Part shown: piece by piece, positions 1 to 64,000 of the stretch
Layout: every line of letters begins with the position of its first letter
Position numbering within the stretch: position 1 is the first letter of the stretch
Assembly (NCBI GenBank): GCA_944326565.1
Contig: CALVEL010000003.1
Span: 124,001 to 188,000 of the forward strand
Length of the DNA stretch: 64,000 bases
Direction of reading: 5' to 3'
Source: Candidatus Gastranaerophilales bacterium
Lineage (GTDB): Bacteria; Cyanobacteriota; Vampirovibrionia; Gastranaerophilales; Gastranaerophilaceae
Translations under genes and position numbers: made by a program
Notes under the pieces: model-generated
What the model saw: the letters and a program-made list of their open reading frames with translations, nothing else
The model's database searches: none
What the model was told of the DNA's origin: nothing

Positions 1-132
1 GCAGCTAAAATGTATGAAAAAGCTTCTGAAATAGTTAAAACTATTACCAAAAATAACTGTATTCATCTTGAAATACAAAAAGCAAAAGCTGTATTAAAAA
101 CATTCTGCCAACTTAATAAAATTTCAATATAG
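1..132 (+). CDS. 3' end of an unidentified gene (partial)
   Basis: The frame is open from the first base of the window and ends at a TAG at 130-132, giving the last 43 residues of a protein that begins outside the window. The visible part is helical and lysine-rich (AAKMYEKASEIV... to NKISI) and could be the end of a TPR-type or other all-helical protein, but no family is recognisable. It lies on the same strand as gatA with a 104-nt AT-rich gap. Confidence 0.45.
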   Translation, partial: AAKMYEKASEIVKTITKNNCIHLEIQKAKAVLKTFCQLNKISI

Positions 133-236
133 AGAATAGTAACAGTATTTATTATATAACTTTAAAATGTAAAGTATTACTTGCTAAAGAACTGTTTTTG
201 TCATACCATAAATTCATAAGAATTTAAGGAGAAATT

Positions 237-1700
237 ATGAACGAGGTTTTAAAGAAATCAGCAGCCGAGCAAAGCAGAGCTTTGAAAAATAAAGAAATTT
301 CCGCTGTAGAATTAACCAATGCAGCATTTGAGAGAATAAATGAACTTGATGAAAAATTAGGTGCTTTCAATTCTCTAACAAAAGAAATTGCACTTAATAC
401 AGCTAAAAAAGTAGATGAAAAAATTGCAAAAGGCGAAGAATTACCACTTTTAGCAGGTGTTCCTCTTGCATTGAAAGATAACATGAATTTAAAAGGATCA
501 AAAACAACAGCTTCAAGTAAAATTTTGGAGAATTTTGTATCTCCTTTCAATGCTACTGTCACAGAAAAACTTTTGAATAATTTGGTTCCTATAGTCGGAA
601 AAGCAAATTTAGACGAATTTGCGATGGGATCATCCAATGAAAATTCGGCTTTCAAAAAAGTACATAACCCATGGGATTTAAAGAAAGTTCCAGGAGGCTC
701 ATCAGGAGGTTCAGCAGCGAGTGTATCCTCTTGCGAAGCTACTCTTGCACTAGGTTCTGACACAGGCGGCTCAATTCGTCTTCCAGCATCATTTTGTGGG
801 ATTGTAGGTATGAAACCGACTTATGGAAGAGTATCAAGATACGGATTAATTGCATTTGCTTCATCTTTAGATCAAATAGGACCTTTCGCCAGAACAGTAG
901 AAGATGCTGCAAATCTTTTAGAAGTAATCTCAGGTCATGACCCAAAAGACAGTACCTCTTTAAATCTTCCGATTGAGCATTACGCCGAAGATTTAAATAA
1001 AGATATAAAAGGCATGAAAATCGGTGTAATAAAAGAGCTTATGACAGAAGGACTTTCTGAAGATGTTGCAAAAGCAATGGAAAGAGCAATTGAAGATTAT
1101 AAAAAATTAGGTGCTGAAATAATTGAAATTTCTCTACCAAATTTAAAACATTCAATTGGAATTTATTATATTCTTGCAACAGCTGAATGCTCATCAAATC
1201 TGGCACGTTTTGACGGTGTAAAATACGGATATAGAACTCCAGATGCCAAAAATCTTATGGAAATGTATACAAAAACTCGTGCAGAAGGATTCGGACCCGA
1301 AGTTAAACGCCGTATAATGCTCGGTACATATGCTCTATCTTCTGGATATTATGATGCATATTATAAAAAAGCTCAGCAAATGAGAGCCCTTGTGACTCAA
1401 GATTTTATAGAAGCATTCAAAAAAGCTGATGTCTTAATCTCACCGACATGTCCGAATACAGCATTTGAACTTGGGGCAAAATCAAGTGATCCGCTTGCAA
1501 TGTATTTAACAGACATCGCAACAATTTCTGCTAACCTTGCAGGAATTCCAGGTATGAGTGTACCTGCCGGATTTGATAAAGATGGTATGCCTATAGGCTT
1601 GCAAATTTTAGCTCCTCAACTTCAAGAAAAACGATTATTTAACGCAGCTCACAAATTTGAACGAGCTAATGATTATTACTTGCAGTTAGCAAAAATATAA
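237..1700 (+). CDS. gatA: Aspartyl/glutamyl-tRNA(Asn/Gln) amidotransferase subunit A
   Basis: GatA is the amidase subunit of the GatCAB complex, which converts misacylated Glu-tRNA(Gln) or Asp-tRNA(Asn) to the amidated form in the cytoplasm. At 487 residues it has the normal family length. The amidase-signature triad is visible: Lys80 (PLALKDN), cis-Ser155 in the GGSSGGS loop and nucleophile Ser179 in SDTGGSI. An AAGGAG Shine-Dalgarno about 7 nt before the ATG supports the start. gatB and gatC are not in the window, so the complex is encoded at dispersed loci. A strong bidirectional hairpin terminator follows. Confidence 0.97.
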   Translation: MNEVLKKSAAEQSRALKNKEISAVELTNAAFERINELDEKLGAFNSLTKEIALNTAKKVDEKIAKGEELPLLAGVPLALKDNMNLKGSKTTASSKILENFVSPFNATVTEKLLNNLVPIVGKANLDEFAMGSSNENSAFKKVHNPWDLKKVPGGSSGGSAASVSSCEATLALGSDTGGSIRLPASFCGIVGMKPTYGRVSRYGLIAFASSLDQIGPFARTVEDAANLLEVISGHDPKDSTSLNLPIEHYAEDLNKDIKGMKIGVIKELMTEGLSEDVAKAMERAIEDYKKLGAEIIEISLPNLKHSIGIYYILATAECSSNLARFDGVKYGYRTPDAKNLMEMYTKTRAEGFGPEVKRRIMLGTYALSSGYYDAYYKKAQQMRALVTQDFIEAFKKADVLISPTCPNTAFELGAKSSDPLAMYLTDIATISANLAGIPGMSVPAGFDKDGMPIGLQILAPQLQEKRLFNAAHKFERANDYYLQLAKI

Positions 1701-1712
1701 TTCAATAATAAT

Positions 1713-1747
1713 AAAAAAAGGCGGTTTTTAAAAACCGCCTTTTTTAT
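1713..1747. terminator. Bidirectional rho-independent terminator
   Basis: AAGGCGGTTTTT and AAAAACCGCCTT form a GC-based stem flanked by an A-run on one side and a T-run on the other. It can therefore end gatA on the plus strand and the convergent membrane gene on the minus strand, whose stop codon lies at its right edge. Confidence 0.88.
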
Positions 1748-2358
1748 GCAAAAACATTTCTAAAAAACAAAACTAACAACAAAACAAAACCGCCAAGACC
1801 AAAAACCAATATAATTAAATACCATATATAATTTGGTATACCCTCATCTAAAAGATCCTCATTTTGTATACGGCATGGGAGTCCGAGTTTTCTTATTATT
1901 GATATTATTTTTTTCACATCTTTTTTATATTGAACATGTATTACAGTATTTGCATTCGTATCAAGTCGAAACAGCAACTCACCATTCACAAGCTCTTTGT
2001 ATTGCTTGCCCAGTGTAAGAAACCAGAACATTGTCGGTCTCTCATCCAATTCTAACCTTACTCTTTCTACGTTTGCAAGTTTCAGTTTAACTTTATCATC
2101 AAAAATTACAACTTTTGCATCCGTATCTATTACCATTTTCCGAAAACCGCCCATATCCCAATATTTTAGAGTAGGCGTATAAAGATAAAAATGATATAAA
2201 ATAAGAATAAAAAACGGAATATAAATAAATGTGGAATATTTATAAAATACTACTGCTACTGTTGCAAATATAAAATACCCAAAAATGAGGCAATACATAA
2301 TTGCCTTACTATATATAAAAGAACTTTTCGATTGTGTATAAAATGTATGCTTAGCCAT
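1744..2358 (-). CDS. Three-TM membrane protein of unknown function (PH-like core)
   Basis: The protein has 204 residues. Two N-terminal hydrophobic segments lie near residues 20-40 and 44-62, a soluble middle (about 65-175) is rich in beta-type alternation, and a C-terminal hydrophobic segment lies at 178-200 followed by a short basic tail. The arrangement of two TM helices followed by a beta-rich cytosolic domain resembles bacterial PH-domain membrane proteins, but this is inference from pattern only. No Shine-Dalgarno precedes the ATG; a good promoter places the transcript start on the ATG itself. It converges on gatA and shares its terminator. Confidence 0.6.
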   Translation of the reverse strand: MAKHTFYTQSKSSFIYSKAIMYCLIFGYFIFATVAVVFYKYSTFIYIPFFILILYHFYLYTPTLKYWDMGGFRKMVIDTDAKVVIFDDKVKLKLANVERVRLELDERPTMFWFLTLGKQYKELVNGELLFRLDTNANTVIHVQYKKDVKKIISIIRKLGLPCRIQNEDLLDEGIPNYIWYLIILVFGLGGFVLLLVLFFRNVFA

Positions 2359-2364
2359 AATTTA

Positions 2365-2393
2365 AGAATATCTTTTCACACCTTAATTGTCAA
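2365..2393 (-). promoter_or_regulatory. Sigma70-type promoter giving a leaderless transcript
   Basis: On the minus strand, TTGACA (2388-2393) is followed by a 17-nt spacer and TATTCT (2365-2370). The ATG of the membrane gene starts 6 nt after the -10 box, so the expected transcript start coincides with the start codon. Confidence 0.65.
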
Positions 2394-2394
2394 C

Positions 2395-2423
2395 AAACGT
2401 CTGTATGATATTTACAGACGTTT
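2395..2423. repeat. 11-bp-stem inverted repeat between two minus-strand genes
   Basis: AAACGTCTGTA and TACAGACGTTT are separated by 7 nt. The repeat lies just past the stop of the 2459-2758 gene and immediately upstream of the -35 box at 2388-2393. On the minus strand no U-run follows, so it could be an operator, an RNA 3'-end stabiliser or a weak terminator. Confidence 0.5.
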
Positions 2424-2458
2424 ATTTTTAAAAATTTACAAAATCCAGCATTAAAATA

Positions 2459-2758
2459 TTATGAAGCGCTCAATCTAAAACTTCTTATATCAACCTGCTT
2501 ATCGCAATCAAGCTTAAACTCTTTACCACCCAGTGTAATCATCTTAGGCAACTTCATCATATCAGGTTGAACTATTAAAGAAAAAGTATTTATTCCATTA
2601 AATTCTTTTAAATCTTTTACAATTTCTTTAGCTTCTTCTGAATCAGCACCATACTTTGATGAGACAATACTATACCAATATTCACCGTTTTTCGGCTCAT
2701 AGACCTCATAATGTTCCGATAAAATAACTCTGCCTGTTTCTTTTTTTAAATCTGACAT
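2459..2758 (-). CDS. Small LysM-like protein
   Basis: The start is placed at 2758 (MSDLKKETG), 20 codons inside the longest open frame, because AAAGGAG lies 9 nt upstream. The product has 99 residues. The middle and C-terminal part (EYWYSIVSSKYG, then a helix, then LIVQPDMMKLPKMITL) has the W-x-I...helix...L-x-L-P layout of a LysM domain. There is no signal peptide or TM segment, so if it binds glycan it is not exported by the usual route. It follows the small gene 2840-3025 on the same strand with an 81-nt gap. The LysM assignment is tentative. Confidence 0.55.
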   Translation of the reverse strand: MSDLKKETGRVILSEHYEVYEPKNGEYWYSIVSSKYGADSEEAKEIVKDLKEFNGINTFSLIVQPDMMKLPKMITLGGKEFKLDCDKQVDIRSFRLSAS

Positions 2759-2839
2759 AATGGGGTACTCCTTTACTATTTGAATCCGCAAAATCAACTT
2801 TTTAATTATATTCCACAATCTGAAAAGAAATTAACATGT

Positions 2840-3025
2840 CTAGGCTTTAAAATTCTTTTCTTCAGGCGGAATTTCTTCAGGTTTGACCTGATTTCCAAAA
2901 CCAAATCCAAATATAGAAAAACCTTTTGATTTATTTTCAACTTGAGGTTGTTCTGTTCCTGCATTTCTTTGAGCTTCCAATTTATTAAGCTCTGCTAATG
3001 CTCTCATTGCACTGATGTTTGTCAT
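2840..3025 (-). CDS. Small hypothetical protein
   Basis: The start is set at 3025 (MTNISAM) because GAGGAG lies 8 nt upstream; the open frame itself begins 11 codons earlier without a ribosome site. The 61-residue product has a short alanine/leucine helix (MRALAELNKLEAQ), a polar stretch, and a glycine-phenylalanine patch (GFSIFGFGFGN) before an acidic tail. No family is recognised. It is probably transcribed together with the LysM-like gene downstream. Confidence 0.5.
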   Translation of the reverse strand: MTNISAMRALAELNKLEAQRNAGTEQPQVENKSKGFSIFGFGFGNQVKPEEIPPEEKNFKA

Positions 3026-3161
3026 GACCTGTACTCCTCTCTTTTCAGAATGCTGCAACCATTTTTCTTATATTTAATATAAAAATTTAGAAAAGAGCGG
3101 ATTTCGGCATGCCGTTATTTTGTTACATTGCGTAATAATATAAACTAATTTTTAATCCTAT

Positions 3162-3383
3162 TTATACATCTATATCTTTAAAAAATTCTTCCATCGGAAT
3201 ATTCAAAATTTTTGACATCTTAAATAAAGCAATCGCAGAAGGAGAAGTTAACCCCTGTTCAAGTTTACTGACATGACTTACGCTCATGTCAATCATTTCC
3301 GCAAATTGTTCCTGTGAAAGATATTTTCTTATTCTTTCAACTTTTATATTACGCCCTAATTTATGTTTAATGTCATCTTTCAT
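3162..3383 (-). CDS. XRE-family HTH regulator, pilin pair A
   Basis: The 73-residue protein is essentially one Cro/CI-type helix-turn-helix: helix 1 is NIKVERIRKYL, the SQEQFAEMIDMSVSHVSKLEQG core contains helices 2-3, and a C-terminal helix pair (LFKMSKILNIPMEEFF) follows. It is divergent from the pilin gene at 3490, with 106 nt between starts. No Shine-Dalgarno precedes the ATG, and TATAAT lies 7 nt upstream, so the mRNA looks leaderless, as is known for lambda cI from PRM. It probably represses or switches the adjacent pilin promoter through the palindrome at 3440-3455. Confidence 0.85.
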   Translation of the reverse strand: MKDDIKHKLGRNIKVERIRKYLSQEQFAEMIDMSVSHVSKLEQGLTSPSAIALFKMSKILNIPMEEFFKDIDV

Positions 3384-3390
3384 TAGAAAA

Positions 3391-3396
3391 ATTATA
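3391..3396 (-). promoter_or_regulatory. -10 box of a leaderless XRE gene
   Basis: On the minus strand TATAAT is followed by 7 nt and then the ATG of the XRE gene; no Shine-Dalgarno is present. A weak -35 (TTATAC) lies 17 nt upstream and overlaps the pilin promoter region. Confidence 0.5.
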
Positions 3397-3401
3397 TTAT
3401 C

Positions 3402-3430
3402 TTGACAAATTGAGTATAAGTGAATATTAT
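3402..3430 (+). promoter_or_regulatory. Promoter of pilin gene A
   Basis: TTGACA (3402-3407), a 17-nt spacer and TATTAT (3425-3430) give a near-consensus sigma70 promoter directed at the pilin gene. Confidence 0.7.
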
Positions 3431-3439
3431 AATAGTAAC

Positions 3440-3455
3440 TATCAATATATTGATA
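3440..3455. promoter_or_regulatory. Perfect 16-bp palindrome, candidate XRE operator
   Basis: TATCAATATATTGATA reads identically on both strands and begins 10 bp after the -10 box, covering the expected transcript start of the pilin gene. A dimeric HTH protein bound here would block initiation. It shares the outline TATC-N8-GATA with the palindrome at 29177-29192 in another regulator/pilin gap. Confidence 0.6.
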
Positions 3456-3489
3456 TAAATAATAATATATTATCTGCTAAGGAGCTTTT

Positions 3490-4170
3490 ATGAATAAATC
3501 GGCCTTCACAATGGCGGAAGTCTTAATTACTCTCGGAATTATCGGAATTGTTGCCGCAATGACACTGCCTGCACTCATTAATAAAGCAGAAGAGTATATA
3601 CTAAAGCAACAGTTTAAAAAAGCATATAATACCTTGCAAAATGCCCAATTACGCATATACGCCGACACAGAAAGTTATTACAGTTGTTATTATTACAAAA
3701 ATACAGCCCAAACCAGATTCTCCGATTGTCGTTTAATGGGGGAACATTTAAAAAAGATTCTAAATCCTGCAGTTGTTTGTGATGGCAGTGCCTATGCAAA
3801 AGGCTGTATCCCGAAATATAAGGGTATAGACACAGTTTCTATAGAAAACAACCCGAATGCTGATGTAGAAAATATCTTGAGAAACTGTGGCGGATTTTCT
3901 GAAAACAGAATTCTTAACAATGCTACAACCTGGGTATTGAAAGACGGGACTATAGTCGGCTGGTATAATTATAATAGTGTAGGTTACGGTCCATTGATAT
4001 ACGTCGATATAAACGGAAACAAACGACCTAACAAATGGGGATATGATATATTTCCTATGATATGGAGAAGTGATGAACAAAGAGTCTGGCTTGACGCGGA
4101 CGGTGTTTGTACATTTACGCAAAAGGGCGGGAAAAGCAGCAAGCAGATGTTACAGGATATTTGGAAATAA
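3490..4170 (+). CDS. Type IV pilin/pseudopilin-like protein, pair A
   Basis: This 226-residue prepilin has a very short leader (MNKSA) followed by FTMAEVLITLGIIGIVAAM, with the conserved Glu at +5 and a hydrophobic N-terminal helix. The residue before the cleavage site is Ala instead of the usual Gly. The globular part contains six or more cysteines and the motif VDINGNKRPNKWGYD shared by most pilins of this window. An AAGGAG site lies 6-7 nt before the ATG. The gene is divergent from an XRE regulator and ends in a hairpin terminator. No assembly machinery is nearby, so a role in a pilus, secretion pseudopilus or DNA uptake cannot be assigned. Confidence 0.88.
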   Translation: MNKSAFTMAEVLITLGIIGIVAAMTLPALINKAEEYILKQQFKKAYNTLQNAQLRIYADTESYYSCYYYKNTAQTRFSDCRLMGEHLKKILNPAVVCDGSAYAKGCIPKYKGIDTVSIENNPNADVENILRNCGGFSENRILNNATTWVLKDGTIVGWYNYNSVGYGPLIYVDINGNKRPNKWGYDIFPMIWRSDEQRVWLDADGVCTFTQKGGKSSKQMLQDIWK

Positions 4171-4173
4171 TAA

Positions 4174-4205
4174 TAAAGGCGAAGCCTGATGACTTCGCCT
4201 TTTTG
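4174..4205 (+). terminator. Rho-independent terminator after pilin A
   Basis: AAAGGCGAAG and CTTCGCCTTTTT form a stem with an 8-9-nt loop and a T-run just past the pilin stop codon. The dnaK 3' end lies 20 nt further on the opposite strand. Confidence 0.85.
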
Positions 4206-4226
4206 AGCAAATAAGTAAGAAATTTA

Positions 4227-6074
<1,848 letters not shown>

Positions 6075-6220
6075 TTATTATCTCCTTTACAATACAATTT
6101 ATTTCTTACCTTAATTCTGTTATAACACTCTTTTTTTTAAATCCTTAAAAAATAAACAAAAAATTAATAATTATATTTGATATTTTTATTGTTAAGATTT
6201 TATATTTATTTGGCATAGTA

Positions 6221-6247
6221 AAAAAAAAAGCGCTCAAAAGAGCGCCT
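6221..6247 (-). terminator. Terminator of the small secreted protein gene
   Basis: Read on the minus strand, GCGCTC-TTTT-GAGCGC is followed by a run of ten T. It lies 15 nt past the stop of the 6262-6573 gene. Confidence 0.88.
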
Positions 6248-6261
6248 GAATGACTATTATT

Positions 6262-6573
6262 TTATTTACCCGCCTCTGGATTTCTTCCCGGCAGACATAC
6301 CCCGAATTGACAATTTGAATTGTAATTATTTTCTTCGTGTGTACCAGCAGCTGCACCTGTTTCCGTATTTATAAGCTCATTATAATATGGCTTGATATAC
6401 TGAGGACGAAAAGCATCCGGCTTTTGAATATCTTTTATGTTATTTGGAAGATATTTGTCCTGTAGTGCAGGCTTTGATATTGAATACGCACAAGAATTAC
6501 CGCTTATTGCACAAGATGCAATCGCAGGCATTGAAAATAAAATAACAGCCATTATCAATAATATCTTTTTCAT
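6262..6573 (-). CDS. Small secreted cysteine-containing protein
   Basis: The start is taken at 6573 (MKKILLIMAVILF), three codons inside the open frame, since AAAGG lies 9 nt upstream. The 103-residue product has a clear signal peptide (residues 1-20, likely cleaved near AIAS-CAIS) and a mature region with four cysteines in two close pairs (C-AISGNS-C and C-QFGV-C), suggesting disulfides or a bound metal. The position of the first Cys does not fit a good lipobox. No family is recognised. It has its own terminator and sits alone upstream of dnaK. Confidence 0.6.
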   Translation of the reverse strand: MKKILLIMAVILFSMPAIASCAISGNSCAYSISKPALQDKYLPNNIKDIQKPDAFRPQYIKPYYNELINTETGAAAGTHEENNYNSNCQFGVCLPGRNPEAGK

Positions 6574-6718
6574 TTTTACCAACCTTTCACATATCCAACC
6601 AACTACAGATTAAACTACTATTCACATTTTTACATTACCGAAAAGTAGAATTTTAAGTATTTTATATGATTGAACAAATTAAAATATAATTTATAATTCA
6701 AATAGAATGGAGGATTTA

Positions 6719-7126
6719 ATGAAACACACTTTAAAGACATTAATTATAATTTCATTATTATTTGGTGGATTACAATCCTATTCTGCAAGTATTTGTCCTA
6801 CAACAGCAGAAGTTCAAGAAAAAGAAAATTATTTCCAAATACAATCAATAAAAAATATGAGTTTGGAGTCTCCTGATCCTGAAATAACTTCAAAAATACT
6901 TCATGAGCAGGAAATTTACCATGAAAAATTGTACTACGGTTGTATGAATTACTTTAAAACAAACAAAAACCCAGATTGTTCTCGCTTGATGACTCTAACT
7001 ACAGGATATTTATTATTGTCTGAAAAAAAACAACCAATCGCTAAAGCACAATTAACTTCACTTATTGAAAAATTGAATGCCAAATGTCCAATGGAAATAA
7101 AAACTATAGAAGCAATGGTCAAATAA
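6719..7126 (+). CDS. Small secreted protein of unknown function
   Basis: The start at 6719 (MKHTLKTLIIISLLF) is supported by GGAGG 5 nt upstream; an earlier in-frame ATG overlaps that ribosome site. The 135-residue protein has a signal peptide ending around residue 23 (SYSAS) and a mainly helical mature part with four cysteines (ICPT, YGCM, PDCS, AKCP), consistent with two disulfides in the periplasm. No known family is apparent. It is monocistronic. Confidence 0.6.
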   Translation: MKHTLKTLIIISLLFGGLQSYSASICPTTAEVQEKENYFQIQSIKNMSLESPDPEITSKILHEQEIYHEKLYYGCMNYFKTNKNPDCSRLMTLTTGYLLLSEKKQPIAKAQLTSLIEKLNAKCPMEIKTIEAMVK

Positions 7127-7141
7127 TTTATTAAAAAAAAA

Positions 7142-7176
7142 GACCTCCTATTTTGGTTATCAGAGGTCAAGGTTGG
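7142..7176. repeat. Hairpin flanked by short TTTTGGTTAT direct repeats
   Basis: GACCTC and GAGGTC pair across a 15-nt loop just after the secreted-protein gene, and TTTTGGTTAT or its shortened form TTGGTTAT recurs three times within 50 nt. On the plus strand there is no T-run after the stem, while on the minus strand nine T follow it, but no minus-strand gene ends here. Its role is unclear. The rest of 7127-7319 shows only the YkgJ-type promoter. Confidence 0.3.
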
Positions 7177-7304
7177 TTATTTTGGTTATGTTATAGTATG
7201 TTCTTATTCAGGGGTATGTTCTTTTAATACCGCTGAACAAATTTATTTGCCAAAAATCTCCCAAAAACTTTACAAAACTTTATAATTTCAAATATTTTTG
7301 AATC

Positions 7305-7313
7305 TGCTATCAT
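7305..7313 (+). promoter_or_regulatory. Extended -10 of a leaderless gene
   Basis: TGC-TATCAT is an extended -10 element, and 6 nt later comes the ATG of the cysteine-cluster gene. No Shine-Dalgarno exists between them. Confidence 0.5.
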
Positions 7314-7319
7314 GTAATT

Positions 7320-7754
7320 ATGTTTTTAAAATTGAAAAAATGGTTTTTGTCGACAATACTCAGACGCAAATATTACCGCACAGGCAAGTGTAAAGCATGT
7401 GGCAAATGCTGCACCCAAATTTATGTAAAACACTATAAACATGTAGTACAAGATGAAAAAGAATTCGAAAAATTAAAACTTTTACACAGGTTTTATACAT
7501 ACTTAAAAGTAATAGGCAAAGATGATATCGGATTAATTTTTGAATGCACAAATTTAAATCCTGAAACGCATAAATGTAAAATTCACAAAAATCGCCCAGG
7601 TATTTGCAGAAGATATCCTCAAGAAGAGTTATTTTCAATGGGTGGGGCATTATCTGAAGATTGCGGATACAAAATGGAGCCGATTATACCATTTTCTGAA
7701 ATATTAGAAAAAGAATTTAAAAGATTTGATAAGGATTTAAAGAAAAAACGATAA
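7320..7754 (+). CDS. YkgJ-type cysteine-cluster protein (putative Zn/Fe-binding)
   Basis: The 144-residue protein contains the CKACGKCC cluster near residue 23 followed by CTNLNPETHKCKIHKNRPGICRRYP, the spacing typical of the YkgJ/UPF0153 family thought to bind zinc or iron-sulfur. The N-terminus is strongly basic with no signal peptide. Substrate and pathway are unknown for the family. The ATG lacks a Shine-Dalgarno and appears to be the first transcribed codon. The neighbour downstream is a rubrerythrin with its own ribosome site. Confidence 0.75.
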   Translation: MFLKLKKWFLSTILRRKYYRTGKCKACGKCCTQIYVKHYKHVVQDEKEFEKLKLLHRFYTYLKVIGKDDIGLIFECTNLNPETHKCKIHKNRPGICRRYPQEELFSMGGALSEDCGYKMEPIIPFSEILEKEFKRFDKDLKKKR

Positions 7755-7846
7755 TAATTCCTACTTTACAAATTTTATTTTATAGTGTATAGTAATACAT
7801 GTAAAAGAGATAGATAATTTTTTTAAATTAAGAAAGGTGGTAAAAA

Positions 7847-8386
7847 ATGGCAAAATTTGTATGTACAGTATGCGGTTGGTCAACCGAAGCAGATAAAGCT
7901 CCAGAAAGATGCCCATTATGCGGAGCAACAACTTTTAAAGAAATAGGCGGCGGTGAAAAAGTATATGCTTGTGAACATAATGTAGGCGATGGAGTTGTAG
8001 AAGACAAAGAAGTTATGGAAGGTCTTAGGGCACACTTTGCAGGAGAATGCACAGAGGTAGGTATGTATCTTGCAATGGCAAGAGTAGCTGAAAGAGAAGG
8101 TTATCCTGAAGTTGCAGAAGCTTATAAAAGATATGCTTTTGAAGAAGCAGAACACGCAGCTAAATTTGCAGAATTGTTGGGCGAAGTTGTTACAGATTCT
8201 ACAAAGAAAAACCTTGAACTTAGGGCAGAAGCTGAGCATGGTGCTTGTGAAGGTAAATTAGCTATTGCAAAACGTGCTAAAGAATTAGGCTATGATGCAA
8301 TTCATGACACCGTTCATGAAATGGCTAAAGACGAAGCTCGTCATGGCAAAGGCTTTGACGGTCTTTTGAAAAGATACTTTTCATAA
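7847..8386 (+). CDS. Rubrerythrin with N-terminal rubredoxin domain
   Basis: This cytoplasmic peroxide-detoxifying protein is typical of anaerobes. The 179 residues comprise a rubredoxin-like FeS4 domain first (Cys6-x2-Cys9 and Cys22-x2-Cys25) and then a four-helix diiron domain with E-x-x-H ligands in EEAEHAAKF and DEARHGKGF. In classical rubrerythrin the rubredoxin module is at the C-terminus, so this is the reverse arrangement known from several strict anaerobes. An AAAGGTGG site precedes the ATG. A strong terminator follows and is shared with the convergent XRE gene. Its presence suggests an anaerobic or microaerobic lifestyle. Confidence 0.92.
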
Positions 8387-8408
8387 GAGTTGAGAAAAAT
8401 ATAAATAA

Positions 8409-8443
8409 TAAAAACTCCATCGAAAAATTTCGATGGAGTTTTT
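8409..8443. terminator. Bidirectional terminator between rubrerythrin and XRE gene B
   Basis: AACTCCATCGAAA and TTTCGATGGAGTT form a long stem with A-run and T-run flanks; the minus-strand XRE stop codon touches its right end. Confidence 0.88.
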
Positions 8444-8651
8444 ATTTGAATAAATCTATAACTTCAATCCCCAAAAAATCTGCAATACTGATAATTTTAT
8501 CAATTGTAATATTCAATTTTGCATTTTCGACTTTTCCAATATAAGATCCATCAAGCTCTAATTCTAAAGATAGATCTTCCTGAGAAAGTCCTTTTTGTTT
8601 TCTGTATTTTCTTAAATTTTTCCCGAATTTTTTCTTTACATTCTTATTCAT
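8442..8651 (-). CDS. XRE-family HTH regulator, pilin pair B
   Basis: The start is taken at 8651 (MNKNVKKKFG), since the longer frame begins at a GTG upstream of likely promoter sequence. The 69-residue protein is a single Cro/CI-type HTH (LRKYRKQKGLSQEDLSLELE, then GSYIGKVENAK) plus a C-terminal helix pair ending DLFK. No Shine-Dalgarno is visible. It is divergent from pilin gene B with about 98 nt between starts and probably controls that gene. Its sequence is clearly different from the other three pilin-linked XRE proteins, as expected if each has its own operator. Confidence 0.82.
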   Translation of the reverse strand: MNKNVKKKFGKNLRKYRKQKGLSQEDLSLELELDGSYIGKVENAKLNITIDKIISIADFLGIEVIDLFK

Positions 8652-8689
8652 AAAAATATTTTCTGTTGTATTATGATATAATTCCACGA

Positions 8690-8718
8690 TTGACAGTCGG
8701 GTTAAGTGGTGTTATACT
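8690..8718 (+). promoter_or_regulatory. Promoter of pilin gene B
   Basis: TTGACA (8690-8695), a 17-nt spacer and TATACT (8713-8718) form an almost consensus sigma70 promoter, 31 nt upstream of the pilin ATG. Confidence 0.8.
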
Positions 8719-8738
8719 AGCTGTACATGTTCGATTAG
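8717..8738. promoter_or_regulatory. Imperfect palindrome, possible XRE operator
   Basis: CTA...TAG ends enclose a GTACATGTTC core centred on ACATGT, right after the -10 box. Several positions do not match, so this is only a weak analogue of the perfect palindromes at 3440 and 29177. Confidence 0.25.
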
Positions 8739-8749
8739 AGGTAATATTT

Positions 8750-9517
8750 ATGAAAAGAAAAAAGGCCTTTACTATGGCAGAAGTTTTAATCACACTCGGG
8801 ATATTAGGGATAGTAATTGCTATGACTTTGCCGACAGTTATAAACAATGCAAGAAACAAGGAACTTGAGACAAGGTTCAAGCAAGCATATTCACAAATAT
8901 ATCAAGCTGTACTTTTAACAGCAAACGAAGACCCTCAGCTATGGCAGACATATTGTGGAGGGGTAACAAAGCATTCGGAAATTTTTTTCGAAAAATTTTC
9001 TGAGAAGTTTCAAACTGTTAACATATATGATCCAAACATTGTAAAAAAACGAAATCTTAAATTACTTGGATATGAGCAAGAATATTTTTATATACCTGAA
9101 CGTGGCAATAAAAATTTTAATCCGGACGGATATGATGTGGGAGCTTTTGTTACAAAAAACGGAATGATTATATTTAACAGTGGATGTTGGTGGAGGGCTT
9201 TAGACTTTGTAGTCGATACTAATGGTTTGAAAGGTCCTAATAAATTTGGATATGATGTTTTTTACTTTCAAATTTCTAAGAATGATCAACTTCTTCCATC
9301 CAGCATTAACAGCTCATTTAGCACAGAATATTCTCAAAACATGGGTTGTTGTTCCTTTACTGGGGAAACTTCAGGAGAATATTGCGACAGTTCAGATAAT
9401 AACTGGCTAGGCGGTACAGCTAGTGATAACGGGAGTGCCTGCTCAAGATTTGCGCTAATGGATATTTTTCCAGGGGATGAGCGAAAATCATATTGGAAAA
9501 ACTTGCCAAGACCTTAA
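8750..9517 (+). CDS. Type IV pilin/pseudopilin-like protein, pair B
   Basis: The start is set at 8750 (MKRKKA-FTMAEVLITLG) because GAGGT lies 7 nt upstream and because this gives a short basic prepilin leader; the open frame runs further upstream through the promoter. The 255-residue product has Glu at +5, Ala at -1, a hydrophobic N-terminal helix and the VDTNGLKGPNKFGYDVF motif. The C-terminal region has many cysteines (MGCCSF, EYCDSS, SACSRF), a trait of disulfide-stabilised minor pilins. Its stop codon directly abuts the stop of the convergent gene at 9518. Confidence 0.88.
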   Translation: MKRKKAFTMAEVLITLGILGIVIAMTLPTVINNARNKELETRFKQAYSQIYQAVLLTANEDPQLWQTYCGGVTKHSEIFFEKFSEKFQTVNIYDPNIVKKRNLKLLGYEQEYFYIPERGNKNFNPDGYDVGAFVTKNGMIIFNSGCWWRALDFVVDTNGLKGPNKFGYDVFYFQISKNDQLLPSSINSSFSTEYSQNMGCCSFTGETSGEYCDSSDNNWLGGTASDNGSACSRFALMDIFPGDERKSYWKNLPRP

Positions 9518-9982
9518 TTAGTTTGGCTTATCTATAATTATGCCTTGATTTTTGTAGTTTATATGCTTTCTTTGCATTTCATACATTTCATTGCGCTCGT
9601 TTTCGGCGTTTCTGACACCTTCATAGCAGAAAGCTTTTTCTTCTTCAGTCAAAGTATTACAATGTTCTATAGCTTTTTCAAAATTTGCTCGTCTTTCAGC
9701 CCAGTAATTACTTTTTGTCCTTTCTGCATCTACGAAATTTATTACATTTAAAACATTTTTTTTATCAGTAGCTTTGGCGTTCTCATATCCGCTTTCACAA
9801 AACTCTTCCCATTTAGGAGCATTAATATTCTGTACAGCAGGTTTCACTGCAGGAGTCTGAGGCTCTGTAGGTAATTCTAAAGTATCAATTTCATCTAAAG
9901 TTATCGTACCTTGCTCATCTGCAAATACTGGTATTGATATAAAACCGATTAATAAAGAAATTACAAATATTTTTTTCAACAT
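9518..9982 (-). CDS. Secreted acidic protein of unknown function
   Basis: The 154-residue protein has a signal peptide (MLKKIFVISLLIGFISIPVFA-DE), a short proline/threonine linker (residues 30-50) and a helical domain with three cysteines (EFCES, EHCNT, AFCYE). AGGAG lies 6 nt before the ATG. It is the last gene of a leftward unit with the 96-aa membrane protein and the acyl-CoA synthetase. No family recognised. Confidence 0.6.
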   Translation of the reverse strand: MLKKIFVISLLIGFISIPVFADEQGTITLDEIDTLELPTEPQTPAVKPAVQNINAPKWEEFCESGYENAKATDKKNVLNVINFVDAERTKSNYWAERRANFEKAIEHCNTLTEEEKAFCYEGVRNAENERNEMYEMQRKHINYKNQGIIIDKPN

Positions 9983-9994
9983 TACTGGCTCCTA

Positions 9995-10285
9995 TTAAAT
10001 TCTATTATGCCAAACTCCGCCTTTTCTATCTACAAATGCATCATACGCCGACCAAAGTCGAAATACAACCGTAAGACCTAAAAGAGCATGTGTACAGTTT
10101 TTTTCATAAGGATTGTCTAGTATAACTTGACCAAGTCCCGGCCAAATTATAAGTGACAAGGCTGCAGCACCAACAGATAATCCTGAAATTTTACCTGGTT
10201 GCCCGACAGTTCGTTCTGCAAATGCTGGTAGCATTCCACCTAAAATAATAAATATGAAACTTGAAATTATAACTTTTTTTATCAT
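9995..10285 (-). CDS. Small membrane protein with signal-like N-terminus
   Basis: The 96-residue protein starts with a basic-hydrophobic segment (MIKKVIISSFIFIILGGMLPAFA) that could be a cleaved signal peptide, followed by a second hydrophobic stretch (GAAALSLIIWPGLGQVI) and a third around residues 66-80. The PGLGQ motif resembles the TM2/TM5-type small membrane domains. It starts 6 nt after the stop of the acyl-CoA synthetase gene, which indicates translational coupling. Confidence 0.55.
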   Translation of the reverse strand: MIKKVIISSFIFIILGGMLPAFAERTVGQPGKISGLSVGAAALSLIIWPGLGQVILDNPYEKNCTHALLGLTVVFRLWSAYDAFVDRKGGVWHNRI

Positions 10286-10291
10286 ATTAAC

Positions 10292-11965
10292 TTAAGATTT
10301 TACTAATTCTTTGACTTCTTTTCGCTTAACTTTTCTTGTTGTTGTTCTTGGCAATGGATTTCTGCTTACTACTATATTAATCGGACGTTTATAAGGTGTC
10401 AATCGTTCTGAGAGTCGTTTCACTTCATCTTTACATAATTTGTCAACAGTTTCATCATCATATTTTGATATAACATCTTCAGAAGGGACAACAACAGCTG
10501 CAATATCCTCAGTTCCGTCTTTTGCACCGAAAGTTCTTGATACTCCAAGTACACAGACTTCTGCAAAGTAAGGACTTTTTTCTAATACAGCTTCAACTTC
10601 TTCAGGAAATACTTTTTTACCACCTGACAAAACTATCATATTTTTAATGCGACCTGTAATATAAATATGACCGTCTTTCGTAATTTTTGCTATATCACCG
10701 GTATGTAACCAGCCATCAGGATCAATTGTCTCAGCAGTCAATTCAGGCTGATTGTGATATCCTTTCATAATTGCAGGACCGCGAAGCTGTAATTCACCTG
10801 TTTCTTTATCAATACGGGCTTGGAAACTTTTTAATGGTCTGCCGACTGATGCTAAATCGTTACGTTTGTCGGTATTTACCGATACAACAGGACTTGTCTC
10901 AGATAGTCCGTATCCTTGATACACTTTTATACCTATTCTTTCAAAAAATTCACCTACTGAAAGATCCAATGGAGCACCGCCTGAAATGCAGCCCATAAAA
11001 TGCCCTCCAAATTTGTCATGGATTTTTTTGAACATTATTTTTTTAACTCTATAAGATGGAATAAATTTTGAAAGTTTTATCATTAATTTGAATAGGAGCT
11101 GTATATGCTTTGGCGAATTATTTATTTCTGATTCTATACCTGTTTTTAACAGTTTTAAAAACGCAGGCACAACTATCATAAAATCAACCTTTTTAGCGCG
11201 CATAATGCCTAAAATATCTTTAGGTTTTAGACTAGGTGTGTAATAGACACTGAATCCAAAATTTAAAAATGTGCTAAAACCGACAGTCATTTCAAAAAGA
11301 TGATTCATAGGAAGAATTGATAAAATCGTAACCATTCTATTTGGTAAAATTTTATTTAGTGCATCTTCAAGGTCGTCTAATTGAGAGAGCATATTTAAAA
11401 AAGAGATTTCAACTCCTTTAGGTGAACCTGTTGTACCTGAGGTATATATAATAAAAGCTGTTGATTTAGATGATCTCGGACGCCATCTTGCTTCATAATT
11501 ATCAGGAAGGTTATACAAGCTCTTACATTCCATATCAGGATGAGGCTCATCCATAACTATAATATCTTTTATACAAGGTAATTCTTTCTGTAATTCAATT
11601 GCCATATGCAAATACGTACTTGAGACAAGCATAACTATTGGCTCACAATCTGAAAGTATACTATGCAGTTCATACTTCGTAAGTTTTACATCCAAAGGAA
11701 CTGTCACCATTCCAGCCATAGCTGATGCAAATACACAAGCACCATATTCCGGTTTGGATTCTGACAAAATTGCCAATCTGTCACCTTTTTTTACATCCAA
11801 ACAATCAATTAAATAACAAGCCAGCTTTCTTGAAAGCATACCGATACCTTTGTATGTAAATTCTTTCCAACCCAATGGCGTTTTTGTTCCTAAAGCAATT
11901 CTTTCCCCATACTTCTTTGTCCTCTCATCTAAAAGTGAAAGTACATTTTTTCTTCTTGATTCCAT
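10292..11965 (-). CDS. AMP-forming acyl-CoA (or acyl-ACP) synthetase
   Basis: This ANL-superfamily adenylating enzyme activates a carboxylic acid, most likely a fatty acid, using ATP. The 557 residues contain the P-loop YTSGTTGSPKG at 174-184, the YQGYGLSETSP acceptor motif, the GWLHTGDIAKI motif, the hinge ITGRIKNMIVLSGGKKVFP and a C-terminal catalytic lysine candidate in RTTTRKVKRKEV. The order and spacing fit long-chain acyl-CoA ligases. An AAAGGGG site lies 12 nt upstream of the ATG. Two small exported proteins follow in the same direction; whether they act with it is unknown. Confidence 0.9.
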   Translation of the reverse strand: MESRRKNVLSLLDERTKKYGERIALGTKTPLGWKEFTYKGIGMLSRKLACYLIDCLDVKKGDRLAILSESKPEYGACVFASAMAGMVTVPLDVKLTKYELHSILSDCEPIVMLVSSTYLHMAIELQKELPCIKDIIVMDEPHPDMECKSLYNLPDNYEARWRPRSSKSTAFIIYTSGTTGSPKGVEISFLNMLSQLDDLEDALNKILPNRMVTILSILPMNHLFEMTVGFSTFLNFGFSVYYTPSLKPKDILGIMRAKKVDFMIVVPAFLKLLKTGIESEINNSPKHIQLLFKLMIKLSKFIPSYRVKKIMFKKIHDKFGGHFMGCISGGAPLDLSVGEFFERIGIKVYQGYGLSETSPVVSVNTDKRNDLASVGRPLKSFQARIDKETGELQLRGPAIMKGYHNQPELTAETIDPDGWLHTGDIAKITKDGHIYITGRIKNMIVLSGGKKVFPEEVEAVLEKSPYFAEVCVLGVSRTFGAKDGTEDIAAVVVPSEDVISKYDDETVDKLCKDEVKRLSERLTPYKRPINIVVSRNPLPRTTTRKVKRKEVKELVKS

Positions 11966-12111
11966 CTATTATCTTAACCCCTTTACAAATATTAAAAGAC
12001 CTAATTTTAGAATATAATTTTTATCGCCAAAAGTCAAGGCTTTATTGCAAAACGGTATATGTTTATATTATAATTCTTATACGAAAAAGATAATTTTAAG
12101 GAAATTTTGTA

Positions 12112-13440
12112 ATGAAAAAAGTATATATTGAGACAATGGGATGCCAGATGAATAAATCAGACAGCGAAAGGATGTTCGGAATGCTTTCGCATTTTGGTTA
12201 TGAACAGACCGAAAATTCTAAAGAAGCTGACCTTTTAATGGTAAATACCTGCTCTATAAGACAGTTAAGTGAAGATAAAGCTTTCAGCTTGATAGGGGTT
12301 TGGGGGCAATGGAAAAAGACTTCAAAACCTGATTTAAAAATAGGTTTTTGCGGATGTGTCGCTCAGCAGAAAATGAAAGAAGTATTCAAAAGAGCACCTT
12401 ATGTGGATTTTGTTCTCGGCACACACAAAATATATTCACTTCCTGAAATTATCAAAAGAATTAATAACGGCGAAAGAGTTTGTGAATGCACAGAAACTAA
12501 TGCAACAGAAGATGATAAGGCTTCTCAATATAAAATAGACAGGGTAAAAAGCGTAAACGCTTGGATTCCAATTACAGAAGGATGTAATAATTTCTGCACA
12601 TACTGCATCGTTCCATACACAAGAGGTAGAGAAAGGTCAAGGACTCCTGAAATAATAATTACAGAAGCAAAAGATGCAATCACAAATGGGTTTAAAGAAA
12701 TTACACTGCTAGGACAAAACGTTGACAGCTACGGTAAAGATTTTAAAGATAAAAATTACCATCTTGCTCAGCTTTTGAGAGATTTGAATGCTTTAGAAGG
12801 CAATTTTAGAATACGCTTTGTGACATCTTATCCGACCGATATTACTGATGAATTGATTGATACAGTCGTAGAACTAGATAAAGTTTGTGAATATTTTCAT
12901 ATTCCTATGCAATCAGGTTCAAGTGAAGTTTTAAAGAAAATGAACAGAAGATATGACAGAGAAACTTATAAAAAAATTGTCGAAAAAGTAAGAGCAAAAG
13001 TATCTGATGTTACAATCACAAGTGATTTTATCGCGGGATTCCCGGGAGAAACCGAAGAACAATTTCAAGATACTTTAACAGCAATTGATGAGTTTGAACT
13101 TGATTATTCAAATACCGCAGCGTATTCGCCAAGAGAAAAGACAGTAGCTGCAAAATGGACAGACAAATTTATTGATGAAGATGTAAAAATAGATCGTCTT
13201 GCAAGATTGAATGAAAAAGTCAGAGAAAATTGCCTTAAATCAAATCAAAAATATGTAGGGCGTACTATGGAAGTTCTGGTTGAGAACTTTGAAAATCACA
13301 AGGGCAAAAACGTAATTACAGGCAGAACAAGAAACAATAAAATCGTTCATATACCTTGTGATAACGACAGAACAGGTGAATTTTTAAATGTAAAAATTAC
13401 AGGTACAAAAACCTGGTATTTGCAAGGCGAATTAATCTAG
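12112..13440 (+). CDS. miaB: tRNA-2-methylthio-N6-dimethylallyladenosine synthase
   Basis: MiaB is a radical-SAM methylthiotransferase that modifies i6A37 of tRNAs. At 442 residues it has the standard three-domain build: the N-terminal UPF0004 domain with cluster ligands Cys11, Cys47 and one of Cys80/Cys82, the radical-SAM triad Cys158-x3-Cys162-x2-Cys165 (CNNFCTYC), and a C-terminal TRAM domain (about 375-440). AAGGA lies 9 nt before the ATG. The neighbouring GNAT-like gene follows after 44 nt with its own ribosome site. Confidence 0.96.
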   Translation: MKKVYIETMGCQMNKSDSERMFGMLSHFGYEQTENSKEADLLMVNTCSIRQLSEDKAFSLIGVWGQWKKTSKPDLKIGFCGCVAQQKMKEVFKRAPYVDFVLGTHKIYSLPEIIKRINNGERVCECTETNATEDDKASQYKIDRVKSVNAWIPITEGCNNFCTYCIVPYTRGRERSRTPEIIITEAKDAITNGFKEITLLGQNVDSYGKDFKDKNYHLAQLLRDLNALEGNFRIRFVTSYPTDITDELIDTVVELDKVCEYFHIPMQSGSSEVLKKMNRRYDRETYKKIVEKVRAKVSDVTITSDFIAGFPGETEEQFQDTLTAIDEFELDYSNTAAYSPREKTVAAKWTDKFIDEDVKIDRLARLNEKVRENCLKSNQKYVGRTMEVLVENFENHKGKNVITGRTRNNKIVHIPCDNDRTGEFLNVKITGTKTWYLQGELI

Positions 13441-13484
13441 CAAAAATATTTATTTTCTGATTTTTTAAATCTTGGAGAAATTCA

Positions 13485-14186
13485 ATGAATATTAGAAATC
13501 AAGCCGTATTTTCATATAGAAACCAAGATTTGATAAACTATAGACATTATATTCACAATAATGCAAATAATAACATTTTATACAAAACAAACCACGAAGA
13601 TGAATTTTTTCAGGCTACAAGTTTTGACAAAACTACTTTTAAAGGTCTTGAGATTCGTGCTGTAGAAAATCGTAAAGAAATAGCTAAACTCTATAAACTT
13701 TTTTATGAATCAGTAAATAAGAATTTGCCCTCATTTGGAAATCCTATTTTAGATTTTTTTGAAAATTTAATAGAAAAAATAGTTGCAATTCCTTTCCTTT
13801 ATGACACAAAAGATAAAAACAAAATTTTTGAAATTATATTAAAAGATAACAAAATAATCGGAGGATACTACTTAAAAATTAATCCTGAAGATTCTTCAGG
13901 ATATCTCAATTTTATAGCATTATCTGACAAGTTCAAAAGAACAAAAACCGGATTTGCTTGCCTTTCTAAAATGGCAAACAGCATAGCAAAAAACCTCCAA
14001 CAAAATAATTTGAATGAATTAACTTGGGAAACGAATTATACAAATTTGCAAGCCAGAAAACTTTTTAAAAAACTCAATGCAGAAAACATCGGACAAGCGA
14101 ATCCGACTATACCATTATTGGGATTTAAAATTTCTACAGAAGACTTTAAAAATAATATAGAAAAATTATCAAAAAAGATTATTTGA
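13485..14186 (+). CDS. GNAT-like protein with polar N-terminal leader
   Basis: The 233-residue protein has an N-terminal 50-residue stretch rich in Asn, Tyr, Gln and His (MNIRNQAVFSYRNQ...) ending in T-F-K-G at 51-54, followed by a domain whose C-terminal half (GGYYLKINPEDSSGYLNFIAL, a helix, then ARKLFKKLNAE) has the strand-helix-strand order of GCN5-type acetyltransferases. The acetyl-CoA loop is not clearly conserved, so activity is uncertain. GGAG precedes the ATG. Two other proteins of the window share the leader type. Confidence 0.55.
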   Translation: MNIRNQAVFSYRNQDLINYRHYIHNNANNNILYKTNHEDEFFQATSFDKTTFKGLEIRAVENRKEIAKLYKLFYESVNKNLPSFGNPILDFFENLIEKIVAIPFLYDTKDKNKIFEIILKDNKIIGGYYLKINPEDSSGYLNFIALSDKFKRTKTGFACLSKMANSIAKNLQQNNLNELTWETNYTNLQARKLFKKLNAENIGQANPTIPLLGFKISTEDFKNNIEKLSKKII

Positions 14187-14195
14187 TAATTGTAC

Positions 14196-15254
14196 TTATT
14201 TTCTAAAAGCCTCAGCAATTGAGTTTTTATAATCAGGTCTTAAAATACCAACTTCTGTAATTATTCCGGTAATTAATTCATTTGGAGTTACGTCAAATCC
14301 CGGATTAATTACATTTACATCAGGAGCACAAATAATTTTACCGTTAATATGAGTAACCTCTTCATGTGATCTTTCTTCTATCACGATTTCATCACCTGTT
14401 GCGATTGAAGTGTCAATTGTAGATAGTGGAGCTGCTATATAAAAAGGTATATTATGATATTTAGCGGCAATTGCTACGGTATAAGTTCCAATTTTATTTG
14501 CCGCATCACCATTTGCGGCAATTCTATCAGCTCCGACACATACCATATCTATCATGCCTTTTTTCATAAAATAAGAACACATCCCATCTGTAATTAAAGT
14601 AGTCGGAATACCATCCATAGTAAGCTCAAATGTCGTAATTCTTGCCCCCTGTTGACGCGGTCTTGTCTCATCCGCAAATACCTGAATTGTATTATCTTTT
14701 GCAAATGCACTTCTAACTACCCCTAAGGCAGTACCATACCCGACAGTTGCAAGTCCGCCCGCATTACAATGAGTCAAAATAGTAGCACCTTTAGGAACAA
14801 CTTCTGCTCCGTAATCTCCTATTTTTTTGTTTATTGCAATATCTTCATCTTCTAATTTTATACCGTTTTGTTTAAGCTCTTCAACTATACCTTCAATATT
14901 CGATTTTGAATTTTTAATAATTTCTTTTTGTTTTTCTACAGCCCACATCAAATTAACAGCCGTAGGACGAGAAGTTGCCATATAATCAGCTTTATCTATT
15001 AACTTTCTTATAAATTCATCTCTCGATAAATTTTCTTTAGCTAACTCTTGAGCATACAAAACAACTCCATGAGCACCTGCGACTCCTATTGCCGGAGCCC
15101 CTCTTACTATCATTGTCTTTATAGCATCATACATCTGCTGACCGTTTGTTATATTTATATATTTGAACTCATAAGGTAGCAATGTCTGATCTACCATTTT
15201 TGAATAATTATCTACCCACTCTATTGTCTTAATTTTTGAATGAAATTCTGCCAT
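14196..15254 (-). CDS. mtnA: S-methyl-5-thioribose-1-phosphate isomerase
   Basis: MtnA converts 5-methylthioribose-1-phosphate to the ribulose form in methionine salvage and is an eIF2B-alpha/beta/delta relative. The 352-residue sequence includes RGAPAIGVAGAHG, the catalytic-Cys motif THCNAGGLATVGYGTALG and the Asp-containing GADRIAANGDAANKIGTY. Length and motifs are standard. It starts 4 nt after the stop of the upstream membrane protein gene, so the two are probably co-transcribed. Other salvage genes are not in the window. Confidence 0.95.
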   Translation of the reverse strand: MAEFHSKIKTIEWVDNYSKMVDQTLLPYEFKYINITNGQQMYDAIKTMIVRGAPAIGVAGAHGVVLYAQELAKENLSRDEFIRKLIDKADYMATSRPTAVNLMWAVEKQKEIIKNSKSNIEGIVEELKQNGIKLEDEDIAINKKIGDYGAEVVPKGATILTHCNAGGLATVGYGTALGVVRSAFAKDNTIQVFADETRPRQQGARITTFELTMDGIPTTLITDGMCSYFMKKGMIDMVCVGADRIAANGDAANKIGTYTVAIAAKYHNIPFYIAAPLSTIDTSIATGDEIVIEERSHEEVTHINGKIICAPDVNVINPGFDVTPNELITGIITEVGILRPDYKNSIAEAFRK

Positions 15255-15258
15255 CTCT

Positions 15259-15741
15259 CTACTTTCTTATATCAAATTGTCTATAATCTTCACCTTGTTC
15301 GCTCTTTACAGATTTGTTGAATTCTATTAAATAGTAAGTTACAAATCCGCTAAAAGAATTTATTGTAGCTGATAGAACTGCCATAAATATTGCAAGTAAT
15401 ATTACCAATCCTAAAGTTGCATTGCTTAAAAACATTGAAACACCTATATTTGATGAATAATTAAAAAATTTAGCAAGAACAACAACTATAGGAATATATA
15501 TTGCAGAAAAAGCAAGAAATGACACAAATCCAATAAGACCGCCAATTACTGCACTTTGCCTTACTGTAGCTATTTCCAACAGCTTTACTCTTGTCATAAA
15601 AATAATAATAAAAGGTGCAGCAACTGTAATTAACAGCCAGAATATTATCTCACCTATAAAAGGGATTATAGTCAGCAGACCGCTGACTATTCCCAAAAAT
15701 ATACTTAATAAAAACATTATTTTTAATATAGGTCTATTCAT
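15259..15741 (-). CDS. Four-TM membrane protein of unknown function
   Basis: The 160 residues include hydrophobic segments around 8-28, 30-50, 62-90 and 103-138, with a polar C-terminus (KSVKSEQGEDYRQFDIRK). This resembles DUF4199/permease-like small membrane proteins, but no signature can be named. It lies between the degenerate matrixin gene and mtnA in a leftward run. Confidence 0.6.
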   Translation of the reverse strand: MNRPILKIMFLLSIFLGIVSGLLTIIPFIGEIIFWLLITVAAPFIIIFMTRVKLLEIATVRQSAVIGGLIGFVSFLAFSAIYIPIVVVLAKFFNYSSNIGVSMFLSNATLGLVILLAIFMAVLSATINSFSGFVTYYLIEFNKSVKSEQGEDYRQFDIRK

Positions 15742-15784
15742 TTAAGCTTTCCACTACAAATAATCATACTACATATAATTAAAT

Positions 15785-17281
15785 TTATTCTTCTGTTTCC
15801 TCACTATTGTCATTTGAATTACCTTCATATTGATTTCCTTGCGCTGATTGAATAGGAGTGAATACAACGGGCGGATTATCAGGGAAGTTACTTTTAGATT
15901 TATTCGAAATTTCTTCCAATTTTATATAATTTTTATTTTCATCATAAATTTTTGCCGCTAAAATATATGAAAAACGCAATCTTGGATAATCATTTATTAA
16001 ACGTTCAAGATGTTGTGCTGCCAAATCATTTTTGTCAGCCATATACAATACATATGCTAAAAGATATTCATTTGAAGGCTCTCTGGTTTCATTAAAAGCA
16101 GATTCAGCATAAGATATAGCTTTATCATAATCCTCCAAATCCAAATATGATATTGAAATATTTCTATAAATATAAGCTTTATCTGCTGATTTTGATATAC
16201 TATCCAATGCTGATCTAAATACCGAAATAGCTTTGTCATAATCATCATTGAAATAATATTCCAAACCTTCAGAAATAAGTTTTTCACCTTGAGATTCTTC
16301 TGAATCTGAATCAGAAATTATTTTATATAAATAATCATCAATTTCCTCTTGTGATTTATTCTTGATTTCAGAAAAACGACGTTTATTTTTCAACTCAGCC
16401 TTTGTATATAATTTATTAGTCACAGTAGGTATAAAATTATATAAGTATTTCAAAGTAGCAGTATCAATACTTGTGACATTCATATTGTCAGTGGTAAGAC
16501 TACTATACATAACATCAGTATATTGCTCGCTATGATTTTGCAATCCTAGAATATGTCCTATATTATGTTGTAAAGTCAAATATAATTTTGATGCAGTTAC
16601 AGGATTGTTACTACAATCATTTTTCGGGATTTTCAAATATGCACTTCTTAATACATTTCCGATTATATCAAATCCATAACTTACTCCACCTTCACTTATA
16701 CAATCGCCTGTTGCAGTATCAGTTAATTCTACAATAATATCTGCACCCTCTTGTGTTTGTACAAAATTGAAAGAAATAAAATTACCTGAAGCTCTGGTCC
16801 AATTATTAAAACTTGTCTTTATTCCATCAGCAAACCCTGCAGGCATACTTGATTCATCTTTTAAATATACTTTTAAAGGAAAAGTATTCTCATTCCATAA
16901 AATCAATCTATTAAGATTTTTCATTTGTCCAAGATAATTACCATATATGCGTTTTTTAGGTTTTGATCTTTCCATTACTTGAGGCTCTATATCTGTCTCA
17001 TCCAATTTTAAAGGTACAACTTTATCAGATCCTCCAGCAGAAGGCCTTTGTAAATTACCTTCAACAGAAGAATCTAGGGCATTTTGCATTTCTTCACTGT
17101 ATTCTTGGAGATGTTCTTTGCCAAAATCCCCATCCATTATTTCAGATCCAGTCTCTTGGGAAACTTTATTACCATTCATTTTTTTATCATGTTCAGCCAC
17201 AATATTTGAACTCCAGACAATTACTGCAAGAAGAGTTACAATAAAAACTGTCGCTATCACCATCATTTTTTTTCTATACAT
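15785..17281 (-). CDS. Exported matrixin-like protein with TPR domain; catalytic Glu lost
   Basis: A signal anchor (residues 6-26) is followed by a polar linker, a matrixin/metzincin-type domain (about 110-290) and TPR repeats (about 335-465). The zinc motif region reads HNIGHILGLQNHS at 239-251 with a downstream Met-turn DVMYS (256-260). Family members have HExxHxxGxxH; here the catalytic Glu is Asn240 and the third His is displaced by one residue. The three His may still bind metal, but proteolysis as in normal matrixins is unlikely. It follows ruvC after 27 nt with a GAGGAT ribosome site. Confidence 0.7.
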   Translation of the reverse strand: MYRKKMMVIATVFIVTLLAVIVWSSNIVAEHDKKMNGNKVSQETGSEIMDGDFGKEHLQEYSEEMQNALDSSVEGNLQRPSAGGSDKVVPLKLDETDIEPQVMERSKPKKRIYGNYLGQMKNLNRLILWNENTFPLKVYLKDESSMPAGFADGIKTSFNNWTRASGNFISFNFVQTQEGADIIVELTDTATGDCISEGGVSYGFDIIGNVLRSAYLKIPKNDCSNNPVTASKLYLTLQHNIGHILGLQNHSEQYTDVMYSSLTTDNMNVTSIDTATLKYLYNFIPTVTNKLYTKAELKNKRRFSEIKNKSQEEIDDYLYKIISDSDSEESQGEKLISEGLEYYFNDDYDKAISVFRSALDSISKSADKAYIYRNISISYLDLEDYDKAISYAESAFNETREPSNEYLLAYVLYMADKNDLAAQHLERLINDYPRLRFSYILAAKIYDENKNYIKLEEISNKSKSNFPDNPPVVFTPIQSAQGNQYEGNSNDNSEETEE

Positions 17282-17308
17282 AATCTATCCTCATATTTCC
17301 AATATAAA

Positions 17309-17797
17309 CTATACCATTATAGGCTGAGCCGAAAAAGAACGTGTATGACATATTGCAATAGCAATACTGTCAATCGTATCGTCTAACTTTGGTAAATCAT
17401 TGCATTCTAAAGCTAATTTTACCATATGCTCGACTTCTTTTTTATCCGCTCTGCCATACCCTGTAAGTACCTGCTTTACTTCCATCGGAGTATATTCATA
17501 TACAGGTATACAAAATTTTTCTAGCACCGTTAATATAACCCCTCTTGCATGTGCAACAGGCATAACTGTTGTTCTATTTCTGAAAAAGAATAACTTTTCA
17601 ATTGCACATACATCAGGTCTGTATTTATCGATAATAGTATTCATATCGTTAAAAATTTCTAATAACCTTGCAGATTCTCTTACTCCTTTTGCAGTCTGAA
17701 TCGAACCGGAGGTTATAAGCTTAATTTTATCATCCTCAAACTCTATTAAACTATACCCGACAATTGCCATACCGGGATCTATCCCAAGAATTTTCAT
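17309..17797 (-). CDS. ruvC: Crossover junction endodeoxyribonuclease RuvC
   Basis: RuvC cleaves Holliday junctions with RuvAB during homologous recombination. The 162-residue protein has the RNase-H-like fold signature ILGIDPGMAIVGYS (Asp at residue 7), a central Glu (AIEKLFFFRN), GYGRADKKEVEHMV and a C-terminal acidic pair (KLDDTIDSIAIA). Its length is typical. TATAAT lies 7 nt before the ATG with no Shine-Dalgarno, so its transcript looks leaderless. ruvA and ruvB are not nearby. Confidence 0.94.
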   Translation of the reverse strand: MKILGIDPGMAIVGYSLIEFEDDKIKLITSGSIQTAKGVRESARLLEIFNDMNTIIDKYRPDVCAIEKLFFFRNRTTVMPVAHARGVILTVLEKFCIPVYEYTPMEVKQVLTGYGRADKKEVEHMVKLALECNDLPKLDDTIDSIAIAICHTRSFSAQPIMV

Positions 17798-17804
17798 ATA
17801 TATA

Positions 17805-17833
17805 ATTATAACTTATTGAGGGCTCATCTGCAA
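17805..17833 (-). promoter_or_regulatory. ruvC promoter giving a leaderless transcript
   Basis: On the minus strand TTGCAG (17828-17833), a 17-nt spacer and TATAAT (17805-17810) precede the ruvC ATG by only 7 nt. Confidence 0.6.
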
Positions 17834-17941
17834 CATCATGTCAAAAATATAAACAAACTTAACATTTAACTTGATTAATGCAAAATCTCATGATAGGATA
17901 CTGGCAAGAACAATTTATTAAATTAGGGTAGTGAGGTAAAA

Positions 17942-18496
17942 ATGAAGAGTTCAACTATCAGAAGATCGAATTTATCTAAGGAAAAGATGGCTGTTTTGGA
18001 AGCTCTTTCAAAATACAGACAAGATAGTTACGATAACACACCGAACGTTTATGTAAGACCTAATAAAGAAAAAGAATTAGACGTTCTTTGGCAGAATTTT
18101 AAAATCAGCCAAAAATCTGAAAAATCTCCAAGCGTATATCTTGCAACAGGTTTTATCGCCGGAGCAATTTCGATGTTAATTTTAGTAGGTTTGGTAAATA
18201 TTTCATCTCACAATATATCAGCAAAAGATGAAAACCAAATCTTCAACCCTGGTCGTGCTAAAGTTCAAAGTGAAAAACTTAACTTAATCCCTGCAACGAC
18301 AGAAACAGCTGCAGTTGAAACTACAGGAGCATCTGAAGTATATACTGTACAAAACGGTGATACACTAGAGAGTATATTAATCAGATTTTACGGCGGATAC
18401 AGCCCTGAAAAAGCTAAAGCTGTTATGCAGGCAAACAATATGGCAAATCCAAACAAATTATCAATTGGTCAGAAATTAACAATTCCAATGAACTAA
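17942..18496 (+). CDS. Membrane-anchored LysM protein
   Basis: The 184-residue protein has a cytoplasmic basic N-terminus (1-60), one TM segment (about 65-86, VYLATGFIAGAISMLILVGLV) and a C-terminal LysM domain (about 135-183, VYTVQNGDTLESILIRFYGG ... LSIGQKLTIP) that would bind peptidoglycan. The topology is N-in. GAGG lies 6-7 nt upstream of the ATG. It is monocistronic, with a strong terminator. Confidence 0.85.
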   Translation: MKSSTIRRSNLSKEKMAVLEALSKYRQDSYDNTPNVYVRPNKEKELDVLWQNFKISQKSEKSPSVYLATGFIAGAISMLILVGLVNISSHNISAKDENQIFNPGRAKVQSEKLNLIPATTETAAVETTGASEVYTVQNGDTLESILIRFYGGYSPEKAKAVMQANNMANPNKLSIGQKLTIPMN

Positions 18497-18518
18497 TTGT
18501 TAAATACTAAAATTCAGA

Positions 18519-18555
18519 CAACAAGAGCAGGAATACATTCCTGCTCTTGTTTGTA
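18519..18555 (+). terminator. Terminator after the LysM gene
   Basis: ACAAGAGCAGGAA-TACA-TTCCTGCTCTTGT forms a 13-bp stem with a 4-nt loop followed by a short T-rich stretch. Confidence 0.8.
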
Positions 18556-18632
18556 TTAATTTAATTAAGTCAAATGATGACATTTTTAATAAAATTTCAG
18601 CGAACAAAACTACACCTACTAATATTCTATTC

Positions 18633-19370
18633 TTAATGCAGTTTTGTAAAGTAATCTTTTTCATTGATTGCTTTTATTGTACATCCAGCGCCATTCATAT
18701 TATTTGTTGATGTAGAAGAGCAGTATGCATCATTTGCATCATAATAATCTGTACCTTCTGCTCCCATTGGAAGTAAATTACCTTTATTGTCAATTTGGAA
18801 CATAAAAAGATCATGTCCTAATCGATTCGGATTTTTCAGATGTCCGTTTACATCTACTGAAATATACATTTTATTATTATTATATGGACCGTTATTTTCT
18901 AATAAGATAAGATTTCCATCGCTTAATACAAATTGACCGTCATCAAAGAAATTTAGATTGATATTATTTGTACCAGTAAAATTTTTATATACTTGAGAAT
19001 TTCTATCTGGATCATGATAATTGGGAATACAAGATGTAGAGGTACCAGAATGTCCCCAGCCACAGTCTTGGAGAACTTTCATATAATTGACTAATGTGGG
19101 TTTTAACTTTCTATCCCCAACATATTCAGGGGTAAGTCTTTCACCGTTTTGGGCATAATACATATTCAGCGCTTGACTTATCACTGAATAATTCTTCTTA
19201 AATGCTGTCTCTAGTTCCTTGTTCTTTTTGTTATTGATTAATGACGGCAGAGTCATCGCCGCAACTATTCCGATTATTCCTAAGGTTATCAAAACCTCTG
19301 CCATTGTAAATCCTATTTTTTTACCTGCTAGGAGCTTATTTTCGGGTGCCCCCCCCCCCCATAATTTCAA
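18633..19370 (-). CDS. Pilin/pseudopilin-like gene with poly-G leader (phase-variable candidate 1)
   Basis: The frame encoding the prepilin is open from a TTG at 19370 through GKKIG-FTMAEVLITLGIIG to the stop (245 codons). The natural start is probably the ATG at 19383 with AAGGAG 6 nt upstream, but the 12-G run at 19349-19360 puts that ATG out of frame and it reaches a TAA after 15 codons. Eleven or 14 G would restore a roughly 24-residue leader before the cleavage site. The mature part has Glu+5, several cysteines and the VDVNGHLKNPNRLGHDLF motif. No XRE gene is paired with it. Confidence 0.8.
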   Translation of the reverse strand: MKLWGGGAPENKLLAGKKIGFTMAEVLITLGIIGIVAAMTLPSLINNKKNKELETAFKKNYSVISQALNMYYAQNGERLTPEYVGDRKLKPTLVNYMKVLQDCGWGHSGTSTSCIPNYHDPDRNSQVYKNFTGTNNINLNFFDDGQFVLSDGNLILLENNGPYNNNKMYISVDVNGHLKNPNRLGHDLFMFQIDNKGNLLPMGAEGTDYYDANDAYCSSTSTNNMNGAGCTIKAINEKDYFTKLH

Positions 19371-19395
19371 TCATAGTCTGCATTTTCAGCTCCTT
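19270..19395. repeat. 126-bp 5' segment shared with the pilin gene at 24 kb (copy 1)
   Basis: From the ribosome site through the poly-G run into the first codons of the mature pilin, this segment matches 24707-24832 with about 12 mismatches by hand count and no length difference. The match is best (one mismatch over almost 60 nt) around the G-run. The mature regions then diverge. Confidence 0.8.
19349..19360. repeat. Homopolymer C12/G12 in a pilin leader (copy 1)
   Basis: Twelve consecutive C on the plus strand are G12 in the coding strand, immediately after the AT of an in-leader ATG. Slipped-strand mispairing at such tracts is the established mechanism of phase variation in Campylobacter, Neisseria and others. 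Confidence 0.85.
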
Positions 19396-19449
19396 CTCTG
19401 TTTTTTTATTACTCATTTATTCTAACAAATTATCATAAACATTGCAATA

Positions 19450-20679
19450 TTATAAATATTTTCTATCTTTCAATTCATCAGGCAAAAACTGCTGATAGAC
19501 TTCAGGTGCATCATGGCTGTAAATATAACCTATCCCAAAACCGTATTTTGAGGCATCTTTGTAATGAGCATCCCTCAAATGCATTGGAGGCGGAAAATCC
19601 TTACCGCTGTCGATATCTGCTAAAGCTTGATCTATAGCGCAAATTGCCTTATTATTTTTAGGAGCTTTAGCTACATAAATAACTGCAAGCGCTAAAGGTA
19701 TTCTACCTTCAGGCAGTCCTAAAAGTTCAACCGCCTTATAAGCATTCACTGCAACATTCATAGCGTTTGGATCAGCAAGCCCGACATCTTCAGCAGCGCA
19801 TACAATCAAACGTCTTGCAATAAATCTCGGATCCTCGCCTGCTGCAATCATTTTTGCAAGATAATATACAGCCGCATCAGGGTCAGACCCTCTCAAACTT
19901 TTTTGGAATGCAGATGCACAATCATAATGCTCCTGCTGAGAATATCTTGTGTTACGTTTTTGACAAATTTCCTCTATTATTGAAACTGTAAGATTTCGTC
20001 TATTATCTCTTAAATCACTTGCAAAATAGGCATTTTCAACAACATTCAGCGCATATCTTGCATCCCCCCGCGCAAGATTTACAATAAAATCCAAAACTCC
20101 GCTTTCACAGTCCATTGCGGTGTAATGTTTTGCAAGATACGCAAAACCTTTCTTAATAATAGTTTTCATACTCTCATCATCAATAGAATTAAGTCTTATA
20201 ACCTGCAATCTTGAAAGAAGTGCCGGAACTACCTGAAAAGAAGGATTTTCCGTAGTTGAACCTATCAAAAATAATGTCCCGTTTTCAAGATGCGGAAGCA
20301 GTGCATCTTGCTGGGTCTTAGAATATCTGTGAATTTCATCAATAAATAAAATTGTCTTTATACCGCTTCTCAAAGCGTTTTTAGCGCTTTCTACCGCGTC
20401 TTTTATATCCTTTACACCGGATGTTACAGCAGAAATTTCAATAAAATTTGCGTTTGTTTTTGTTGCAATTAACCTTGCAAGGGTTGTTTTGCCACACCCT
20501 GGAGTTCCCCATAAAATTATTGAAAATAATCTGTTTGTCTTTAACAAATTCAAAATAGGACTGTTTGGAGATACAACATTGCTCTGACCTAAAAACTCTT
20601 CCAAAGTCTTTGGTCTTAGAGTCTCAGCAAGAGGTATTTGCTTATTTTGATTTTCGAGTTCTGTAAATAGATTATTCAT
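19450..20679 (-). CDS. rarA: Replication-associated recombination protein A (AAA+ ATPase)
   Basis: RarA (MgsA) is a clamp-loader-like AAA+ ATPase acting at stalled replication forks. The 409-residue protein has LRPKTLEEFLGQ, Walker A GTPGCGKTTLA, Walker B LFIDEIHRYSKTQQDALLP, sensor 1 GSTTENPSF and the C-terminal helical tetramerisation region with LRGSDPDAAVYYLA and PEGRIPLALA. TAAAAT lies 6 nt before the ATG and no Shine-Dalgarno is seen, so it may be leaderless. It is divergent from the solute-binding gene, with the two promoters overlapping. Confidence 0.95.
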   Translation of the reverse strand: MNNLFTELENQNKQIPLAETLRPKTLEEFLGQSNVVSPNSPILNLLKTNRLFSIILWGTPGCGKTTLARLIATKTNANFIEISAVTSGVKDIKDAVESAKNALRSGIKTILFIDEIHRYSKTQQDALLPHLENGTLFLIGSTTENPSFQVVPALLSRLQVIRLNSIDDESMKTIIKKGFAYLAKHYTAMDCESGVLDFIVNLARGDARYALNVVENAYFASDLRDNRRNLTVSIIEEICQKRNTRYSQQEHYDCASAFQKSLRGSDPDAAVYYLAKMIAAGEDPRFIARRLIVCAAEDVGLADPNAMNVAVNAYKAVELLGLPEGRIPLALAVIYVAKAPKNNKAICAIDQALADIDSGKDFPPPMHLRDAHYKDASKYGFGIGYIYSHDAPEVYQQFLPDELKDRKYL

Positions 20680-20685
20680 AGTATA

Positions 20686-20691
20686 ATTTTA
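20686..20691 (-). promoter_or_regulatory. -10 box of leaderless rarA
   Basis: On the minus strand TAAAAT is separated from the rarA ATG by 6 nt (TATACT). No good -35 is visible. Confidence 0.4.
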
Positions 20692-20714
20692 TCATTAAAA
20701 TGAAAGGGCGTCTA

Positions 20715-21941
20715 ATGAAAAAGTTTTTATTGATTACAATTATTGTATTTTTAGTAATTCTAACTGCACCATACAGCAGTTTAAAAAATAAAAACACCTC
20801 AAAGTCTGAAGTTATATTTTGGACACTGCAAATGAATGATTTTTCCGATTATATGCAAAATGTAATCAAAGAATTTGAAACACAAAACCCCGATATAAAA
20901 ATAAAATGGATTGACGTGCCTTTTTCAGAAGGCGAAAAACGAACACTTGCATCAGTATTAAGCGATAATCCGCCTGATTTAATCAACCTTAACCCTGATT
21001 TTTCGGCAACACTTGCCCAAAAAGGTACTCTATATGAAATTCCGACAGATGCAGTTCATGAATTTAACGATGAAATTATAGACTCGCTGAAGTATAATAA
21101 TAAACTATATTCTATTCCTTGGTATGCGACTTCAGCCGTCACAATTTACAATAAGGATTTGATTAAAAAAGCAGGTATGAAAATCCCACAAACTTATGAA
21201 GAATTAAAACTTTCAGCTCCGATCGTACGCCAAAAAACAAACGCATACATTTTTTTACCTAATATAACCGAAAATGATACAATGCTAAAAATTTTGAATA
21301 AATATGGAATAAATTCTTACAAAAATATAAATTCTAAAAAGTCAGAAGAAGTTTTTGAATTGTTCAAAGAAATGTATCAGCAAACCCTAATCCCGAAAGA
21401 AAGTATTACTCAGACACACAGAGAAGCTCTTGAAAAATACATGTCAGGTAATATAGTCCTTTTTCAAGCCGGCGCAAATTTTCTTAATATGATAAAAGAA
21501 AATGCCCCATCTACTTATGCTATGACAGATGTAGCACCTCAACTGACAGGAGAACTCGGACAATACGACTTTTCCTTGATGAATTTTGTAATCCCGCTTC
21601 GTGCAAAGCATAAAAATGAAGCTTTAAAATTTGCATTGTTTTTGACAAACGAACAAAATCAGCTTGAGTTAGCTAAACTTACTAATGTCATATCTACAAA
21701 TAAAAAAGCACTCCAAAACGATTTTTATACAAAATATGATGAAAAAGATTTAATGTCTAAAGCTCGGGTTATAAGCGCAAAACAATTGAATAAAATTAAA
21801 CCTGCAATGAAATCAGAACGAAATCAAAAAGACATAAATAACATAATAAATACATCCGTTCAAGAAATATTGCTAAATAAAAATCAAACGGATGTAATAC
21901 TTGAAAAAGTTTCTAAAGACTGGCAAGAGTTAATTGACTAA
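20715..21941 (+). CDS. Orphan extracellular solute-binding protein (sugar ABC type)
   Basis: The start is set at 20715 (MKKFLLITIIVFLVILTAP) with AAAGGG 6 nt upstream; an ATG five codons earlier lies on that ribosome site. The 408-residue protein has a signal or anchor segment without a lipobox cysteine, then a family-1 (MalE/UgpB-like) fold: VIFWTLQMNDFSDYMQ, PPDLINLNPDFSATLAQKG, SIPWYATSAVTIYNKDLIKKAG and an ENEALKFALFLTN-like helix (KNEALKFALFLTN). It would bind a sugar or glycerol-phosphate in the periplasm. No permease or ATPase gene is adjacent. Its stop overlaps the stop of the convergent gene by 4 nt. Confidence 0.85.
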   Translation: MKKFLLITIIVFLVILTAPYSSLKNKNTSKSEVIFWTLQMNDFSDYMQNVIKEFETQNPDIKIKWIDVPFSEGEKRTLASVLSDNPPDLINLNPDFSATLAQKGTLYEIPTDAVHEFNDEIIDSLKYNNKLYSIPWYATSAVTIYNKDLIKKAGMKIPQTYEELKLSAPIVRQKTNAYIFLPNITENDTMLKILNKYGINSYKNINSKKSEEVFELFKEMYQQTLIPKESITQTHREALEKYMSGNIVLFQAGANFLNMIKENAPSTYAMTDVAPQLTGELGQYDFSLMNFVIPLRAKHKNEALKFALFLTNEQNQLELAKLTNVISTNKKALQNDFYTKYDEKDLMSKARVISAKQLNKIKPAMKSERNQKDINNIINTSVQEILLNKNQTDVILEKVSKDWQELID

Positions 21942-22435
21942 CATCTAAAATGTCTAAATCCTCTGCCGTTAGTTGTAATATTAATCTCGGTATATGACAT
22001 CGGGAAACCAACCATAGGCGCCATAGGCATTACAGGTCCGCCGCAAAAGCCCCCGCCAAATACGCTTGGTCCGCAGAAACCTCCACCATACCAGCCTCCG
22101 CCCCAGCAGCCGCCAAAAGGATTAAAAGCAGATGTAAGCATTGATGCACCTAACAAGCCCATTGTACCATTTCTATCAGCCTCATCTGTCCCATACCCTG
22201 CCAAAGCATTTGTCATATATCCTAAATAACTTCCGCCAAATCTGTCACCGCCGGTACATTCATAAATATCTTTTGCAACTATATTACGCACAGTACCATT
22301 TAATGCATGACGTCCAAAATTCATTATTGATGTGCCCCAATCAGCACCATCATTTTTTTCTTTCAAAGCATTGGCCGCACTGCCCAGCCATGCATTTACG
22401 TTACTCAAAATAAAATTTGTTTCGCTTAAACTCAT
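21938..22435 (-). CDS. Glycine/phenylalanine-rich protein of unknown function
   Basis: The 165-residue protein has an N-terminal helical half (1-85) with no signal peptide and a C-terminal low-complexity region with repeats such as GGGWYGGGFCG and FGGGFCGGP, rich in Gly, Phe, Cys, Met and Pro, ending RHFRC. Such regions suggest a structural or metal/ligand-binding surface, but no family is recognised. It converges with the solute-binding gene and is divergent from the 22608 gene across a 172-nt gap. Confidence 0.6.
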   Translation of the reverse strand: MSLSETNFILSNVNAWLGSAANALKEKNDGADWGTSIMNFGRHALNGTVRNIVAKDIYECTGGDRFGGSYLGYMTNALAGYGTDEADRNGTMGLLGASMLTSAFNPFGGCWGGGWYGGGFCGPSVFGGGFCGGPVMPMAPMVGFPMSYTEINITTNGRGFRHFRC

Positions 22436-22607
22436 AATTTATCTCTCAATTATATACCTTATATATATTAAAAATATTATTCCCAAATTATTGCTTTATT
22501 TTTAGAAAATTGTAAAGATATGTAAACAAACTTGTCTTAATTATTAAAGTTTAAAGCCAAAGTTACCGACTAATATACCAAGGAAATGTTACAAAGGGAT
22601 ACGTAAA

Positions 22608-23120
22608 ATGGCTCTGAATGTTTACAATCAAAACTACAAATTAGGCATAGATACTTCCGTTCTAAAACAAGTTTCAGCAGAAATTTTAAAAAGAGCGGAA
22701 GCAAAGAACAGCCAATACAATGTAAACAATTCATTCGGAAATGTTTTAAGAGCAACAGAATTGGGTGTTGATTTATACAAAGGAAATATTGACACCCAAG
22801 TTGCAAAACAAATCGCACTTAACAACAGTGGTTTACAAATTCAATTAAGCGAAACAGCTCAAAAAGCAATTAAATTTTTAAATTCACAAGCTGCACAAAA
22901 TGTTTCAAAAAATGTTGAAGGCAAAATGACAATTTCAGTAAACGAAGTTAACAGCCAAGTAAAAACAGAAACTACCCCCTTATTCAACAGCATCATAAGC
23001 AACAGCACAAGCAAAGATAAAAATGGTTCAAACCCTTTCTATCACGGTGAATTATTGATGCAAAACTCTAAAAAGAACGAAAAAACAGAAGATGCATTAA
23101 CAAAAAGCATTTTCGACTAA
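22608..23120 (+). CDS. Hypothetical soluble protein
   Basis: The 170-residue protein is rich in Asn, Gln and Ser, without signal peptide or TM segment. It contains a predicted helical middle (ETAQKAIKFLNSQAAQNVSKN) and a polar tail. No family is recognised. AAAGGG lies 9-10 nt before the ATG. It converges with the 23131 gene, with 10 nt between stops and no visible terminator. Confidence 0.55.
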   Translation: MALNVYNQNYKLGIDTSVLKQVSAEILKRAEAKNSQYNVNNSFGNVLRATELGVDLYKGNIDTQVAKQIALNNSGLQIQLSETAQKAIKFLNSQAAQNVSKNVEGKMTISVNEVNSQVKTETTPLFNSIISNSTSKDKNGSNPFYHGELLMQNSKKNEKTEDALTKSIFD

Positions 23121-23130
23121 ATAAACTAAC

Positions 23131-23514
23131 CTAATCAGGTTCAGCTATGTTAAAATCCATAGCATCAAACGATTTCTCAATATCGTCCTCGCGTTCATCT
23201 TTTTTTTGTCTATTTTGTTGATTATTTTTATTTTTTTCATCCTGCAAAAGTTGTTTTTTCTTAGAATTAATGACATTAGCCACGTTCATCATTGCAAGAG
23301 AATTCAAAGTAGCTCTAAGAACAGCACTTCTGTCCATGTATTTTTCAGACTCGTTTTGCTCTTCTTCTTCTTCACGTTTTTGTTGAGCAAAATATTCTCC
23401 GCCCTGTCCCATTTTATCGTCTTGAGTTCTGGCTGCAGTACCCGAAATATCACCGCTCTTAAAATTAAAAGAACCGCCTATCCCGAAAAATCCTGCTGAC
23501 CTGTTATCGACCAT
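23131..23514 (-). CDS. Hypothetical charged, coiled-coil-like protein
   Basis: The 127 residues show a glycine-rich start (AGFFGIGGSFNFKSG), a Glu/Lys-rich segment (QQKREEEEEQNESEKY), a helix (DRSAVLRATLNSLAMMNVANVI) and a basic-acidic tail with KKD/RED repeats. It is likely a helical, partly disordered cytoplasmic protein. No family or neighbours suggest a function. Confidence 0.5.
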   Translation of the reverse strand: MVDNRSAGFFGIGGSFNFKSGDISGTAARTQDDKMGQGGEYFAQQKREEEEEQNESEKYMDRSAVLRATLNSLAMMNVANVINSKKKQLLQDEKNKNNQQNRQKKDEREDDIEKSFDAMDFNIAEPD

Positions 23515-23668
23515 AATACTACCCTCGACACATTACCATTCATTTTTATACTACGTGTTTATTAGAGTATAGATGATTTAATGCTATATTAACTCATCTA
23601 AATAAATTATTTTGCTACAATATTAATAAAAATTTACAAAAAAATTTATAACCGAAAGAATACTAATA

Positions 23669-23677
23669 TGGTATAAT
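23669..23677 (+). promoter_or_regulatory. Extended -10 promoter of rnpB
   Basis: TGG-TATAAT is an extended -10 element ending 7-8 nt before the 5' strand of the RNase P P1 helix. No clear -35 hexamer lies 16-18 nt upstream. Confidence 0.6.
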
Positions 23678-23685
23678 TTAGTAAT

Positions 23686-24082
23686 AAAGCAGCCGGATAA
23701 TCGCGCATTGCGCCGGTAGTGCAATGTGAAAGCAAAGCACAGGAGACTGCAAGAATTTACAGTCGGCCGACAATGTGAGGAAAGTCCGTGCATCCAAGGA
23801 CAGATCGCCGGGGAAACCCCGGACGGCGTGAGCCGGTGGATAGGACCACAGAAAACATACTGCTAACGGCTAATTAGTACGAGCGATGGTGCAACGGCGA
23901 GGTAAGAGCTCACCGGCGATGTCGAGAGGCATCGGCCAGGCAACCCCCGATAGGATGCAAGATTAACTCGAAGGTTACAAAGGCTGTCCGCCCACTTCGG
24001 AAATATCGCTAGAGATTGTGAGTAATCACAATACCAGACAGATGATTATCTATAAACAGAACACGGCTTACGGGCTGCTTTA
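23686..24082 (+). ncRNA. rnpB: RNase P RNA (bacterial type A)
   Basis: This is the catalytic RNA of the tRNA 5'-processing ribozyme. The conserved block GAGGAAAGTCCGTGC lies near 23777, ACAGAAAACATAC follows in the middle, then AGGTAAGAGCTCACCGGC and GAGAGGCATCGGCCAGGCAACCCC, with the 3' conserved ACAGAACACGGCTTACGGGC. The 5' AAAGCAGCC pairs with 3' GGGCTGCTTT to close helix P1. The length is about 395 nt. The closing stem with its T-rich tail probably also terminates transcription. It ends about 20 nt before the 3' end of a convergent pilin gene. Confidence 0.95.
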
Positions 24083-24102
24083 TTTTTTAACATTTTAAAA
24101 TA

Positions 24103-24807
24103 TCATTTCAAAAGCCAGGATTGATAATAACAAGGCGGACGTTTGCAGTACCATTCCTGGGTTAGTACATCCTCATTTATATAAGGAATAACTTTTTTAT
24201 AATCTTTAGCATAATCTGCTCTAGTATTATTTATATCAGCAAATGTAAACATCCATCTGTCACGACCAAATCTGTTCGGATTTGAAAATCCGTTTGTGTC
24301 TACAAAAAATATGTTTTCATTATTACCAAATGTGCACCAGTTTTGTCCGCCACCATCTATAAAACAGGAAGCTGAACCTTCTTTAGGAACACCGTTTTCC
24401 ATGTCAATACCATCTGCTGAATTTCCTGTATTGCAAGCACCTCCACATATTGTATCACCTTTTTTCCAGCAACGGTCTATATCTTGAGAGCCACAATCTA
24501 GCATTAATTTGAATTTTGATTTTAATATGTTGAATTCTTCTTCTGTAGCGGGTATATCTCTCTTTTCTTTACGGGTAAACTCCTGATTTAGCAATGCTTC
24601 TTGGAATGCTTGAGATATTTCTGAATATACTTTTTTATATGCCGTTTTAAACTGTCTTTCCTGATAATTCTTTATTAGACCGGGTATAGTCATCGCGGCG
24701 ACTATCCCGATTATGCCTAAAGTTATCAAAACTTCTGCTAATGTAAATCCTATTTTTTTACCACTCAGGAGCTTATTTTCGGGTGCCCCCCCCCCCCAGA
24801 ATTTCAA
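24103..24807 (-). CDS. Pilin/pseudopilin-like gene with poly-G leader (phase-variable candidate 2)
   Basis: The open frame runs from a TTG at 24807 (234 codons) through GKKIG-FTLAEVLITLGIIG. The plausible start is the ATG at 24820, 6 nt after AAGGAG. With the 12 G present at 24786-24797 that ATG encodes only a 15-residue peptide (MQTMIEILGGGGTRK) before TAA; 11 or 14 G would fuse it in frame to the pilin. The mature protein has paired cysteines, VDTNGFSNPNRFGRD and the C-terminus PPCYYQSWLLK, and is a close paralogue of the XRE-linked pilin at 53976. Confidence 0.82.
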   Translation of the reverse strand: MKFWGGGAPENKLLSGKKIGFTLAEVLITLGIIGIVAAMTIPGLIKNYQERQFKTAYKKVYSEISQAFQEALLNQEFTRKEKRDIPATEEEFNILKSKFKLMLDCGSQDIDRCWKKGDTICGGACNTGNSADGIDMENGVPKEGSASCFIDGGGQNWCTFGNNENIFFVDTNGFSNPNRFGRDRWMFTFADINNTRADYAKDYKKVIPYINEDVLTQEWYCKRPPCYYQSWLLK

Positions 24808-24832
24808 TCATAGTCTGCATTCCCAGCTCCTT
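24707..24832. repeat. 126-bp 5' segment shared with the pilin gene at 19 kb (copy 2)
   Basis: This is the counterpart of 19270-19395, with the same strand, length and G-run length. It covers the ribosome site, leader codons and start of the N-terminal helix. Confidence 0.8.
24786..24797. repeat. Homopolymer C12/G12 in a pilin leader (copy 2)
   Basis: Twelve C on the plus strand correspond to G12 in the coding strand, placed between the ATG at 24820 and the prepilin cleavage motif. The tract has the same length as in copy 1. Confidence 0.85.
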
Positions 24833-24955
24833 ATATTTTATATTACTCTTTTATTATATCAATTATTTTTGGCTGTGACAAGTCTTTACCTTTGATGCAC
24901 CCTCAATATGTCAAAATGACACACACTATTTCTTATTAAAATTTAATCTACAACT

Positions 24956-25543
24956 TTATAAATCCAGATCAATTGCGCCTTGTCGAAATATTTTTATCTC
25001 GTCACCAAAAACCCCTGCAACAGTTGATTCTAAACCCTTTGCAAAATATCCGTAATCAGGGATTACCAAGTCAGCTAAATCTTTCATATTTTCAAGCGCC
25101 TGCTCATAAGTTTTGGCACTTGGCTGATGTGAAAGATTTGCACTTGTTGTTGCAAGAACATGGCCTGTAGCAATTTCACAAATTTCCTTGAACACTTCAT
25201 TATCAGGCACTCTTATACCTACTGTATTCATGCCTGAGGTTACAAAATCAGGAGTCTTAGAGCTTTTTTCCACAACAAGAGTTAAGGCACCAGGGAAATA
25301 TTTTTTTATAAGCAATGAAGCTGTTTTTGAAAGCGGTTGACGTACATACTCAAGCAGATTATAAGCTTCATTTGACATCAAAATCAGTGGTTTTTGGGCT
25401 TCACGATGTTTGATTTCGTAAATCTTTTTAACACCCTTTTCACTCTCCGGCAGACATCCTAACCCCCAGACTGTATCTGTTACATAAGCGATAACACCGC
25501 CATTATCTAAAACTTTTTTTATTTCTTCTCTATTTTTCAGCAT
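24956..25543 (-). CDS. tsaC: L-threonylcarbamoyladenylate synthase (Sua5/YrdC/TsaC family)
   Basis: The enzyme makes threonylcarbamoyl-AMP for the universal t6A37 modification of ANN-decoding tRNAs. The 195-residue protein carries the YrdC-domain features: GVIAYVTDTVWGLGCLP near the start, KHREAQKPLILM, KYFPGALTLV and the ATTSANLSHQPSAKTYEQA motif. The length fits TsaC without the extra Sua5 domain. Its start overlaps the 3' end of murJ by 14 nt, indicating translational coupling. Confidence 0.93.
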   Translation of the reverse strand: MLKNREEIKKVLDNGGVIAYVTDTVWGLGCLPESEKGVKKIYEIKHREAQKPLILMSNEAYNLLEYVRQPLSKTASLLIKKYFPGALTLVVEKSSKTPDFVTSGMNTVGIRVPDNEVFKEICEIATGHVLATTSANLSHQPSAKTYEQALENMKDLADLVIPDYGYFAKGLESTVAGVFGDEIKIFRQGAIDLDL

Positions 25544-27137
25544 TTAATTTTCCTTTCAGTCTTTGCGCAAGCTCTGATGCGTAATCCATTTTCATTAACA
25601 AATTCAAAGGCACATACACCACCATACAAAGTACAAATATAAATCCTATTTTGATCAATTCAAAGACATACTTAGGCAATTCTAAATACTTGTCATATAA
25701 AAATGCTCCCGCCATACAAATTCCAAATGTAATTGAGCCTGCTACAAGCATTTTAAAAAGATTTGTGAATAATGATTTATAATCCATTTTCATTTTTTTA
25801 TTTATTAAAACTCCTAAAACACAAGCGTTGAAAAGAGTTACTAAAGATGTTGATAAAGTAATTCCGCCAATTCCCATCTGCCATTTTGTAATAAATAAAA
25901 TATTTAGGAAAAATTTCAACACAATTGACGAAAAAGCAACCACAAAAGGCGTTGCACTATCATTAAACGAATAATAAACTCTTGTTATTGAATCTCTAAA
26001 TACATAAGGAAGAATTGATGCAGACAAGAACCAAAGCGCTTCCGCTACCATAAATGTAGCATTCGCATCAAACACACCACGCTCAAACACAAGCCTTATA
26101 CTGTCCAAGCCGACAACAAGAATTCCTATGATAATCGGGATTGCGGCAAAGAAAAGCACCCCGACACCTTTATTGAAATATTTTCTAATCCCGTCATAAT
26201 CTTTTTCAGCAACAAGTCTTGCAAAAATCGGAAAAAGCGGTACTAAAAATGCTGTCACTAAAATTCCGACAGGGAACTGGAAAACTCTATTTGCATAACC
26301 GATTGCAGTCCAAGCACCTTCTGAAATTGAAGAAGTAAAAAACATATCGACATAAATATGAATCTGCCCGACAGTTGAACTTAATACCGCAGGAAAAAGA
26401 AGTTCACAAATCTCTTTAAAATGCGGATTGTTTGTAAACTCTAAATTCGGTCGCAATTTATAACCTAATTTTCTTATATTCGGATACTGGATTACAAGCT
26501 GTAAAATTGCACCGATTGTAGTCGCCCAGGCAAGTGCATAACCTTTCTTGTCATCAGGAGCCACGGCAACCGACATCGCAATTATCGCAAGACTCATAAT
26601 TATCGGTGATAAATTCGGCAGCATAAACTGTTTATAAATAATCAAAATCCCGTAATAAATCCCGACAATTCCGCCGATTATAAGCAACGGTGTCATTATT
26701 CTTAAATGCTCCGCCGCAAGTCCTATCATTTCAGAAGATCCGTTTGAGATGATTAAACCCATAATTTCTTTTGGAAATATAAATATCAAAACTGACAGCA
26801 CTAAAAAAAACAGAATTGTAGCTGTCATAAATGTTGAATACAATTTATTTACCAAATCAGATGGTTTTTCCTTTAACGATGGGATAAGTTTCGAAAAAAT
26901 TGCAACAGTCGCACTGTGGAATGGGCCGCCAACTCCGCCTAACAAAATTAAAGATAATGACGGAATTTGATAAGCATAATAATAAGCATCAGATACAAGT
27001 GTTGCTCCGTAATAATTTGCAATAACAACATCTCTTACAAACCCTATTAATTTACTCACAATTGTAACGACTGCAATTAGCCATGCCGCTTTTAATACAC
27101 TTGTTGTCTTATCACTACCAGATGTCTGATTTATCAT
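25530..27137 (-). CDS. murJ: Lipid II flippase MurJ
   Basis: MurJ flips lipid II across the inner membrane for peptidoglycan synthesis. The 535 residues hold about 14 hydrophobic segments and start with the characteristic TVVSKLIGFVRDVVIANYYG-type region (here IVSKLIGFVRDVVIANYYGA). Arginines in the central cavity region, such as RVFQFPVGIL and SITRVYYSFND, match the family. It overlaps spoIID-like upstream by 23 nt and tsaC downstream by 14 nt, so the three form one leftward unit. Confidence 0.94.
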   Translation of the reverse strand: MINQTSGSDKTTSVLKAAWLIAVVTIVSKLIGFVRDVVIANYYGATLVSDAYYYAYQIPSLSLILLGGVGGPFHSATVAIFSKLIPSLKEKPSDLVNKLYSTFMTATILFFLVLSVLIFIFPKEIMGLIISNGSSEMIGLAAEHLRIMTPLLIIGGIVGIYYGILIIYKQFMLPNLSPIIMSLAIIAMSVAVAPDDKKGYALAWATTIGAILQLVIQYPNIRKLGYKLRPNLEFTNNPHFKEICELLFPAVLSSTVGQIHIYVDMFFTSSISEGAWTAIGYANRVFQFPVGILVTAFLVPLFPIFARLVAEKDYDGIRKYFNKGVGVLFFAAIPIIIGILVVGLDSIRLVFERGVFDANATFMVAEALWFLSASILPYVFRDSITRVYYSFNDSATPFVVAFSSIVLKFFLNILFITKWQMGIGGITLSTSLVTLFNACVLGVLINKKMKMDYKSLFTNLFKMLVAGSITFGICMAGAFLYDKYLELPKYVFELIKIGFIFVLCMVVYVPLNLLMKMDYASELAQRLKGKLNAEK

Positions 27138-28860
27138 CTTTTCCTACCAATTCCACATATAATCTCAGTGCTTTTCTTGCTGAGCTGTTACTAAATTCTG
27201 AAGATGTAAAAGTTATTATATTTTTACCTTTTTTAATATGCTTTGAAATATCAATCTCTACAAATCTTTTATAACCTATCAATTCTTTGGGTAAATCAAA
27301 TATATAGTCTTTGCCGTTTATATTTGCATTTAGTACGCTCACTCCAAATTTATTATCTATTACAATTCTTGCTTTTTTTTCACTTGCATAAAACTGCTGA
27401 GTCACAGATATTTGAGAGATATCTGTAGAAATAATTACAGGCTTTGTTCCAAGAGAAATCCCTGTATAATAATGTTGAAGAATTTTCTCATAAGGTAGCT
27501 TCAATTCACTAGCCATAAAACCTGCACCGAATTGACTCATCCCGACACCATGACCAAACCCGCCGCCATAAGCTTTTATTGAAATAAGTTTTCCGCTATC
27601 ATCAAATTGCGGCTCAAACACAACATTTGCACTCGGCAAAGCTTTACCGTCTTTTGTAATGAGACGTCTTATAACAAGTTCTTTATATACTTTATAAGTG
27701 CCGGTTGTGGTGACAATATCCAATTCAACTATTTTACCGGAGTCCCCACGTTTTTTAACATCCAATGCTAATATTTCACCGAGCTTGTCGCCTTTTTTAA
27801 ATATCGGTTTTACAAAACCAGTTGCAGATTGCGCCACAAGAGTATTTTCTAATGCCGTTCTTAATTCTTCTACATTCCATTCTCTTGTCCATCTAAAATA
27901 AGGTGACCTTATATCATATGCATCAGGATTTGATTTGTAAAACGCAATAGCTGCCTCCTCATTATTTAAAGGAGATTGACTCAGCATATCAGGCTTTGCT
28001 TTTAAATATGGCTTGTCCTCTGAGGGAAATTCTTTTGTTTTTGGATCTGAAAACGCATAAGAATAACTCTCAGTATACCCGCCAGAAGTCGAAGAATATA
28101 AAGCTAAAATCAAGTCCCAGCCATATAAAGCTACTATACCTGAAGTTTCCTCAACAGCTCTGTCAGAAACTGAAGTTTCCGTATTTGCACCGAAATATAC
28201 CTGACTCGCAACGGAATCCACTACATCATAATTTACAGATGCCTTAGTCCTTGGGGTTAAGACATAATTTCTTGCAGCAACACTCTGCGCTTTTAAAGCC
28301 TCAAGCCCAAATCTTACAGGCATTTCATTCGGGACTACTCCTTTTAAATAATCTTCTACCTCTATCAGATTAACTAGATTAAATTTTTTATCATTTTTTT
28401 TGACTAACTGCAAAGCTCCATGATAAAGTGCCTGTTTAGAGGCTCTTTTCAAGCCTGTAACTCCTAAAAGCCCGCCGTCACATGTAAATGTAACAGGTCC
28501 GGATACCTCATCTAAGATACTGCCGTCCTCATCATAAATTGTATACATGCCTGAGTTGTATACAACTTTAACATTGACATTTGCTGGGAACTTAGCAATA
28601 GGCATTCCATCATTATAAATCTGGATTTCATCTGTACCAAAAATTGATACATCACTATATTCATAACTTGCAAATCCTGTAGTGCTGATGCCAACACGAA
28701 CAACTTCTGATGTCGGTCTTGTTTTAGCAGCCCTTATCTCTGCCTCATGCGCTATTTTCATTGTATCAGCAGGTATAACAGGCTGAAATGATGCTGCATT
28801 GACAGAAAGTGTACTACCAGCCAAAATTAAAGAACATAAAAAAATTCTGAAGTTTTTCAT
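27115..28860 (-). CDS. SpoIID/LytB-domain exported protein
   Basis: The 581-residue protein has a signal peptide (1-22, ending SVNAAS) and a SpoIID core with VEDYLKGVVPNEMP, ALKAQSVAARNYVL, TSGGYTESYSYAF and the C-terminal GGGFGHGVGMSQFGAGFMA. SpoIID in endospore formers is a lytic transglycosylase acting on denuded glycan; in non-sporulating bacteria homologues are presumed cell-wall enzymes. A C-terminal beta-domain follows. TATAAT lies 6 nt before the ATG without a Shine-Dalgarno. It heads the unit with murJ and tsaC, which supports an envelope role. Confidence 0.85.
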   Translation of the reverse strand: MKNFRIFLCSLILAGSTLSVNAASFQPVIPADTMKIAHEAEIRAAKTRPTSEVVRVGISTTGFASYEYSDVSIFGTDEIQIYNDGMPIAKFPANVNVKVVYNSGMYTIYDEDGSILDEVSGPVTFTCDGGLLGVTGLKRASKQALYHGALQLVKKNDKKFNLVNLIEVEDYLKGVVPNEMPVRFGLEALKAQSVAARNYVLTPRTKASVNYDVVDSVASQVYFGANTETSVSDRAVEETSGIVALYGWDLILALYSSTSGGYTESYSYAFSDPKTKEFPSEDKPYLKAKPDMLSQSPLNNEEAAIAFYKSNPDAYDIRSPYFRWTREWNVEELRTALENTLVAQSATGFVKPIFKKGDKLGEILALDVKKRGDSGKIVELDIVTTTGTYKVYKELVIRRLITKDGKALPSANVVFEPQFDDSGKLISIKAYGGGFGHGVGMSQFGAGFMASELKLPYEKILQHYYTGISLGTKPVIISTDISQISVTQQFYASEKKARIVIDNKFGVSVLNANINGKDYIFDLPKELIGYKRFVEIDISKHIKKGKNIITFTSSEFSNSSARKALRLYVELVGKDDKSDIW

Positions 28861-28866
28861 ATCTTA

Positions 28867-28872
28867 ATTATA
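28867..28872 (-). promoter_or_regulatory. -10 box of a leaderless spoIID-like gene
   Basis: TATAAT on the minus strand stands 6 nt before the ATG. It lies just past the stop codon of the neighbouring XRE gene, so the envelope unit seems to have its own promoter. Confidence 0.45.
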
Positions 28873-28881
28873 TGACAAAAA

Positions 28882-29142
28882 TTATTCATCACCTACTGAA
28901 AAATTTTCAGGCAAATCTTTTTCCAATTCCTGCATAAATTCAGAAATTGACAATCCAAATGCCCCTGATAATTTGAAAAGAGTAGTTAGTTGAGGATCTT
29001 TCACAGCTCTTTCCAAATCACTCAAAACGGATGACGGAATATCATACTCCGCACCGAGCATAAATTGACTTTTATTTCCGCGCAAACGTTTCACTGTTTT
29101 TGCAATTGCGTTAAATATAATTTTCTTTTTAACATCTTGCAT
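28882..29142 (-). CDS. XRE-family HTH regulator, pilin pair C
   Basis: The 86-residue protein is a divergent Cro/CI-type HTH: a basic helix (FNAIAKTVKRLRGNK), SQFMLGAEYDIPSSVLSDLERA as helices 2-3, then LTTLFKLSGAFGLSISEFMQEL and an acidic tail. It is the least canonical of the four pilin-linked regulators. A -10-like CAAAAT lies 7 nt before the ATG and no Shine-Dalgarno is seen. It is divergent from pilin gene C, and the palindrome at 29177-29192 lies in the gap between them. Confidence 0.75.
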   Translation of the reverse strand: MQDVKKKIIFNAIAKTVKRLRGNKSQFMLGAEYDIPSSVLSDLERAVKDPQLTTLFKLSGAFGLSISEFMQELEKDLPENFSVGDE

Positions 29143-29157
29143 ATTTTTAATTTTGAA

Positions 29158-29163
29158 TATAAT
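29158..29163 (+). promoter_or_regulatory. -10 box of pilin gene C
   Basis: TATAAT lies 14 bp before the 16-bp palindrome. The -35 region (around CTTGCA at 29136-29141, spacing 16) is weak, which suggests a promoter that may need activation. Confidence 0.45.
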
Positions 29164-29176
29164 ATATTTAATATCC

Positions 29177-29192
29177 TATCGCGTACGCGATA
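29177..29192. promoter_or_regulatory. Perfect 16-bp palindrome, candidate XRE operator
   Basis: TATCGCGTACGCGATA is fully self-complementary and unusually GC-rich for this AT-rich region. It lies between the pilin -10 box and its ribosome site. It has the same TATC-N8-GATA outline as the palindrome at 3440-3455 but a different core. Confidence 0.65.
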
Positions 29193-29209
29193 ATAATATG
29201 GAGGATTTT

Positions 29210-29950
29210 ATGCACAATAGAAAAGCCTTTACTATGGCAGAAGTGCTTATTACTTTAGGCATAATCGGAATTATTGCAGCTATGACAATTCCAAATCTTA
29301 TGGGAGCATATAGAAAAAAAGTTGTGGAAACAGAACTGCAAAGAGCTTTTTCGATAATTTCTCAAACAATCAAAATGTCTGAAGTGCAAAATGAAAGTGC
29401 TGCCTACTGGTCATACCCCACTATAGGTGCAGGTTCTTCTCTTGCAGGAGTATTGCAAAATGAAGAGTTCATTAATTTCTATATCAAACCTTATATAAAG
29501 TATATTAAAACTGAAAGAAAAAACATCAAAGTTTACTATTCTGATAAAACACAATCGTATTTGAGAAACTACATTAATAAATTCCCACAATTTATTCTTG
29601 CAGATGGACTATTTTTACAGTTTGCCCCAAGAATAGGTGACATAGGCGGTTATATAATGATTGTATATGTAGGAACAACAAACAGAAATAAAAAAGAAGA
29701 ATTCGTTGAAGGTAAAAATTTATTCGCTTTTACTGTCAATATAGATGACTCCTCAAGCAAAGTCGGACTTATTCCTCAATGGTATCTTAACTGGTCATGT
29801 CAAAAATTGGAGGATGAGCGTAATACTTTTATTAACAATTGCAGGAAAAACCCACGTGAAACAAGCGGAGTGGCATCCTCAATTTATTGTACTTATATGA
29901 TTTATTGCAATAATTGGGAAATTCCTGAGGACTATCCGATAAAATTCTAA
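29210..29950 (+). CDS. Type IV pilin/pseudopilin-like protein, pair C
   Basis: The start is set at 29210 (MHNRKA-FTMAEVLITLG) because GGAGG lies 5 nt upstream; the open frame extends 19 codons further into the promoter region. The 246-residue product has Glu+5 and Ala at -1. Its globular part is the most divergent of the six: the shared motif is degenerate (VGTTNRNKKEEFVEGKNLFAF), and four cysteines cluster in the last 50 residues. It converges on cysS. Confidence 0.86.
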   Translation: MHNRKAFTMAEVLITLGIIGIIAAMTIPNLMGAYRKKVVETELQRAFSIISQTIKMSEVQNESAAYWSYPTIGAGSSLAGVLQNEEFINFYIKPYIKYIKTERKNIKVYYSDKTQSYLRNYINKFPQFILADGLFLQFAPRIGDIGGYIMIVYVGTTNRNKKEEFVEGKNLFAFTVNIDDSSSKVGLIPQWYLNWSCQKLEDERNTFINNCRKNPRETSGVASSIYCTYMIYCNNWEIPEDYPIKF

Positions 29951-29973
29951 GCAGACAGTGAGAGTTAAAGTTT

Positions 29974-31347
29974 TTACTTTAACTCCCAAGTAGTACCTTC
30001 TTTTGTATCTTTCAATACAATTCCTTCTTCATCAAAAGCTACACGGATTTTATCTGCAACTGCCCAGTTTTTTTCTTCTCTTGCTTTTTTACGGTATGCA
30101 AGAATTTCTTCCATCGTCCCGAATTTTTCGTCTAACTTCGCTGAAATATTTTCAACTACAGCTTTTAATTCATCCTCTGAAAGTTTTGCTTTTTCAAAAG
30201 TAAAACCTAATGCTGTTGCAAGTTTGTACAATATAGTATAAGCCCCTGCTTCATCTTTGTTCGCTCTGTTTGCAAGGTCAAACAACACCGCAAGCGCCTT
30301 TGATGTGTTTAAATCATCCTCCATCGCTTCCGTAAACTCTTTATAAGCCTCGGTTTTTGTTATATCCAGACTTTCATCAACAGGAGTCCTTTTAGCGTTC
30401 AACATCCTTTTTACCCCTGCTCCTGCTGAAGTCAACGCCTCATCTGAAAATTCTACAGGCATTCTGTAATGGTTTGTCAAAATAAAGAACCTAATTGTAT
30501 TTGCATCATATTTTTTAAGCAAATCATCTATTGTCAAAAAGTTCCCTAAAGACTTTGACATTTTTTCTTTATTAATAGTCACAAACCCGTTATGGAGCCA
30601 ATAATTTACAAATCTGCATCCGTTTGCACACTCGGACTGTGCAATTTCGTTTTCGTGGTGAGGGAATATCAAATCCGCTCCGCCTGCATGAATATCAATT
30701 GTTTTACCAAGATACTTTCTGCTCATTGCAGAACATTCTATATGCCACCCCGGACGTCCTACACCCCAAGGACTTTTGTATCCGAATTTTTCATCTTTTT
30801 TCCATAGTGCAAAATCCAGAGGATCCTCTTTCTTTTCGCCGACTTCAATTCTTGCACCGCTCTCCAGTTTGTCTATAGGCTGTTTTGAAAGATAGCCGTA
30901 AGCAGGAAATTTTTTCACTCTGAAATATACATCTCCATCTACCTCATATGCGTAGCCTTTATTTATCAAATCTTTGACCATACCTATCATTTCACCTAAT
31001 GTTTTTGTTGCAAATGGCTCAATGTCAGGTTTTAAGGTATTTAAAGCTTTCATTGAATTTTCAAACTGCTTATACCAAAATTGAGAGACCTCTTCAGGTG
31101 TTTTGTTTTCATTTTCGGCTTTTTTAAGTATCTTGTCATCCACATCAGTTACATTTCTGCAATATGTGACATCATAACCTTTAAATTTCAAATATCGATA
31201 TAATACATCCCAAGTTATGTAACATCTCGCATGTCCTAAATGTGCGTAATCATATACGGTTGGTCCGCATACATACATTTTTACCTTATTTTCTTCAATA
31301 GGTTTGAAATCTTCAACTTTGTTTGTATAAGAATTGTGCAACTTCAT
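29974..31347 (-). CDS. cysS: Cysteinyl-tRNA synthetase
   Basis: This class I synthetase charges tRNA(Cys). The 457 residues include the zinc Cys and HIGH-type motif (YVCGPTVYDYAHLGHARCY), the second zinc-site region (GWHIECSAMS, HHENEIAQSE) and KMSKS (KEKMSKSLGNF). The C-terminal anticodon-binding region is present (KKAREEKNWAVADKIR). GAGGGA lies 7 nt upstream of the ATG. It appears to be monocistronic. Confidence 0.97.
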   Translation of the reverse strand: MKLHNSYTNKVEDFKPIEENKVKMYVCGPTVYDYAHLGHARCYITWDVLYRYLKFKGYDVTYCRNVTDVDDKILKKAENENKTPEEVSQFWYKQFENSMKALNTLKPDIEPFATKTLGEMIGMVKDLINKGYAYEVDGDVYFRVKKFPAYGYLSKQPIDKLESGARIEVGEKKEDPLDFALWKKDEKFGYKSPWGVGRPGWHIECSAMSRKYLGKTIDIHAGGADLIFPHHENEIAQSECANGCRFVNYWLHNGFVTINKEKMSKSLGNFLTIDDLLKKYDANTIRFFILTNHYRMPVEFSDEALTSAGAGVKRMLNAKRTPVDESLDITKTEAYKEFTEAMEDDLNTSKALAVLFDLANRANKDEAGAYTILYKLATALGFTFEKAKLSEDELKAVVENISAKLDEKFGTMEEILAYRKKAREEKNWAVADKIRVAFDEEGIVLKDTKEGTTWELK

Positions 31348-31494
31348 TTATAAATCCCTCAGCTCATCTACTGTACTTAAATTTTACAACAAAAATTTTA
31401 TGATGTTAATAATTGTAAATAATTTAAAAAGTTTTAGCAATTTATATATATAAAAATTATTTATAAAATATATGAACAGAAACGAGGTATTATT

Positions 31495-32028
31495 ATGACG
31501 ATTAATGAAGTGAATGGTGCAGGACAACCGCAAAACGGTTACACAAAAGTCAAAGTAACGGACAAAGATTCCGGTAAAAGTTTTGTAATTGACTTTAAAA
31601 ATGCAAAAGTAAAAGGTAACGAAGCTGAATGGACGATTAAAGACGGAAAAGTTTTTGACAAAGCAGGGAAAGAAGTAAAAGATAATGAGCTTGAAGTAAC
31701 ACGCTATCAAGCAGCACTTATCAAAGCAGCAGCAGAAGGTGATGGAGACGGCAAAAAACTCGACAGCAATGACCTTGTTGGTGGACTTTACGGAGAAAAA
31801 GCTGAGGCTGAATTGCAAAAAGCAAATTCTGAATACCATGTCGCTAAAGATAAAGTAAATTATCCGCCCGCTCCGCATGGAGATGCTGACGCTTTAGAGC
31901 ATGGAAAAATTTATGCAAATGTTGAAAATGCTAAAGGTGAAAAAGGTCATTTAGAAATTCAATTTTTAAATGAGGAAAAAGCTCCAGCCAAGCAAGAAGA
32001 AAAAGCTTGGTATGAATTTTGGAAATAA
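31495..32028 (+). CDS. Small charged protein with possible Ca-binding loop
   Basis: The 177-residue soluble protein is rich in Lys, Glu and Asp, without signal peptide. The segment AAEGDGDGKKLDSNDLVGGLY resembles an EF-hand-like Asp-rich loop, although the spacing is not canonical. The end, KAWYEFWK, is aromatic. GAGG lies 7 nt before the ATG. No family is recognised. It converges with the M14-type gene (11 nt between stops). Confidence 0.55.
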   Translation: MTINEVNGAGQPQNGYTKVKVTDKDSGKSFVIDFKNAKVKGNEAEWTIKDGKVFDKAGKEVKDNELEVTRYQAALIKAAAEGDGDGKKLDSNDLVGGLYGEKAEAELQKANSEYHVAKDKVNYPPAPHGDADALEHGKIYANVENAKGEKGHLEIQFLNEEKAPAKQEEKAWYEFWK

Positions 32029-32039
32029 AGATATTAGAC

Positions 32040-32657
32040 TTATTTATCAAGCATATCAAATATTTTATGAACGGGTGAAATCAGCTCCTCTACAGGGCAG
32101 GTTTCATCCAGTTCTAATGTAATTGTCGGAATTTTTTTCCCTATCCCTGCATATGTGCCAAAACTACCAGGGGTTGGATATCCGATATTTTCTTCTATTG
32201 GATACTTTATAATTTCAGAAATCTTTTTAGCAAGCTCTTTCGCATCCCCATCATAGTTTACCACTTTGAAAGGTGCATGCAATGTCAGAATAATTTTTGG
32301 TGATAATTCTTCAATTACACTCATAATAAACTTTGTCTCAATTTCACTTGCAGGAGAATCCCCTCCAAAAAAATCATTTCGTGCTGTATATTCCCAATTA
32401 TCTGTCGGAAAATTCCTATTTAAATCAACTCCTGATGCATTTGTTCTTTTTTTCATATTCATACCGTCAGGATTTAGACAAGGAATAAAATATAAATTAC
32501 TTTCAGCATTCAATTTAATATATTCTTCAATCAAAAATTTTCCCTGAGGCTCATCTCCATGAAACACACCAACTACAAGAGTTTTGCATTTTTTGTCGTT
32601 GGCGAATAAATTAATTTCATTTCCTTTTTGTGTTTTTACAGATTTTATTTTTTTCAT
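32040..32657 (-). CDS. M14-family carboxypeptidase/amidase-like protein
   Basis: The 205-residue protein has the zinc ligands and catalytic features of a small M14 enzyme: VVGVFHGDEPQG (His and Glu ligands), SGVDLNRNFPTDNW (Asn-Arg substrate clamp), ILTLHAPF (third ligand His) and TITLELDE with the general-base Glu. The closest functional analogue known is MpaA, which cleaves the gamma-D-Glu-meso-DAP bond of murein tripeptide in the cytoplasm. No signal peptide is present. It follows ftsY by 21 nt in the nusB-ftsY unit. Confidence 0.8.
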   Translation of the reverse strand: MKKIKSVKTQKGNEINLFANDKKCKTLVVGVFHGDEPQGKFLIEEYIKLNAESNLYFIPCLNPDGMNMKKRTNASGVDLNRNFPTDNWEYTARNDFFGGDSPASEIETKFIMSVIEELSPKIILTLHAPFKVVNYDGDAKELAKKISEIIKYPIEENIGYPTPGSFGTYAGIGKKIPTITLELDETCPVEELISPVHKIFDMLDK

Positions 32658-32678
32658 AAGGGCAAACCTTTAAAATTT

Positions 32679-33593
32679 TTAATCAAAAAGAGCATTAATA
32701 AATTCTTCACTGTCGAAACTTTTTAAGTCTTCCATTTTTTCACCGACTCCGATAAGTTTTACCGGCAATTTCATTTCTTTTGCAACTGCTAAAACTACTG
32801 CTCCTTTTGCAGAACCATCCAGTTTTGTCAGGGCAACAGATGTAAGATTTACCGCTTCTTGAAAAACTTTTGCCTGCTGTAGTCCGTTTTGTCCTGTATT
32901 TGCATCCAACACAAGCATTGTCTCACGCAAATTTTCAGGAGCATTTTTATCTATTACAGATTTAATTTTTGATAATTCTTCCATCAAATTGAACTTATTT
33001 TGGAGACGTCCTGCTGTATCGACTAAAATTACATCGTAATTTTCATTTTTAGCTTTCTGAATTGCTTCATACACAACAGATGCAGGATCAGCTTTATCTC
33101 TGCGAACGATATCTGCTCCAGCTCTTTTAGACCAAATGTCAAGCTGTTCTTCGGCTGCTGCTCTAAAAGTATCACCAGCTGCTATTAAGACTCGTTTTCC
33201 TTCATTTTTGAATTTATAAGCCAATTTTCCAATTAATGTTGTTTTTCCAACTCCATTTACACCTGAGATAAAATATATATTTAATTCATTGTCTTTGTAA
33301 TATAAATTGGTATCACCTGCTGATTTTAATGTATTTAAAAATTCATTTTTCAGATATTCTTTTACCTCAGAAGGCTTAATTTTATCTTGAGAACGCAATT
33401 TATCAACAAGTTCTGATGCATAATTTACACCCAAATCAGCACTTATCAATAAATCTTCCATATCATCAAGCACAAAATCAGAAAACTCTTCCTCTTGTTC
33501 TATGGTATCAACGACATTTCCAACAAGGTTTTGCGCCGTGTTGGAAATTGTTTGTTTTAGGTTATTAAACTTATCTGAAAAAAATTTAAACAT
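32679..33593 (-). CDS. ftsY: Signal recognition particle receptor FtsY
   Basis: FtsY docks SRP-ribosome complexes at the membrane for co-translational insertion. The 304-residue protein has a short N-terminal region, the helical N domain (about 1-95) and the GTPase G domain with GVNGVGKTTLIGKLA, DTAGRLQNKFNLMEEL, TKLDGSAKGA and GVGEKMEDLKSF. The acidic A domain of E. coli FtsY is absent, as in many bacteria. Its ATG overlaps the nusB stop by one base (TAATG). Confidence 0.95.
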   Translation of the reverse strand: MFKFFSDKFNNLKQTISNTAQNLVGNVVDTIEQEEEFSDFVLDDMEDLLISADLGVNYASELVDKLRSQDKIKPSEVKEYLKNEFLNTLKSAGDTNLYYKDNELNIYFISGVNGVGKTTLIGKLAYKFKNEGKRVLIAAGDTFRAAAEEQLDIWSKRAGADIVRRDKADPASVVYEAIQKAKNENYDVILVDTAGRLQNKFNLMEELSKIKSVIDKNAPENLRETMLVLDANTGQNGLQQAKVFQEAVNLTSVALTKLDGSAKGAVVLAVAKEMKLPVKLIGVGEKMEDLKSFDSEEFINALFD

Positions 33594-34252
33594 TAACCAA
33601 GTCCGTTTTCAACGATTACCTTCGCTAAAATTCCGTTGATAAATGAAGCACTGTCATCTGTAGAATATTTTTTAGCTAATTCCAAAGCCTCATCTACGAC
33701 AACTTTCATCGGAGCATCTTTTATGTATAAAAGCTCAACTATTGCAATTCTTAAAATATCTTTATCCATTTTTACAAGACGCTGCAAATCCCAATTTCTT
33801 GCGTGCTTTTGGATTATCTCATCAACTTCTTTGTGATGTTTTTGGAAATATTCTGCAATTTCAATCGCATAACTTTTTACTTCATTTTGAGAATCTAAAG
33901 TAGTAAATTCAGCAATTTCAAGTGCCAAAAGTGCTTTATCTGCAATTTCAATCATCTCATTAACTCTTGCTGACATCTCTGATGTCATTACAATCGGTAC
34001 TGGAACATTTGCTACACCCAATGGTCTATTTAAATTGGTTTCATGTTCAGCTTCATATGTATCAATTTCATCACGCATTGCAACTAGTGATCCTACAGCT
34101 ATTTTTAGCTCATCACTTGCATTGCTTGTCAAAATTCTAACTGATTTTAAAATAATATCTTCTAAATCAGATTTTGAATAATTTGCAATTTTTTTATCAA
34201 ACTGTGAAAATAATATAAAAGCCAATTCTCTGGCTGCTCTTCGAGCTTGCAT
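33593..34252 (-). CDS. nusB: Transcription antitermination factor NusB (long form)
   Basis: NusB binds boxA RNA with NusE/S10 and promotes antitermination on rRNA operons. The start MQARRAARELAFILFSQFD and the C-terminal part (VKMDKDILRIAIVELLYIKDAPMKVVVDEALELAKKYSTDDSASFINGILAKV) are typical. At 219 residues it is about 70-80 longer than E. coli NusB because of a helical insertion (about 55-135); long NusB versions are known from cyanobacteria. GAGG lies 5-6 nt before the ATG. It heads the unit with ftsY. Confidence 0.92.
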   Translation of the reverse strand: MQARRAARELAFILFSQFDKKIANYSKSDLEDIILKSVRILTSNASDELKIAVGSLVAMRDEIDTYEAEHETNLNRPLGVANVPVPIVMTSEMSARVNEMIEIADKALLALEIAEFTTLDSQNEVKSYAIEIAEYFQKHHKEVDEIIQKHARNWDLQRLVKMDKDILRIAIVELLYIKDAPMKVVVDEALELAKKYSTDDSASFINGILAKVIVENGLG

Positions 34253-34362
34253 ATATACCTCTTTATCATTAATTTATTTTGTTCTACACGAAAAAATGCT
34301 ATCATGAAAATTTTTTAACGACAAGAGAATAATTTAATCAAATAAACAAAATTTATCATTAT

Positions 34363-35205
34363 TTAAACAAGCTCTGCCGCTCGATAAGAACTTCTAACCA
34401 AAGGTCCTATTTGATAATAATTAAACCCGACTTTTCCGGCTAATTCTTTTAATATTTCAAACTCTTCCAATGTATAATACTTTGCCACTTCCAAATGCTG
34501 TTTTGATGGTTGTATATATTGACCTATTGTCAAAATATCAACTCCTGCTAATTTTAAATCATCAAGAGTTTTTTCTATCTGTTCAAAAGTTTCTCCAAGT
34601 CCTACCATAAGACCTGATTTTACAGTTATATCACTATTATCTTTTATGTATTTTAAAACTTTTAAGGAACAATCATAATTTCCCTGCGGACGAGCCGCTT
34701 TGAATAAATCTTTTACGGTCTCAATATTATGATTAAAAACATTTGGATTAGCTTTTATAATTGTATTTAAAGAATTAATATCTCCTTTAAAATCAGGTGT
34801 TAAAATCTCTATTTTTATATCCAAAGACTGTTTTCTAATTTCATAAATACAATTTGCAAAATGCTCTGCCCCTCCATCAGGTAAATCATCTCTGGTTACT
34901 GATGTAATTACTGCATATTTAAGTCCCAAATCTTTTACAGCTTTTGCAATATGTAAAGGTTCTTTAACATCTAAAGGCTCTGGTTTTTTGCAAGTTATAT
35001 TACAATATCTACAGTTGCGTGTACAAACATTCCCCATAATCAAAAAAGTAGCTGTATTACAAGTATAGCACTCATTTTTGTTAGGACATCTTGCATTTTC
35101 GCATACCGTATTTAAACAATTTTCCTTTAAAATTTTTCTTACATTTCGAGTTTTTTCAGTATCGATAATCGGCCGTTTTAGATAATCCGGTAATCTTTTT
35201 TGCAT
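34363..35205 (-). CDS. lipA: Lipoyl synthase
   Basis: LipA inserts two sulfurs into octanoylated carrier domains. The 280-residue protein has the auxiliary-cluster motif CENARCPNKNEC (C-x4-C-x5-C) and the radical-SAM motif CTRNCRYC (C-x3-C-x2-C), and ends with the conserved RSSYRAAEL region containing the Ser ligand. AAAGG lies 10 nt before the ATG. The lpd gene nearby (35823-37079) encodes the E3 enzyme of lipoyl-dependent complexes. Confidence 0.96.
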   Translation of the reverse strand: MQKRLPDYLKRPIIDTEKTRNVRKILKENCLNTVCENARCPNKNECYTCNTATFLIMGNVCTRNCRYCNITCKKPEPLDVKEPLHIAKAVKDLGLKYAVITSVTRDDLPDGGAEHFANCIYEIRKQSLDIKIEILTPDFKGDINSLNTIIKANPNVFNHNIETVKDLFKAARPQGNYDCSLKVLKYIKDNSDITVKSGLMVGLGETFEQIEKTLDDLKLAGVDILTIGQYIQPSKQHLEVAKYYTLEEFEILKELAGKVGFNYYQIGPLVRSSYRAAELV

Positions 35206-35261
35206 AAAACACTTACCTTTTTTTAATTTATATTATATAATAAAAGAACAAGGAGGTAAAT

Positions 35262-35762
35262 ATGAAAAAAATACTTTTGATACTATGTCTTCTTGCATTC
35301 ACAAATGCAGTCTATGCAGAAGCTAACTATAACAGAACATCAAGCCCTCTTTCAGTCGGTCAAACTGATAAATATTTTAGAGATTTGAATTCTTGGGATT
35401 CAAACAATTTATATGTTCCAGGACAGCCTTATAATTATAATCCTCAAGTATATGGACAAACCGGACCTAATACAAATACACAACCAAACGGTCATTATGT
35501 ATACACAACTACTGAAACAACAACAGGCCAAACTACAAGCAATACAGAACCACAAAGATATTACAATCAGGGTATGAATATTAATTCCCCCAGCTATCAG
35601 GGAACCGCACAAGATACAAATACTTATGTAAAAACTACTGGTACAGCTAATGTTCAACAAGCCCCAAAAAGACGTTGGAATAAAAATGCAAGCGAAAATC
35701 ACTACAACTTTGGCGGCACAGGATTTAAAAGTTCCGGTTTTAACCAAGGTTATGGGCAATAA
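35262..35762 (+). CDS. Secreted Asn/Thr/Gln/Tyr-rich protein
   Basis: A signal peptide (MKKILLILCLLAFTNAVYA) precedes a low-complexity mature region of about 147 residues rich in Asn, Tyr, Thr, Gln and Gly, with a threonine stretch (YVYTTTETTTGQTT), a basic patch (APKRRWNKN) and a Gly/Phe-rich end. Such composition is common in surface or matrix-like proteins; no family is recognised. AAGGAGG lies 5-6 nt before the ATG. A strong terminator follows. Confidence 0.65.
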   Translation: MKKILLILCLLAFTNAVYAEANYNRTSSPLSVGQTDKYFRDLNSWDSNNLYVPGQPYNYNPQVYGQTGPNTNTQPNGHYVYTTTETTTGQTTSNTEPQRYYNQGMNINSPSYQGTAQDTNTYVKTTGTANVQQAPKRRWNKNASENHYNFGGTGFKSSGFNQGYGQ

Positions 35763-35783
35763 TTTTTTAATTAATAGTTTTTT

Positions 35784-35818
35784 ATAAAAAAGACTCAGAA
35801 AAATCTGAGTCTTTTTTA
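35784..35818. terminator. Bidirectional terminator
   Basis: AAAAAAGACTCAGA and TCTGAGTCTTTTTT form a stem with A and T flanks, between the secreted-protein gene and the convergent lpd gene. Confidence 0.9.
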
Positions 35819-35822
35819 GTAT

Positions 35823-37079
35823 TTATTTTAAATTACACAAACACTCGAAAATTCCTTCAGAATAAGTCGGATGTGCAAAACATACCTGTTTAATTTTTTC
35901 AACAGGAATTTTATTTTGCATAGCGATAATTAACTCTTGCAATAGCGCAGATGCTTCTTTTGAGATAATATGCACACCAATAACCAGCCCATCCTGAGCA
36001 AGAATTTTCACAAACCCGTCAATGCAATTATCACAATGAGATTTTCCAAGAGCAGAGACCAAAAAAATTGATTTTTGGTAAGTACCTGGGATTAAATCCT
36101 GCTCTTTTAAACCTGCCCAAGCAATCTCAGGTGTTCCATAAATTACAGACGGTATCAGACTTTTATTATAAGGAATTTCAGAGACTTCGCACACAGCTTG
36201 TTTTATCGCAAAATGAGCAAGTTGAATTTCACCTGAGATATCCCCGATATACTTAACTCCTTCAATTCTATTCTGTTCTAATGGTTTTCTTCCTGTAGCC
36301 ATTAAGACAAAATCTACATTATAAATTTCACCGTTTGATAAAGTAACATCACATCCATTTGAAGAATTTTCATGGACTTTTTCTACCGATACAGATGTGT
36401 AGAATTTTATTTTTTTCATTTTAAACATCCGCTCAATTCTTTTAGATACTTCAAGATCTACAATAGGCAAAATATGATCAGCCATTTCTACGATGCATAC
36501 ATCTACATCAAATGAAGAAAAAATCCTCGCCCATTCAATGCCTATTGCTCCTGAACCTGCAATTACAACTTTTTTAGGAAGTTTTTTCAAATTCAAAATA
36601 TCGTCTGAACTTAGTATAAATTTCCCATCAAAATTTAGCGATTTAGGTGCAAAAGGTGCCGATCCAACTGCTGAAATAACTTGACTGCATTCGTATAATT
36701 TATTACCAGCTTGTATTTTTTTAGCATCAATAATATCTGCATATTCTTGAACTACAACTACTCCTGCATTTTTGAGCGCCAATTCTAAATTTTTTCTCAG
36801 TTTTGCAACTACTTCATCTTTATGCGCCATAACTTTTTCTAAATCAACTTTTAAATCAGTACACTCAATTCCAAGAATATTTGAATTTTTCATCTCTTCA
36901 AATAATTCTGCTGAATGCAAAATTGTCTTTGTCGGGATACATCCTCTATTGAGGCACACCCCGCCGATTAAATCCTTTTCAAAAAGAACAACTGACTTTC
37001 CGCATTTTATAGCTTCAAATGCGGCTGTATATCCCGCAGGTCCTGCACCTACAATTCCTAAATCATAACTTTCAGTCAA
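35823..37079 (-). CDS. lpd: Dihydrolipoyl dehydrogenase (shortened form)
   Basis: This flavoprotein reoxidises dihydrolipoyl groups of 2-oxoacid dehydrogenase or glycine cleavage complexes. Visible are the FAD motif GIVGAGPAGYTAAFEA, the redox disulfide GGVCLNRGCIPTK, the NAD motif IAGSGAIGIEWARIF, ATGRKP and the C-terminal His-Glu dyad AHPTYSE. At 418 residues it is clearly shorter than usual (about 460). The segment between ATGRKP and the GD motif (YIGDISG) lacks some 20-25 residues that normally include the R-T-x-x-P strand. It lies 13 nt downstream of alr in the same direction. Confidence 0.88.
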   Translation of the reverse strand: MTESYDLGIVGAGPAGYTAAFEAIKCGKSVVLFEKDLIGGVCLNRGCIPTKTILHSAELFEEMKNSNILGIECTDLKVDLEKVMAHKDEVVAKLRKNLELALKNAGVVVVQEYADIIDAKKIQAGNKLYECSQVISAVGSAPFAPKSLNFDGKFILSSDDILNLKKLPKKVVIAGSGAIGIEWARIFSSFDVDVCIVEMADHILPIVDLEVSKRIERMFKMKKIKFYTSVSVEKVHENSSNGCDVTLSNGEIYNVDFVLMATGRKPLEQNRIEGVKYIGDISGEIQLAHFAIKQAVCEVSEIPYNKSLIPSVIYGTPEIAWAGLKEQDLIPGTYQKSIFLVSALGKSHCDNCIDGFVKILAQDGLVIGVHIISKEASALLQELIIAMQNKIPVEKIKQVCFAHPTYSEGIFECLCNLK

Positions 37080-37092
37080 CTTTATACTCCAA

Positions 37093-38217
37093 TTACCTTG
37101 TATAGACTCTGGGCAATCTCACTTTGAGCCTGCAAGTAAGTTCATAGTTAATTGTGCCAAGTATTTTTGCCCATTCATCTATTGAATTATTTTCATCCAA
37201 AAGAGTAATTACATCCCCCAACTTTGCCTCAATTCCGGTAATATCAAACATCATTTGATCCATTGTAATGTTGCCTATTTGAGGAACTCTTTTGCCGTTT
37301 AAAACTCCGTAAATTTTATTTGAAAGTCCCCTTGGAATCCCATCAGCATAACCGAGAGGAACTGTCGCAATTTTTCTTATCCCATGAGCAATATAAGTAT
37401 GCCCGTAACTTACACCTTCATTGTCTTTTGCCTCATGAATATGAACAATCCTGCCTTTTAAAGAAAGAATTTGTTTTAATTTTGGAATATGTTTTTCACC
37501 AGCATCTGGAAAATCAGGATACAGTCCATATAGAGCAATTCCGACTCTTCTCATATTTGAATTAGGAACTTCATAACACATTTGTCCTGCTGTATTTAAA
37601 ATATGCAAAAGCAGACCTTTTGTATTTATCTTAGAAATCACACTATTCCATTTTTCAATTTGAATATTTGTTTTTTCTCTAATCTCAGCATTTGCAAGAT
37701 GAGTAAATACACCTTTAAAATCTATAAAATCAGAATTTCTGACTTCATTTATAAAATCTACAGCATCATCAACTGATACACCTATTCTATTCATGCCCGT
37801 ATCAATTTTTACATGGACTTTAGGCTTTATTCCAGTACGCTCAAAAGCCTGACGACAGGCGAGTATATGCTCTTTTGAAAAGATTGATATGGCTAAATCT
37901 AACTTAACTGCACTTTCTACCGCCCAAACAGGCACTGCTCCTAAAACGAGAATATCCGCGGTAATTTTTGCATTTCTAAGGTCAGCCCCCTCATCAATTG
38001 AAGCAACACCTAACATATCCGCACCACTCGCCAAAAGTGTCGGAGCTAGCATCACAGCTCCATGTCCATAAGCATCTGCTTTAACTACGGCAAGTAATTT
38101 TATATTCTTTGGAGTTTGTTTACGAATAGCTTTAATATTTTGAGCCAAGTAATCCAAATTTATTTCTACCCAGCTGTCTCTATGAATATTTACATTCGAT
38201 TGTTTTACATTTTTCAT
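37093..38217 (-). CDS. alr: Alanine racemase
   Basis: This PLP enzyme produces D-alanine for peptidoglycan. The 374 residues include the PLP-lysine motif AVVKADAYGHGAV, an NTAGQMC segment and the catalytic-Tyr region ATVPLGYADGIPRG. TATAAT lies 7 nt before the ATG without a Shine-Dalgarno, so initiation looks leaderless, although an internal ATG at codon 1+ is not needed for length. lpd follows after 13 nt. Confidence 0.95.
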   Translation of the reverse strand: MKNVKQSNVNIHRDSWVEINLDYLAQNIKAIRKQTPKNIKLLAVVKADAYGHGAVMLAPTLLASGADMLGVASIDEGADLRNAKITADILVLGAVPVWAVESAVKLDLAISIFSKEHILACRQAFERTGIKPKVHVKIDTGMNRIGVSVDDAVDFINEVRNSDFIDFKGVFTHLANAEIREKTNIQIEKWNSVISKINTKGLLLHILNTAGQMCYEVPNSNMRRVGIALYGLYPDFPDAGEKHIPKLKQILSLKGRIVHIHEAKDNEGVSYGHTYIAHGIRKIATVPLGYADGIPRGLSNKIYGVLNGKRVPQIGNITMDQMMFDITGIEAKLGDVITLLDENNSIDEWAKILGTINYELTCRLKVRLPRVYTR

Positions 38218-38224
38218 ACAACCA

Positions 38225-38252
38225 ATTATATGTCGAAATTTTCAAAGTGCAA
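38225..38252 (-). promoter_or_regulatory. alr promoter giving a leaderless transcript
   Basis: On the minus strand TTGCAC (38247-38252), a 16-nt spacer and TATAAT (38225-38230) precede the alr ATG by 7 nt. Confidence 0.5.
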
Positions 38253-38358
38253 TTTTATTACGAATATCAAAATTATGTAAAAAAAATGTGAAATTGTTGT
38301 TCTGTCAACATGTTTCAGTTATAATTTCGGTGAGGGATAATTGTGAGGTGATAGGGAT

Positions 38359-39603
38359 ATGAATATAGAGCATTTAAAAAAGACTGATCCGATAGTCGCA
38401 GAACAAATTGAAAAAGAATTAGAAAGACAGCAAAATACAATTGAGCTTATCGCAAGTGAAAATTGCACATCGCTGGCGGTTATGGAAGCATCTGGGAGCG
38501 TTCTAACTAATAAATACGCTGAGGGAAAACCTCATAAAAGATTTTACAACGGATGTGAACATATTGATATAATTGAAGAAATCGTCCAAAAACGTGCTTG
38601 CGAACTTTTTGGTATGGATCATGCAAATGTCCAGCCTCACAGTGGTGCCCAGGCTAATATGGCAGTTTTTATGTATGCGCTAAAACCTGGCGATCACGTA
38701 TTAGGTATGGATTTGTCAAACGGCGGTCACTTATCACATGGGTCTCCTGTTAATTTTTCAGGGCTATACTTCAACGTAGAAAGCTACGGAGTGGATGAAA
38801 ACGGTAATATTGATTATGATAATGTTCGTGAAATGGCTTTAAAACATAAACCGAAACTTATCATTTGCGGAGCATCAAATTATTCAAAAATTATAGATTT
38901 CAAAAAGTTTAGAGAAATAGCTGATGAAGTTGGCGCCTATCTTTTAGCAGATATTGCTCACATTGCAGGACTTGTTGTCACAGGACTCCATCCGTCTCCT
39001 GCACCTTATGCTGATTTTGTAACTACAACAACACACAAATCTTTAAGAGGGCCAAGAGGCGGGATTACAATGTGCAAAGCCGAACATGCCATGGGAATTG
39101 ATAAAGCAATTTTCCCTGGATTGCAAGGCGGGCCTTTAGAACATATTATCGCAGCAAAAGCTGTAGCTTTGCTTGAGGCATCAAAACCAGAATTTAAAGA
39201 ATATGCAGCACAAATTATCAAAAACGCCAAAGCTCTTGCTCAGGGCCTTATGGATGAAGGAATGGATATAGTGGGCGGTATGACTGAAAATCATCTTATG
39301 ACACTGGATTTGAGAAGGACTGGCAAAACTGGTAAAGATATGGCTAACGTACTTGAAAAAGTCGGAATTACAGCAAACAAAAATACTGTACCAAACGATC
39401 CTCAAAGTCCTTTTGTCACAAGCGGCATAAGACTTGGTACTCCGGCTGTTACTACAAGAGGATTCAAAGAAGATGATATGACTGAAGTTGCAAAAATTAT
39501 TGCATCTGCAATATTTTCATCAGATAATGAACTAGGATTAAAAAATTTAAGAGAACGTTCTCTTAAACTATGTAAAAAATATCCTCTTTATTCGGATATG
39601 TAA
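38359..39603 (+). CDS. glyA: Serine hydroxymethyltransferase
   Basis: GlyA interconverts serine and glycine with tetrahydrofolate and supplies one-carbon units. The 414-residue PLP protein has the standard N-terminus ([11 protein letters not shown]), [11 protein letters not shown], the PLP-lysine motif [13 protein letters not shown] and the C-terminal [12 protein letters not shown]. An AGGTGATAGGGAT stretch supplies the ribosome site. The wecA-like gene follows after 21 nt and may be co-transcribed. Confidence 0.97.
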
Positions 39604-39624
39604 TCTAAAAAGAAAGAAAAAGAA

Positions 39625-40662
39625 ATGATTATAAAACTTACGCATGCTCATATAATAGGCACAATTATGGCTTATATATTCGGAGTATTTTTGGTGCCAC
39701 TGGTTATAAATTTTTCTAAAAAAGAAGGACTTGTAGATCTTCCTAACGAAAGAAAAATCCACAAAATTCCGGTATCAAGACTCGGCGGTGTAGCAATATG
39801 GGCAAGCACAATGCTAACTTTTCTTTCTCTTGTCTTTTTAAGCTATTATCCATATGGAAGCCTTTTATCAGGAATTCTATTGGGTAGTTCTTTAATGTTT
39901 TTACTGGGACTAGTCGATGATATATATAATCTAAATGCAAAATTTAAATTATTCATACAATTATCAATAGCGACAATAGTTTATCTGTTAGGTGTAAAAA
40001 TAAGTTCAATACCGTTTTTTGGAGGAATTGATTTAGGATTTTGGTCATATCCGATAACATTATTGTGGATTGTAGGAATCTCAAATGCAGTCAATTTTAT
40101 TGACGGTGTAGATGGACTTGCTGGATCAGTAATCACTGTAAACTCAATTACTTTAGCAATAATTGCAATTGCAATGACACCATCTAACCCTATTGTTGCT
40201 TTAATTGGATTTATTTTAGCAGGTTCAATGCTTGCTTTTCTAACGTACAATTTTAATCCAGCCAAAATATTTATGGGAGACAGCGGGGCTTTATTTTCAG
40301 GATTTTTGCTTGCGACAATCTCGATTGTCGGTGTTATGAAAGCAGCGACATTAACACTTTTATTGCCTTTTGTAGTTTTAGCAGTACCGATTATGGATAT
40401 TGTATTCAGCAGTACTAGAAGAATTTGCAAAGGAAAATCCCCTTTTGTAGCTGATGCAGAACATATTCATCACAAACTGCTACATGCCGGATTTTCACAG
40501 AAAAAAACCGTACTTATTTTAACTTCAGTTGCCATAGTAGCTGGGGCTATTGCATCTCTTTTGATGGGCGAAAACACTATAAAACATTACACTCTGTATA
40601 TTCTGGTGATTGTTTTCATAATGTTGTTACTGAACTTTATAAAAGTATTGACAAAGAAATAG
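39625..40662 (+). CDS. WecA/MraY-type undecaprenyl-phosphate sugar-1-phosphate transferase
   Basis: This integral membrane protein of 345 residues has about 10-11 TM helices. Family motifs are DLPNERKIHKIPVSRLGGVAI, LGLVDDIYNLNAKFKL (the Asp pair), NFIDGVDGLAGS, FMGDSGALFSGF and DAEHIHHKLLHAGFS. The last motif is typical of the WecA/TagO branch that transfers GlcNAc-1-P (or a related sugar) to undecaprenyl phosphate and starts surface polysaccharide or wall polymer synthesis. MraY proper lacks the HIHH motif, so MraY is less likely. Confidence 0.9.
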   Translation: MIIKLTHAHIIGTIMAYIFGVFLVPLVINFSKKEGLVDLPNERKIHKIPVSRLGGVAIWASTMLTFLSLVFLSYYPYGSLLSGILLGSSLMFLLGLVDDIYNLNAKFKLFIQLSIATIVYLLGVKISSIPFFGGIDLGFWSYPITLLWIVGISNAVNFIDGVDGLAGSVITVNSITLAIIAIAMTPSNPIVALIGFILAGSMLAFLTYNFNPAKIFMGDSGALFSGFLLATISIVGVMKAATLTLLLPFVVLAVPIMDIVFSSTRRICKGKSPFVADAEHIHHKLLHAGFSQKKTVLILTSVAIVAGAIASLLMGENTIKHYTLYILVIVFIMLLLNFIKVLTKK

Positions 40663-40840
40663 TTTTGTGCTATTATCCCATGTGGATTTAATTACTCAGT
40701 TTTGGTCAATTGTTTTTTAGTGGCAATGGCATAAAATATTTAAGTGTAAATCTGCAATATATTTTTTTCTGCAAGGATGAAAAATTCCCTGTAGGTAGAG
40801 TATAAAGATTACGTGTTAGTTAAGTAAAGGTTTATTAACT

Positions 40841-41545
40841 ATGAGTGTAACAGCAGTACAAAATTATGAGAACAGAAATCCGTTAGCACGTGTTACAAAC
40901 GCAACAATACTAGGCGGATTTATTGGCTATGGTGCAAAATATGCAATAAAATTACAAAAAGCAGAAAAAAAAGATATTAATTATGCATCTATTATTAATT
41001 CAAGCAGAAAAGAGGCTAATGCCAAAAAAGCTAACTCTTTTAAAGTTTTAACAAATCCTACACCTGCACAGGATGAATTTATCAAAATGATAGATAAAAA
41101 AGAAAACTTTAAAAATCCTTCAATTGCTGATTTAGCCGAAAGAGTCGGAGGCGAACGAACCGAACTTGGGAAAAAAGTTCTTGATATAATCAAAAATGAT
41201 GAAAAGATTGATGTTAACGGAATTATAAATGCTTTAGGCAAAGACAGTGAAGAAGCAAAAGAATTTAAATATGCATCAAGATTAAAAAATTGTTTTGCTG
41301 ATTATAATATTGATCAAATAGTTAAAAAACTTGGTGGCAATGAAAGTCAAGCGGGAAAAGAGTTTAGAAGGATTGTATCAGAAGTTGATCAACAATCATC
41401 ATATATTGCAAGAAAATTATTAAAAGCAACACACTATGTAATTAAAGCCAAACGCTACACAATGCCATTAGTTGCAGCTGGAGCAGCAGCAGGCTTTGCT
41501 ACAGGTTTCATTCATAACGTTTTATCACACAAAACCGAAGCATAA
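40841..41545 (+). CDS. Hypothetical membrane-anchored helical protein
   Basis: The 234-residue protein has a mildly hydrophobic segment near residues 20-38 (NATILGGFIGYGAKYAI), a long charged helical middle and a C-terminal hydrophobic segment (MPLVAAGAAAGFATGFIHNVL, about 208-228). In the middle, LAERVGGERTELGKKV and VKKLGGNESQAGKEF look like an internal repeat. No family is recognised. The upstream 178 nt (40663-40840) is AT-rich and shows no gene. Confidence 0.55.
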   Translation: MSVTAVQNYENRNPLARVTNATILGGFIGYGAKYAIKLQKAEKKDINYASIINSSRKEANAKKANSFKVLTNPTPAQDEFIKMIDKKENFKNPSIADLAERVGGERTELGKKVLDIIKNDEKIDVNGIINALGKDSEEAKEFKYASRLKNCFADYNIDQIVKKLGGNESQAGKEFRRIVSEVDQQSSYIARKLLKATHYVIKAKRYTMPLVAAGAAAGFATGFIHNVLSHKTEA

Positions 41546-41580
41546 ATTATAAATAGCAATTTGAGTAATGGTCAAAATAA

Positions 41581-41613
41581 AGGCAGGACGACTCCACCAA
41601 ACGTCCTGTTTTT
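41581..41613 (+). terminator. Terminator
   Basis: CAGGACG and CGTCCTG pair around an 11-nt loop followed by TTTTT, about 35 nt after the hypothetical membrane gene. Confidence 0.75.
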
Positions 41614-41644
41614 GGCTGTTTGGATTTAAGTATTTAAATTAATA

Positions 41645-42400
41645 TCAAAACATTTTAGAACGTTTTTCTTTAATTTTTTGAATATTTTTCTGATAGTCAG
41701 GAGTAACTAAATTTCCTATCGCTTTATAAAGTTTCAAAATGGCATGCTCAATATTTTTACTATTCATCAAAACCATATCTTGAGCCATCTCCGTATTTGA
41801 CATAGCAAGTCTTGTCATATCACGAAACCCACTCGCGGCGAGCTTCATTGCAAGAGGATCCTCAGTTGCAGCAGCAAACAAAGCTTGCGAAATAACCATT
41901 GGCATATGAGAAATCATTGCAACTGCTTCATCATGTGATTTTGCATTAGTAATCACAGGTTCTGCACCAAGAGCTTTTATCAATTCAGTTAATTTTTGAA
42001 TATTTTTATCTCCCATAAAAGGTGTAATTGCCCATTTTGCGCCTTTAAAAAGAGTTGGAAAAGAATTTTCAAACCCTTGATGTTCAGTACCGGCCATAGG
42101 GTGTGAGGGAATAAAATTATATGGTCTTGCTTTTTTGGAAACAAATTCTTTCAGACTGCACACATCAGTTACGAGAGTATTATTTGAAATATATTTTTCT
42201 AATTCATCAAGTACACCAAGCGTTCTATTCATAGCAGTACATACAAAAACGACTTCACAATCTCTCAATTCATCATAAGACCTATAAATTTCTTCACCGC
42301 TTTGAGACTGTGAAATTCCAATAACATAATAACCTAATTCTTTTAAACCTTTGAAAATTGACCCGCCAATTAGACCTAATCCGACAACACCGATTTTCAT
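41645..42400 (-). CDS. tyrA: Prephenate dehydrogenase family protein
   Basis: This NAD(P)-dependent enzyme oxidatively decarboxylates prephenate (or arogenate) to the tyrosine precursor. The 251-residue protein starts with the Rossmann motif VGLGLIGGSIFKGL and contains VTDVCSLKEFV, FIPSHPMAGTEHQG (active-site His region) and SHMPMVISQALF. It is short compared with fused or ACT-bearing forms, close to cyanobacterial arogenate dehydrogenases. The gene ends the proB-proA-tyrA run, 16 nt after proA, with AAAGGAG before the ATG. Confidence 0.88.
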   Translation of the reverse strand: MKIGVVGLGLIGGSIFKGLKELGYYVIGISQSQSGEEIYRSYDELRDCEVVFVCTAMNRTLGVLDELEKYISNNTLVTDVCSLKEFVSKKARPYNFIPSHPMAGTEHQGFENSFPTLFKGAKWAITPFMGDKNIQKLTELIKALGAEPVITNAKSHDEAVAMISHMPMVISQALFAAATEDPLAMKLAASGFRDMTRLAMSNTEMAQDMVLMNSKNIEHAILKLYKAIGNLVTPDYQKNIQKIKEKRSKMF

Positions 42401-42416
42401 GAAATCTCCTTTTAAA

Positions 42417-43670
42417 TTATTTCAAGTCCTTATGATGAAAGTGCTCACGACCTTCAACATAATCAGAAACTATCTGTCCATTCCCAATTAGTTTGTATTT
42501 ATATATAGTAAGCCCTTCAAGTCCGACTGGTCCCCTTGCATGAGTTTTGTTGGTAGAAATACCCACTTCAGCACCGAAACCGTAGCGGAAACCGTCTGCA
42601 AATCTTGTAGATACATTAAAATATACCCCTGCTGAATCAACTTTATTCATAAATTCTTCAGCATTTTCTGTATTTTTCGTAATAATACAATCAGTATGAC
42701 CAGAACCGTATTGATTGATATGAGAAATTGCCTCATCTAAATTTTTAACTGTTTTAAACGCAAGAATTTTATCACCATACTCATGCGCCCAACTCTCAGG
42801 ATTGTCAATCAATTTAATTTCTTCTAACTGCAAAGCGGCAAGTAATTCATCTTTTTTATCAAAATTTTCGTGTATGAGCAAAGTCTCTACACTATTACAA
42901 GCACTCGGATATTGAGTTTTGGCATCAATAATTATTTTTTCAGCCGTTACTAGATCAGCACTTTCATCGACAAAAATATGGCAAATGCCATCAGCATGAC
43001 CAAGCACAGGAATTTTTGTATTTTCTTTAACAAATTTAACAAGACTATTTCCGCCCCTTGGAATAATAAGATTGATATATTTATCGCATTTTAGCATTTC
43101 TCCAACATCATCACGAGAAAATACCTGTTGCACAACATCTTTTGGAAATTCCTCAATTTTATTAAGCGCACCGTTTATTATTTCAAGAACTTTTTTGTTT
43201 GTGTTTGTTGTCTCTTTTCCGCCTTTTAATATAACAGCATTTGAAGATTTTATTGCAAGCGATGAAATCTGTGAAATTACATCAGGACGTGCTTCAAAAA
43301 CTATTCCTAAAACTCCGATAGGACAAGATACTTTGTATAAAGTCAAATCCTTATCCAATTCCCTTACTAAAAGTTTTTTATTTATCGGCTCTGGAAGTTG
43401 AGCAATTTCTCTTATTCCTGCAATCATATCACGCATTTTGTTTTCATCAAGTTTAAGACGATTGAATGTTGCTTTGGAAAGTTCTCCACTTTCTACAAGC
43501 GGTCTTGCAAACTCTAAATCAACTTTATTAGCCTCAAATATTTTTTCCTTTTCATTTTCAATAGCATCAGCCATAGCAATAAGAGCTATATTTTTAATAT
43601 TTTCTGACAAAGATGCAATAGCCAATGAAGCTTGTTTTGCTCGTTTAGCAATTTCTATAAAATCAGTCAT
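42417..43670 (-). CDS. proA: Gamma-glutamyl phosphate reductase
   Basis: ProA reduces gamma-glutamyl phosphate to glutamate semialdehyde in proline synthesis. The 417 residues show the aldehyde-dehydrogenase-like fold with PIGVLGIVFEARPDVISQ, the catalytic Cys in TQYPSACNSVETLL and the C-terminal GRGPVGLEGLT equivalent (HARGPVGLEGLTIYKY). It lies 9 nt downstream of proB, so the pathway pair is co-transcribed. Confidence 0.97.
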   Translation of the reverse strand: MTDFIEIAKRAKQASLAIASLSENIKNIALIAMADAIENEKEKIFEANKVDLEFARPLVESGELSKATFNRLKLDENKMRDMIAGIREIAQLPEPINKKLLVRELDKDLTLYKVSCPIGVLGIVFEARPDVISQISSLAIKSSNAVILKGGKETTNTNKKVLEIINGALNKIEEFPKDVVQQVFSRDDVGEMLKCDKYINLIIPRGGNSLVKFVKENTKIPVLGHADGICHIFVDESADLVTAEKIIIDAKTQYPSACNSVETLLIHENFDKKDELLAALQLEEIKLIDNPESWAHEYGDKILAFKTVKNLDEAISHINQYGSGHTDCIITKNTENAEEFMNKVDSAGVYFNVSTRFADGFRYGFGAEVGISTNKTHARGPVGLEGLTIYKYKLIGNGQIVSDYVEGREHFHHKDLK

Positions 43671-43679
43671 TATAACTCC

Positions 43680-44822
43680 TTATAAAATAGTTATATTATC
43701 ACGTGTAATAATCGCATCATAATTTTTAAATCCGAGAATTTTAATAATATCATCAGAATGACATCCAATAACTTTTCTGCAAGAATCAGAATCATAATTA
43801 ACCATTCCTCGAGCAAATTCATTATCATCCTCATCCACAATCGAAATTACATCACCTTTATTAAAATCATGAATTACATCAATCACACCGATAGGCAAAA
43901 GGCTTTTTTCTTTTTCAACCAAAGCCTTTTTAGCACCATGATTTACTTTAATTTGTCCGATAATATTTGTCGCATAACCAATCCAACGCTTTTTATCAGA
44001 CAGCCCTTCGGTTTGTGGAAGAAACATTGTACCGATATCCTCACAGTCAAATACTTTGTGGATAACATAAGGGATTTTACCATTAGCAATAAGGACTTTT
44101 CCTCCAAAGCGAGTGACCATTCTTGCAGCTTTTAATTTTGTTCTCATCCCCCCTCTTCCACCATCGGAAGCATCTGTACCAAGTTCCATAATTTCATCTG
44201 TCACTTCCTCGACTACAGAAATAATTTTTGCATCGGGATTTTCTTTAGGATTTTTGTCATATAAACCATTTACATCAGACAAAATCAATAATAAGTCCGC
44301 ATCCAGCTCACTTGCAACAAGTGCTGATAACTTATCATTATCTGAAAAACATACCTGCATATGCTCATATCTAGGGTCAACTTCAATACTGGAAACAGTA
44401 TCATTTTGGTTAATTACAGGAATTACACCAAGCTCCAATAATTTATTCAAAGTAGTTCTCAAGCTCAAATATCTTGTCCTAATCCCGAAATCATCCTCAG
44501 TCAATAGAATTTGAGCAGCGACAAGTCCATATGTATCAAATCCGCTTTCATAAATCGACATCAATTTGCCTTGTCCGATAGCTGCACAAGCCTGTTTTAG
44601 CGCAGTACCGGTAGTTCCCTCAAGTCCTAACCTTTTACGACCGAGCCCGACAGCACCTGATGTAATTACAATAACTTCTTTACCTGATTTTACAAGAGCA
44701 GAAATATCTTCAATAAATGAATAAATTCTCGGTAATGATACATTTCCGTCATCATTTCTGAGAATATTAGTTCCCAATTTTACTACAATTCTTTTAGCAT
44801 CTATAAATTCTTTTCTATCCAT
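43680..44822 (-). CDS. proB: Glutamate 5-kinase with PUA domain
   Basis: ProB phosphorylates glutamate, the first and feedback-regulated step of proline synthesis. The 380-residue protein has an N-terminal amino-acid-kinase domain (VVKLGTNILR, VITSGAVGLGRKRLGL, QNDTVS, LILSDVNGLYD, GGMRTKLKAA) and a C-terminal PUA domain (about 280-375). The ATG has no Shine-Dalgarno, and TGC-TATAAT lies 7 nt upstream. It heads the proB-proA-tyrA unit. Confidence 0.97.
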   Translation of the reverse strand: MDRKEFIDAKRIVVKLGTNILRNDDGNVSLPRIYSFIEDISALVKSGKEVIVITSGAVGLGRKRLGLEGTTGTALKQACAAIGQGKLMSIYESGFDTYGLVAAQILLTEDDFGIRTRYLSLRTTLNKLLELGVIPVINQNDTVSSIEVDPRYEHMQVCFSDNDKLSALVASELDADLLLILSDVNGLYDKNPKENPDAKIISVVEEVTDEIMELGTDASDGGRGGMRTKLKAARMVTRFGGKVLIANGKIPYVIHKVFDCEDIGTMFLPQTEGLSDKKRWIGYATNIIGQIKVNHGAKKALVEKEKSLLPIGVIDVIHDFNKGDVISIVDEDDNEFARGMVNYDSDSCRKVIGCHSDDIIKILGFKNYDAIITRDNITIL

Positions 44823-44829
44823 ACGCTTG

Positions 44830-44838
44830 ATTATAGCA
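44830..44838 (-). promoter_or_regulatory. Extended -10 of leaderless proB
   Basis: On the minus strand TGC-TATAAT is followed by 7 nt and the proB ATG. There is no clear -35, which fits an extended -10 promoter. The remaining gap up to 45017 shows nothing else recognisable. Confidence 0.5.
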
Positions 44839-45017
44839 CGTAAAAAACTTTTATTTTATTAATTTGTGCGGAAAAGTTTAATATTTATTTATTATTTGTA
44901 TTCGAAATTCCTTATCATATTAAAATCAAATAAGATATACAAATTAATTTTAATATATCTTTACAAATAAATTTAAAATATCAAATTTTAGAATTTTTAT
45001 GTTTTACTGGCAATGAA

Positions 45018-45419
45018 ATGACATTAAAAGTAGAAGTTGCAAACATTCCTAATACAAATTTAAGTAATATTTTATCCTATGAAGAGTCTAAGATTAACGG
45101 GAAAACAAATAGGATAAATCAACGATATTTTATTGTACCTCAAAATAAGACAGATGAATTTATAGCCAGATATAAAAAACAACAAAATGTTACACTGAAA
45201 GCTACGGTCATATCCGGATTAATTGGATTTTTAAGCAGTGTTGGGCTAACTTTCTGGTTAATAAAGCCTAAATGGTATCTGATAGATAATCCTATTTTTT
45301 ATATAGGAGGAGCTGGCTTTACACTTGGAGCTGGAATTCCGATGCTTACCAACAAATTAAAAGAAAAAAGAATTTTACAGGATTGCGAGGCATCTGAAGT
45401 CAAACTTAAAAAGAAATAA
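45018..45419 (+). CDS. Small two-TM membrane protein of unknown function
   Basis: The 133 residues form a polar N-terminal part (1-60), two hydrophobic segments (about 63-84 and 92-113, the latter FYIGGAGFTLGAGIPML) and a basic tail. No convincing Shine-Dalgarno precedes the ATG. No family is recognised. gyrA follows 130 nt downstream. Confidence 0.5.
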   Translation: MTLKVEVANIPNTNLSNILSYEESKINGKTNRINQRYFIVPQNKTDEFIARYKKQQNVTLKATVISGLIGFLSSVGLTFWLIKPKWYLIDNPIFYIGGAGFTLGAGIPMLTNKLKEKRILQDCEASEVKLKKK

Positions 45420-45550
45420 AATGTTTTGTCGGCACACAGCACACTGTATGCCAAAATCTTTTGTAAAGATTAATTTAAAATTACCTAAAAGCTTGTTTTT
45501 ATGCTATGATATAGACATAGAATTATTGACAGACACTGGAGGATAGAAGA

Positions 45551-48100
45551 TTGAGTAACCAGCAAAGCATGTTTTCGGACGGTAAAATTGTTCCGGTTAA
45601 TATAAGAGAAGAAATGAAACGTTCATATATTGATTACGCAATGAGTGTAATTGTAGGACGTGCATTACCAGATGTAAGAGATGGCTTAAAACCTGTTCAC
45701 AGACGTATTTTATACGCAATGAACGAACTTGGAATGACACCTGACAAACCGTTTAAGAAATGTGCTCGTATCGTAGGTGAAGTATTAGGTAAATACCACC
45801 CCCACGGTGACAGCGCTGTATATGAAGCTTTAGTTCGTATGGCACAAGACTTTTCAACAAGATATCTAACAGTTGACGGTCATGGAAACTTTGGCTCAGT
45901 TGACGGTGATGGTGCTGCTGCTATGAGGTATACAGAAGCCCGTATGCATAAAATTACTCAATCAATGCTTGCCGATATTGACTGTGAGACAGTTGAATTT
46001 GAGCCAAACTTTGACGGTTCATTACAAGAGCCCTCAGTACTACCTGTAAGACTTCCGATGCTGTTATTAAATGGAGTATCAGGTATTGCAGTAGGTATGG
46101 CGACTAACATTCCACCGCACAACGTCTGTGAAATTGTTGACGGTACTATTGCTTTAATTAATAACCCTGATATAACTGTTGCAGAATTAATGGAATATAT
46201 CAAAGGCCCTGATTTTCCAACTGCAGCTACGATTATAGGATTGAACGATATTAAACAAGCTTATGAAACAGGCAGAGGCTCTATTAAGATGTCAGCAGTC
46301 GCAACTATTGAAGAAATAGCCGGAGGCGGCGGTCGTCAAGCTCGTACTGCAATTGTTGTGACAGAAATTCCTTATCAAGTCAATAAATCAATGCTTATTG
46401 AAAAAATTGCAGAACTTGTAAAAGATCAAAGAATTAACGGTATTTCCGATATTCGAGATGAATCAGACCGCGAAGGTATGAGAATCGTAATTGAGTTAAA
46501 ACGCGATGCAAAACCTGATGTTGTTAAAAATAATCTATTCAAATATACTCAGCTTTCAACAACTTTTGGTGTAAATATGTTAGCCCTTTGCGGCAAACAG
46601 CCAAGACTAATGAATTTGAAACAAGTATTGGATGAATTTGTAGAACACAGAGTTGAAATTGTCACAAGAAGAACAATTTTCTTCCTTAAAAAAGCTAAAA
46701 TCAGAGCGCATATTTTGGCAGGCTTAATCATCGCACTGGGTTCAATTGATGAAGTTATCGAATTAATCAAGAATTCAAAAACAACAGATGATGCAAGAGA
46801 AGGTCTGATGAGCAGATTCGGGCTTGACACAGACCAGGCTAACGCTATTCTTGAAATGCAATTACGCAGATTGACAGGATTGGAACAAGATAAAGTAAAA
46901 GCTGAATATGATGAATTAGTTAAGAAAATTGCTGAATATGAAGAAATTCTTGCAAGCCGTCAAAAAATTCTTGACATCATAAAAGGTGAATTACTTGAAG
47001 ATAAAGAAAAATACGGCGATGACAGAAAAACTCAAATTCTTCCTGAACAAGGTGAAGTAACGATTGAAGATTTGACACCGAACACTCCGATGGCTGTATT
47101 TATTACTCATCAAGGATATTTGAAGAGAATTTCTTTAGACACATTTGAGCGACAAAACCGCGCAACTAGAGGAAAATCAGGCATCAAAACAAAAGAAGAT
47201 GACGATATTCAACACTTCTTCACCGCAATGATGCACGATAAAGTCCTGTTCTTCTCATCTAAGGGAACGGTATACAGCTTGAATGTATATGATTTCCCTG
47301 AAGGCGGACGTCAGGCTAAAGGATTACCGATTGTAAATGTTCTGCCTATTGAACAAAATGAAACAATTACAGCAGTTGTACCTGTCAGCACTTTCTCTCA
47401 TGATTTGAATTTAATAATGCTGACAAGAAAGGGTTACATCAAGCGTATTGAGTTAGATAACTTCTCTAATATCAGAAGAAACGGAATTATTGCAATCGGA
47501 CTGGAAGAAGGCGATGAGCTTTGCTGGGTTAAACTTGCAACTGCGCATGATGAAATTATCATAGGAACTTCTTGCGGTATGGCTATAAGATTCCCAATTC
47601 AGGATTTAAGACCACTTGGCAGAAGTGCAAGAGGTGTTACATCTATGAAACTAAGAACAGGCGATACGATTGTCGGATGCGATATCGTTCCTCAAAATTA
47701 CGATGCAGATTTGCTTGTTGTAACATCTGACGGTTTCGGAAAACGTACTAAATTGTCTGAATTTAGAAGTCAAAACAGAGGCGGACTCGGACTTATCGCT
47801 ACGAAATTTAAATCACCGTCATCAAGACTTGTAGCATTAACTATCGTTAAAGAATCTGATGATATTATGATGGTAACTGCAAACGGTGTTGTGACAAGAT
47901 TGAATGCCGGCTCTATTTCTCGTCAGGGAAGACCTGCAACAGGTGTAAGAGCACAAAACTTAACTGAAAATGACACTGTTGTATCTGTCAACAAGATTTT
48001 AAATCCTGATGAAGATGATACTGCTATTTCCTCAGAGACAACAAAATCAGAATCTGAAATCAATGTTGAACAAACTAAATTGATTGATGATGAAAATTAA
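45551..48100 (+). CDS. gyrA: DNA gyrase subunit A
   Basis: GyrA is the breakage-reunion subunit of type IIA topoisomerase. The 849 residues include the N-terminal helix region ([33 protein letters not shown]), catalytic Tyr127 in MRYTEARM, the coiled-coil and a C-terminal six-blade beta-pinwheel (about 510-815). The GyrA-box region reads [10 protein letters not shown] (535-544) instead of the canonical QRRGGRG-type sequence. The start is TTG, 8 nt after GGAGG. A DnaK/ParC-type paralogue was not seen, so gyrA is favoured, with parC as the alternative. Confidence 0.93.
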
Positions 48101-48123
48101 ATATAATATTTAAAAATAAACTT

Positions 48124-48159
48124 AATCAGCGGTCTGGTAATCAAACCGCTGATTTTTTT
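48124..48159 (+). terminator. gyrA terminator
   Basis: TCAGCGGT and ACCGCTGA pair across an 11-nt loop, followed by seven T. Confidence 0.85.
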
Positions 48160-48208
48160 AATTTTATTTACAACCGCAAAAAATATTTTTATGGGTTTTA
48201 AATAGAAT

Positions 48209-49690
48209 ATGAAAATAAATACAAACTATTATTACAGAAATATAAATCAAAACTATACAATTTCAAATAATCAAAAGAAAAACTACAATGCCTGTAACTA
48301 TTTTTCAGCGAATATTACTTCTAAAAAATCAAATGAGCCTGCTTTTAAGGGAAATCTCATAAAGAATCTGGCTGAATATTTGAATTTTTTAAAAGTTAAA
48401 CGATATGTTAGCATCGTAAATAAAGAACTTGCAAATAATCCAAATAGGGACAAACTTCTTTTCAGGAATCTAAGTATGGAAGCAATGGAAGGAATTCAAT
48501 ACGGAATTAAGGTATTCAAAGGTCTTTCTATGAAAGACATTCAGTATATGAGTGAAAATCTGCATGTTATAGCAGTTAAGAGAGGATGCAAAAACATGTG
48601 CGGATACTGTTACGCTGACGCCAAACCTTCAAATAGAGAAATGGCTTGGGAAGACTTTAAATTGATTACTGACGGATATAAAAAACTGAGAAAAAGGCTA
48701 GGCAATCTACCTTTGTTTGGCGAAAATATGACCTCCGGAAATGAAACTCTATTATATAGATTAACAGAACTTTTTTATGATTCAGATTGTATAGATATTG
48801 CAATAAAAGACAAAAAAGGTAATCTTCACGATTTTACAGAGCTTTCAAAAGAGCTTTACAATTCTTTGGGAAGAAAAACCGTCTTTGACACATCAGGATG
48901 GGATCCTAACAATAAAAAGCTTCAAGAACGTGCAGAAAAATATGCCAAATATTTTTCAAATCCTGAAAATATGGCTCAATTATATGCTTTCAATGTTTCA
49001 TTTAACTGTTTTAATGCTTCCTATATCGCGGCTGTTAAAGCACTTAAAAACGGTGATGAAGAAAAATATTTAAGACTCAAAAACAAATTTACCGACAGAA
49101 TTGCAAATGCTATATATACTTTTACACCGCTTGTTAAGGATAAAAAATTTGATGTAATGACAAGATGTTTTGGGAATGACGCAAAAAATGCTAAATATTT
49201 TGATTTTTCAGCTATGTTTGAACTTGGAAATGAAGTTACTAACAAACTTGCGAAAATGTACAACGCCGATCTTAAAGGTGAACAAAAATATGTCAAATCT
49301 AAGGCTGAAATTGACAATTTAATAAATTTGAATTTTTCTAAAATTTTCAAATTTGATGCTGATTTAAATTCTTCAGGTCGGATGAAAAAATTTATGCAGG
49401 ATTTTAAAATAAAAGCTCCGATGCAAGACCACTCAGAATCTACTGTTATTATGGCAAATGATCTAAAACAACTTGGAAGATATCACAGGTATCTCGGAAT
49501 GAAACTTATTGATACTGACGGTAAAGTCTATCATATGGATTATGCAAGATTTTTTCCGACAGAAATTCAATTGAACATTAAAAATAAATCGTCTGCGCCA
49601 AAACTTGCTAATTTAAATGAAGAATTTCCCATAACCAAAGAAACTATTAATAAAAAAGAATTTTTTATGGATATTTCTGATTTTATATAG
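48209..49690 (+). CDS. Atypical radical-SAM-like protein with polar leader
   Basis: The 493-residue protein has a 45-residue leader very rich in Asn, Tyr and Lys that ends P-A-F-K-G (44-48), then a helical stretch, then RGCKNMCGYCYADAKP with Cys127-x3-Cys131-x2-Cys134, the [4Fe-4S] motif of radical-SAM enzymes. Downstream are possible SAM-binding elements (FGENMTSGNETLL; VFDTSGWDPNN). The C-terminal half has no recognisable accessory domain. It is not next to an obvious substrate peptide or pathway gene. Function unknown; the radical-SAM call rests on the cysteine motif and its context. Confidence 0.7.
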   Translation: MKINTNYYYRNINQNYTISNNQKKNYNACNYFSANITSKKSNEPAFKGNLIKNLAEYLNFLKVKRYVSIVNKELANNPNRDKLLFRNLSMEAMEGIQYGIKVFKGLSMKDIQYMSENLHVIAVKRGCKNMCGYCYADAKPSNREMAWEDFKLITDGYKKLRKRLGNLPLFGENMTSGNETLLYRLTELFYDSDCIDIAIKDKKGNLHDFTELSKELYNSLGRKTVFDTSGWDPNNKKLQERAEKYAKYFSNPENMAQLYAFNVSFNCFNASYIAAVKALKNGDEEKYLRLKNKFTDRIANAIYTFTPLVKDKKFDVMTRCFGNDAKNAKYFDFSAMFELGNEVTNKLAKMYNADLKGEQKYVKSKAEIDNLINLNFSKIFKFDADLNSSGRMKKFMQDFKIKAPMQDHSESTVIMANDLKQLGRYHRYLGMKLIDTDGKVYHMDYARFFPTEIQLNIKNKSSAPKLANLNEEFPITKETINKKEFFMDISDFI

Positions 49691-49694
49691 TAAT

Positions 49695-50102
49695 TTATTT
49701 TACCCAAAATTCGCCCATTGTAAGAACTTTTTGAGGATTATCCCTTGAATAAACCTGCATTACATAACTACCGGACTCGTTAATCACAATATAATCATCA
49801 TAATAATATATTTGTTCGTTTTTCAATCGTATATTCTTGCCATAATATATTTTATAACCAAGACGTCCATAATCATTATCTTTTTTTATTATTTGCAAAT
49901 ATGCATATCTTGAATGAATTTTTTCAGGCATCAGAATAAGATAATAAATTCTTGTACCTGCGGCAAAAACACTTTCATATCCCATTACAGTATCTTCTGT
50001 TATAGGATATTTATTGAAAAGAATTCCAGGTTTTTCTTCAGTACATGCTGAAGTCAGCAACATTACAAATAATATTGAAACAAGTATTAAAAACTTCTTC
50101 AT
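49695..50102 (-). CDS. Small lipoprotein
   Basis: The 135-residue protein has a lipoprotein signal peptide (MKKFLILVSILFVMLLTSA-C, lipobox LTSAC with Cys20) and a beta-rich mature domain with many Tyr (YYLILMPEKIHSRYAYLQ, KIYYGKNIRLKNEQIYYYDDY). It probably resides on the inner leaflet of the outer membrane or on the inner membrane. Its ATG overlaps the TGA of the TPR gene (ATGA), so the two are translationally coupled and may act together. Confidence 0.7.
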   Translation of the reverse strand: MKKFLILVSILFVMLLTSACTEEKPGILFNKYPITEDTVMGYESVFAAGTRIYYLILMPEKIHSRYAYLQIIKKDNDYGRLGYKIYYGKNIRLKNEQIYYYDDYIVINESGSYVMQVYSRDNPQKVLTMGEFWVK

Positions 50103-52201
50103 CTTTGCAGACTGTTAATCCTGTCTTCTACTACTTTTACCATACTCTTATCTTTATTATATTTTAAGAATAACTGATAATTTTTAACCGCCTGTTCTTT
50201 ATCATCTTCACCTTCATATGCTATTGCTAAAGCATAATATGCATAAGCATACTCAGCATTCAATGAAATTACTTTCTCAAAACATTCCTTGCTCTTTGAG
50301 ATATTATTATCATTTGCATATGCAAGACCTAAATTGAACCACCCATCAGTATAATCAGGATTTACAAAAATAGCTTTTTTATAAAAATCAAGAGCTTTAT
50401 TGTTATCATCTTCAAGTTTATAAATATTACCTATTTTCAAAAGGGTTACTTCGTCATTCGGATTAATTTTCAAAGCAGCCTTGTAATTTTTTAAAGCTAG
50501 ATCAAATTCATCTTTTTTATAATTTTCATCACCTTTTAAAATCAAATCTTTGCTTTTATCGACATTTGCGACATTTACAACATTTTCATTTTCCGAATTT
50601 TCAAGACTTATTGAAGGTAGTTTTCCTTCTTGGATATTTTGAGTATTAACCGGTGCTACAACTGGCGTTACTTCTGTAGAAGATTCAGGATTTGTCGTCA
50701 CTACAGGCACTGAAACAGCTGCCGAATTTATCTCTGCTATAAATTCGGCATATTCATTACTATATAAAGTTTTTTCAGGTGCTAATGCTATCGCTTTTTC
50801 ATAAAACTCACCCGCTTTATCATTCATGCCATTTGCACGATATGACTTTGCAAGTCCATAGTATGCAAAACTTTCTTTTGCACCTTTTGAAATTGCTTCC
50901 TCAAACTCTTCTTGAGCTTTTGTATAATTTTTAGCATTCAAATCAATTTCCCCTTGTGCTATTAGTGCATCTGTAAGATTACCCTCTACCACAGGATTAG
51001 CTTTTGTTGACAAAATTTCTTTATACAAAGCTATTGCATCCTCATATCTGTTCAATGCATGCAACGCTATTGCTTTATTAACTTTTGTATCATAATCATC
51101 AGGTTTTGCCTGCAAAACTTCATCATAATATTTCAAGGCTGTTTGATAATCCTTTTTCATATGATAACAGCTTGCAAGCTCTTTTTTGATATCAATATCA
51201 TCCCCATCAAGAGCAATCGCTTTTTCATAATTCAATATTGTATTGTCATAATCGTTAATACGCTTATAAACAAGTCCTAAATTTTTATATGCTCTTACAT
51301 CTTTCGGGTAATTATTCACATAAATCTTATATTGTGCAATCGCTTCTCCATTTTTGCCCATATCCGCAAGTAAATTTGCATAGTCAAAGCGCACTGAATG
51401 AAGATTTGGAGCCTGCTCAAATACTATTTGATATTGTTGCATGGCCTGCTCATTTTTCTCCAATTCCTGATATGAAAGCGCAAGACTAATATGAGAAGTT
51501 AAGCTGTCGGGATCTTTTTCTATTGCTTTTTCCAGAAATTCTGCTGCTTTTGTGTAATCTTTTGTCTGAAATAAAGCAAGCCCGTAATTTGCATAATCTT
51601 TAAAATTTTCAGAATCAGCATCGTACAACTTTGAATATTGCTCAACTGCATTTTCCGCCTGCTTTGATGCCAAGTATGCATTAGCGAGACTCTCTCTTGC
51701 TTCTTTATGATTTGAGTATGTATCTAAAAACTTTGTATAATTTTCAATAGCTGCAGGATAATCATTCATTTGGTATTGAACATTTGCTATGTTCAAATAA
51801 TTATATTTATACTGCGGGAAAATTTTAAGTGCCTGATTGTAAGCTTCGAGTGCCTGAATATATTTTGCCTGATTTTCATAAATATTTCCAATACTGATAT
51901 AGACAAACGCATCATCAGGACGAAGTTTCACAACAGTATTATAAGCTTCTATAGCTTTATCATACTGGTCTGTATCTGAATATAATCCTGCAAGTTTTGT
52001 ATATAATAAAGCATCTTCTCCGGCTATATTAATTGCTTCCAAAACCTTTGCAATAGCCTCTTTGTAATTATGCTGATACTCCAAAGTGCAAGCCTGCTGA
52101 TATAATACATTGGCTTCTGGAGGCATGTAAGAATATGATGGAACATTCACCGCTAACATAAGTGATAAAACTGCCGAAATTGTTAATAACTGCTTTCTAA
52201 T
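50099..52201 (-). CDS. Large exported TPR protein, probable ATT start
   Basis: The ATG at 52159 gives 686 residues but cuts a signal peptide in half. Extending 14 codons to an ATT at 52201 restores a full one (x-RKQLLTISAVLSLMLAVNVPSYS), and AGGAG lies 7 nt before that ATT. The mature protein consists of at least twelve TPR motifs in two arrays (about 15-480 and 555-700) joined by a Thr/Pro/Val-rich linker. It is likely a periplasmic scaffold. It is coupled to the lipoprotein gene downstream. Confidence 0.8.
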   Translation of the reverse strand: MRKQLLTISAVLSLMLAVNVPSYSYMPPEANVLYQQACTLEYQHNYKEAIAKVLEAINIAGEDALLYTKLAGLYSDTDQYDKAIEAYNTVVKLRPDDAFVYISIGNIYENQAKYIQALEAYNQALKIFPQYKYNYLNIANVQYQMNDYPAAIENYTKFLDTYSNHKEARESLANAYLASKQAENAVEQYSKLYDADSENFKDYANYGLALFQTKDYTKAAEFLEKAIEKDPDSLTSHISLALSYQELEKNEQAMQQYQIVFEQAPNLHSVRFDYANLLADMGKNGEAIAQYKIYVNNYPKDVRAYKNLGLVYKRINDYDNTILNYEKAIALDGDDIDIKKELASCYHMKKDYQTALKYYDEVLQAKPDDYDTKVNKAIALHALNRYEDAIALYKEILSTKANPVVEGNLTDALIAQGEIDLNAKNYTKAQEEFEEAISKGAKESFAYYGLAKSYRANGMNDKAGEFYEKAIALAPEKTLYSNEYAEFIAEINSAAVSVPVVTTNPESSTEVTPVVAPVNTQNIQEGKLPSISLENSENENVVNVANVDKSKDLILKGDENYKKDEFDLALKNYKAALKINPNDEVTLLKIGNIYKLEDDNNKALDFYKKAIFVNPDYTDGWFNLGLAYANDNNISKSKECFEKVISLNAEYAYAYYALAIAYEGEDDKEQAVKNYQLFLKYNKDKSMVKVVEDRINSLQR

Positions 52202-52316
52202 TGTCCTGCTCCTAATTTAAATAACCTGAACCTGTACATCCGCAATCCTAAAAAATATGCGGTTCTATATCTTGTGAAATATTATATAAATTCACAACAG
52301 TATTCTAGCATAAAAA

Positions 52317-53237
52317 TTAAACTTGTGCAAAGCTGTTAGAATAAATTTTCTTGTTTAACAAGACCTCACAAGCTTTTATTATTTTCTGCTGATTCAAATC
52401 AGTTTTATCATATTCTAAATCTTCAATTTCTCCAAAATTTTCTATCATATCAATAATTTTTAAATACAAATTATCAATTTCAGAACAAGGTTTACCAGAT
52501 TCAAGCATTTTTAAAATTCTGCACAGCTCATCATCTTTCGCATCCATGATGACGGCATTCAAACCCGCTCCATATGCCATTATTGCATATACTCTGTTTA
52601 TCAATGCACGATATTCATTTACTACCCCGTTTGAAATATTCGATAAACCTATTATTGATTTAACAGGCGGATCAAAACTTTCTTTTATCATTTTTAAAGT
52701 GTTCAAACTTTCTATCGCCTGGCTTTGAGAAGCAACTATGGGTAATACAATAGGATCAAAAAATATTTTTTCTGTATTCAATCCTTTTTCAATACATTTT
52801 TCATAAATCTGAAATGCAATCTCCAACCTGCAATCAGAAGTCTTTGGAATCCCCAGTTCTTTTGACATTGTTAAAAGTATAATATTACAATTCAATTCAA
52901 TTGCTAGATCTATCATCTTATCAAGTTTTGGCAAGTCGTTTGACGCACTGTTTAAAAATATACTTTCTTTATCGTGAATATAAGAAACTGCATTTTTCAT
53001 CTCATCAAAATTCGTAGTATCTAATGAAATCTTTAACTTTGAATTCTTTTCAACTATCGGGCATAACCAAGAAAAAATTCCGGCTAAATCACCTTTTGCC
53101 GGTCCGATATTTAAATCTGTATAATCCATTTTCTCTTGAACTTTCATTAGATTTTTTACAAAATTCTCATCACGACTTAAAAGTGCATTACGGACTGATT
53201 TTGAAATTACGTGTATATTTTCTCCTATTAAAATCAT
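52317..53237 (-). CDS. Pterin-binding (DHPS-like) domain protein, AcsE-like
   Basis: The 306-residue protein has the TIM-barrel pattern of the dihydropteroate synthase superfamily: ILIGENIHVISKSV, YTDLNIGPAKGD, KISLDTTNFDEM, FLNSASND, FFDPIVLPIVASQ and SIIGLSNISNGV. This matches methyltetrahydrofolate:corrinoid methyltransferases (AcsE, MetH pterin domain) better than FolP, whose NVTPDSFSDGG motif is missing. A 45-residue C-terminal extension is unusual. No corrinoid protein or Wood-Ljungdahl gene is adjacent, so the partner is unknown. Confidence 0.72.
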   Translation of the reverse strand: MILIGENIHVISKSVRNALLSRDENFVKNLMKVQEKMDYTDLNIGPAKGDLAGIFSWLCPIVEKNSKLKISLDTTNFDEMKNAVSYIHDKESIFLNSASNDLPKLDKMIDLAIELNCNIILLTMSKELGIPKTSDCRLEIAFQIYEKCIEKGLNTEKIFFDPIVLPIVASQSQAIESLNTLKMIKESFDPPVKSIIGLSNISNGVVNEYRALINRVYAIMAYGAGLNAVIMDAKDDELCRILKMLESGKPCSEIDNLYLKIIDMIENFGEIEDLEYDKTDLNQQKIIKACEVLLNKKIYSNSFAQV

Positions 53238-53337
53238 GCTCTGATTTTATCATGAAAAATTTTAAAATAATTTTTGAGATTTTAAAAATAATTTACATTA
53301 GAAAATTTATGGATATACTTTAATCTTTTAAGTAAAT

Positions 53338-53359
53338 TCTTGAGAAGTAATTCTCAAGA
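53338..53359. repeat. Perfect inverted repeat upstream of a small gene
   Basis: TCTTGAGAA-GTAA-TTCTCAAGA is a 9-bp stem with a 4-nt loop, 82 nt before the start of the 53-aa gene. It has no T-run, so a regulatory site is more likely than a terminator. Confidence 0.5.
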
Positions 53360-53440
53360 GTGTAGTAAAAGTTATTTATATAAGTTATAATATTACAATA
53401 CAATTAGGGGTAAATGATATTAGCAAAGGAGAAGGATCAC

Positions 53441-53602
53441 ATGGAAACTGCAGAGAAAATTAGAGTGAAAACCAAGAAGGTAAGATCCAAATTTAATGAT
53501 GAGTTTGAAATGTATCTAAAAAATCAATGCTTAAAAACAACGTTCAATGGTCTTGAGTTGGAAACATTTTCTTGGTACAAAAAAGTTTTAGGTCTCGTAT
53601 AG
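53441..53602 (+). CDS. Small basic protein of unknown function
   Basis: The start is taken at 53441 (METAEKIRVKTKKVRSKF) because AAAGGAG lies 9 nt upstream; an earlier in-frame ATG overlaps a GGGG with too short a spacing. The 53-residue product is basic at the N-terminus and aromatic at the C-terminus (ETFSWYKKVLGLV). A perfect inverted repeat lies upstream and a perfect terminator downstream. No family is recognised. Confidence 0.55.
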   Translation: METAEKIRVKTKKVRSKFNDEFEMYLKNQCLKTTFNGLELETFSWYKKVLGLV

Positions 53603-53620
53603 TGTTTATTAACCAACATA

Positions 53621-53658
53621 ACAAAAGGTTCGATTAAATATTTAATCGAACCTTTTGT
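53621..53658. terminator. Bidirectional terminator, perfect 38-nt palindrome
   Basis: ACAAAAGGTTCGATTAAAT and its exact complement form a long stem with essentially no loop, between the small basic gene and the convergent XRE gene, whose TGA begins at its right edge. Confidence 0.85.
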
Positions 53659-53876
53659 CATAGCTGAAATTTTAATAAATCAATTATATCAATTTCTAAA
53701 GCTTTTGCTATTTTAACCAATGTCGAATATTTAGGATCAATTACCCCGCATTCAAGTCTTGACAAAGATCGGGTAGTAAGCCCTGTCTTTATTGACAAAT
53801 CAAGCTGTGACAGCTTTCGTTTACTACGTTCATATTTTATTTTATATCCCAATTTCAATAAGTCATTTTCATCCAT
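53658..53876 (-). CDS. XRE-family HTH regulator, pilin pair D
   Basis: The 72-residue single-domain Cro/CI-type HTH protein has YKIKYERSKRKLSQLDLSIK, TTRSLSRLECG (recognition helix) and LVKIAKALEIDIIDLL. TAAAAT lies 6 nt before the ATG and there is no Shine-Dalgarno, so the mRNA appears leaderless. Its promoter overlaps the -35 region of the divergent pilin D promoter, so expression of the two genes is probably mutually constrained. Confidence 0.85.
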   Translation of the reverse strand: MDENDLLKLGYKIKYERSKRKLSQLDLSIKTGLTTRSLSRLECGVIDPKYSTLVKIAKALEIDIIDLLKFQL

Positions 53877-53882
53877 TTGTTA

Positions 53883-53888
53883 ATTTTA
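53883..53888 (-). promoter_or_regulatory. -10 box of leaderless XRE gene D
   Basis: On the minus strand TAAAAT stands 6 nt before the ATG; the next plus-strand element, the pilin -35 box, begins 6 bp away. Confidence 0.5.
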
Positions 53889-53893
53889 ACTTA

Positions 53894-53922
53894 TTGACAA
53901 AATTAAATCGATATACTAGAAT
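53894..53922 (+). promoter_or_regulatory. Promoter of pilin gene D
   Basis: TTGACA (53894-53899), a 17-nt spacer and TAGAAT (53917-53922) form a sigma70-type promoter. ATAC...GTAT ends of a loose inverted repeat (53921-53944) follow, a weak operator candidate. Confidence 0.7.
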
Positions 53923-53975
53923 ACATTTAATAGACATAAAGTATATTATTTAGAATTATAGGATATAAAGTAATT

Positions 53976-54638
53976 ATGAAAAAAGGTTTTACAATAGCAG
54001 AAGTTCTTATAACGATCGGAATAATCGGGATAGTTGCGGCAATGACCATTCCTGGATTAATTAAGAATTACCAAGAACGGCAGTTCAAAACCGCTTATAA
54101 AAAAGCCTACTCAGAAATTTCTCAAATATTCATAGAAGCTATATATAATCAGCAATTATCCCGCACACAAAATGGTGATGTTAATGCTACAAATGAAGAA
54201 TTTGGGTTATTAAAAACAAAATTAAAAGTTCTTCATGAATGCAATCAAAAAGGAGTAATTGAAGATTGCTGGATTAAAGGGGATACAGTATGCGGGGGAG
54301 GTTGTGCTACAGGGAATTCAGCAGACGGTATATCAAAAGAAGGGACAGGAGTGCCGGGACAACATAGAGAATATTGTTTTATAGATATATCAGGCAGAAG
54401 CTGGTGTACATATAATGAAAATGAAAATATCTTTTTTGTTGATACCAACGGATTTAAGAATCCTAATCGTTTCGGAAAAGATCGATTTATGTTTACAATA
54501 GCAGATGTAAATAACAATAGAGCTGCAAGTGCAACAAATTATAAAAAAATAATACCTCTAGTAAATGAAGATATACTATCTGCTAACTATTGGTGTGTAC
54601 ATCCCCCCTGCTATTACCAATCTTGGCTTTTAAAATAA
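53976..54638 (+). CDS. Type IV pilin/pseudopilin-like protein, pair D
   Basis: The 220-residue prepilin has the minimal leader MKKG before FTIAEVLITIGIIGIVAAM, with Gly at -1 and Glu at +5. It is closely similar along its whole length to the poly-G pilin at 24103-24807: YQERQFKTAYKK, CWIKGDTVCGGGC, GNSADGI, VDTNGFKNPNRFGKDRFMF and the end PPCYYQSWLLK are shared. The ribosome site is weak (AGGA at 12 nt). It is divergent from an XRE gene and followed by a terminator. Confidence 0.9.
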   Translation: MKKGFTIAEVLITIGIIGIVAAMTIPGLIKNYQERQFKTAYKKAYSEISQIFIEAIYNQQLSRTQNGDVNATNEEFGLLKTKLKVLHECNQKGVIEDCWIKGDTVCGGGCATGNSADGISKEGTGVPGQHREYCFIDISGRSWCTYNENENIFFVDTNGFKNPNRFGKDRFMFTIADVNNNRAASATNYKKIIPLVNEDILSANYWCVHPPCYYQSWLLK

Positions 54639-54668
54639 AAAAAAAACGGTTTTAAAAACCGTTTTTTA
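54637..54668. terminator. Bidirectional terminator
   Basis: AAAACGGTTTT and AAAACCGTTTT form a stem with A-run and T-run flanks between pilin D and the convergent aminopeptidase gene. Confidence 0.85.
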
Positions 54669-55772
54669 AATTATAAATTTCCCATTTTCATAAATTAAGA
54701 CATCATCAGCATAAATTTTGCCGCCGTTTTTCATTCCCTTAATCAAGTCCCAATGAAGTCCTGAGATATTTTTTCCGCCTGTTTCAGGGTATGAAGCACC
54801 CGCTGCCATGTGAATTGCTCCGCCAATTTTTTCATCAAAAAGAATATTGCCTGTTATATCTTGAATACAATCATTTGTACCGATTGCAATTTCGCCGATT
54901 CCGCGAGAGCCTTCATCCATATCAAGCATTGCATTTAAAAAATCTTCCCCTTTATCAGCTTTTGCTTTGATAATTTTTCCACCTTCAATCCACAGGTGAA
55001 CCCCATGGGCTTCGTTACCGCGATAAAGCTGCGGAAAATCAAAATAAATTTCACCGTCAATTCCGTCTTCAACAGGAGATGTAAATACTTCCCCGTCCGG
55101 ATAATTGTTTAAGCCTGAACAACTTATCCATTTTCTGCCTTCTACATTAAATGTTATATCAGTCCTGTCACCTGTTATTCTGACTTTTTTTACACTGTTC
55201 AAATAATTTGCCCAAGCTGTTTGTTTTTCATCCATTTCTTTCAACTTTGCAACCGGATCGTCAAGGTCAAGATAGCAGGCTTTAAAAAGAAAGTCTGAAT
55301 ATTCATCAAATGACATTTTGGCTTCCTGCGCTAAAGCGTGAGTCGGAACATCCGCTATAACCCAGCTTGCTTGACCGTTTGCAGAGCGAGTAAGAAGTTT
55401 TTCTGATAGAGGTTTTGTCGCTGCTGATCTTTTTGCAAGTTTTTTCATATCAGCATGTGCCATATTTTTGGTATTCATAGGACCGCCAATTGAAATAAAT
55501 TTATCTATAGTTTCATATTCTAATTTTGTTATAGGATCAATATAATCTAACTGTTCATCTGATGCGTATTTTATAAAAGTATCGGACAAATCCTCAATCG
55601 AAGTTCTCACAATCGGATGCCCGCCTCGTTCTAGTACACGTTTATAAACAGCTTTTACAAGTTCTTTTGTATAAACACTTGCACCTCTTATTTGTACTAA
55701 GTCACCTTTTTGAACATTTGTTGAATAATCCACCAAAACTTTTGCATATTTTTCCCAAATCGGATTTTCCAT
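54666..55772 (-). CDS. M29-family metallo-aminopeptidase
   Basis: The 368-residue protein matches the AmpS/aminopeptidase T (M29) family: LVDYSTNVQKGDLVQIRG near the start, DRTDITFNVEGRKWISCSG, YPDGEVFTSPVEDGIDGEIYF, GSRGIGEIAIGTN and ILFDEKIGGAIHMAAGASYPETGG, which include the Glu, His and Asp metal ligands, ending in SGLHWDLIKGM. It should release N-terminal amino acids in the cytoplasm. GAGGG precedes the ATG. It is monocistronic. Confidence 0.92.
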   Translation of the reverse strand: MENPIWEKYAKVLVDYSTNVQKGDLVQIRGASVYTKELVKAVYKRVLERGGHPIVRTSIEDLSDTFIKYASDEQLDYIDPITKLEYETIDKFISIGGPMNTKNMAHADMKKLAKRSAATKPLSEKLLTRSANGQASWVIADVPTHALAQEAKMSFDEYSDFLFKACYLDLDDPVAKLKEMDEKQTAWANYLNSVKKVRITGDRTDITFNVEGRKWISCSGLNNYPDGEVFTSPVEDGIDGEIYFDFPQLYRGNEAHGVHLWIEGGKIIKAKADKGEDFLNAMLDMDEGSRGIGEIAIGTNDCIQDITGNILFDEKIGGAIHMAAGASYPETGGKNISGLHWDLIKGMKNGGKIYADDVLIYENGKFII

Positions 55773-55908
55773 AATTTCCCTCTTTTATTTATACTAAAAA
55801 CATTTTATTCACTATAGTTTCTATTTTTCATTATACTACAATATAATTTTTACTTTTTAAATAAAACAGAAGATTTAATCAACTCCACCAAACAATCAAT
55901 AATTTTTC

Positions 55909-55949
55909 ATAAAAAAACTGTTCCAAATATTTTTCAGAACAGTTTTTTA
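55909..55949 (-). terminator. Terminator of the lipid A cluster
   Basis: On the minus strand AACTGTTC and GAACAGTT pair around a 13-nt loop and are followed by a T-run, just past the lpxA stop codon. Confidence 0.85.
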
Positions 55950-55954
55950 TCAAT

Positions 55955-56764
55955 TTATTCTTCACTTTCCAAAGACTCATGACCTGACTTATGTGATTTA
56001 AGCAGAACTCCCCGTTTTGATGTTTTTATAAAATCAATCATATTTTCAATATATTTATTCATCGGAATTTCTGCTTTTATTTTTTCAATTGCCTGAGTTG
56101 TATTGTAATCTTCAGAAATTAACAATTTAAAAGCTTCATTTGTCGCTGTTCTAATTTCTTGAGAAACCCCTCTGCGTTTCATTGCAACAATATTAAGTCC
56201 GCGTGGGACAGGGGGTCTGCCTTCACCCTTAGAATAAGGTAAGATATCTTGACGTGATGCGGAAAAACCGCTTACTATAGCCATTTCTCCTATTCTTATA
56301 TTTTGATGGAAAACGCTCATTCCACCGATGAAAGCACCAAATCCAACATGGATATGTCCTGCAAGTGTTACTAAGTTAGCTAAAATAACTTCATCTGCCA
56401 ACACGCAGTTATGTGCGACATGAGAGCCTACCATAAGCAGGCATTTATTACCTACTCTTGTCGTAAAATCACCGCAGGCTGCACCTCTATGGATTGTTAC
56501 GTTTTCTTTTATGATAGTATCATTACCGATTACAACCTTGGTCGGCTCACCTTTATAACCCAAATCCTGAGGTTCTGAGCCTATTGTCGCAAATGGAGAA
56601 ATTGTACATCTTTCACCTATTTCGGCAAATTCTATATGAGCATTTGAAATTACCCTTGTACCACTTCCTATTTTTACATTCTCACCTATTACAACATAAG
56701 GTCCGATAATCGCATCTTCTGCTATCTGCGCTGAAGGATGAATGATTGCTGTTTTGTCTATCAT
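55955..56764 (-). CDS. lpxA: Acyl-ACP--UDP-N-acetylglucosamine O-acyltransferase
   Basis: LpxA catalyses the first step of lipid A synthesis. The 269-residue protein has left-handed beta-helix hexapeptide repeats over residues 5-190 (IIGPYVVIGENVKIG, TISPFATIGSEPQDLGYKGE), the catalytic His in VGSHVAHNC and a helical C-terminus. The motif QDLGYKGEPTKVVIG is specific to LpxA. GAGAGG lies 6-7 nt before the ATG. It is the last gene of the leftward cluster hldE-lpxD-lpxC-fabZ and two unknown genes. Confidence 0.96.
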   Translation of the reverse strand: MIDKTAIIHPSAQIAEDAIIGPYVVIGENVKIGSGTRVISNAHIEFAEIGERCTISPFATIGSEPQDLGYKGEPTKVVIGNDTIIKENVTIHRGAACGDFTTRVGNKCLLMVGSHVAHNCVLADEVILANLVTLAGHIHVGFGAFIGGMSVFHQNIRIGEMAIVSGFSASRQDILPYSKGEGRPPVPRGLNIVAMKRRGVSQEIRTATNEAFKLLISEDYNTTQAIEKIKAEIPMNKYIENMIDFIKTSKRGVLLKSHKSGHESLESEE

Positions 56765-56834
56765 AAATTACCTCTCTTTTCTGACTATGTGTTCAATTAT
56801 AGTACAAATCAAGGTATTCAACAATATTTTTATA

Positions 56835-58430
56835 TTATTTTAATATGGATTTTTTATGAAACTCTAATGCCATTTCAAAACTTTCATCTAAAGCATTATT
56901 TACAAGATCAACTAATTCTTGGCTTCTTGATTGACTGGCATAATAAGATAGATTTATAAAATCATTTTGTGCTTCAGTTGTTGACTGAACTTTATAAGAT
57001 TTACCTGATTTTTCGATATTGTTACCGCTTAATAATAACGCATAATCATGCAATTCTTTAAATACTTTAGGTTTGGATTTTAAATTTAAATCATGCAAAT
57101 CACTAAATATTTTTACTATAGATATTTGATATGTATCAGCCATAACATTCGCTATATCTGTGTTATCTGTATATTTTGTCATTAAAATCTGTGCTAATTC
57201 ATCAATATTACTTGTCTCAAGATAAGGGTTATATACAGTATCAAAATTTAAACTTTCTAAAGGGCGATTTGCTTTTTTAGCTATATATTGTTTTAATAAC
57301 GTAGGAACTGTTCGTATTGTATAAAAAGTTTCATTTTCTTCTTTTACTTTTTTCCATGCATATTCCATATTTTTTGAAAACGCTTTACGTGCCCACTCGT
57401 TTATTCCCCAAAACTGTTTTAAAAGCTTTGACTGTTCCTTTGATAAATTTATCGGGCTATTCTGCGGGTCAAAAGACTGTACTCCTTTATATTTCATAAA
57501 TTTGCTTAATGCAATTTTTATTCTATCAGCACCGAAAATATTCCAAGCTTTTTCAAGAACTCTTGTCAACTCTTTAGATTTCTCAGGATTCTGACGATAA
57601 AATTCTTTCATTTTATCAGACATTTCATAAATTCTTTCGGGATTTTCTCTGTAATATCTTTTTAAGCCTTCTGAAATATGTTCTTTATGCTCTTTAGACA
57701 ATGGACCGCGAGGGATATAAAGCGGTTCTCCTTCCAATTTTGCCCTTTCATCCATAGCTAGTCGTCTTTTATAAGTCATTTCTGCTGTAAGACGTTCGTT
57801 ATATTCAGGATCGGAAAATTTTAAAATATGTCCGTAATCTCTGCTTTGGGTTGGAATATTAAGTTTTTTCATTGTATAGTAAATATCTTTACCATCTGCA
57901 TATTTCTTTAAATCATTCAATGAAAATCCTTCACCGTAGTACAATTTCAAAATCTGCAAAGCTAAATCTTCATCTTTATCGAAATATTCTAACTCTCCGG
58001 ATTTCACAGCATCGCCAAAAGAACTTTTGCTGAATTTTACATCACTATCAGAAATTACTTCACTAAATTCGGTAAATTTCTTTTTTACTTCATCTAATGA
58101 ATTGCAACTTTTTAAAGCTTCATAATATTTTTTATGAATACTTATTAAAGTATCTTTTGCTTTGTTTCCACTTTCAAGCACCATACCTGCCCATTCACGA
58201 ATATTTTTAGGGTATATTGATGAGTCTTTTTCAGCTAATTTATCTAAATTTTTTATAGTTTCTGCAAGGTTAAGACTGTAACCTCCCATAAAACTCAAAT
58301 ATTGTCTTGTTGTAGGCAGTTTTGAAAAACTTTGTTTTTGCTGAATTTGTACATCTGTAGTATTTGATTTTTCTATATTATTCAAATACAGACATCTTTT
58401 ACTTATTGGGGTAATTGTATTAATTTGCAT
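56835..58430 (-). CDS. Hypothetical protein with NUMOD3-like repeats and polar leader
   Basis: The 531-residue protein starts with a polar leader (MQINTITPISKR..., F-M-G at 47-49). Its centre has the repeat-like helices SKEHKEHISEGLKRYYRENPE and MSDKMKEFYRQNPEKSKELT, reminiscent of NUMOD3-type DNA-binding modules found with homing endonucleases, but no nuclease motif is visible. The rest is helical and charged. It lies between lpxA and the toroid-like gene in the lipid A cluster; its own ribosome site is AAGGAG. Confidence 0.6.
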   Translation of the reverse strand: MQINTITPISKRCLYLNNIEKSNTTDVQIQQKQSFSKLPTTRQYLSFMGGYSLNLAETIKNLDKLAEKDSSIYPKNIREWAGMVLESGNKAKDTLISIHKKYYEALKSCNSLDEVKKKFTEFSEVISDSDVKFSKSSFGDAVKSGELEYFDKDEDLALQILKLYYGEGFSLNDLKKYADGKDIYYTMKKLNIPTQSRDYGHILKFSDPEYNERLTAEMTYKRRLAMDERAKLEGEPLYIPRGPLSKEHKEHISEGLKRYYRENPERIYEMSDKMKEFYRQNPEKSKELTRVLEKAWNIFGADRIKIALSKFMKYKGVQSFDPQNSPINLSKEQSKLLKQFWGINEWARKAFSKNMEYAWKKVKEENETFYTIRTVPTLLKQYIAKKANRPLESLNFDTVYNPYLETSNIDELAQILMTKYTDNTDIANVMADTYQISIVKIFSDLHDLNLKSKPKVFKELHDYALLLSGNNIEKSGKSYKVQSTTEAQNDFINLSYYASQSRSQELVDLVNNALDESFEMALEFHKKSILK

Positions 58431-58477
58431 AATTTCTCCTTACAGCAAGTATAAACCATATAAATATTATTTTTTGC

Positions 58478-59650
58478 TTATTTATTTTCTGAATTTAATA
58501 TTTTTTTATACATAATCCAAGCTGAAAGAGTATGCTGAACGTTATCTACACGAACTTCTCTATCTTTATTTTCAGCTTCAGGAGAATTCCAAATATATGT
58601 ACCTGGAATTCCTCCCTCCATTTCGCCTGTTTTAATCTGATATTTATATAAATGTCCAAGCCCTGCTTCTAGTGCATATTTTATTCTTGTTTTAAGAACA
58701 TTCGCAGGAACACAATCATAAGCAGCCAAAAGTCCTTCCATTATTGTAGCAAGACCACACAAAGTTCTTGTACCTTTGAAAGCTCCGTAATTATCCAAAT
58801 TTTTGTCGGTAATTTGAAGTTCTAAAATTACTTTCACATTTTTCTCTACAAACCCTGTAATTAAAGCTTTTAATGGAGCAGATAGATTTGCATCAGGGGT
58901 AGCAAAGAGCTTTTGTGCAGCTAATATTCCCCAATGATCAAATTTTAAATCTTTTTCGTCTTTTGCTAATGCAGTTTCCGCAATTTTTGTCATACCTTTT
59001 TTCACAGCATTAAGCCACTTTTCATCTTTATCAACCTCATAAAGATATAAAAGTCCAAGACAAGCTTCTCCAGGATAATATCTTGCTGAATGAACCGTTG
59101 ATTTTTCTTTTTTCACAAATTCATAACTTGGCCAAAAATCACCATCATTTGACTGCATCCACAATAAAAAATTTCCCATTTTCCTAAGTGTATGCACACT
59201 TATTAGATTTTCAGGTAATAGATTTGATAATGCAACCAATGCAAGTCCGGTACCTCCTGATGTCGCAAGAAATACTGGAGCTTCTTCATTCGGCTTTGAA
59301 ATTAATCCGTATCTATCCTCATTTACTCTTTTTATGTAATTCTTTATAAGATAATTAGAAGCTAAAATTCTTTTACTTTTCAATACTTCATTATTCAAAT
59401 ATTTTTCACACAAATACATAGAATACAAAGTACCCGCATGACGAAGTGAACTGTATTTGTTATCTGAATATTTCTTTGCACAAGTTGCACTGTTTCTATA
59501 GACAAAACGCCCATCTAATCTTGTATAATGGGACAGGTAAAGCATTGATAATAATATTGCATTATCTAAAGCATTTTCATCTACGATTGAATTCTCGTTC
59601 TTATTTTTAGGTTTAAAAAAATTAAAAAGTATGGGATTTTTATTTCTCAT
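58478..59650 (-). CDS. Alpha/alpha-toroid (six-hairpin glycosidase-like) protein
   Basis: The 390-residue protein consists of repeated helical hairpins with aromatic- and Gly-rich turns: LRHAGTLYSMYLCEKYL, LATSGGTGLALVALSNLL, FLLWMQSNDGDFWPSYEF, ARYYPGEACLGLLYLYEV, HWGILAAQKLF and TRTLCGLATIMEGLLAAY. This pattern fits the alpha/alpha-toroid folds of glycosidases, lyases and epimerases. No signal peptide is present. The location between lpxC/fabZ and lpxA suggests a sugar or lipid A related role, but substrate and activity are unknown. Confidence 0.65.
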   Translation of the reverse strand: MRNKNPILFNFFKPKNKNENSIVDENALDNAILLSMLYLSHYTRLDGRFVYRNSATCAKKYSDNKYSSLRHAGTLYSMYLCEKYLNNEVLKSKRILASNYLIKNYIKRVNEDRYGLISKPNEEAPVFLATSGGTGLALVALSNLLPENLISVHTLRKMGNFLLWMQSNDGDFWPSYEFVKKEKSTVHSARYYPGEACLGLLYLYEVDKDEKWLNAVKKGMTKIAETALAKDEKDLKFDHWGILAAQKLFATPDANLSAPLKALITGFVEKNVKVILELQITDKNLDNYGAFKGTRTLCGLATIMEGLLAAYDCVPANVLKTRIKYALEAGLGHLYKYQIKTGEMEGGIPGTYIWNSPEAENKDREVRVDNVQHTLSAWIMYKKILNSENK

Positions 59651-59686
59651 ACTTTTTATTATACTAAGATATACTAAAATTGTCTA

Positions 59687-60139
59687 TTATTTTAATGCAA
59701 AAGTCATATCAGCTTCTACACAAATTTTTCCGTCAACTTTACCAACACCATGTGCTTTGCATACAGGACCTTTTACTTTAGTTAATTCAACTTCCATATC
59801 AAATCTGTCGCCTGGGCGGACAATATTTTTAAACCTCACACCGTCAACGCCGGCATAAAGAGTTAATTTTCCTGCAAACTCAGGCATTGTCATTAAAATA
59901 GGTGCTGAACATTGTGCCATAGCTTCCAGCTGCAATACTCCGGGCATAATCGGGTTACCAGGGAAGTGTCCTTGGAAAAATTGCTCATTCATAGTCATAT
60001 TTTTATAACCTTTTGCATATTTACCAGGTACACATTCTGTTATTCTATCAACAAGAAGGAAAGGAAATCTGTGTGGTATCATTTCCATTATTTGCATTGT
60101 ATCAAAGGATAATATTTCTTGTGATAATTCTTCTGTCAT
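59687..60139 (-). CDS. fabZ: 3-hydroxyacyl-[acyl-carrier-protein] dehydratase FabZ
   Basis: FabZ dehydrates 3-hydroxyacyl-ACP in fatty-acid elongation and competes with LpxA/LpxD for substrate, which explains its usual clustering with lpx genes. The 150-residue hot-dog protein shows IPHRFPFLLVDRI (catalytic His), GHFPGNPIMPGVLQLEAMAQ (catalytic Glu) and VRPGDRFDMEVEL. GGAG precedes the ATG. It follows lpxC by 25 nt. Confidence 0.96.
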   Translation of the reverse strand: MTEELSQEILSFDTMQIMEMIPHRFPFLLVDRITECVPGKYAKGYKNMTMNEQFFQGHFPGNPIMPGVLQLEAMAQCSAPILMTMPEFAGKLTLYAGVDGVRFKNIVRPGDRFDMEVELTKVKGPVCKAHGVGKVDGKICVEADMTFALK

Positions 60140-60164
60140 TTTATCTCTCCTATATTTTCTTATA

Positions 60165-60983
60165 TTACTTACATTCTATCAATTTATCTTTAAGCATTTT
60201 TGCAACTTTTATATGTACGGCATGCCCTGCTTCTTTTACAAGAATTTGGCATTTCATATTCAAGGGATTTATACCTGTTAAATAAAAATCTCCAATCAAA
60301 TCTAAAATTTTGTGTTTTATAGGCTCATTTTCACTTCTTAAAGGTGATGTATAACCTTCATCTTGAAGTCCTAGAGTATTTTCTATATTCACCCCCTGAG
60401 CAAAGCCAAGCATCTGGAATTTTTTCAAGTCTTTATAAAACCCGAAAGTTCTTGCTTCGATAATTTCATCTTGATTTTTAGAGTTATATGCAACCCATTT
60501 TCTTGTCAAATCAGGATGATTATAATTTACGGCATATGATATATATAATTCATCCGAAGGTAAGACAACGAGACTTGTTTTGCCATTTAGGTAATATACA
60601 GGTTCTTTTACTGTATAGAATTGTTTTTTCTCAAAAAGATGTTTTTCAATGCCTGCTGATTTAAATAATTCTACCCATTTTTTGGAACTACCATCAAGTG
60701 CAGGTACTTCCATTTCGTCCATACAGATATCAATGCTATCTATTCCACAAAATGCTAATGCTGCAGACAAATGCTCCGTCAACATTGCTTTTGATTTCTT
60801 ATTTCCTAATACAACACAATGGTCTGTTGATAATACATTATTTACATCAGCATCGAAGGGCTCTTGATTATTTACAAAATATCTGATTTTGCCTGTTTTA
60901 GACGGAAAAAATTTAACTGAACACGGCTTATTTTTCATTAAGCCGTGTCCTTGAATTTCTGTCTCATTAAGAATTGTGGTCAT
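60165..60983 (-). CDS. lpxC: UDP-3-O-acyl-N-acetylglucosamine deacetylase
   Basis: LpxC is the zinc-dependent committed step of lipid A synthesis. At 272 residues it is shorter than the E. coli enzyme (305), as in cyanobacteria. Zinc ligands are seen in LTEHLSAAL and in EPIKHKILDLIGD (His and Asp); the catalytic His lies in EAGHAVHIKV near the C-terminus. The signature EARTFGFYKDL is present. It overlaps lpxD by 17 nt. Confidence 0.96.
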   Translation of the reverse strand: MTTILNETEIQGHGLMKNKPCSVKFFPSKTGKIRYFVNNQEPFDADVNNVLSTDHCVVLGNKKSKAMLTEHLSAALAFCGIDSIDICMDEMEVPALDGSSKKWVELFKSAGIEKHLFEKKQFYTVKEPVYYLNGKTSLVVLPSDELYISYAVNYNHPDLTRKWVAYNSKNQDEIIEARTFGFYKDLKKFQMLGFAQGVNIENTLGLQDEGYTSPLRSENEPIKHKILDLIGDFYLTGINPLNMKCQILVKEAGHAVHIKVAKMLKDKLIECK

Positions 60984-62070
60984 TGTTTATATTTTCCTCA
61001 AATTCTTTTAATAACGGTTCGTATTTTCTGAATTTCGCAAAGATTTCCTGAGCATCTTTCATTGTTTTGAGCTGTTTTATAAATTCTTTTCTCGGTACAG
61101 CCGGGATACCTACAATAATTGATTTTTCAGGGAATGATTTCGTAACCCCTGCTTTTGCTGTAATAATAGTATCTGATCCTATTTCAATATGGTCTGCAAG
61201 ACCTGCTTGACCTGCTATTACAACTCTGTCGCCTATTACACAACTTCCTGCAATACCTACCTGTGATACAATCAAACAGCCTTTTCCGATTTTGCAGTTA
61301 TGACCTATCATCACCAAATCATCGATTTTTGTATTGTCCCCAATTGTTGTATTTTCAATAGTTCCTCTATCTATTGCGGTATTTGCACCTATTTCAACAT
61401 TGTTACCAATTTCTACCGCTCCGATTGAAGGTATTTTAAAGATTACATGTTTTTGATTAGCTTCTTTTATCTCACCATCTTTTCTTGCCTGTTCAATATT
61501 ATCAGGATTTTCCGTTACAAAACTGAATCCGTCAGCACCAAGTGATACACCGTGGTGCAATATTACATCATCACCTATTTTCACTCTGTCACCGATATTT
61601 ACACCTGCATGGAAGAAACAATTTTTACCGATTTTTACACCACCACCGATGTAAGAATTTGCCAAAATTTTTGTATTATCACCGATTACAGCATCGTGTG
61701 AAATAACTACGTTTGGTCCTATTTGCACATTTTCACCTAATTTTGCAGTTTCATGTACTACTGCTGTCGGGTGAATACCTTTATTTACTTCAGGTGCAGT
61801 ATAGAATAAGTTGAGAAGTTTCATCATCGCAAGTCGTGGACGTTCAACTTCTATTGTTGTCAGTCCGTCAATTTGGACTCCTAAAGGCACTAATGCTGCT
61901 TTTGCTTTTGATTTTGATAAATTAGCAATTTCTTCTTCACCTAAAGCCAAAGCCAAAGTATTTTCATCAGATAAAAGCGGAGGTGCTATTTGTGAAATTT
62001 TAGCATCTTGAGCTTTTGTGAGCATTCCGCCTACAATTTGTGAAATTTCTTCAACCGTAAAAGTTCTCAT
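60967..62070 (-). CDS. lpxD: UDP-3-O-(3-hydroxyacyl)glucosamine N-acyltransferase
   Basis: LpxD adds the second acyl chain in lipid A synthesis. The 367 residues have an N-terminal uridine-binding domain (about 1-100), a long beta-helix of hexapeptide repeats (100-310; HPTAVVHETAKLGENVQIGP, HAGVNIGDRVKIGDDVILHH with the catalytic His) and a C-terminal helix. The segment GADGFSFV is typical of LpxD. It lies 12 nt after the adenylyltransferase gene and overlaps lpxC. Confidence 0.96.
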   Translation of the reverse strand: MRTFTVEEISQIVGGMLTKAQDAKISQIAPPLLSDENTLALALGEEEIANLSKSKAKAALVPLGVQIDGLTTIEVERPRLAMMKLLNLFYTAPEVNKGIHPTAVVHETAKLGENVQIGPNVVISHDAVIGDNTKILANSYIGGGVKIGKNCFFHAGVNIGDRVKIGDDVILHHGVSLGADGFSFVTENPDNIEQARKDGEIKEANQKHVIFKIPSIGAVEIGNNVEIGANTAIDRGTIENTTIGDNTKIDDLVMIGHNCKIGKGCLIVSQVGIAGSCVIGDRVVIAGQAGLADHIEIGSDTIITAKAGVTKSFPEKSIIVGIPAVPRKEFIKQLKTMKDAQEIFAKFRKYEPLLKEFEENINNDHNS

Positions 62071-62082
62071 AAATTTATCTCC

Positions 62083-62553
62083 TTAATTATTTTTCATTTT
62101 TTCAATTGTATTTGTTGTGGATTTGCCTTGCACAAATTCTATAAATTCTACCCTTGTTCCATTTTTACGCATAATATCAGCTTCAGGCAATGTCTCAAGT
62201 GTATAATCTGCTCCTTTTGTATAGACATCCGGTTTGATTTCATCCAAAAGATTACGTGGACTGTCTTCATCAAAAAGCACAACATAATCTACACATTTTA
62301 GTGCACATAATATTTCAGCTCTATCACTTTCATTATTTATAGGGCGAGTCGGACCTTTTATTGAGCGTACTGATTTATCTGAATTTAATAACACTATCAT
62401 ATAATCAGCAAAACTTTTCGTTTTTTCTAAATACCTTACATGTCCGACATGCAAAATATCAAAACATCCGTTTGTGGCAACAACCGTCTTACCGCTTTTA
62501 TGAAGGTTTGAAACAAATTCTGCAACCTTTTCTCTTCTCAATAATTGTCCCAT
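62083..62553 (-). CDS. D-glycero-beta-D-manno-heptose 1-phosphate adenylyltransferase-like
   Basis: The 156-residue nucleotidyltransferase has the cytidylyltransferase-type HxGH motif (GCFDILHVGHVRYLEKTK), NSDKSVRSIKGPTRPI, ILCALKCVDYVVLFDEDSP and KGADYTLETLPEA. This matches the stand-alone second domain of HldE/RfaE, which makes ADP-heptose for the LPS inner core; the kinase domain is not fused. A glycerol-phosphate cytidylyltransferase is the alternative. AAGGAG lies 6 nt before the ATG. It heads the lpxD-lpxC-fabZ unit. Confidence 0.88.
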   Translation of the reverse strand: MGQLLRREKVAEFVSNLHKSGKTVVATNGCFDILHVGHVRYLEKTKSFADYMIVLLNSDKSVRSIKGPTRPINNESDRAEILCALKCVDYVVLFDEDSPRNLLDEIKPDVYTKGADYTLETLPEADIMRKNGTRVEFIEFVQGKSTTNTIEKMKNN

Positions 62554-62629
62554 ATTACTCCTTATTTACTAATTTTACCAGAAACAAGGAATAAAAAACT
62601 TATATTATTAACAAAAAGTAATAATCGGT

Positions 62630-62824
62630 CTAAATTATTCTGTTCAAAACTTCACCGAGTCTGTCACCTAATTTGTAATATACAACATCTCCCATTTGTT
62701 CGGTTATCTTTTTATAAGCTTTAACTCCGGCTTTGTCCATTAATATCTCTTTTGTTATATCATCAAATCTTGTGGGGATTCTATCATTTAATTTTTGAAT
62801 TGATTTGAATAATACTTTATACAT
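62630..62824 (-). CDS. Small hypothetical protein
   Basis: The start is taken at 62824 (MYKVLFKSIQKLND), two codons inside the frame, with AAAGG 10 nt upstream; the GTG two codons earlier is too close to it. The 64-residue product is amphipathic-helical (RFDDITKEILMDKAGVKAYKKI) and ends LGEVLNRII. No family is recognised. It is one of three small genes between asd and the adenylyltransferase gene. Confidence 0.5.
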   Translation of the reverse strand: MYKVLFKSIQKLNDRIPTRFDDITKEILMDKAGVKAYKKITEQMGDVVYYKLGDRLGEVLNRII

Positions 62825-62905
62825 ATACACCCAACCTTTCTTTTAATTTTATAAAGTAAGATTGGGTTCTAAAATTGCAGTTTTTTATGTCTTATTTAAC
62901 TTTTA

Positions 62906-63028
62906 TTAAGCAATCTGCAAAGTTTGTTCTAGCATTTCTATTGTAGATCTCGGAATTTTATAATTCTGTTCTTCTTTTAATTCTTCAATTTCTTTTTCTG
63001 TATCTTTATTAACTGTTTGGGGTTCCAT
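62906..63028 (-). CDS. Very short hypothetical protein (40 aa)
   Basis: An ATG at 63026-63028 opens a 40-codon frame (MEPQTVNKDTEKEIEELKEE... ending MLEQTLQIA) closed by TAA at 62906. AAAGGAG lies 12 nt upstream, a little far. The product is acidic and helical. The codon content is ordinary, and it fits neatly in the gap between its neighbours, but expression is uncertain. Confidence 0.4.
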   Translation of the reverse strand: MEPQTVNKDTEKEIEELKEEQNYKIPRSTIEMLEQTLQIA

Positions 63029-63074
63029 TTTTTACTTTTACTCCTTTGACTATGGTCATATAAACTTGTAAATA

Positions 63075-63308
63075 TTATTTTTTGCTATAATTTATAGCAA
63101 CTGTTATGGCATCTTTTGCTCTTTCATAGTTGAAAGAATCTTGAAGCATTGCTATAACTTTTTTATCATTATTTAAATTCAAAGGCATTTCAACAGGCAA
63201 TCCGCTCTTGCCTATAGGAGCATACTTTAAATTTTTAAGATCTTTAACGCTAATCGATACCCTAGACAAAGGTGCTAATTTAGGGATAAATGTATTAAAC
63301 TTTATCAT
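63075..63308 (-). CDS. Small hypothetical protein downstream of asd
   Basis: The start is set at 63308 (MIKFNTFIPKLAPLSRV) because GAGGAG lies 6 nt upstream; the longer frame would overlap asd. The 77-residue product ends with a helix (NYERAKDAITVAINYSKK) and has no signal peptide. It begins 14 nt after the asd stop codon, so it is likely co-transcribed with asd. Confidence 0.55.
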   Translation of the reverse strand: MIKFNTFIPKLAPLSRVSISVKDLKNLKYAPIGKSGLPVEMPLNLNNDKKVIAMLQDSFNYERAKDAITVAINYSKK

Positions 63309-63322
63309 TAGAATCTCCTCTA

Positions 63323-64000
63323 TTAAAACAAGTCCATTTCTATAACTTTTTGACAAATTCTCACTGTATTCAATGCAGCTCCGATACGTAGATTATCGGC
63401 AACACACCACAATGAAATGCCATTATCAAAAGCTAAATTTTTACGAATTCTACCAACAAATACAGGATCAACACCTGAAGCATCTCTTGTTGTCGGATAT
63501 TCGAAATTATCAGGATTATCTATTACTTTTACTCCGAAAGTATTTTTCAAAATTTCACGCACTTCATCAGGTGCCACTTCTTTTTCAAATTCAATATCCA
63601 CTGCTTCACTATGTCCGTTAAATACAGGTACTCTTGCAGCTGTACAGGATATCGGAGTATCAGAATCCAAATGAAGAATTTTTTTAGTTTCATTTACAAC
63701 TTTCATTTCCTCTTTTGTATAAGCATTTTCACAGAATACATCTATTTGAGGAATTACATTGAATGAAATCGGTTTTTTAAAACAAACATTTTCAAATTTT
63801 TCACCTTTTAAATTCGCTTCTGTATCAGCTCTTAATTCTTTGATTGCTGCAAGACCAGCACCTGATACCGCCTGATATGTAGAGACAATAAGTCTTTTTA
63901 TTTTAAATTTTTCATTTAACGGTTTTAACACAAGCATTAACTGAGATGTTGAGCAATTTGGATTTGCAATAATTCCTTTGTGTTTTCTCAAATCGTCATC
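63323..64000 (-). CDS. asd: Aspartate-semialdehyde dehydrogenase (partial, 5' end outside window)
   Basis: Asd forms aspartate semialdehyde for lysine, DAP, threonine and methionine synthesis. The 225 visible residues are open to the window edge; the TTG at 63991 is internal, since the frame continues upstream (DDDLRKHKG). The catalytic Cys is in ANPNCSTSQ, followed by VSTYQAVSGAG, CTAARVPVFNGHSEAV (substrate-binding Arg and His) and FVGRIRKNLAFDNGISLWCVADNLRIGAA. Roughly the first 110-120 residues, with the NADP-binding motif, lie outside. Confidence 0.96.
   Translation of the reverse strand, partial: DDDLRKHKGIIANPNCSTSQLMLVLKPLNEKFKIKRLIVSTYQAVSGAGLAAIKELRADTEANLKGEKFENVCFKKPISFNVIPQIDVFCENAYTKEEMKVVNETKKILHLDSDTPISCTAARVPVFNGHSEAVDIEFEKEVAPDEVREILKNTFGVKVIDNPDNFEYPTTRDASGVDPVFVGRIRKNLAFDNGISLWCVADNLRIGAALNTVRICQKVIEMDLF

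Follow-up and report, generated by a model that had tools for sequence, protein, structure and literature searches.

What reads the perfect palindrome that separates a small regulator gene from a pilin gene in Candidatus Gastranaerophilales, gut bacteria that are known here from assembled genomes only? The two genes diverge from a 106-bp intergenic stretch of 18% G+C, which lies in a 64,000-nucleotide segment of DNA that we analyzed as a whole and call the window. The original prediction was that the palindrome serves as an operator, placed so that the adjacent Cro/CI-like protein would block the initiation of pilin transcription. Comparison across genomes strongly supports that proposal, and it places the locus among many others that appear to be built in the same way.

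The predicted anatomy was confirmed by reading the sequence. Every base of the palindrome (O1) is self-complementary, and O1 starts 10 bp past the -10 box of a near-consensus pilin promoter (consensus score of 11/12, with a 17-bp spacer) and ends 34 bp short of the pilin ATG (Table 1). By sequence, the protein encoded downstream is a type IV pilin-like protein with a prepilin N-terminal cleavage/methylation motif, as evidenced by a TIGR02532 score above the cutoff of 16.3 bits; its Pfam N_methyl score of 20.4 falls just below the cutoff of 21.2. The 73-amino-acid regulator belongs, also by profile match, to the XRE/Cro-C1 helix-turn-helix (HTH) family, scoring far above the curated cutoff of 23 bits for HTH_3 (PF01381). 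No Shine-Dalgarno sequence was found upstream of this XRE gene. Because a conserved -10 box is found 7 nt before its ATG, XRE transcription probably starts at about 3384, beside the ATG, and the mRNA is probably leaderless. A separate XRE promoter on the other strand had been proposed as well; a putative minus-strand promoter is there, but it is not cleanly separated. Its conserved -10 box (3396 to 3391) and the pilin -35 box are only 5 bp apart, and the region that precedes the XRE promoter includes another operator-like site as well as the -10 box of the pilin. On its other side, the XRE gene adjoins a 72-aa open reading frame (ORF) (2840 to 3058, minus strand) that has no Pfam or NCBIfam match.

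Table 1. Positions in the window of the genes, promoter elements, and candidate operators of the four divergent XRE-pilin cassettes
Feature	Position	Strand	Remarks
XRE (Cro/C1-type HTH) regulator gene, 73 aa	3162-3383	-	HTH_3 55.2 bits
Putative XRE promoter -10 box TATAAT	3391-3396	-	7 nt before XRE ATG; AATTATA conserved in 26 loci
Pilin promoter -35 box TTGACA	3402-3407	+	consensus match; conserved in 26-locus alignment
O0, weaker operator-like site AGTGAATATTATAATA	3419-3434	none	10/16; over pilin -10 box; center 21 bp from O1
Pilin promoter -10 box TATTAT	3425-3430	+	conserved in 26-locus alignment
O1, main operator (candidate), perfect palindrome TATCAATATATTGATA	3440-3455	none	just past predicted pilin start site
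O2, weaker operator-like site TAATAATATATTATCT	3460-3475	none	10/16; center 20 bp from O1; in pilin leader
Shine-Dalgarno AAGGAG of pilin	3479-3484	+	AGGAG kept in five loci of the genus
Pilin A, 226 aa, prepilin-type N terminus	3490-4170	+	TIGR02532 19.5 bits
Second cassette XRE (orthogroup C)	8442-8651	-	ATG start inside listed GTG ORF
Second cassette operator (candidate) CGATTGACAGTCG	8687-8699	none	over pilin -35 box; conserved in orthologs; dyad 0/300
Second cassette pilin	8750-9517	+	N_methyl 25.6 bits; TIGR02532 19.3 bits
Third cassette XRE, 86 aa (orthogroup E)	28882-29142	-	
Third cassette operator (candidate) TATCGCGTACGCGATA	29177-29192	none	
Third cassette pilin	29210-29950	+	
Fourth cassette XRE, 72 aa (orthogroup D)	53658-53876	-	
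Fourth cassette sites, conserved, not clearly dyadic	53909-53946		CGATATACTA at 53909-53918; TAGACATAAAGTATAT at 53931-53946
Fourth cassette pilin	53976-54638	+	

The symmetry of O1 is, by itself, weak evidence for an operator, since perfect 16-bp palindromes are not rare in DNA this AT-rich. Shuffling the intergenic stretch 2000 times produced one in 56 cases, and the window contains 5, compared with 2.07 expected (standard deviation, 1.39; 30 shuffles). The genome has only one exact copy of the O1 sequence, with one other place at one mismatch and 14 at two. The near-copies number 15, against 8 for a reversed-pattern control, and the regulon may exceed one gene. Among the XRE-pilin pairs of the genome, the best perfect inverted repeat was equaled by 0, 7, 11, and 15 of 300 shuffles in four pairs, but in other pairs over 150 of the 300 did as well. 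Taken alone, palindrome strength was above shuffles in some pairs only and was set aside as a way to recognize operators. Because palindrome spotting is weak, footprinting among orthologs is needed, and conservation across genera is strong evidence.

A family-wide search of 288 sampled genomes defined orthogroup A, which comprises 26 loci from six genera with XREs 66 to 100% identical. The distribution of the cassette is patchy, with one locus in each of 26 of the 288 genomes at an XRE identity of at least 66%. Among the 13 other genomes of the genus, 4 have an XRE with at least 89% identity, and the intergenic layout is alike in all 4. Alignment of the 26 loci reveals five conserved blocks, namely, AATTATA by the XRE start, TTGACA, TAAGTGAATAT, the palindrome, and, beyond it, a second ATATTGATA. 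Across these loci, O1 matches the consensus at a mean of 15.2 of 16 bases, the promoter geometry is kept, and the dyad of the consensus is reached by 0 of 300 column shuffles. The palindrome had been described as TATC-N8-GATA, which captured its symmetric ends but not its center, for the center is as conserved as the ends and therefore is not free. A named collection yielded 13 orthologs (XRE identity of at least 67%), of which 10 were already among the 26 loci and 3 were new; their MAG labels read Candidatus Gastranaerophilales (7), Candidatus Melainabacteria (1), and other bacteria (5). The exact 10-base operator half-plus-center occurs in 12 of these 13, the exception being L158 with TATCAAAATATTGATA. 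None of 14 XREs with 34 to 44% identity has this pattern within the 130 bp that precede it (27 of 63 loci examined). This cross-genus conservation makes a compelling case for O1 as an operator.

The genes on the pilin side of the palindrome are exchanged. In orthogroup A, the gene immediately downstream is a pilin at 23 of the 26 loci; in its place, L118 has a glycosyltransferase-like gene (judged by eye) and L123 an ORF of 97 aa, and at L129 the pilin is inverted. When the 23 pilin-bearing loci are compared pairwise (253 pairs), median identity is 75% for the XREs, 71% for the first 28 pilin residues, and 25% for the pilin bodies, which is near random (20% when shuffled). Close relatives mostly keep their pilin, and payload replacement is not constant: in the 11 pairs whose XREs reach 90% identity, pilin body identity has a median of 81% and a range of 20 to 94%. 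The clearest replacement is found between L067 and the window's own locus, L001, which share an XRE at 92% identity, the same operators, and the same dnaK-like neighbor (by eye) and have pilin bodies that are 20% identical. Loss of the palindrome where the gene pair is conserved had been named beforehand as grounds for refutation; instead, the palindrome is kept in the orthologs and accompanies the XRE even at loci with a replaced pilin.

O1 is not a lone site. The idea of a single blocking site holds for O1 itself, but two weaker sites, O0 and O2, lie 20 to 21 bp on either side of it, where conserved AGTGAATATAATGATA-like and ATATTGATA blocks form imperfect copies of the palindrome with their centers at that distance. 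When the better of two adjacent offsets is taken in orthogroup A, +20/+21 ranks first and -21/-20 ranks second of 54 offset pairs, with 11.96 and 10.62 of 16 matches over a background of 7.21 (standard deviation, 1.15; 26 loci). At the single fixed offset of -21, the A motif is only sixth-best among nonzero offsets, partly because the spacing in orthogroup A alternates between 20 and 21 bp. The -21 flanking site is clearest in orthogroup B, a set of 16 loci whose XREs are 44 to 47% identical to that of the window and which carry a different palindrome, ATTTACTATAGTAAAT, at the same place as O1, again with a consensus dyad that 0 of 300 column shuffles reach. The B weight matrix peaks exactly at -21, 0, and +21 (2.1, 17.6, and 1.7 bits), with all other offsets from -45 to 45 at or below -4.9, and the A matrix scores -16.1 and -15.5 at the orthogroup B flanking sites. 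Three homologous sites at regular spacing make this, as judged from motif matches, a lambda-type array in which the window's own flanking sites are weak. Genome-wide, tandem dyads at 20 to 22 bp reach a P value of <0.05 in 8 of 32 pairs (Fisher, 4e-6), but the same holds for 7 of 41 regions upstream of pilins that have no XRE (Fisher, 7e-5), a control set that shares leaders and was not de-duplicated. This spacing was rejected as a genome-wide signal, and since controls that lack an XRE also show tandem dyads, we claim the three-site array for orthogroups A and B only.

We propose, with considerable confidence, that O1 is the principal operator of the neighboring 73-aa XRE, that together with the weaker O0 and O2 it serves to shut off the pilin, and that regulator and operators form a conserved socket. 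An XRE dimer on O1 would block the pilin promoter by covering it from about +4 to +19. O0, which covers the pilin -10 box and precedes the XRE promoter, and O2, which belongs to the pilin leader, are each two helical turns from O1, a distance at which neighboring dimers could occupy the same face of the helix. Occupancy by the XRE would then turn the pilin off and feed back on the XRE gene; the center of O0 precedes the putative XRE start by about 43 bp, and from there a dimer of the Cro/CI or C-protein kind could activate or tune that gene. The socket would thus comprise the regulator and its operators, whereas the payload would differ, being a pilin here and, in other loci, also a glycosyltransferase-like gene. 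With a dyad that is conserved together with the regulator and overlaps the divergent promoter region, the locus has the sequence layout of an autoregulated divergent repressor-operator module with a predicted operator. We infer binding, cooperativity, repression, and feedback; of the outcomes, repression is likely, feedback is plausible, and bistability is speculative.

An unlikely alternative accepts the operators as real but makes the XRE chiefly an activator or an autoregulator of its own gene, so that the pilin is affected by promoter competition only. The distance between O0 and the putative XRE start is activator-like, the two promoters overlap, and controller (C) proteins bind tandem operators of which the distal one activates and the proximal one represses (PMC4321490). 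Nevertheless, O1 and O2 are downstream of the predicted pilin start, and O0 lies over the -10 box. Sites in these positions normally repress. Moreover, a pilin promoter so near to consensus should need no activator.

Repression of the pilin from a tandem operator, the reading that we prefer, can also be considered in light of the other cassettes in the genome. The 1.87-Mb genome that contains the window (G000) has 74 pilin-like genes, of which 32 are paired with a divergent XRE at 62 to 202 bp between starts, compared with about 1 such pair expected by chance in a back-of-envelope estimate that assumes 45 XREs among 1850 genes. Four of these pairs are in the window. Across the 32 pairs, a Shine-Dalgarno sequence precedes 8 XREs versus 30 pilins, and a -10-like hexamer lies 3 to 9 nt before the ATG of 12 XREs and 2 pilins, for a shuffling expectation of 18.5%, or about 6 of 32. 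Four orthogroups besides A were footprinted; three (B, C, and E) have their own dyad operator, and D is nondyadic. Over the -35 box, the 21 loci of orthogroup C keep the operator listed for the second cassette or a sequence close to it, with changes in the two loci that are most distant, and most of the 30 loci in orthogroup E keep TATCGCG(A/T)ACGCGATA or variants of it; in each case, 0 of 300 column shuffles reach the consensus dyad. Orthogroup D (30 loci) keeps CGATATAcTA and TAGACATAAAgTATAT, conserved sites in which no clear dyad was found (22 of 300 column shuffles were as good). A single operator common to all cassettes was ruled out when A, B, C, and E gave different motifs: by these footprints there is no universal operator, and both motif and position vary with the XRE orthogroup.

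A pilin is adjacent in 19 of 21 C loci, 20 of 30 E loci, and 14 of 30 D loci, and in D loci L237, L241, L243, L248, L252, L256, and L261, a glycosyltransferase-like gene (by eye) replaces it. In each of five relatives there are 29 to 71 XRE hits and 42 to at least 150 pilin hits (scoring of the last relative covered 150 of its 201 candidates), and divergent XRE-pilin pairs are visible by eye in all five among the matches listed. Some individual loci deserve mention. At C3:212993 of G000, an inverted repeat with 14-bp arms, equaled by 0 of 300 shuffles, lies over the promoter of an XRE-paired pilin. The pilin at C1:325834, for which no XRE was detected, has a long inverted repeat, ATTGATATATTCAATATAATATTGAATATATCAAT, beyond a TTGACA box, and the divergent gene there may be an undetected regulator. 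Finally, at L070 (G004), a 43%-identical XRE is divergent from a small nonpilin ORF beside groES/groEL-like genes (by eye), with a GATTA/TAATC-type element past its -10 box.

Pilin bodies also recur within the genome. Those at C1:163572 and C3:208607, which are under two different XREs, are 94.7% identical, and an XRE-paired body and a poly-G-leader body (C1:446076 and C2:89679) are 94.9% identical. Since near-identical bodies are found under different sockets, the pilin genes seem to be payloads moved among control sockets, with the palindrome belonging to the socket. The second type of socket is distinct: poly-G tracts of 10 to 14 G are upstream of 30 of the 42 pilins that lack a divergent XRE and of 0 of the 32 that have one, and none of the 32 XRE-paired pilins has the tract near its gene start that characterizes poly-G phase-variable genes. 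From their upstream sequences, the poly-G pilins look like cases of slippage phase variation. In the window, poly-G tracts are present at 19349 to 19360 and 24786 to 24797 (minus strand); most tracts in the genome are inside a shared leader, AGGAGCTGGAAATGCAGACTATGATTGAA...GGGGGGGGGGGGCACCCGAAAATAAGCTCCT, whose AGGAGCT and AGCTCCT could pair.

Could O1 instead be slowly evolving, AT-rich promoter DNA whose symmetry is accidental and which no regulator reads? The low G+C content of the intergenic stretch, its conservation over much of its length, and the frequency of 16-bp palindromes in its shuffles are all compatible with such an origin, which is nonetheless very improbable given that conservation is concentrated on the dyad, the adjoining pilin bodies turn over, the motif at the same place changes with the XRE orthogroup, and all 14 nonorthologous XREs examined are without the motif. 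Least probable of all, to a degree that makes it hardly credible, is an RNA hairpin in the pilin 5' leader, a reading set aside on position: the palindrome, between the predicted start site and the Shine-Dalgarno sequence, is probably transcribed, but its stem would be A-U-rich and without a loop of its own, the related O0 lies over the -10 box, where RNA offers no explanation, and the orthogroup C operator overlaps a -35 box, outside the leader. The palindrome is thus very probably the real operator of the neighboring small repressor, in a portable on/off cassette for pilus-like surface proteins.

Although the parts of this cassette are of known kinds, their genome-wide use is the larger result. 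This lineage appears to have dozens of repressor-operator cassettes that serve pilin-like surface proteins, with conserved sockets and exchanged payloads, and the palindrome belongs to one of them. Dozens of pilin-like proteins, many of which have their own repressor and operator or a poly-G tract, point to a large program of surface variation. For a termite-gut relative, pilA-D and pilT have been reported (PMC5877343). Broad searches of the open-licence literature, which was covered in part, gave no report of XRE-pilin cassettes among the matches listed, and this does not establish their absence from print. A bolder idea, which we offer tentatively and consider somewhat unlikely, is that each cassette is an independent, heritable, bistable switch with C-protein-like positive and negative feedback at tandem operators; about 32 such switches and about 30 poly-G pilins, with bodies recombining between socket types, would constitute a combinatorial, epigenetically inherited surface code. 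If true, surface phase variation would arise here by regulator occupancy and not by DNA change. Also, short XRE orthogroups with footprinted operators provide a natural library of protein-DNA specificity, in which recognition residues can be matched to half-sites.

Several known systems resemble the cassette, among them the controller proteins of restriction-modification (R-M) systems. The predicted structure of the 73-aa XRE has five helices (best model with a pLDDT of 95; averages of the five models from 95.0 to 53.5), and its top Foldseek matches in the PDB are C.BclI (TM score of 0.87; 33% identity over 70 columns), followed by C.AhdI; other fold matches include CapH, ClgR, DdrO, SinR, P22 c2, and lambda repressor domains. 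C.BclI is also matched by sequence (E value of 4e-10). As modeled, the XRE resembles R-M controller proteins over its full length and has their single-domain fold; C.BclI, C.AhdI, and C.Esp1396I are, like it, single-domain proteins of nearly equal length. Like the cassette described here, C proteins have tandem operators close enough for side-by-side dimers. C-protein mRNAs are commonly leaderless (PMC4824078), and the PvuII C protein forms a hysteretic switch (PMC3695507). Autoactivation, known for C proteins, is conjectured for the XRE, whose mRNA is predicted to be leaderless. However, C proteins are encoded together with a restriction endonuclease and a methyltransferase, whereas the XRE of orthogroup A has a pilin (23 of 26 loci) or another gene as its neighbor, and no R-M gene was recognized by eye among the ORFs of window positions 1 to 12000. 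Identification as an R-M controller was rejected on this gene context.

The lambdoid Cro/CI switches (lambda OR, P22 c2, and 434) share with the cassette divergent, overlapping promoters and a small HTH dimer, the latter predicted here. The lambda operator has three sites about two helical turns apart, as do the operator-like sites of this locus, and the DNA-binding domains of lambda CI and P22 c2 match the predicted fold of the XRE. Unlike the lambdoid repressors, the XRE, at 73 aa in all, is without a C-terminal oligomerization/autocleavage domain, and having an HTH domain only, it was not identified as a lambda CI. Two further differences from those switches are that no opposing Cro-like gene was seen here and that the regulator has a chromosomal surface gene as its proposed target.

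Small XRE repressors of the SinR/CylR2 type are similar in sequence (SinR and CylR2) and in fold (SinR). They control surface or secreted products, with one regulator per operon; in contrast, dozens of regulator-operator pairs occur in one genome here. Finally, the poly-G contingency loci of Neisseria and Campylobacter resemble the second pilin class, most members of which have their tract with the shared leader. The XRE cassettes differ from such loci in being without a tract, and any switching in them would be achieved by protein occupancy, not by slippage.

Follow-up and report, generated by a model that had tools for sequence, protein, structure and literature searches.

A small XRE regulator, its predicted private operator and an exchangeable pilin gene in Candidatus Gastranaerophilales

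The controller (C) proteins of restriction-modification (R-M) systems, such as C.BclI, C.Esp1396I and C.AhdI, are small, single-domain XRE proteins whose helix-turn-helix (HTH) binds to operators lying by their own gene (PMC3874152). The regulator described here, XRE C, resembles them in size, in its single domain and in its fold (best matches with Z scores of 12.3 and 11.6), but it differs in having no R-M genes beside it, in its SpoIID-like, pilin and cysS neighbours and in its divergent gene order. Moreover, its system is set apart by many paralogues per genome and by a pilin cargo that can be exchanged. XRE C also has HTH_3 in common with divergent XRE repressors of the Cro/CI, SinR and ImmR kind; palindromes of 15–20 bp are typical for dimers of such HTH proteins (PMC12255303), and the operator here measures 16–18 bp. 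Unlike those repressors, XRE C, at 86 residues, has neither a sensor nor a peptidase as a second domain. A third point of comparison is RptR, a small local repressor of phage defence islands, whose gene stays linked to its binding site from genome to genome, in some cases with different neighbours (PMC12255303). Co-retention of gene and site is likewise seen for XRE C, but the RptR operator differs (6-bp TAGCTA repeats), as do its targets.

Type IV pilin variation systems, for their part, keep the prepilin N-terminus conserved and vary the body. The pilins considered here have the same conserved N-terminus and changing body, but in contrast to those systems a regulator and operator are linked to each pilin, and the exchange takes place between species under a fixed switch. 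While local XRE autoregulation is already known, a search of open-licence papers found no description of XRE–pilin pairs or of pilin expansion in Melainabacteria, and a set of dozens of private XRE–operator–pilin units in one genome, conserved under exchange of the pilin, is undescribed in the literature so searched.

The window analysed is a stretch of 64,000 nucleotides, C3:124001-188000 of a genome of 1.87 Mb. XRE C is encoded on the minus strand at 28882–29142 as an 86-aa, single-domain XRE/HTH_3 regulator (Pfam HTH_3, PF01381, E 6.6e-7; 29.7 bits against a curated cut-off of 23), with a recognition helix at about PSSVLSDL. Its AlphaFold2 model (pLDDT 90.9) consists of five helices, and among solved folds it comes closest to the controller proteins C.BclI (Z 12.3, with an rmsd of 1.6 across 75 residues) and C.Esp1396I; the five-helix, single-domain fold is therefore shared with C.BclI, which was also matched in a sequence-profile search (E 3.5e-7). 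Membership among the R-M controllers was rejected on gene neighbourhood and not on fold. A toxin-antitoxin arrangement with an XRE antitoxin of the HipB kind, which would form one operon, was also set aside, since here the XRE and its partner, a pilin, are divergently arranged. Similarly, a phage origin was rejected, in that the patterns of this protein found no relative in viral contigs, although distant ones may exist. The neighbours of XRE C are a SpoIID-domain gene and the pilin, both assigned by Pfam, followed by an ORF whose sequence reads as cysS. Relatives in the named genome collection include records of Candidatus Gastranaerophilales and Melainabacteria, several of them labelled gut or rumen. 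Other genes adjoin some of these relatives (L246, L256, L257, L262, L270, L273, L236 and L239), including short LuxR-type HTH proteins, IDLDGVLNDYV (nucleotidase/HAD-like) proteins and a nuclease-like exported protein, all named by reading their sequence only.

On the opposite strand, pilin C (29210–29950, plus strand) is a 246-aa type IV pilin-like protein with an N-methyl motif (Pfam E 1e-5) and DUF6613 (E 5e-9). The prepilin N-terminal cleavage/methylation motif scores 25.3 bits for PF07963 against a cut-off of 21.2, and 21.5 for NCBIfam TIGR02532 against 16.3. Pilus machinery is also encoded in the genome, a search for the PF00437 secretion ATPases having returned a best E of 1e-126 and further matches. 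The structure model of pilin C (pLDDT 40) is too poor for use.

Between the XRE start at 29142 and the pilin start at 29210 lies a gap, most of which (29158–29209) had been marked in the initial annotation as holding a GC-rich perfect palindrome. The palindrome is indeed present, as the 16-bp TATCGCGTACGCGATA at 29177–29192, and it scores above all 100 shuffles of its own gap. In this genome the symmetry ends there, with C at 29176 opposite A at 29193, while a symmetric outer pair occurs in orthologues with CTATCGCG(T/A)ACGCGATAG. The predicted operator of the divergent XRE is accordingly given in its 18-bp form, CTATCGCGTACGCGATAA, at 29176–29193. A putative pilin promoter -10, TAATAT (29160–29165, plus strand), stands 11 nt before the palindrome and is supported by the orthologous gaps. 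Upstream of it, at a distance of 17 nt, is a putative -35, TTGCAT (29137–29142, plus strand), read from sequence as a weak consensus match (3/6) and coinciding, on the opposite strand, with codons 1 and 2 of the XRE (ATG CAA). The pilin ribosome-binding site, GGAGG, lies at 29200–29204 on the plus strand. Since the promoter is weak by consensus and was missed by a consensus promoter scan, it is counted here as putative.

A search of 383 genomes from the family (Candidatus Gastranaerophilales) for the motif TATCGCGNACGCGATA and for a reversed-pattern control found the motif in 21 of them, as a single site in each, and the control in none. An XRE-C homologue (51–100% identical) begins 33–35 nt from every one of the 21 sites. 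Within the genome under study, no second site occurs at two or fewer mismatches, and sites at three mismatches are few and rarer than those of the reversed control. An AT-rich genome with 63 sites of the outline TATC-N8-GATA might lead one to suspect a chance match, or a site for some other, global regulator. The exact motif, however, is unique per genome and always beside the same type of XRE; that it is confined to a single kind of place across 383 genomes rules out a chance origin, and the alternative as a whole is scarcely credible. Very probably, the 86-aa XRE, whose gene lies 34 nt away on the opposite strand, has this palindrome as its one private operator, and the two belong to a fixed control unit with an exchangeable pilin. 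This comparative linkage strongly suggests that a dimer of XRE C binds a palindromic operator next to the gene encoding it.

Conservation within the gap points the same way. Across 30 orthologous gaps, conservation is highest in the 18-bp operator, with a mean of 1.67 bits per column, compared with 0.97 for the 31 columns toward the XRE and 0.32 for the 24 columns toward the pilin. The distance from operator to XRE is constant (31–33 nt for the 18-bp form), while that to the next gene is variable, and at three loci (L236, L238 and L243) the operator is kept at the same XRE distance though no pilin follows closely. In another orthologue (L239), both arms have changed symmetrically to TCACGCG...CGCGTGA, keeping the core and altering the outer bases. 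Two XRE-C orthologues, L228 and L240, are without the site. In the former (genome G029), an ORF resembling an IS1-type InsA protein is found in place of operator and pilin beside the XRE. An intact -10 accompanies an intact operator in 19 of 20 gaps, versus 4 of 10 gaps with a changed operator (Fisher p 0.002), although these counts overstate the number of events because the orthologues are mutually related.

The type of operator also follows the recognition helix of the regulator. In XRE homologues 43–61% identical to XRE C, the operator is mostly longer and reads TATCGC-N10-GYGATA around a centre resembling TTCGCGAA, or alternatively TATC(A/T)CGTTCACGAACGTGATA. Every XRE with an [IV]PSSV[IL]S helix whose site could be recognised (34 of 34) has the 16-bp form, as against the 22-bp form for 32 of 34 XREs with other helices (p 4e-17); restricting the comparison to XREs less than 62% identical leaves a split of 3/3 and 32/34 (p 0.001). 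Both p values are inflated by shared ancestry, and the counts behind them, drawn from mutually related orthologues, likewise overstate the number of events. The most telling detail is that three XREs only 52–58% identical overall, but with a C-type helix, have a C-type site. The gaps of more distant paralogues contain unrelated palindromes, for example GTTTCYATATGGAAAC, TTCTATAYATAGAA, AAAATGTCTCGTACGAGACATTTT and TGGACATAATTATGTCCA. The initial proposal, paralogous regulators whose sites have diverged, is thus supported, as a different helix goes with a different, longer operator and other XRE–pilin gaps carry palindromes of their own.

A different reading would have the palindrome act as RNA, with the 5′ leader of the pilin transcript forming a hairpin that controls translation or stability. 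The leader can be folded into a 5–6 bp stem that draws in the ribosome-binding site (-8.2 kcal/mol), but this fold is no better than those of shuffles (z -1.1 to -1.25), and the leader beyond the motif is not conserved. Moreover, a hairpin would account neither for a motif held at a fixed XRE distance even with no pilin close behind nor for a motif type that follows the recognition helix, and this reading is considered very improbable.

The window holds a second such pair, pair A, with XRE A at 3162–3383 (minus strand) and a pilin at 3490–4170 (plus strand). Its palindrome, TATCAATATATTGATA at 3440–3455, lies 9 nt past a -10, TATTAT (3425–3430), which agrees with the earlier observation that the palindromes of A and C occupy nearly the same position after the -10. 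Among 24 fetched exact sites of this palindrome in the family, 16 lie 63–65 nt from an XRE-A homologue (68–100% identical), which argues that it too is an operator, of a different XRE; the remaining eight have no XRE-A homologue so placed. The outline TATC-N8-GATA that A and C share had been taken as the mark of a regulator family, expected to concentrate in XRE–pilin gaps. Neither idea is supported. The outline is found four times in the window against 1.4 expected, a weak excess, and only two of its 63 sites in the genome fall inside the 31 XRE–pilin gaps, the gaps other than those of A and C being without it, so that it was rejected as a signature of such gaps. XRE A is a distant relative of XRE C (29% identity, seventh of 30 among its neighbours by rank), the nearest paralogues of C in the genome have palindromes without this outline, and in L239 the outer bases themselves have changed. 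The initial annotation held that palindromes equally frequent in unrelated places would tell against its reading; this is true of the outline and untrue of the motif TATCGCGNACGCGATA. Similarly, its picture of matching outer bases around different cores stands within the XRE clade of C (TATCGC-N4-GCGATA versus TATCGC-N10-GCGATA) and finds no support for A and C, whose common edge is most simply a coincidence, though possibly a shared contact.

Genome-wide, there are 50 HTH_3 matches and 77 matches to the prepilin N-terminal (N-methyl) motif, and across the genus the number of pilin-like genes per genome ranges from 8 to 79. Divergent HTH_3–pilin neighbours less than 250 nt apart, measured domain to domain, number 31, leaving 46 pilins without such a partner. 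In 10 of the 31 gaps there is an inverted repeat that surpasses 95% of shuffles, against 1.6 expected (binomial p 1.6e-6), and these repeats are unlike one another between gaps. Since 7 of 45 gaps before unpaired pilins also have such a repeat, XRE pairs are not alone in showing an excess, but the paired gaps do outscore the unpaired ones (Mann-Whitney p 0.008). Strong palindromes were also noted upstream of two pilins with no HTH_3 neighbour, C1:325834 (L096, z 7.6) and C4:110979 (L086, z 4.4), which may have a regulator of another family nearby. The gap before a further pilin, C4:44858 (L099), contains TTGCATRCRTGCAA twice, once on either side of the promoter region. To assign a private switch to each of the 31 pairs is an extrapolation beyond pairs C and A.

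While the switch is conserved, the pilin beneath it is not. XRE C is common to five genomes of the genus, and the flanking DNA aligns across the locus. In one of them (G009), a DNA identity of 81% extends across the XRE and the gap into the pilin gene for about 31 codons, after which the pilin body is unrelated; identity resumes about 25 nt past the pilin stop (breakpoints as read from blastn coordinates), so that synteny is intact and only the pilin body is replaced. Family-wide, the 20 pilins in slot C fall into 12 clusters with a median body identity of 24%, compared with a median of 83% for their XREs, and 15 of the 20 have relatives (E <1e-15) outside the slot, many beside other XREs. Across the genus, 86 locus pairs have XREs at least 70% identical, and in 26 of these the pilin bodies are less than 35% identical. 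By these alignments, the pilin under switch C is exchangeable between related species while XRE and site stay fixed, with recombination as the presumed route. In two loci of genome G013 (L164 and L187), the N-terminal segment of the pilin is apparently duplicated (HAFTLAEGATHV...HAFTLAEVLIT). Comparative sequence evidence demonstrates that operator and XRE are linked specifically and uniquely, that helix type corresponds to operator type, and that pilins are exchanged.

A mechanism can be proposed from this arrangement. A dimer of XRE C would sit on 29176–29193, most likely making contact through the helix at residues 37–44. Because the site is just past the pilin -10, at roughly +4 to +21, bound XRE should hinder RNA polymerase and block transcription of the pilin, and repression of the pilin by XRE C is accordingly thought probable. 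On the opposite strand, the same site is near the -35 of the XRE promoter, for which reason bound XRE would be expected to limit its own synthesis. Dimer binding, autoregulation and a signal that releases repression are all steps that we infer. The XRE gene, operator and promoter evolve as one fixed control unit, beneath which pilin genes are exchanged, presumably by recombination at their conserved N-terminus. It could instead be that XRE C activates the pilin, or is a dual switch, with the palindrome as an activating site; the controller proteins, its closest folds, are known both to activate and to repress (PMC3874152), and the pilin promoter is weak by consensus. The location of the site downstream of the putative -10 is nevertheless one suited to a repressor, whereas activators in this class have their sites upstream of the -35. 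Activation of the pilin is considered unlikely, while activation at the XRE's own promoter is possible.

More broadly, a tentative generalization, nearly as probable as its contrary, is that such genomes carry some 30 independent, single-target switches, each an XRE with a private operator gating one pilin, and that surface repertoires evolve through exchange of pilin bodies. The XRE-C clade offers dozens of natural regulator–operator pairs in which changes of helix and operator can be read in parallel, and XRE specificity is thus directly testable. If true, the XRE family would be a natural record of joint change in recognition helix and operator, and the 77 pilin-like genes in 1.87 Mb, 31 of them beside an XRE of their own, would represent an unusual way of choosing surface fibres.
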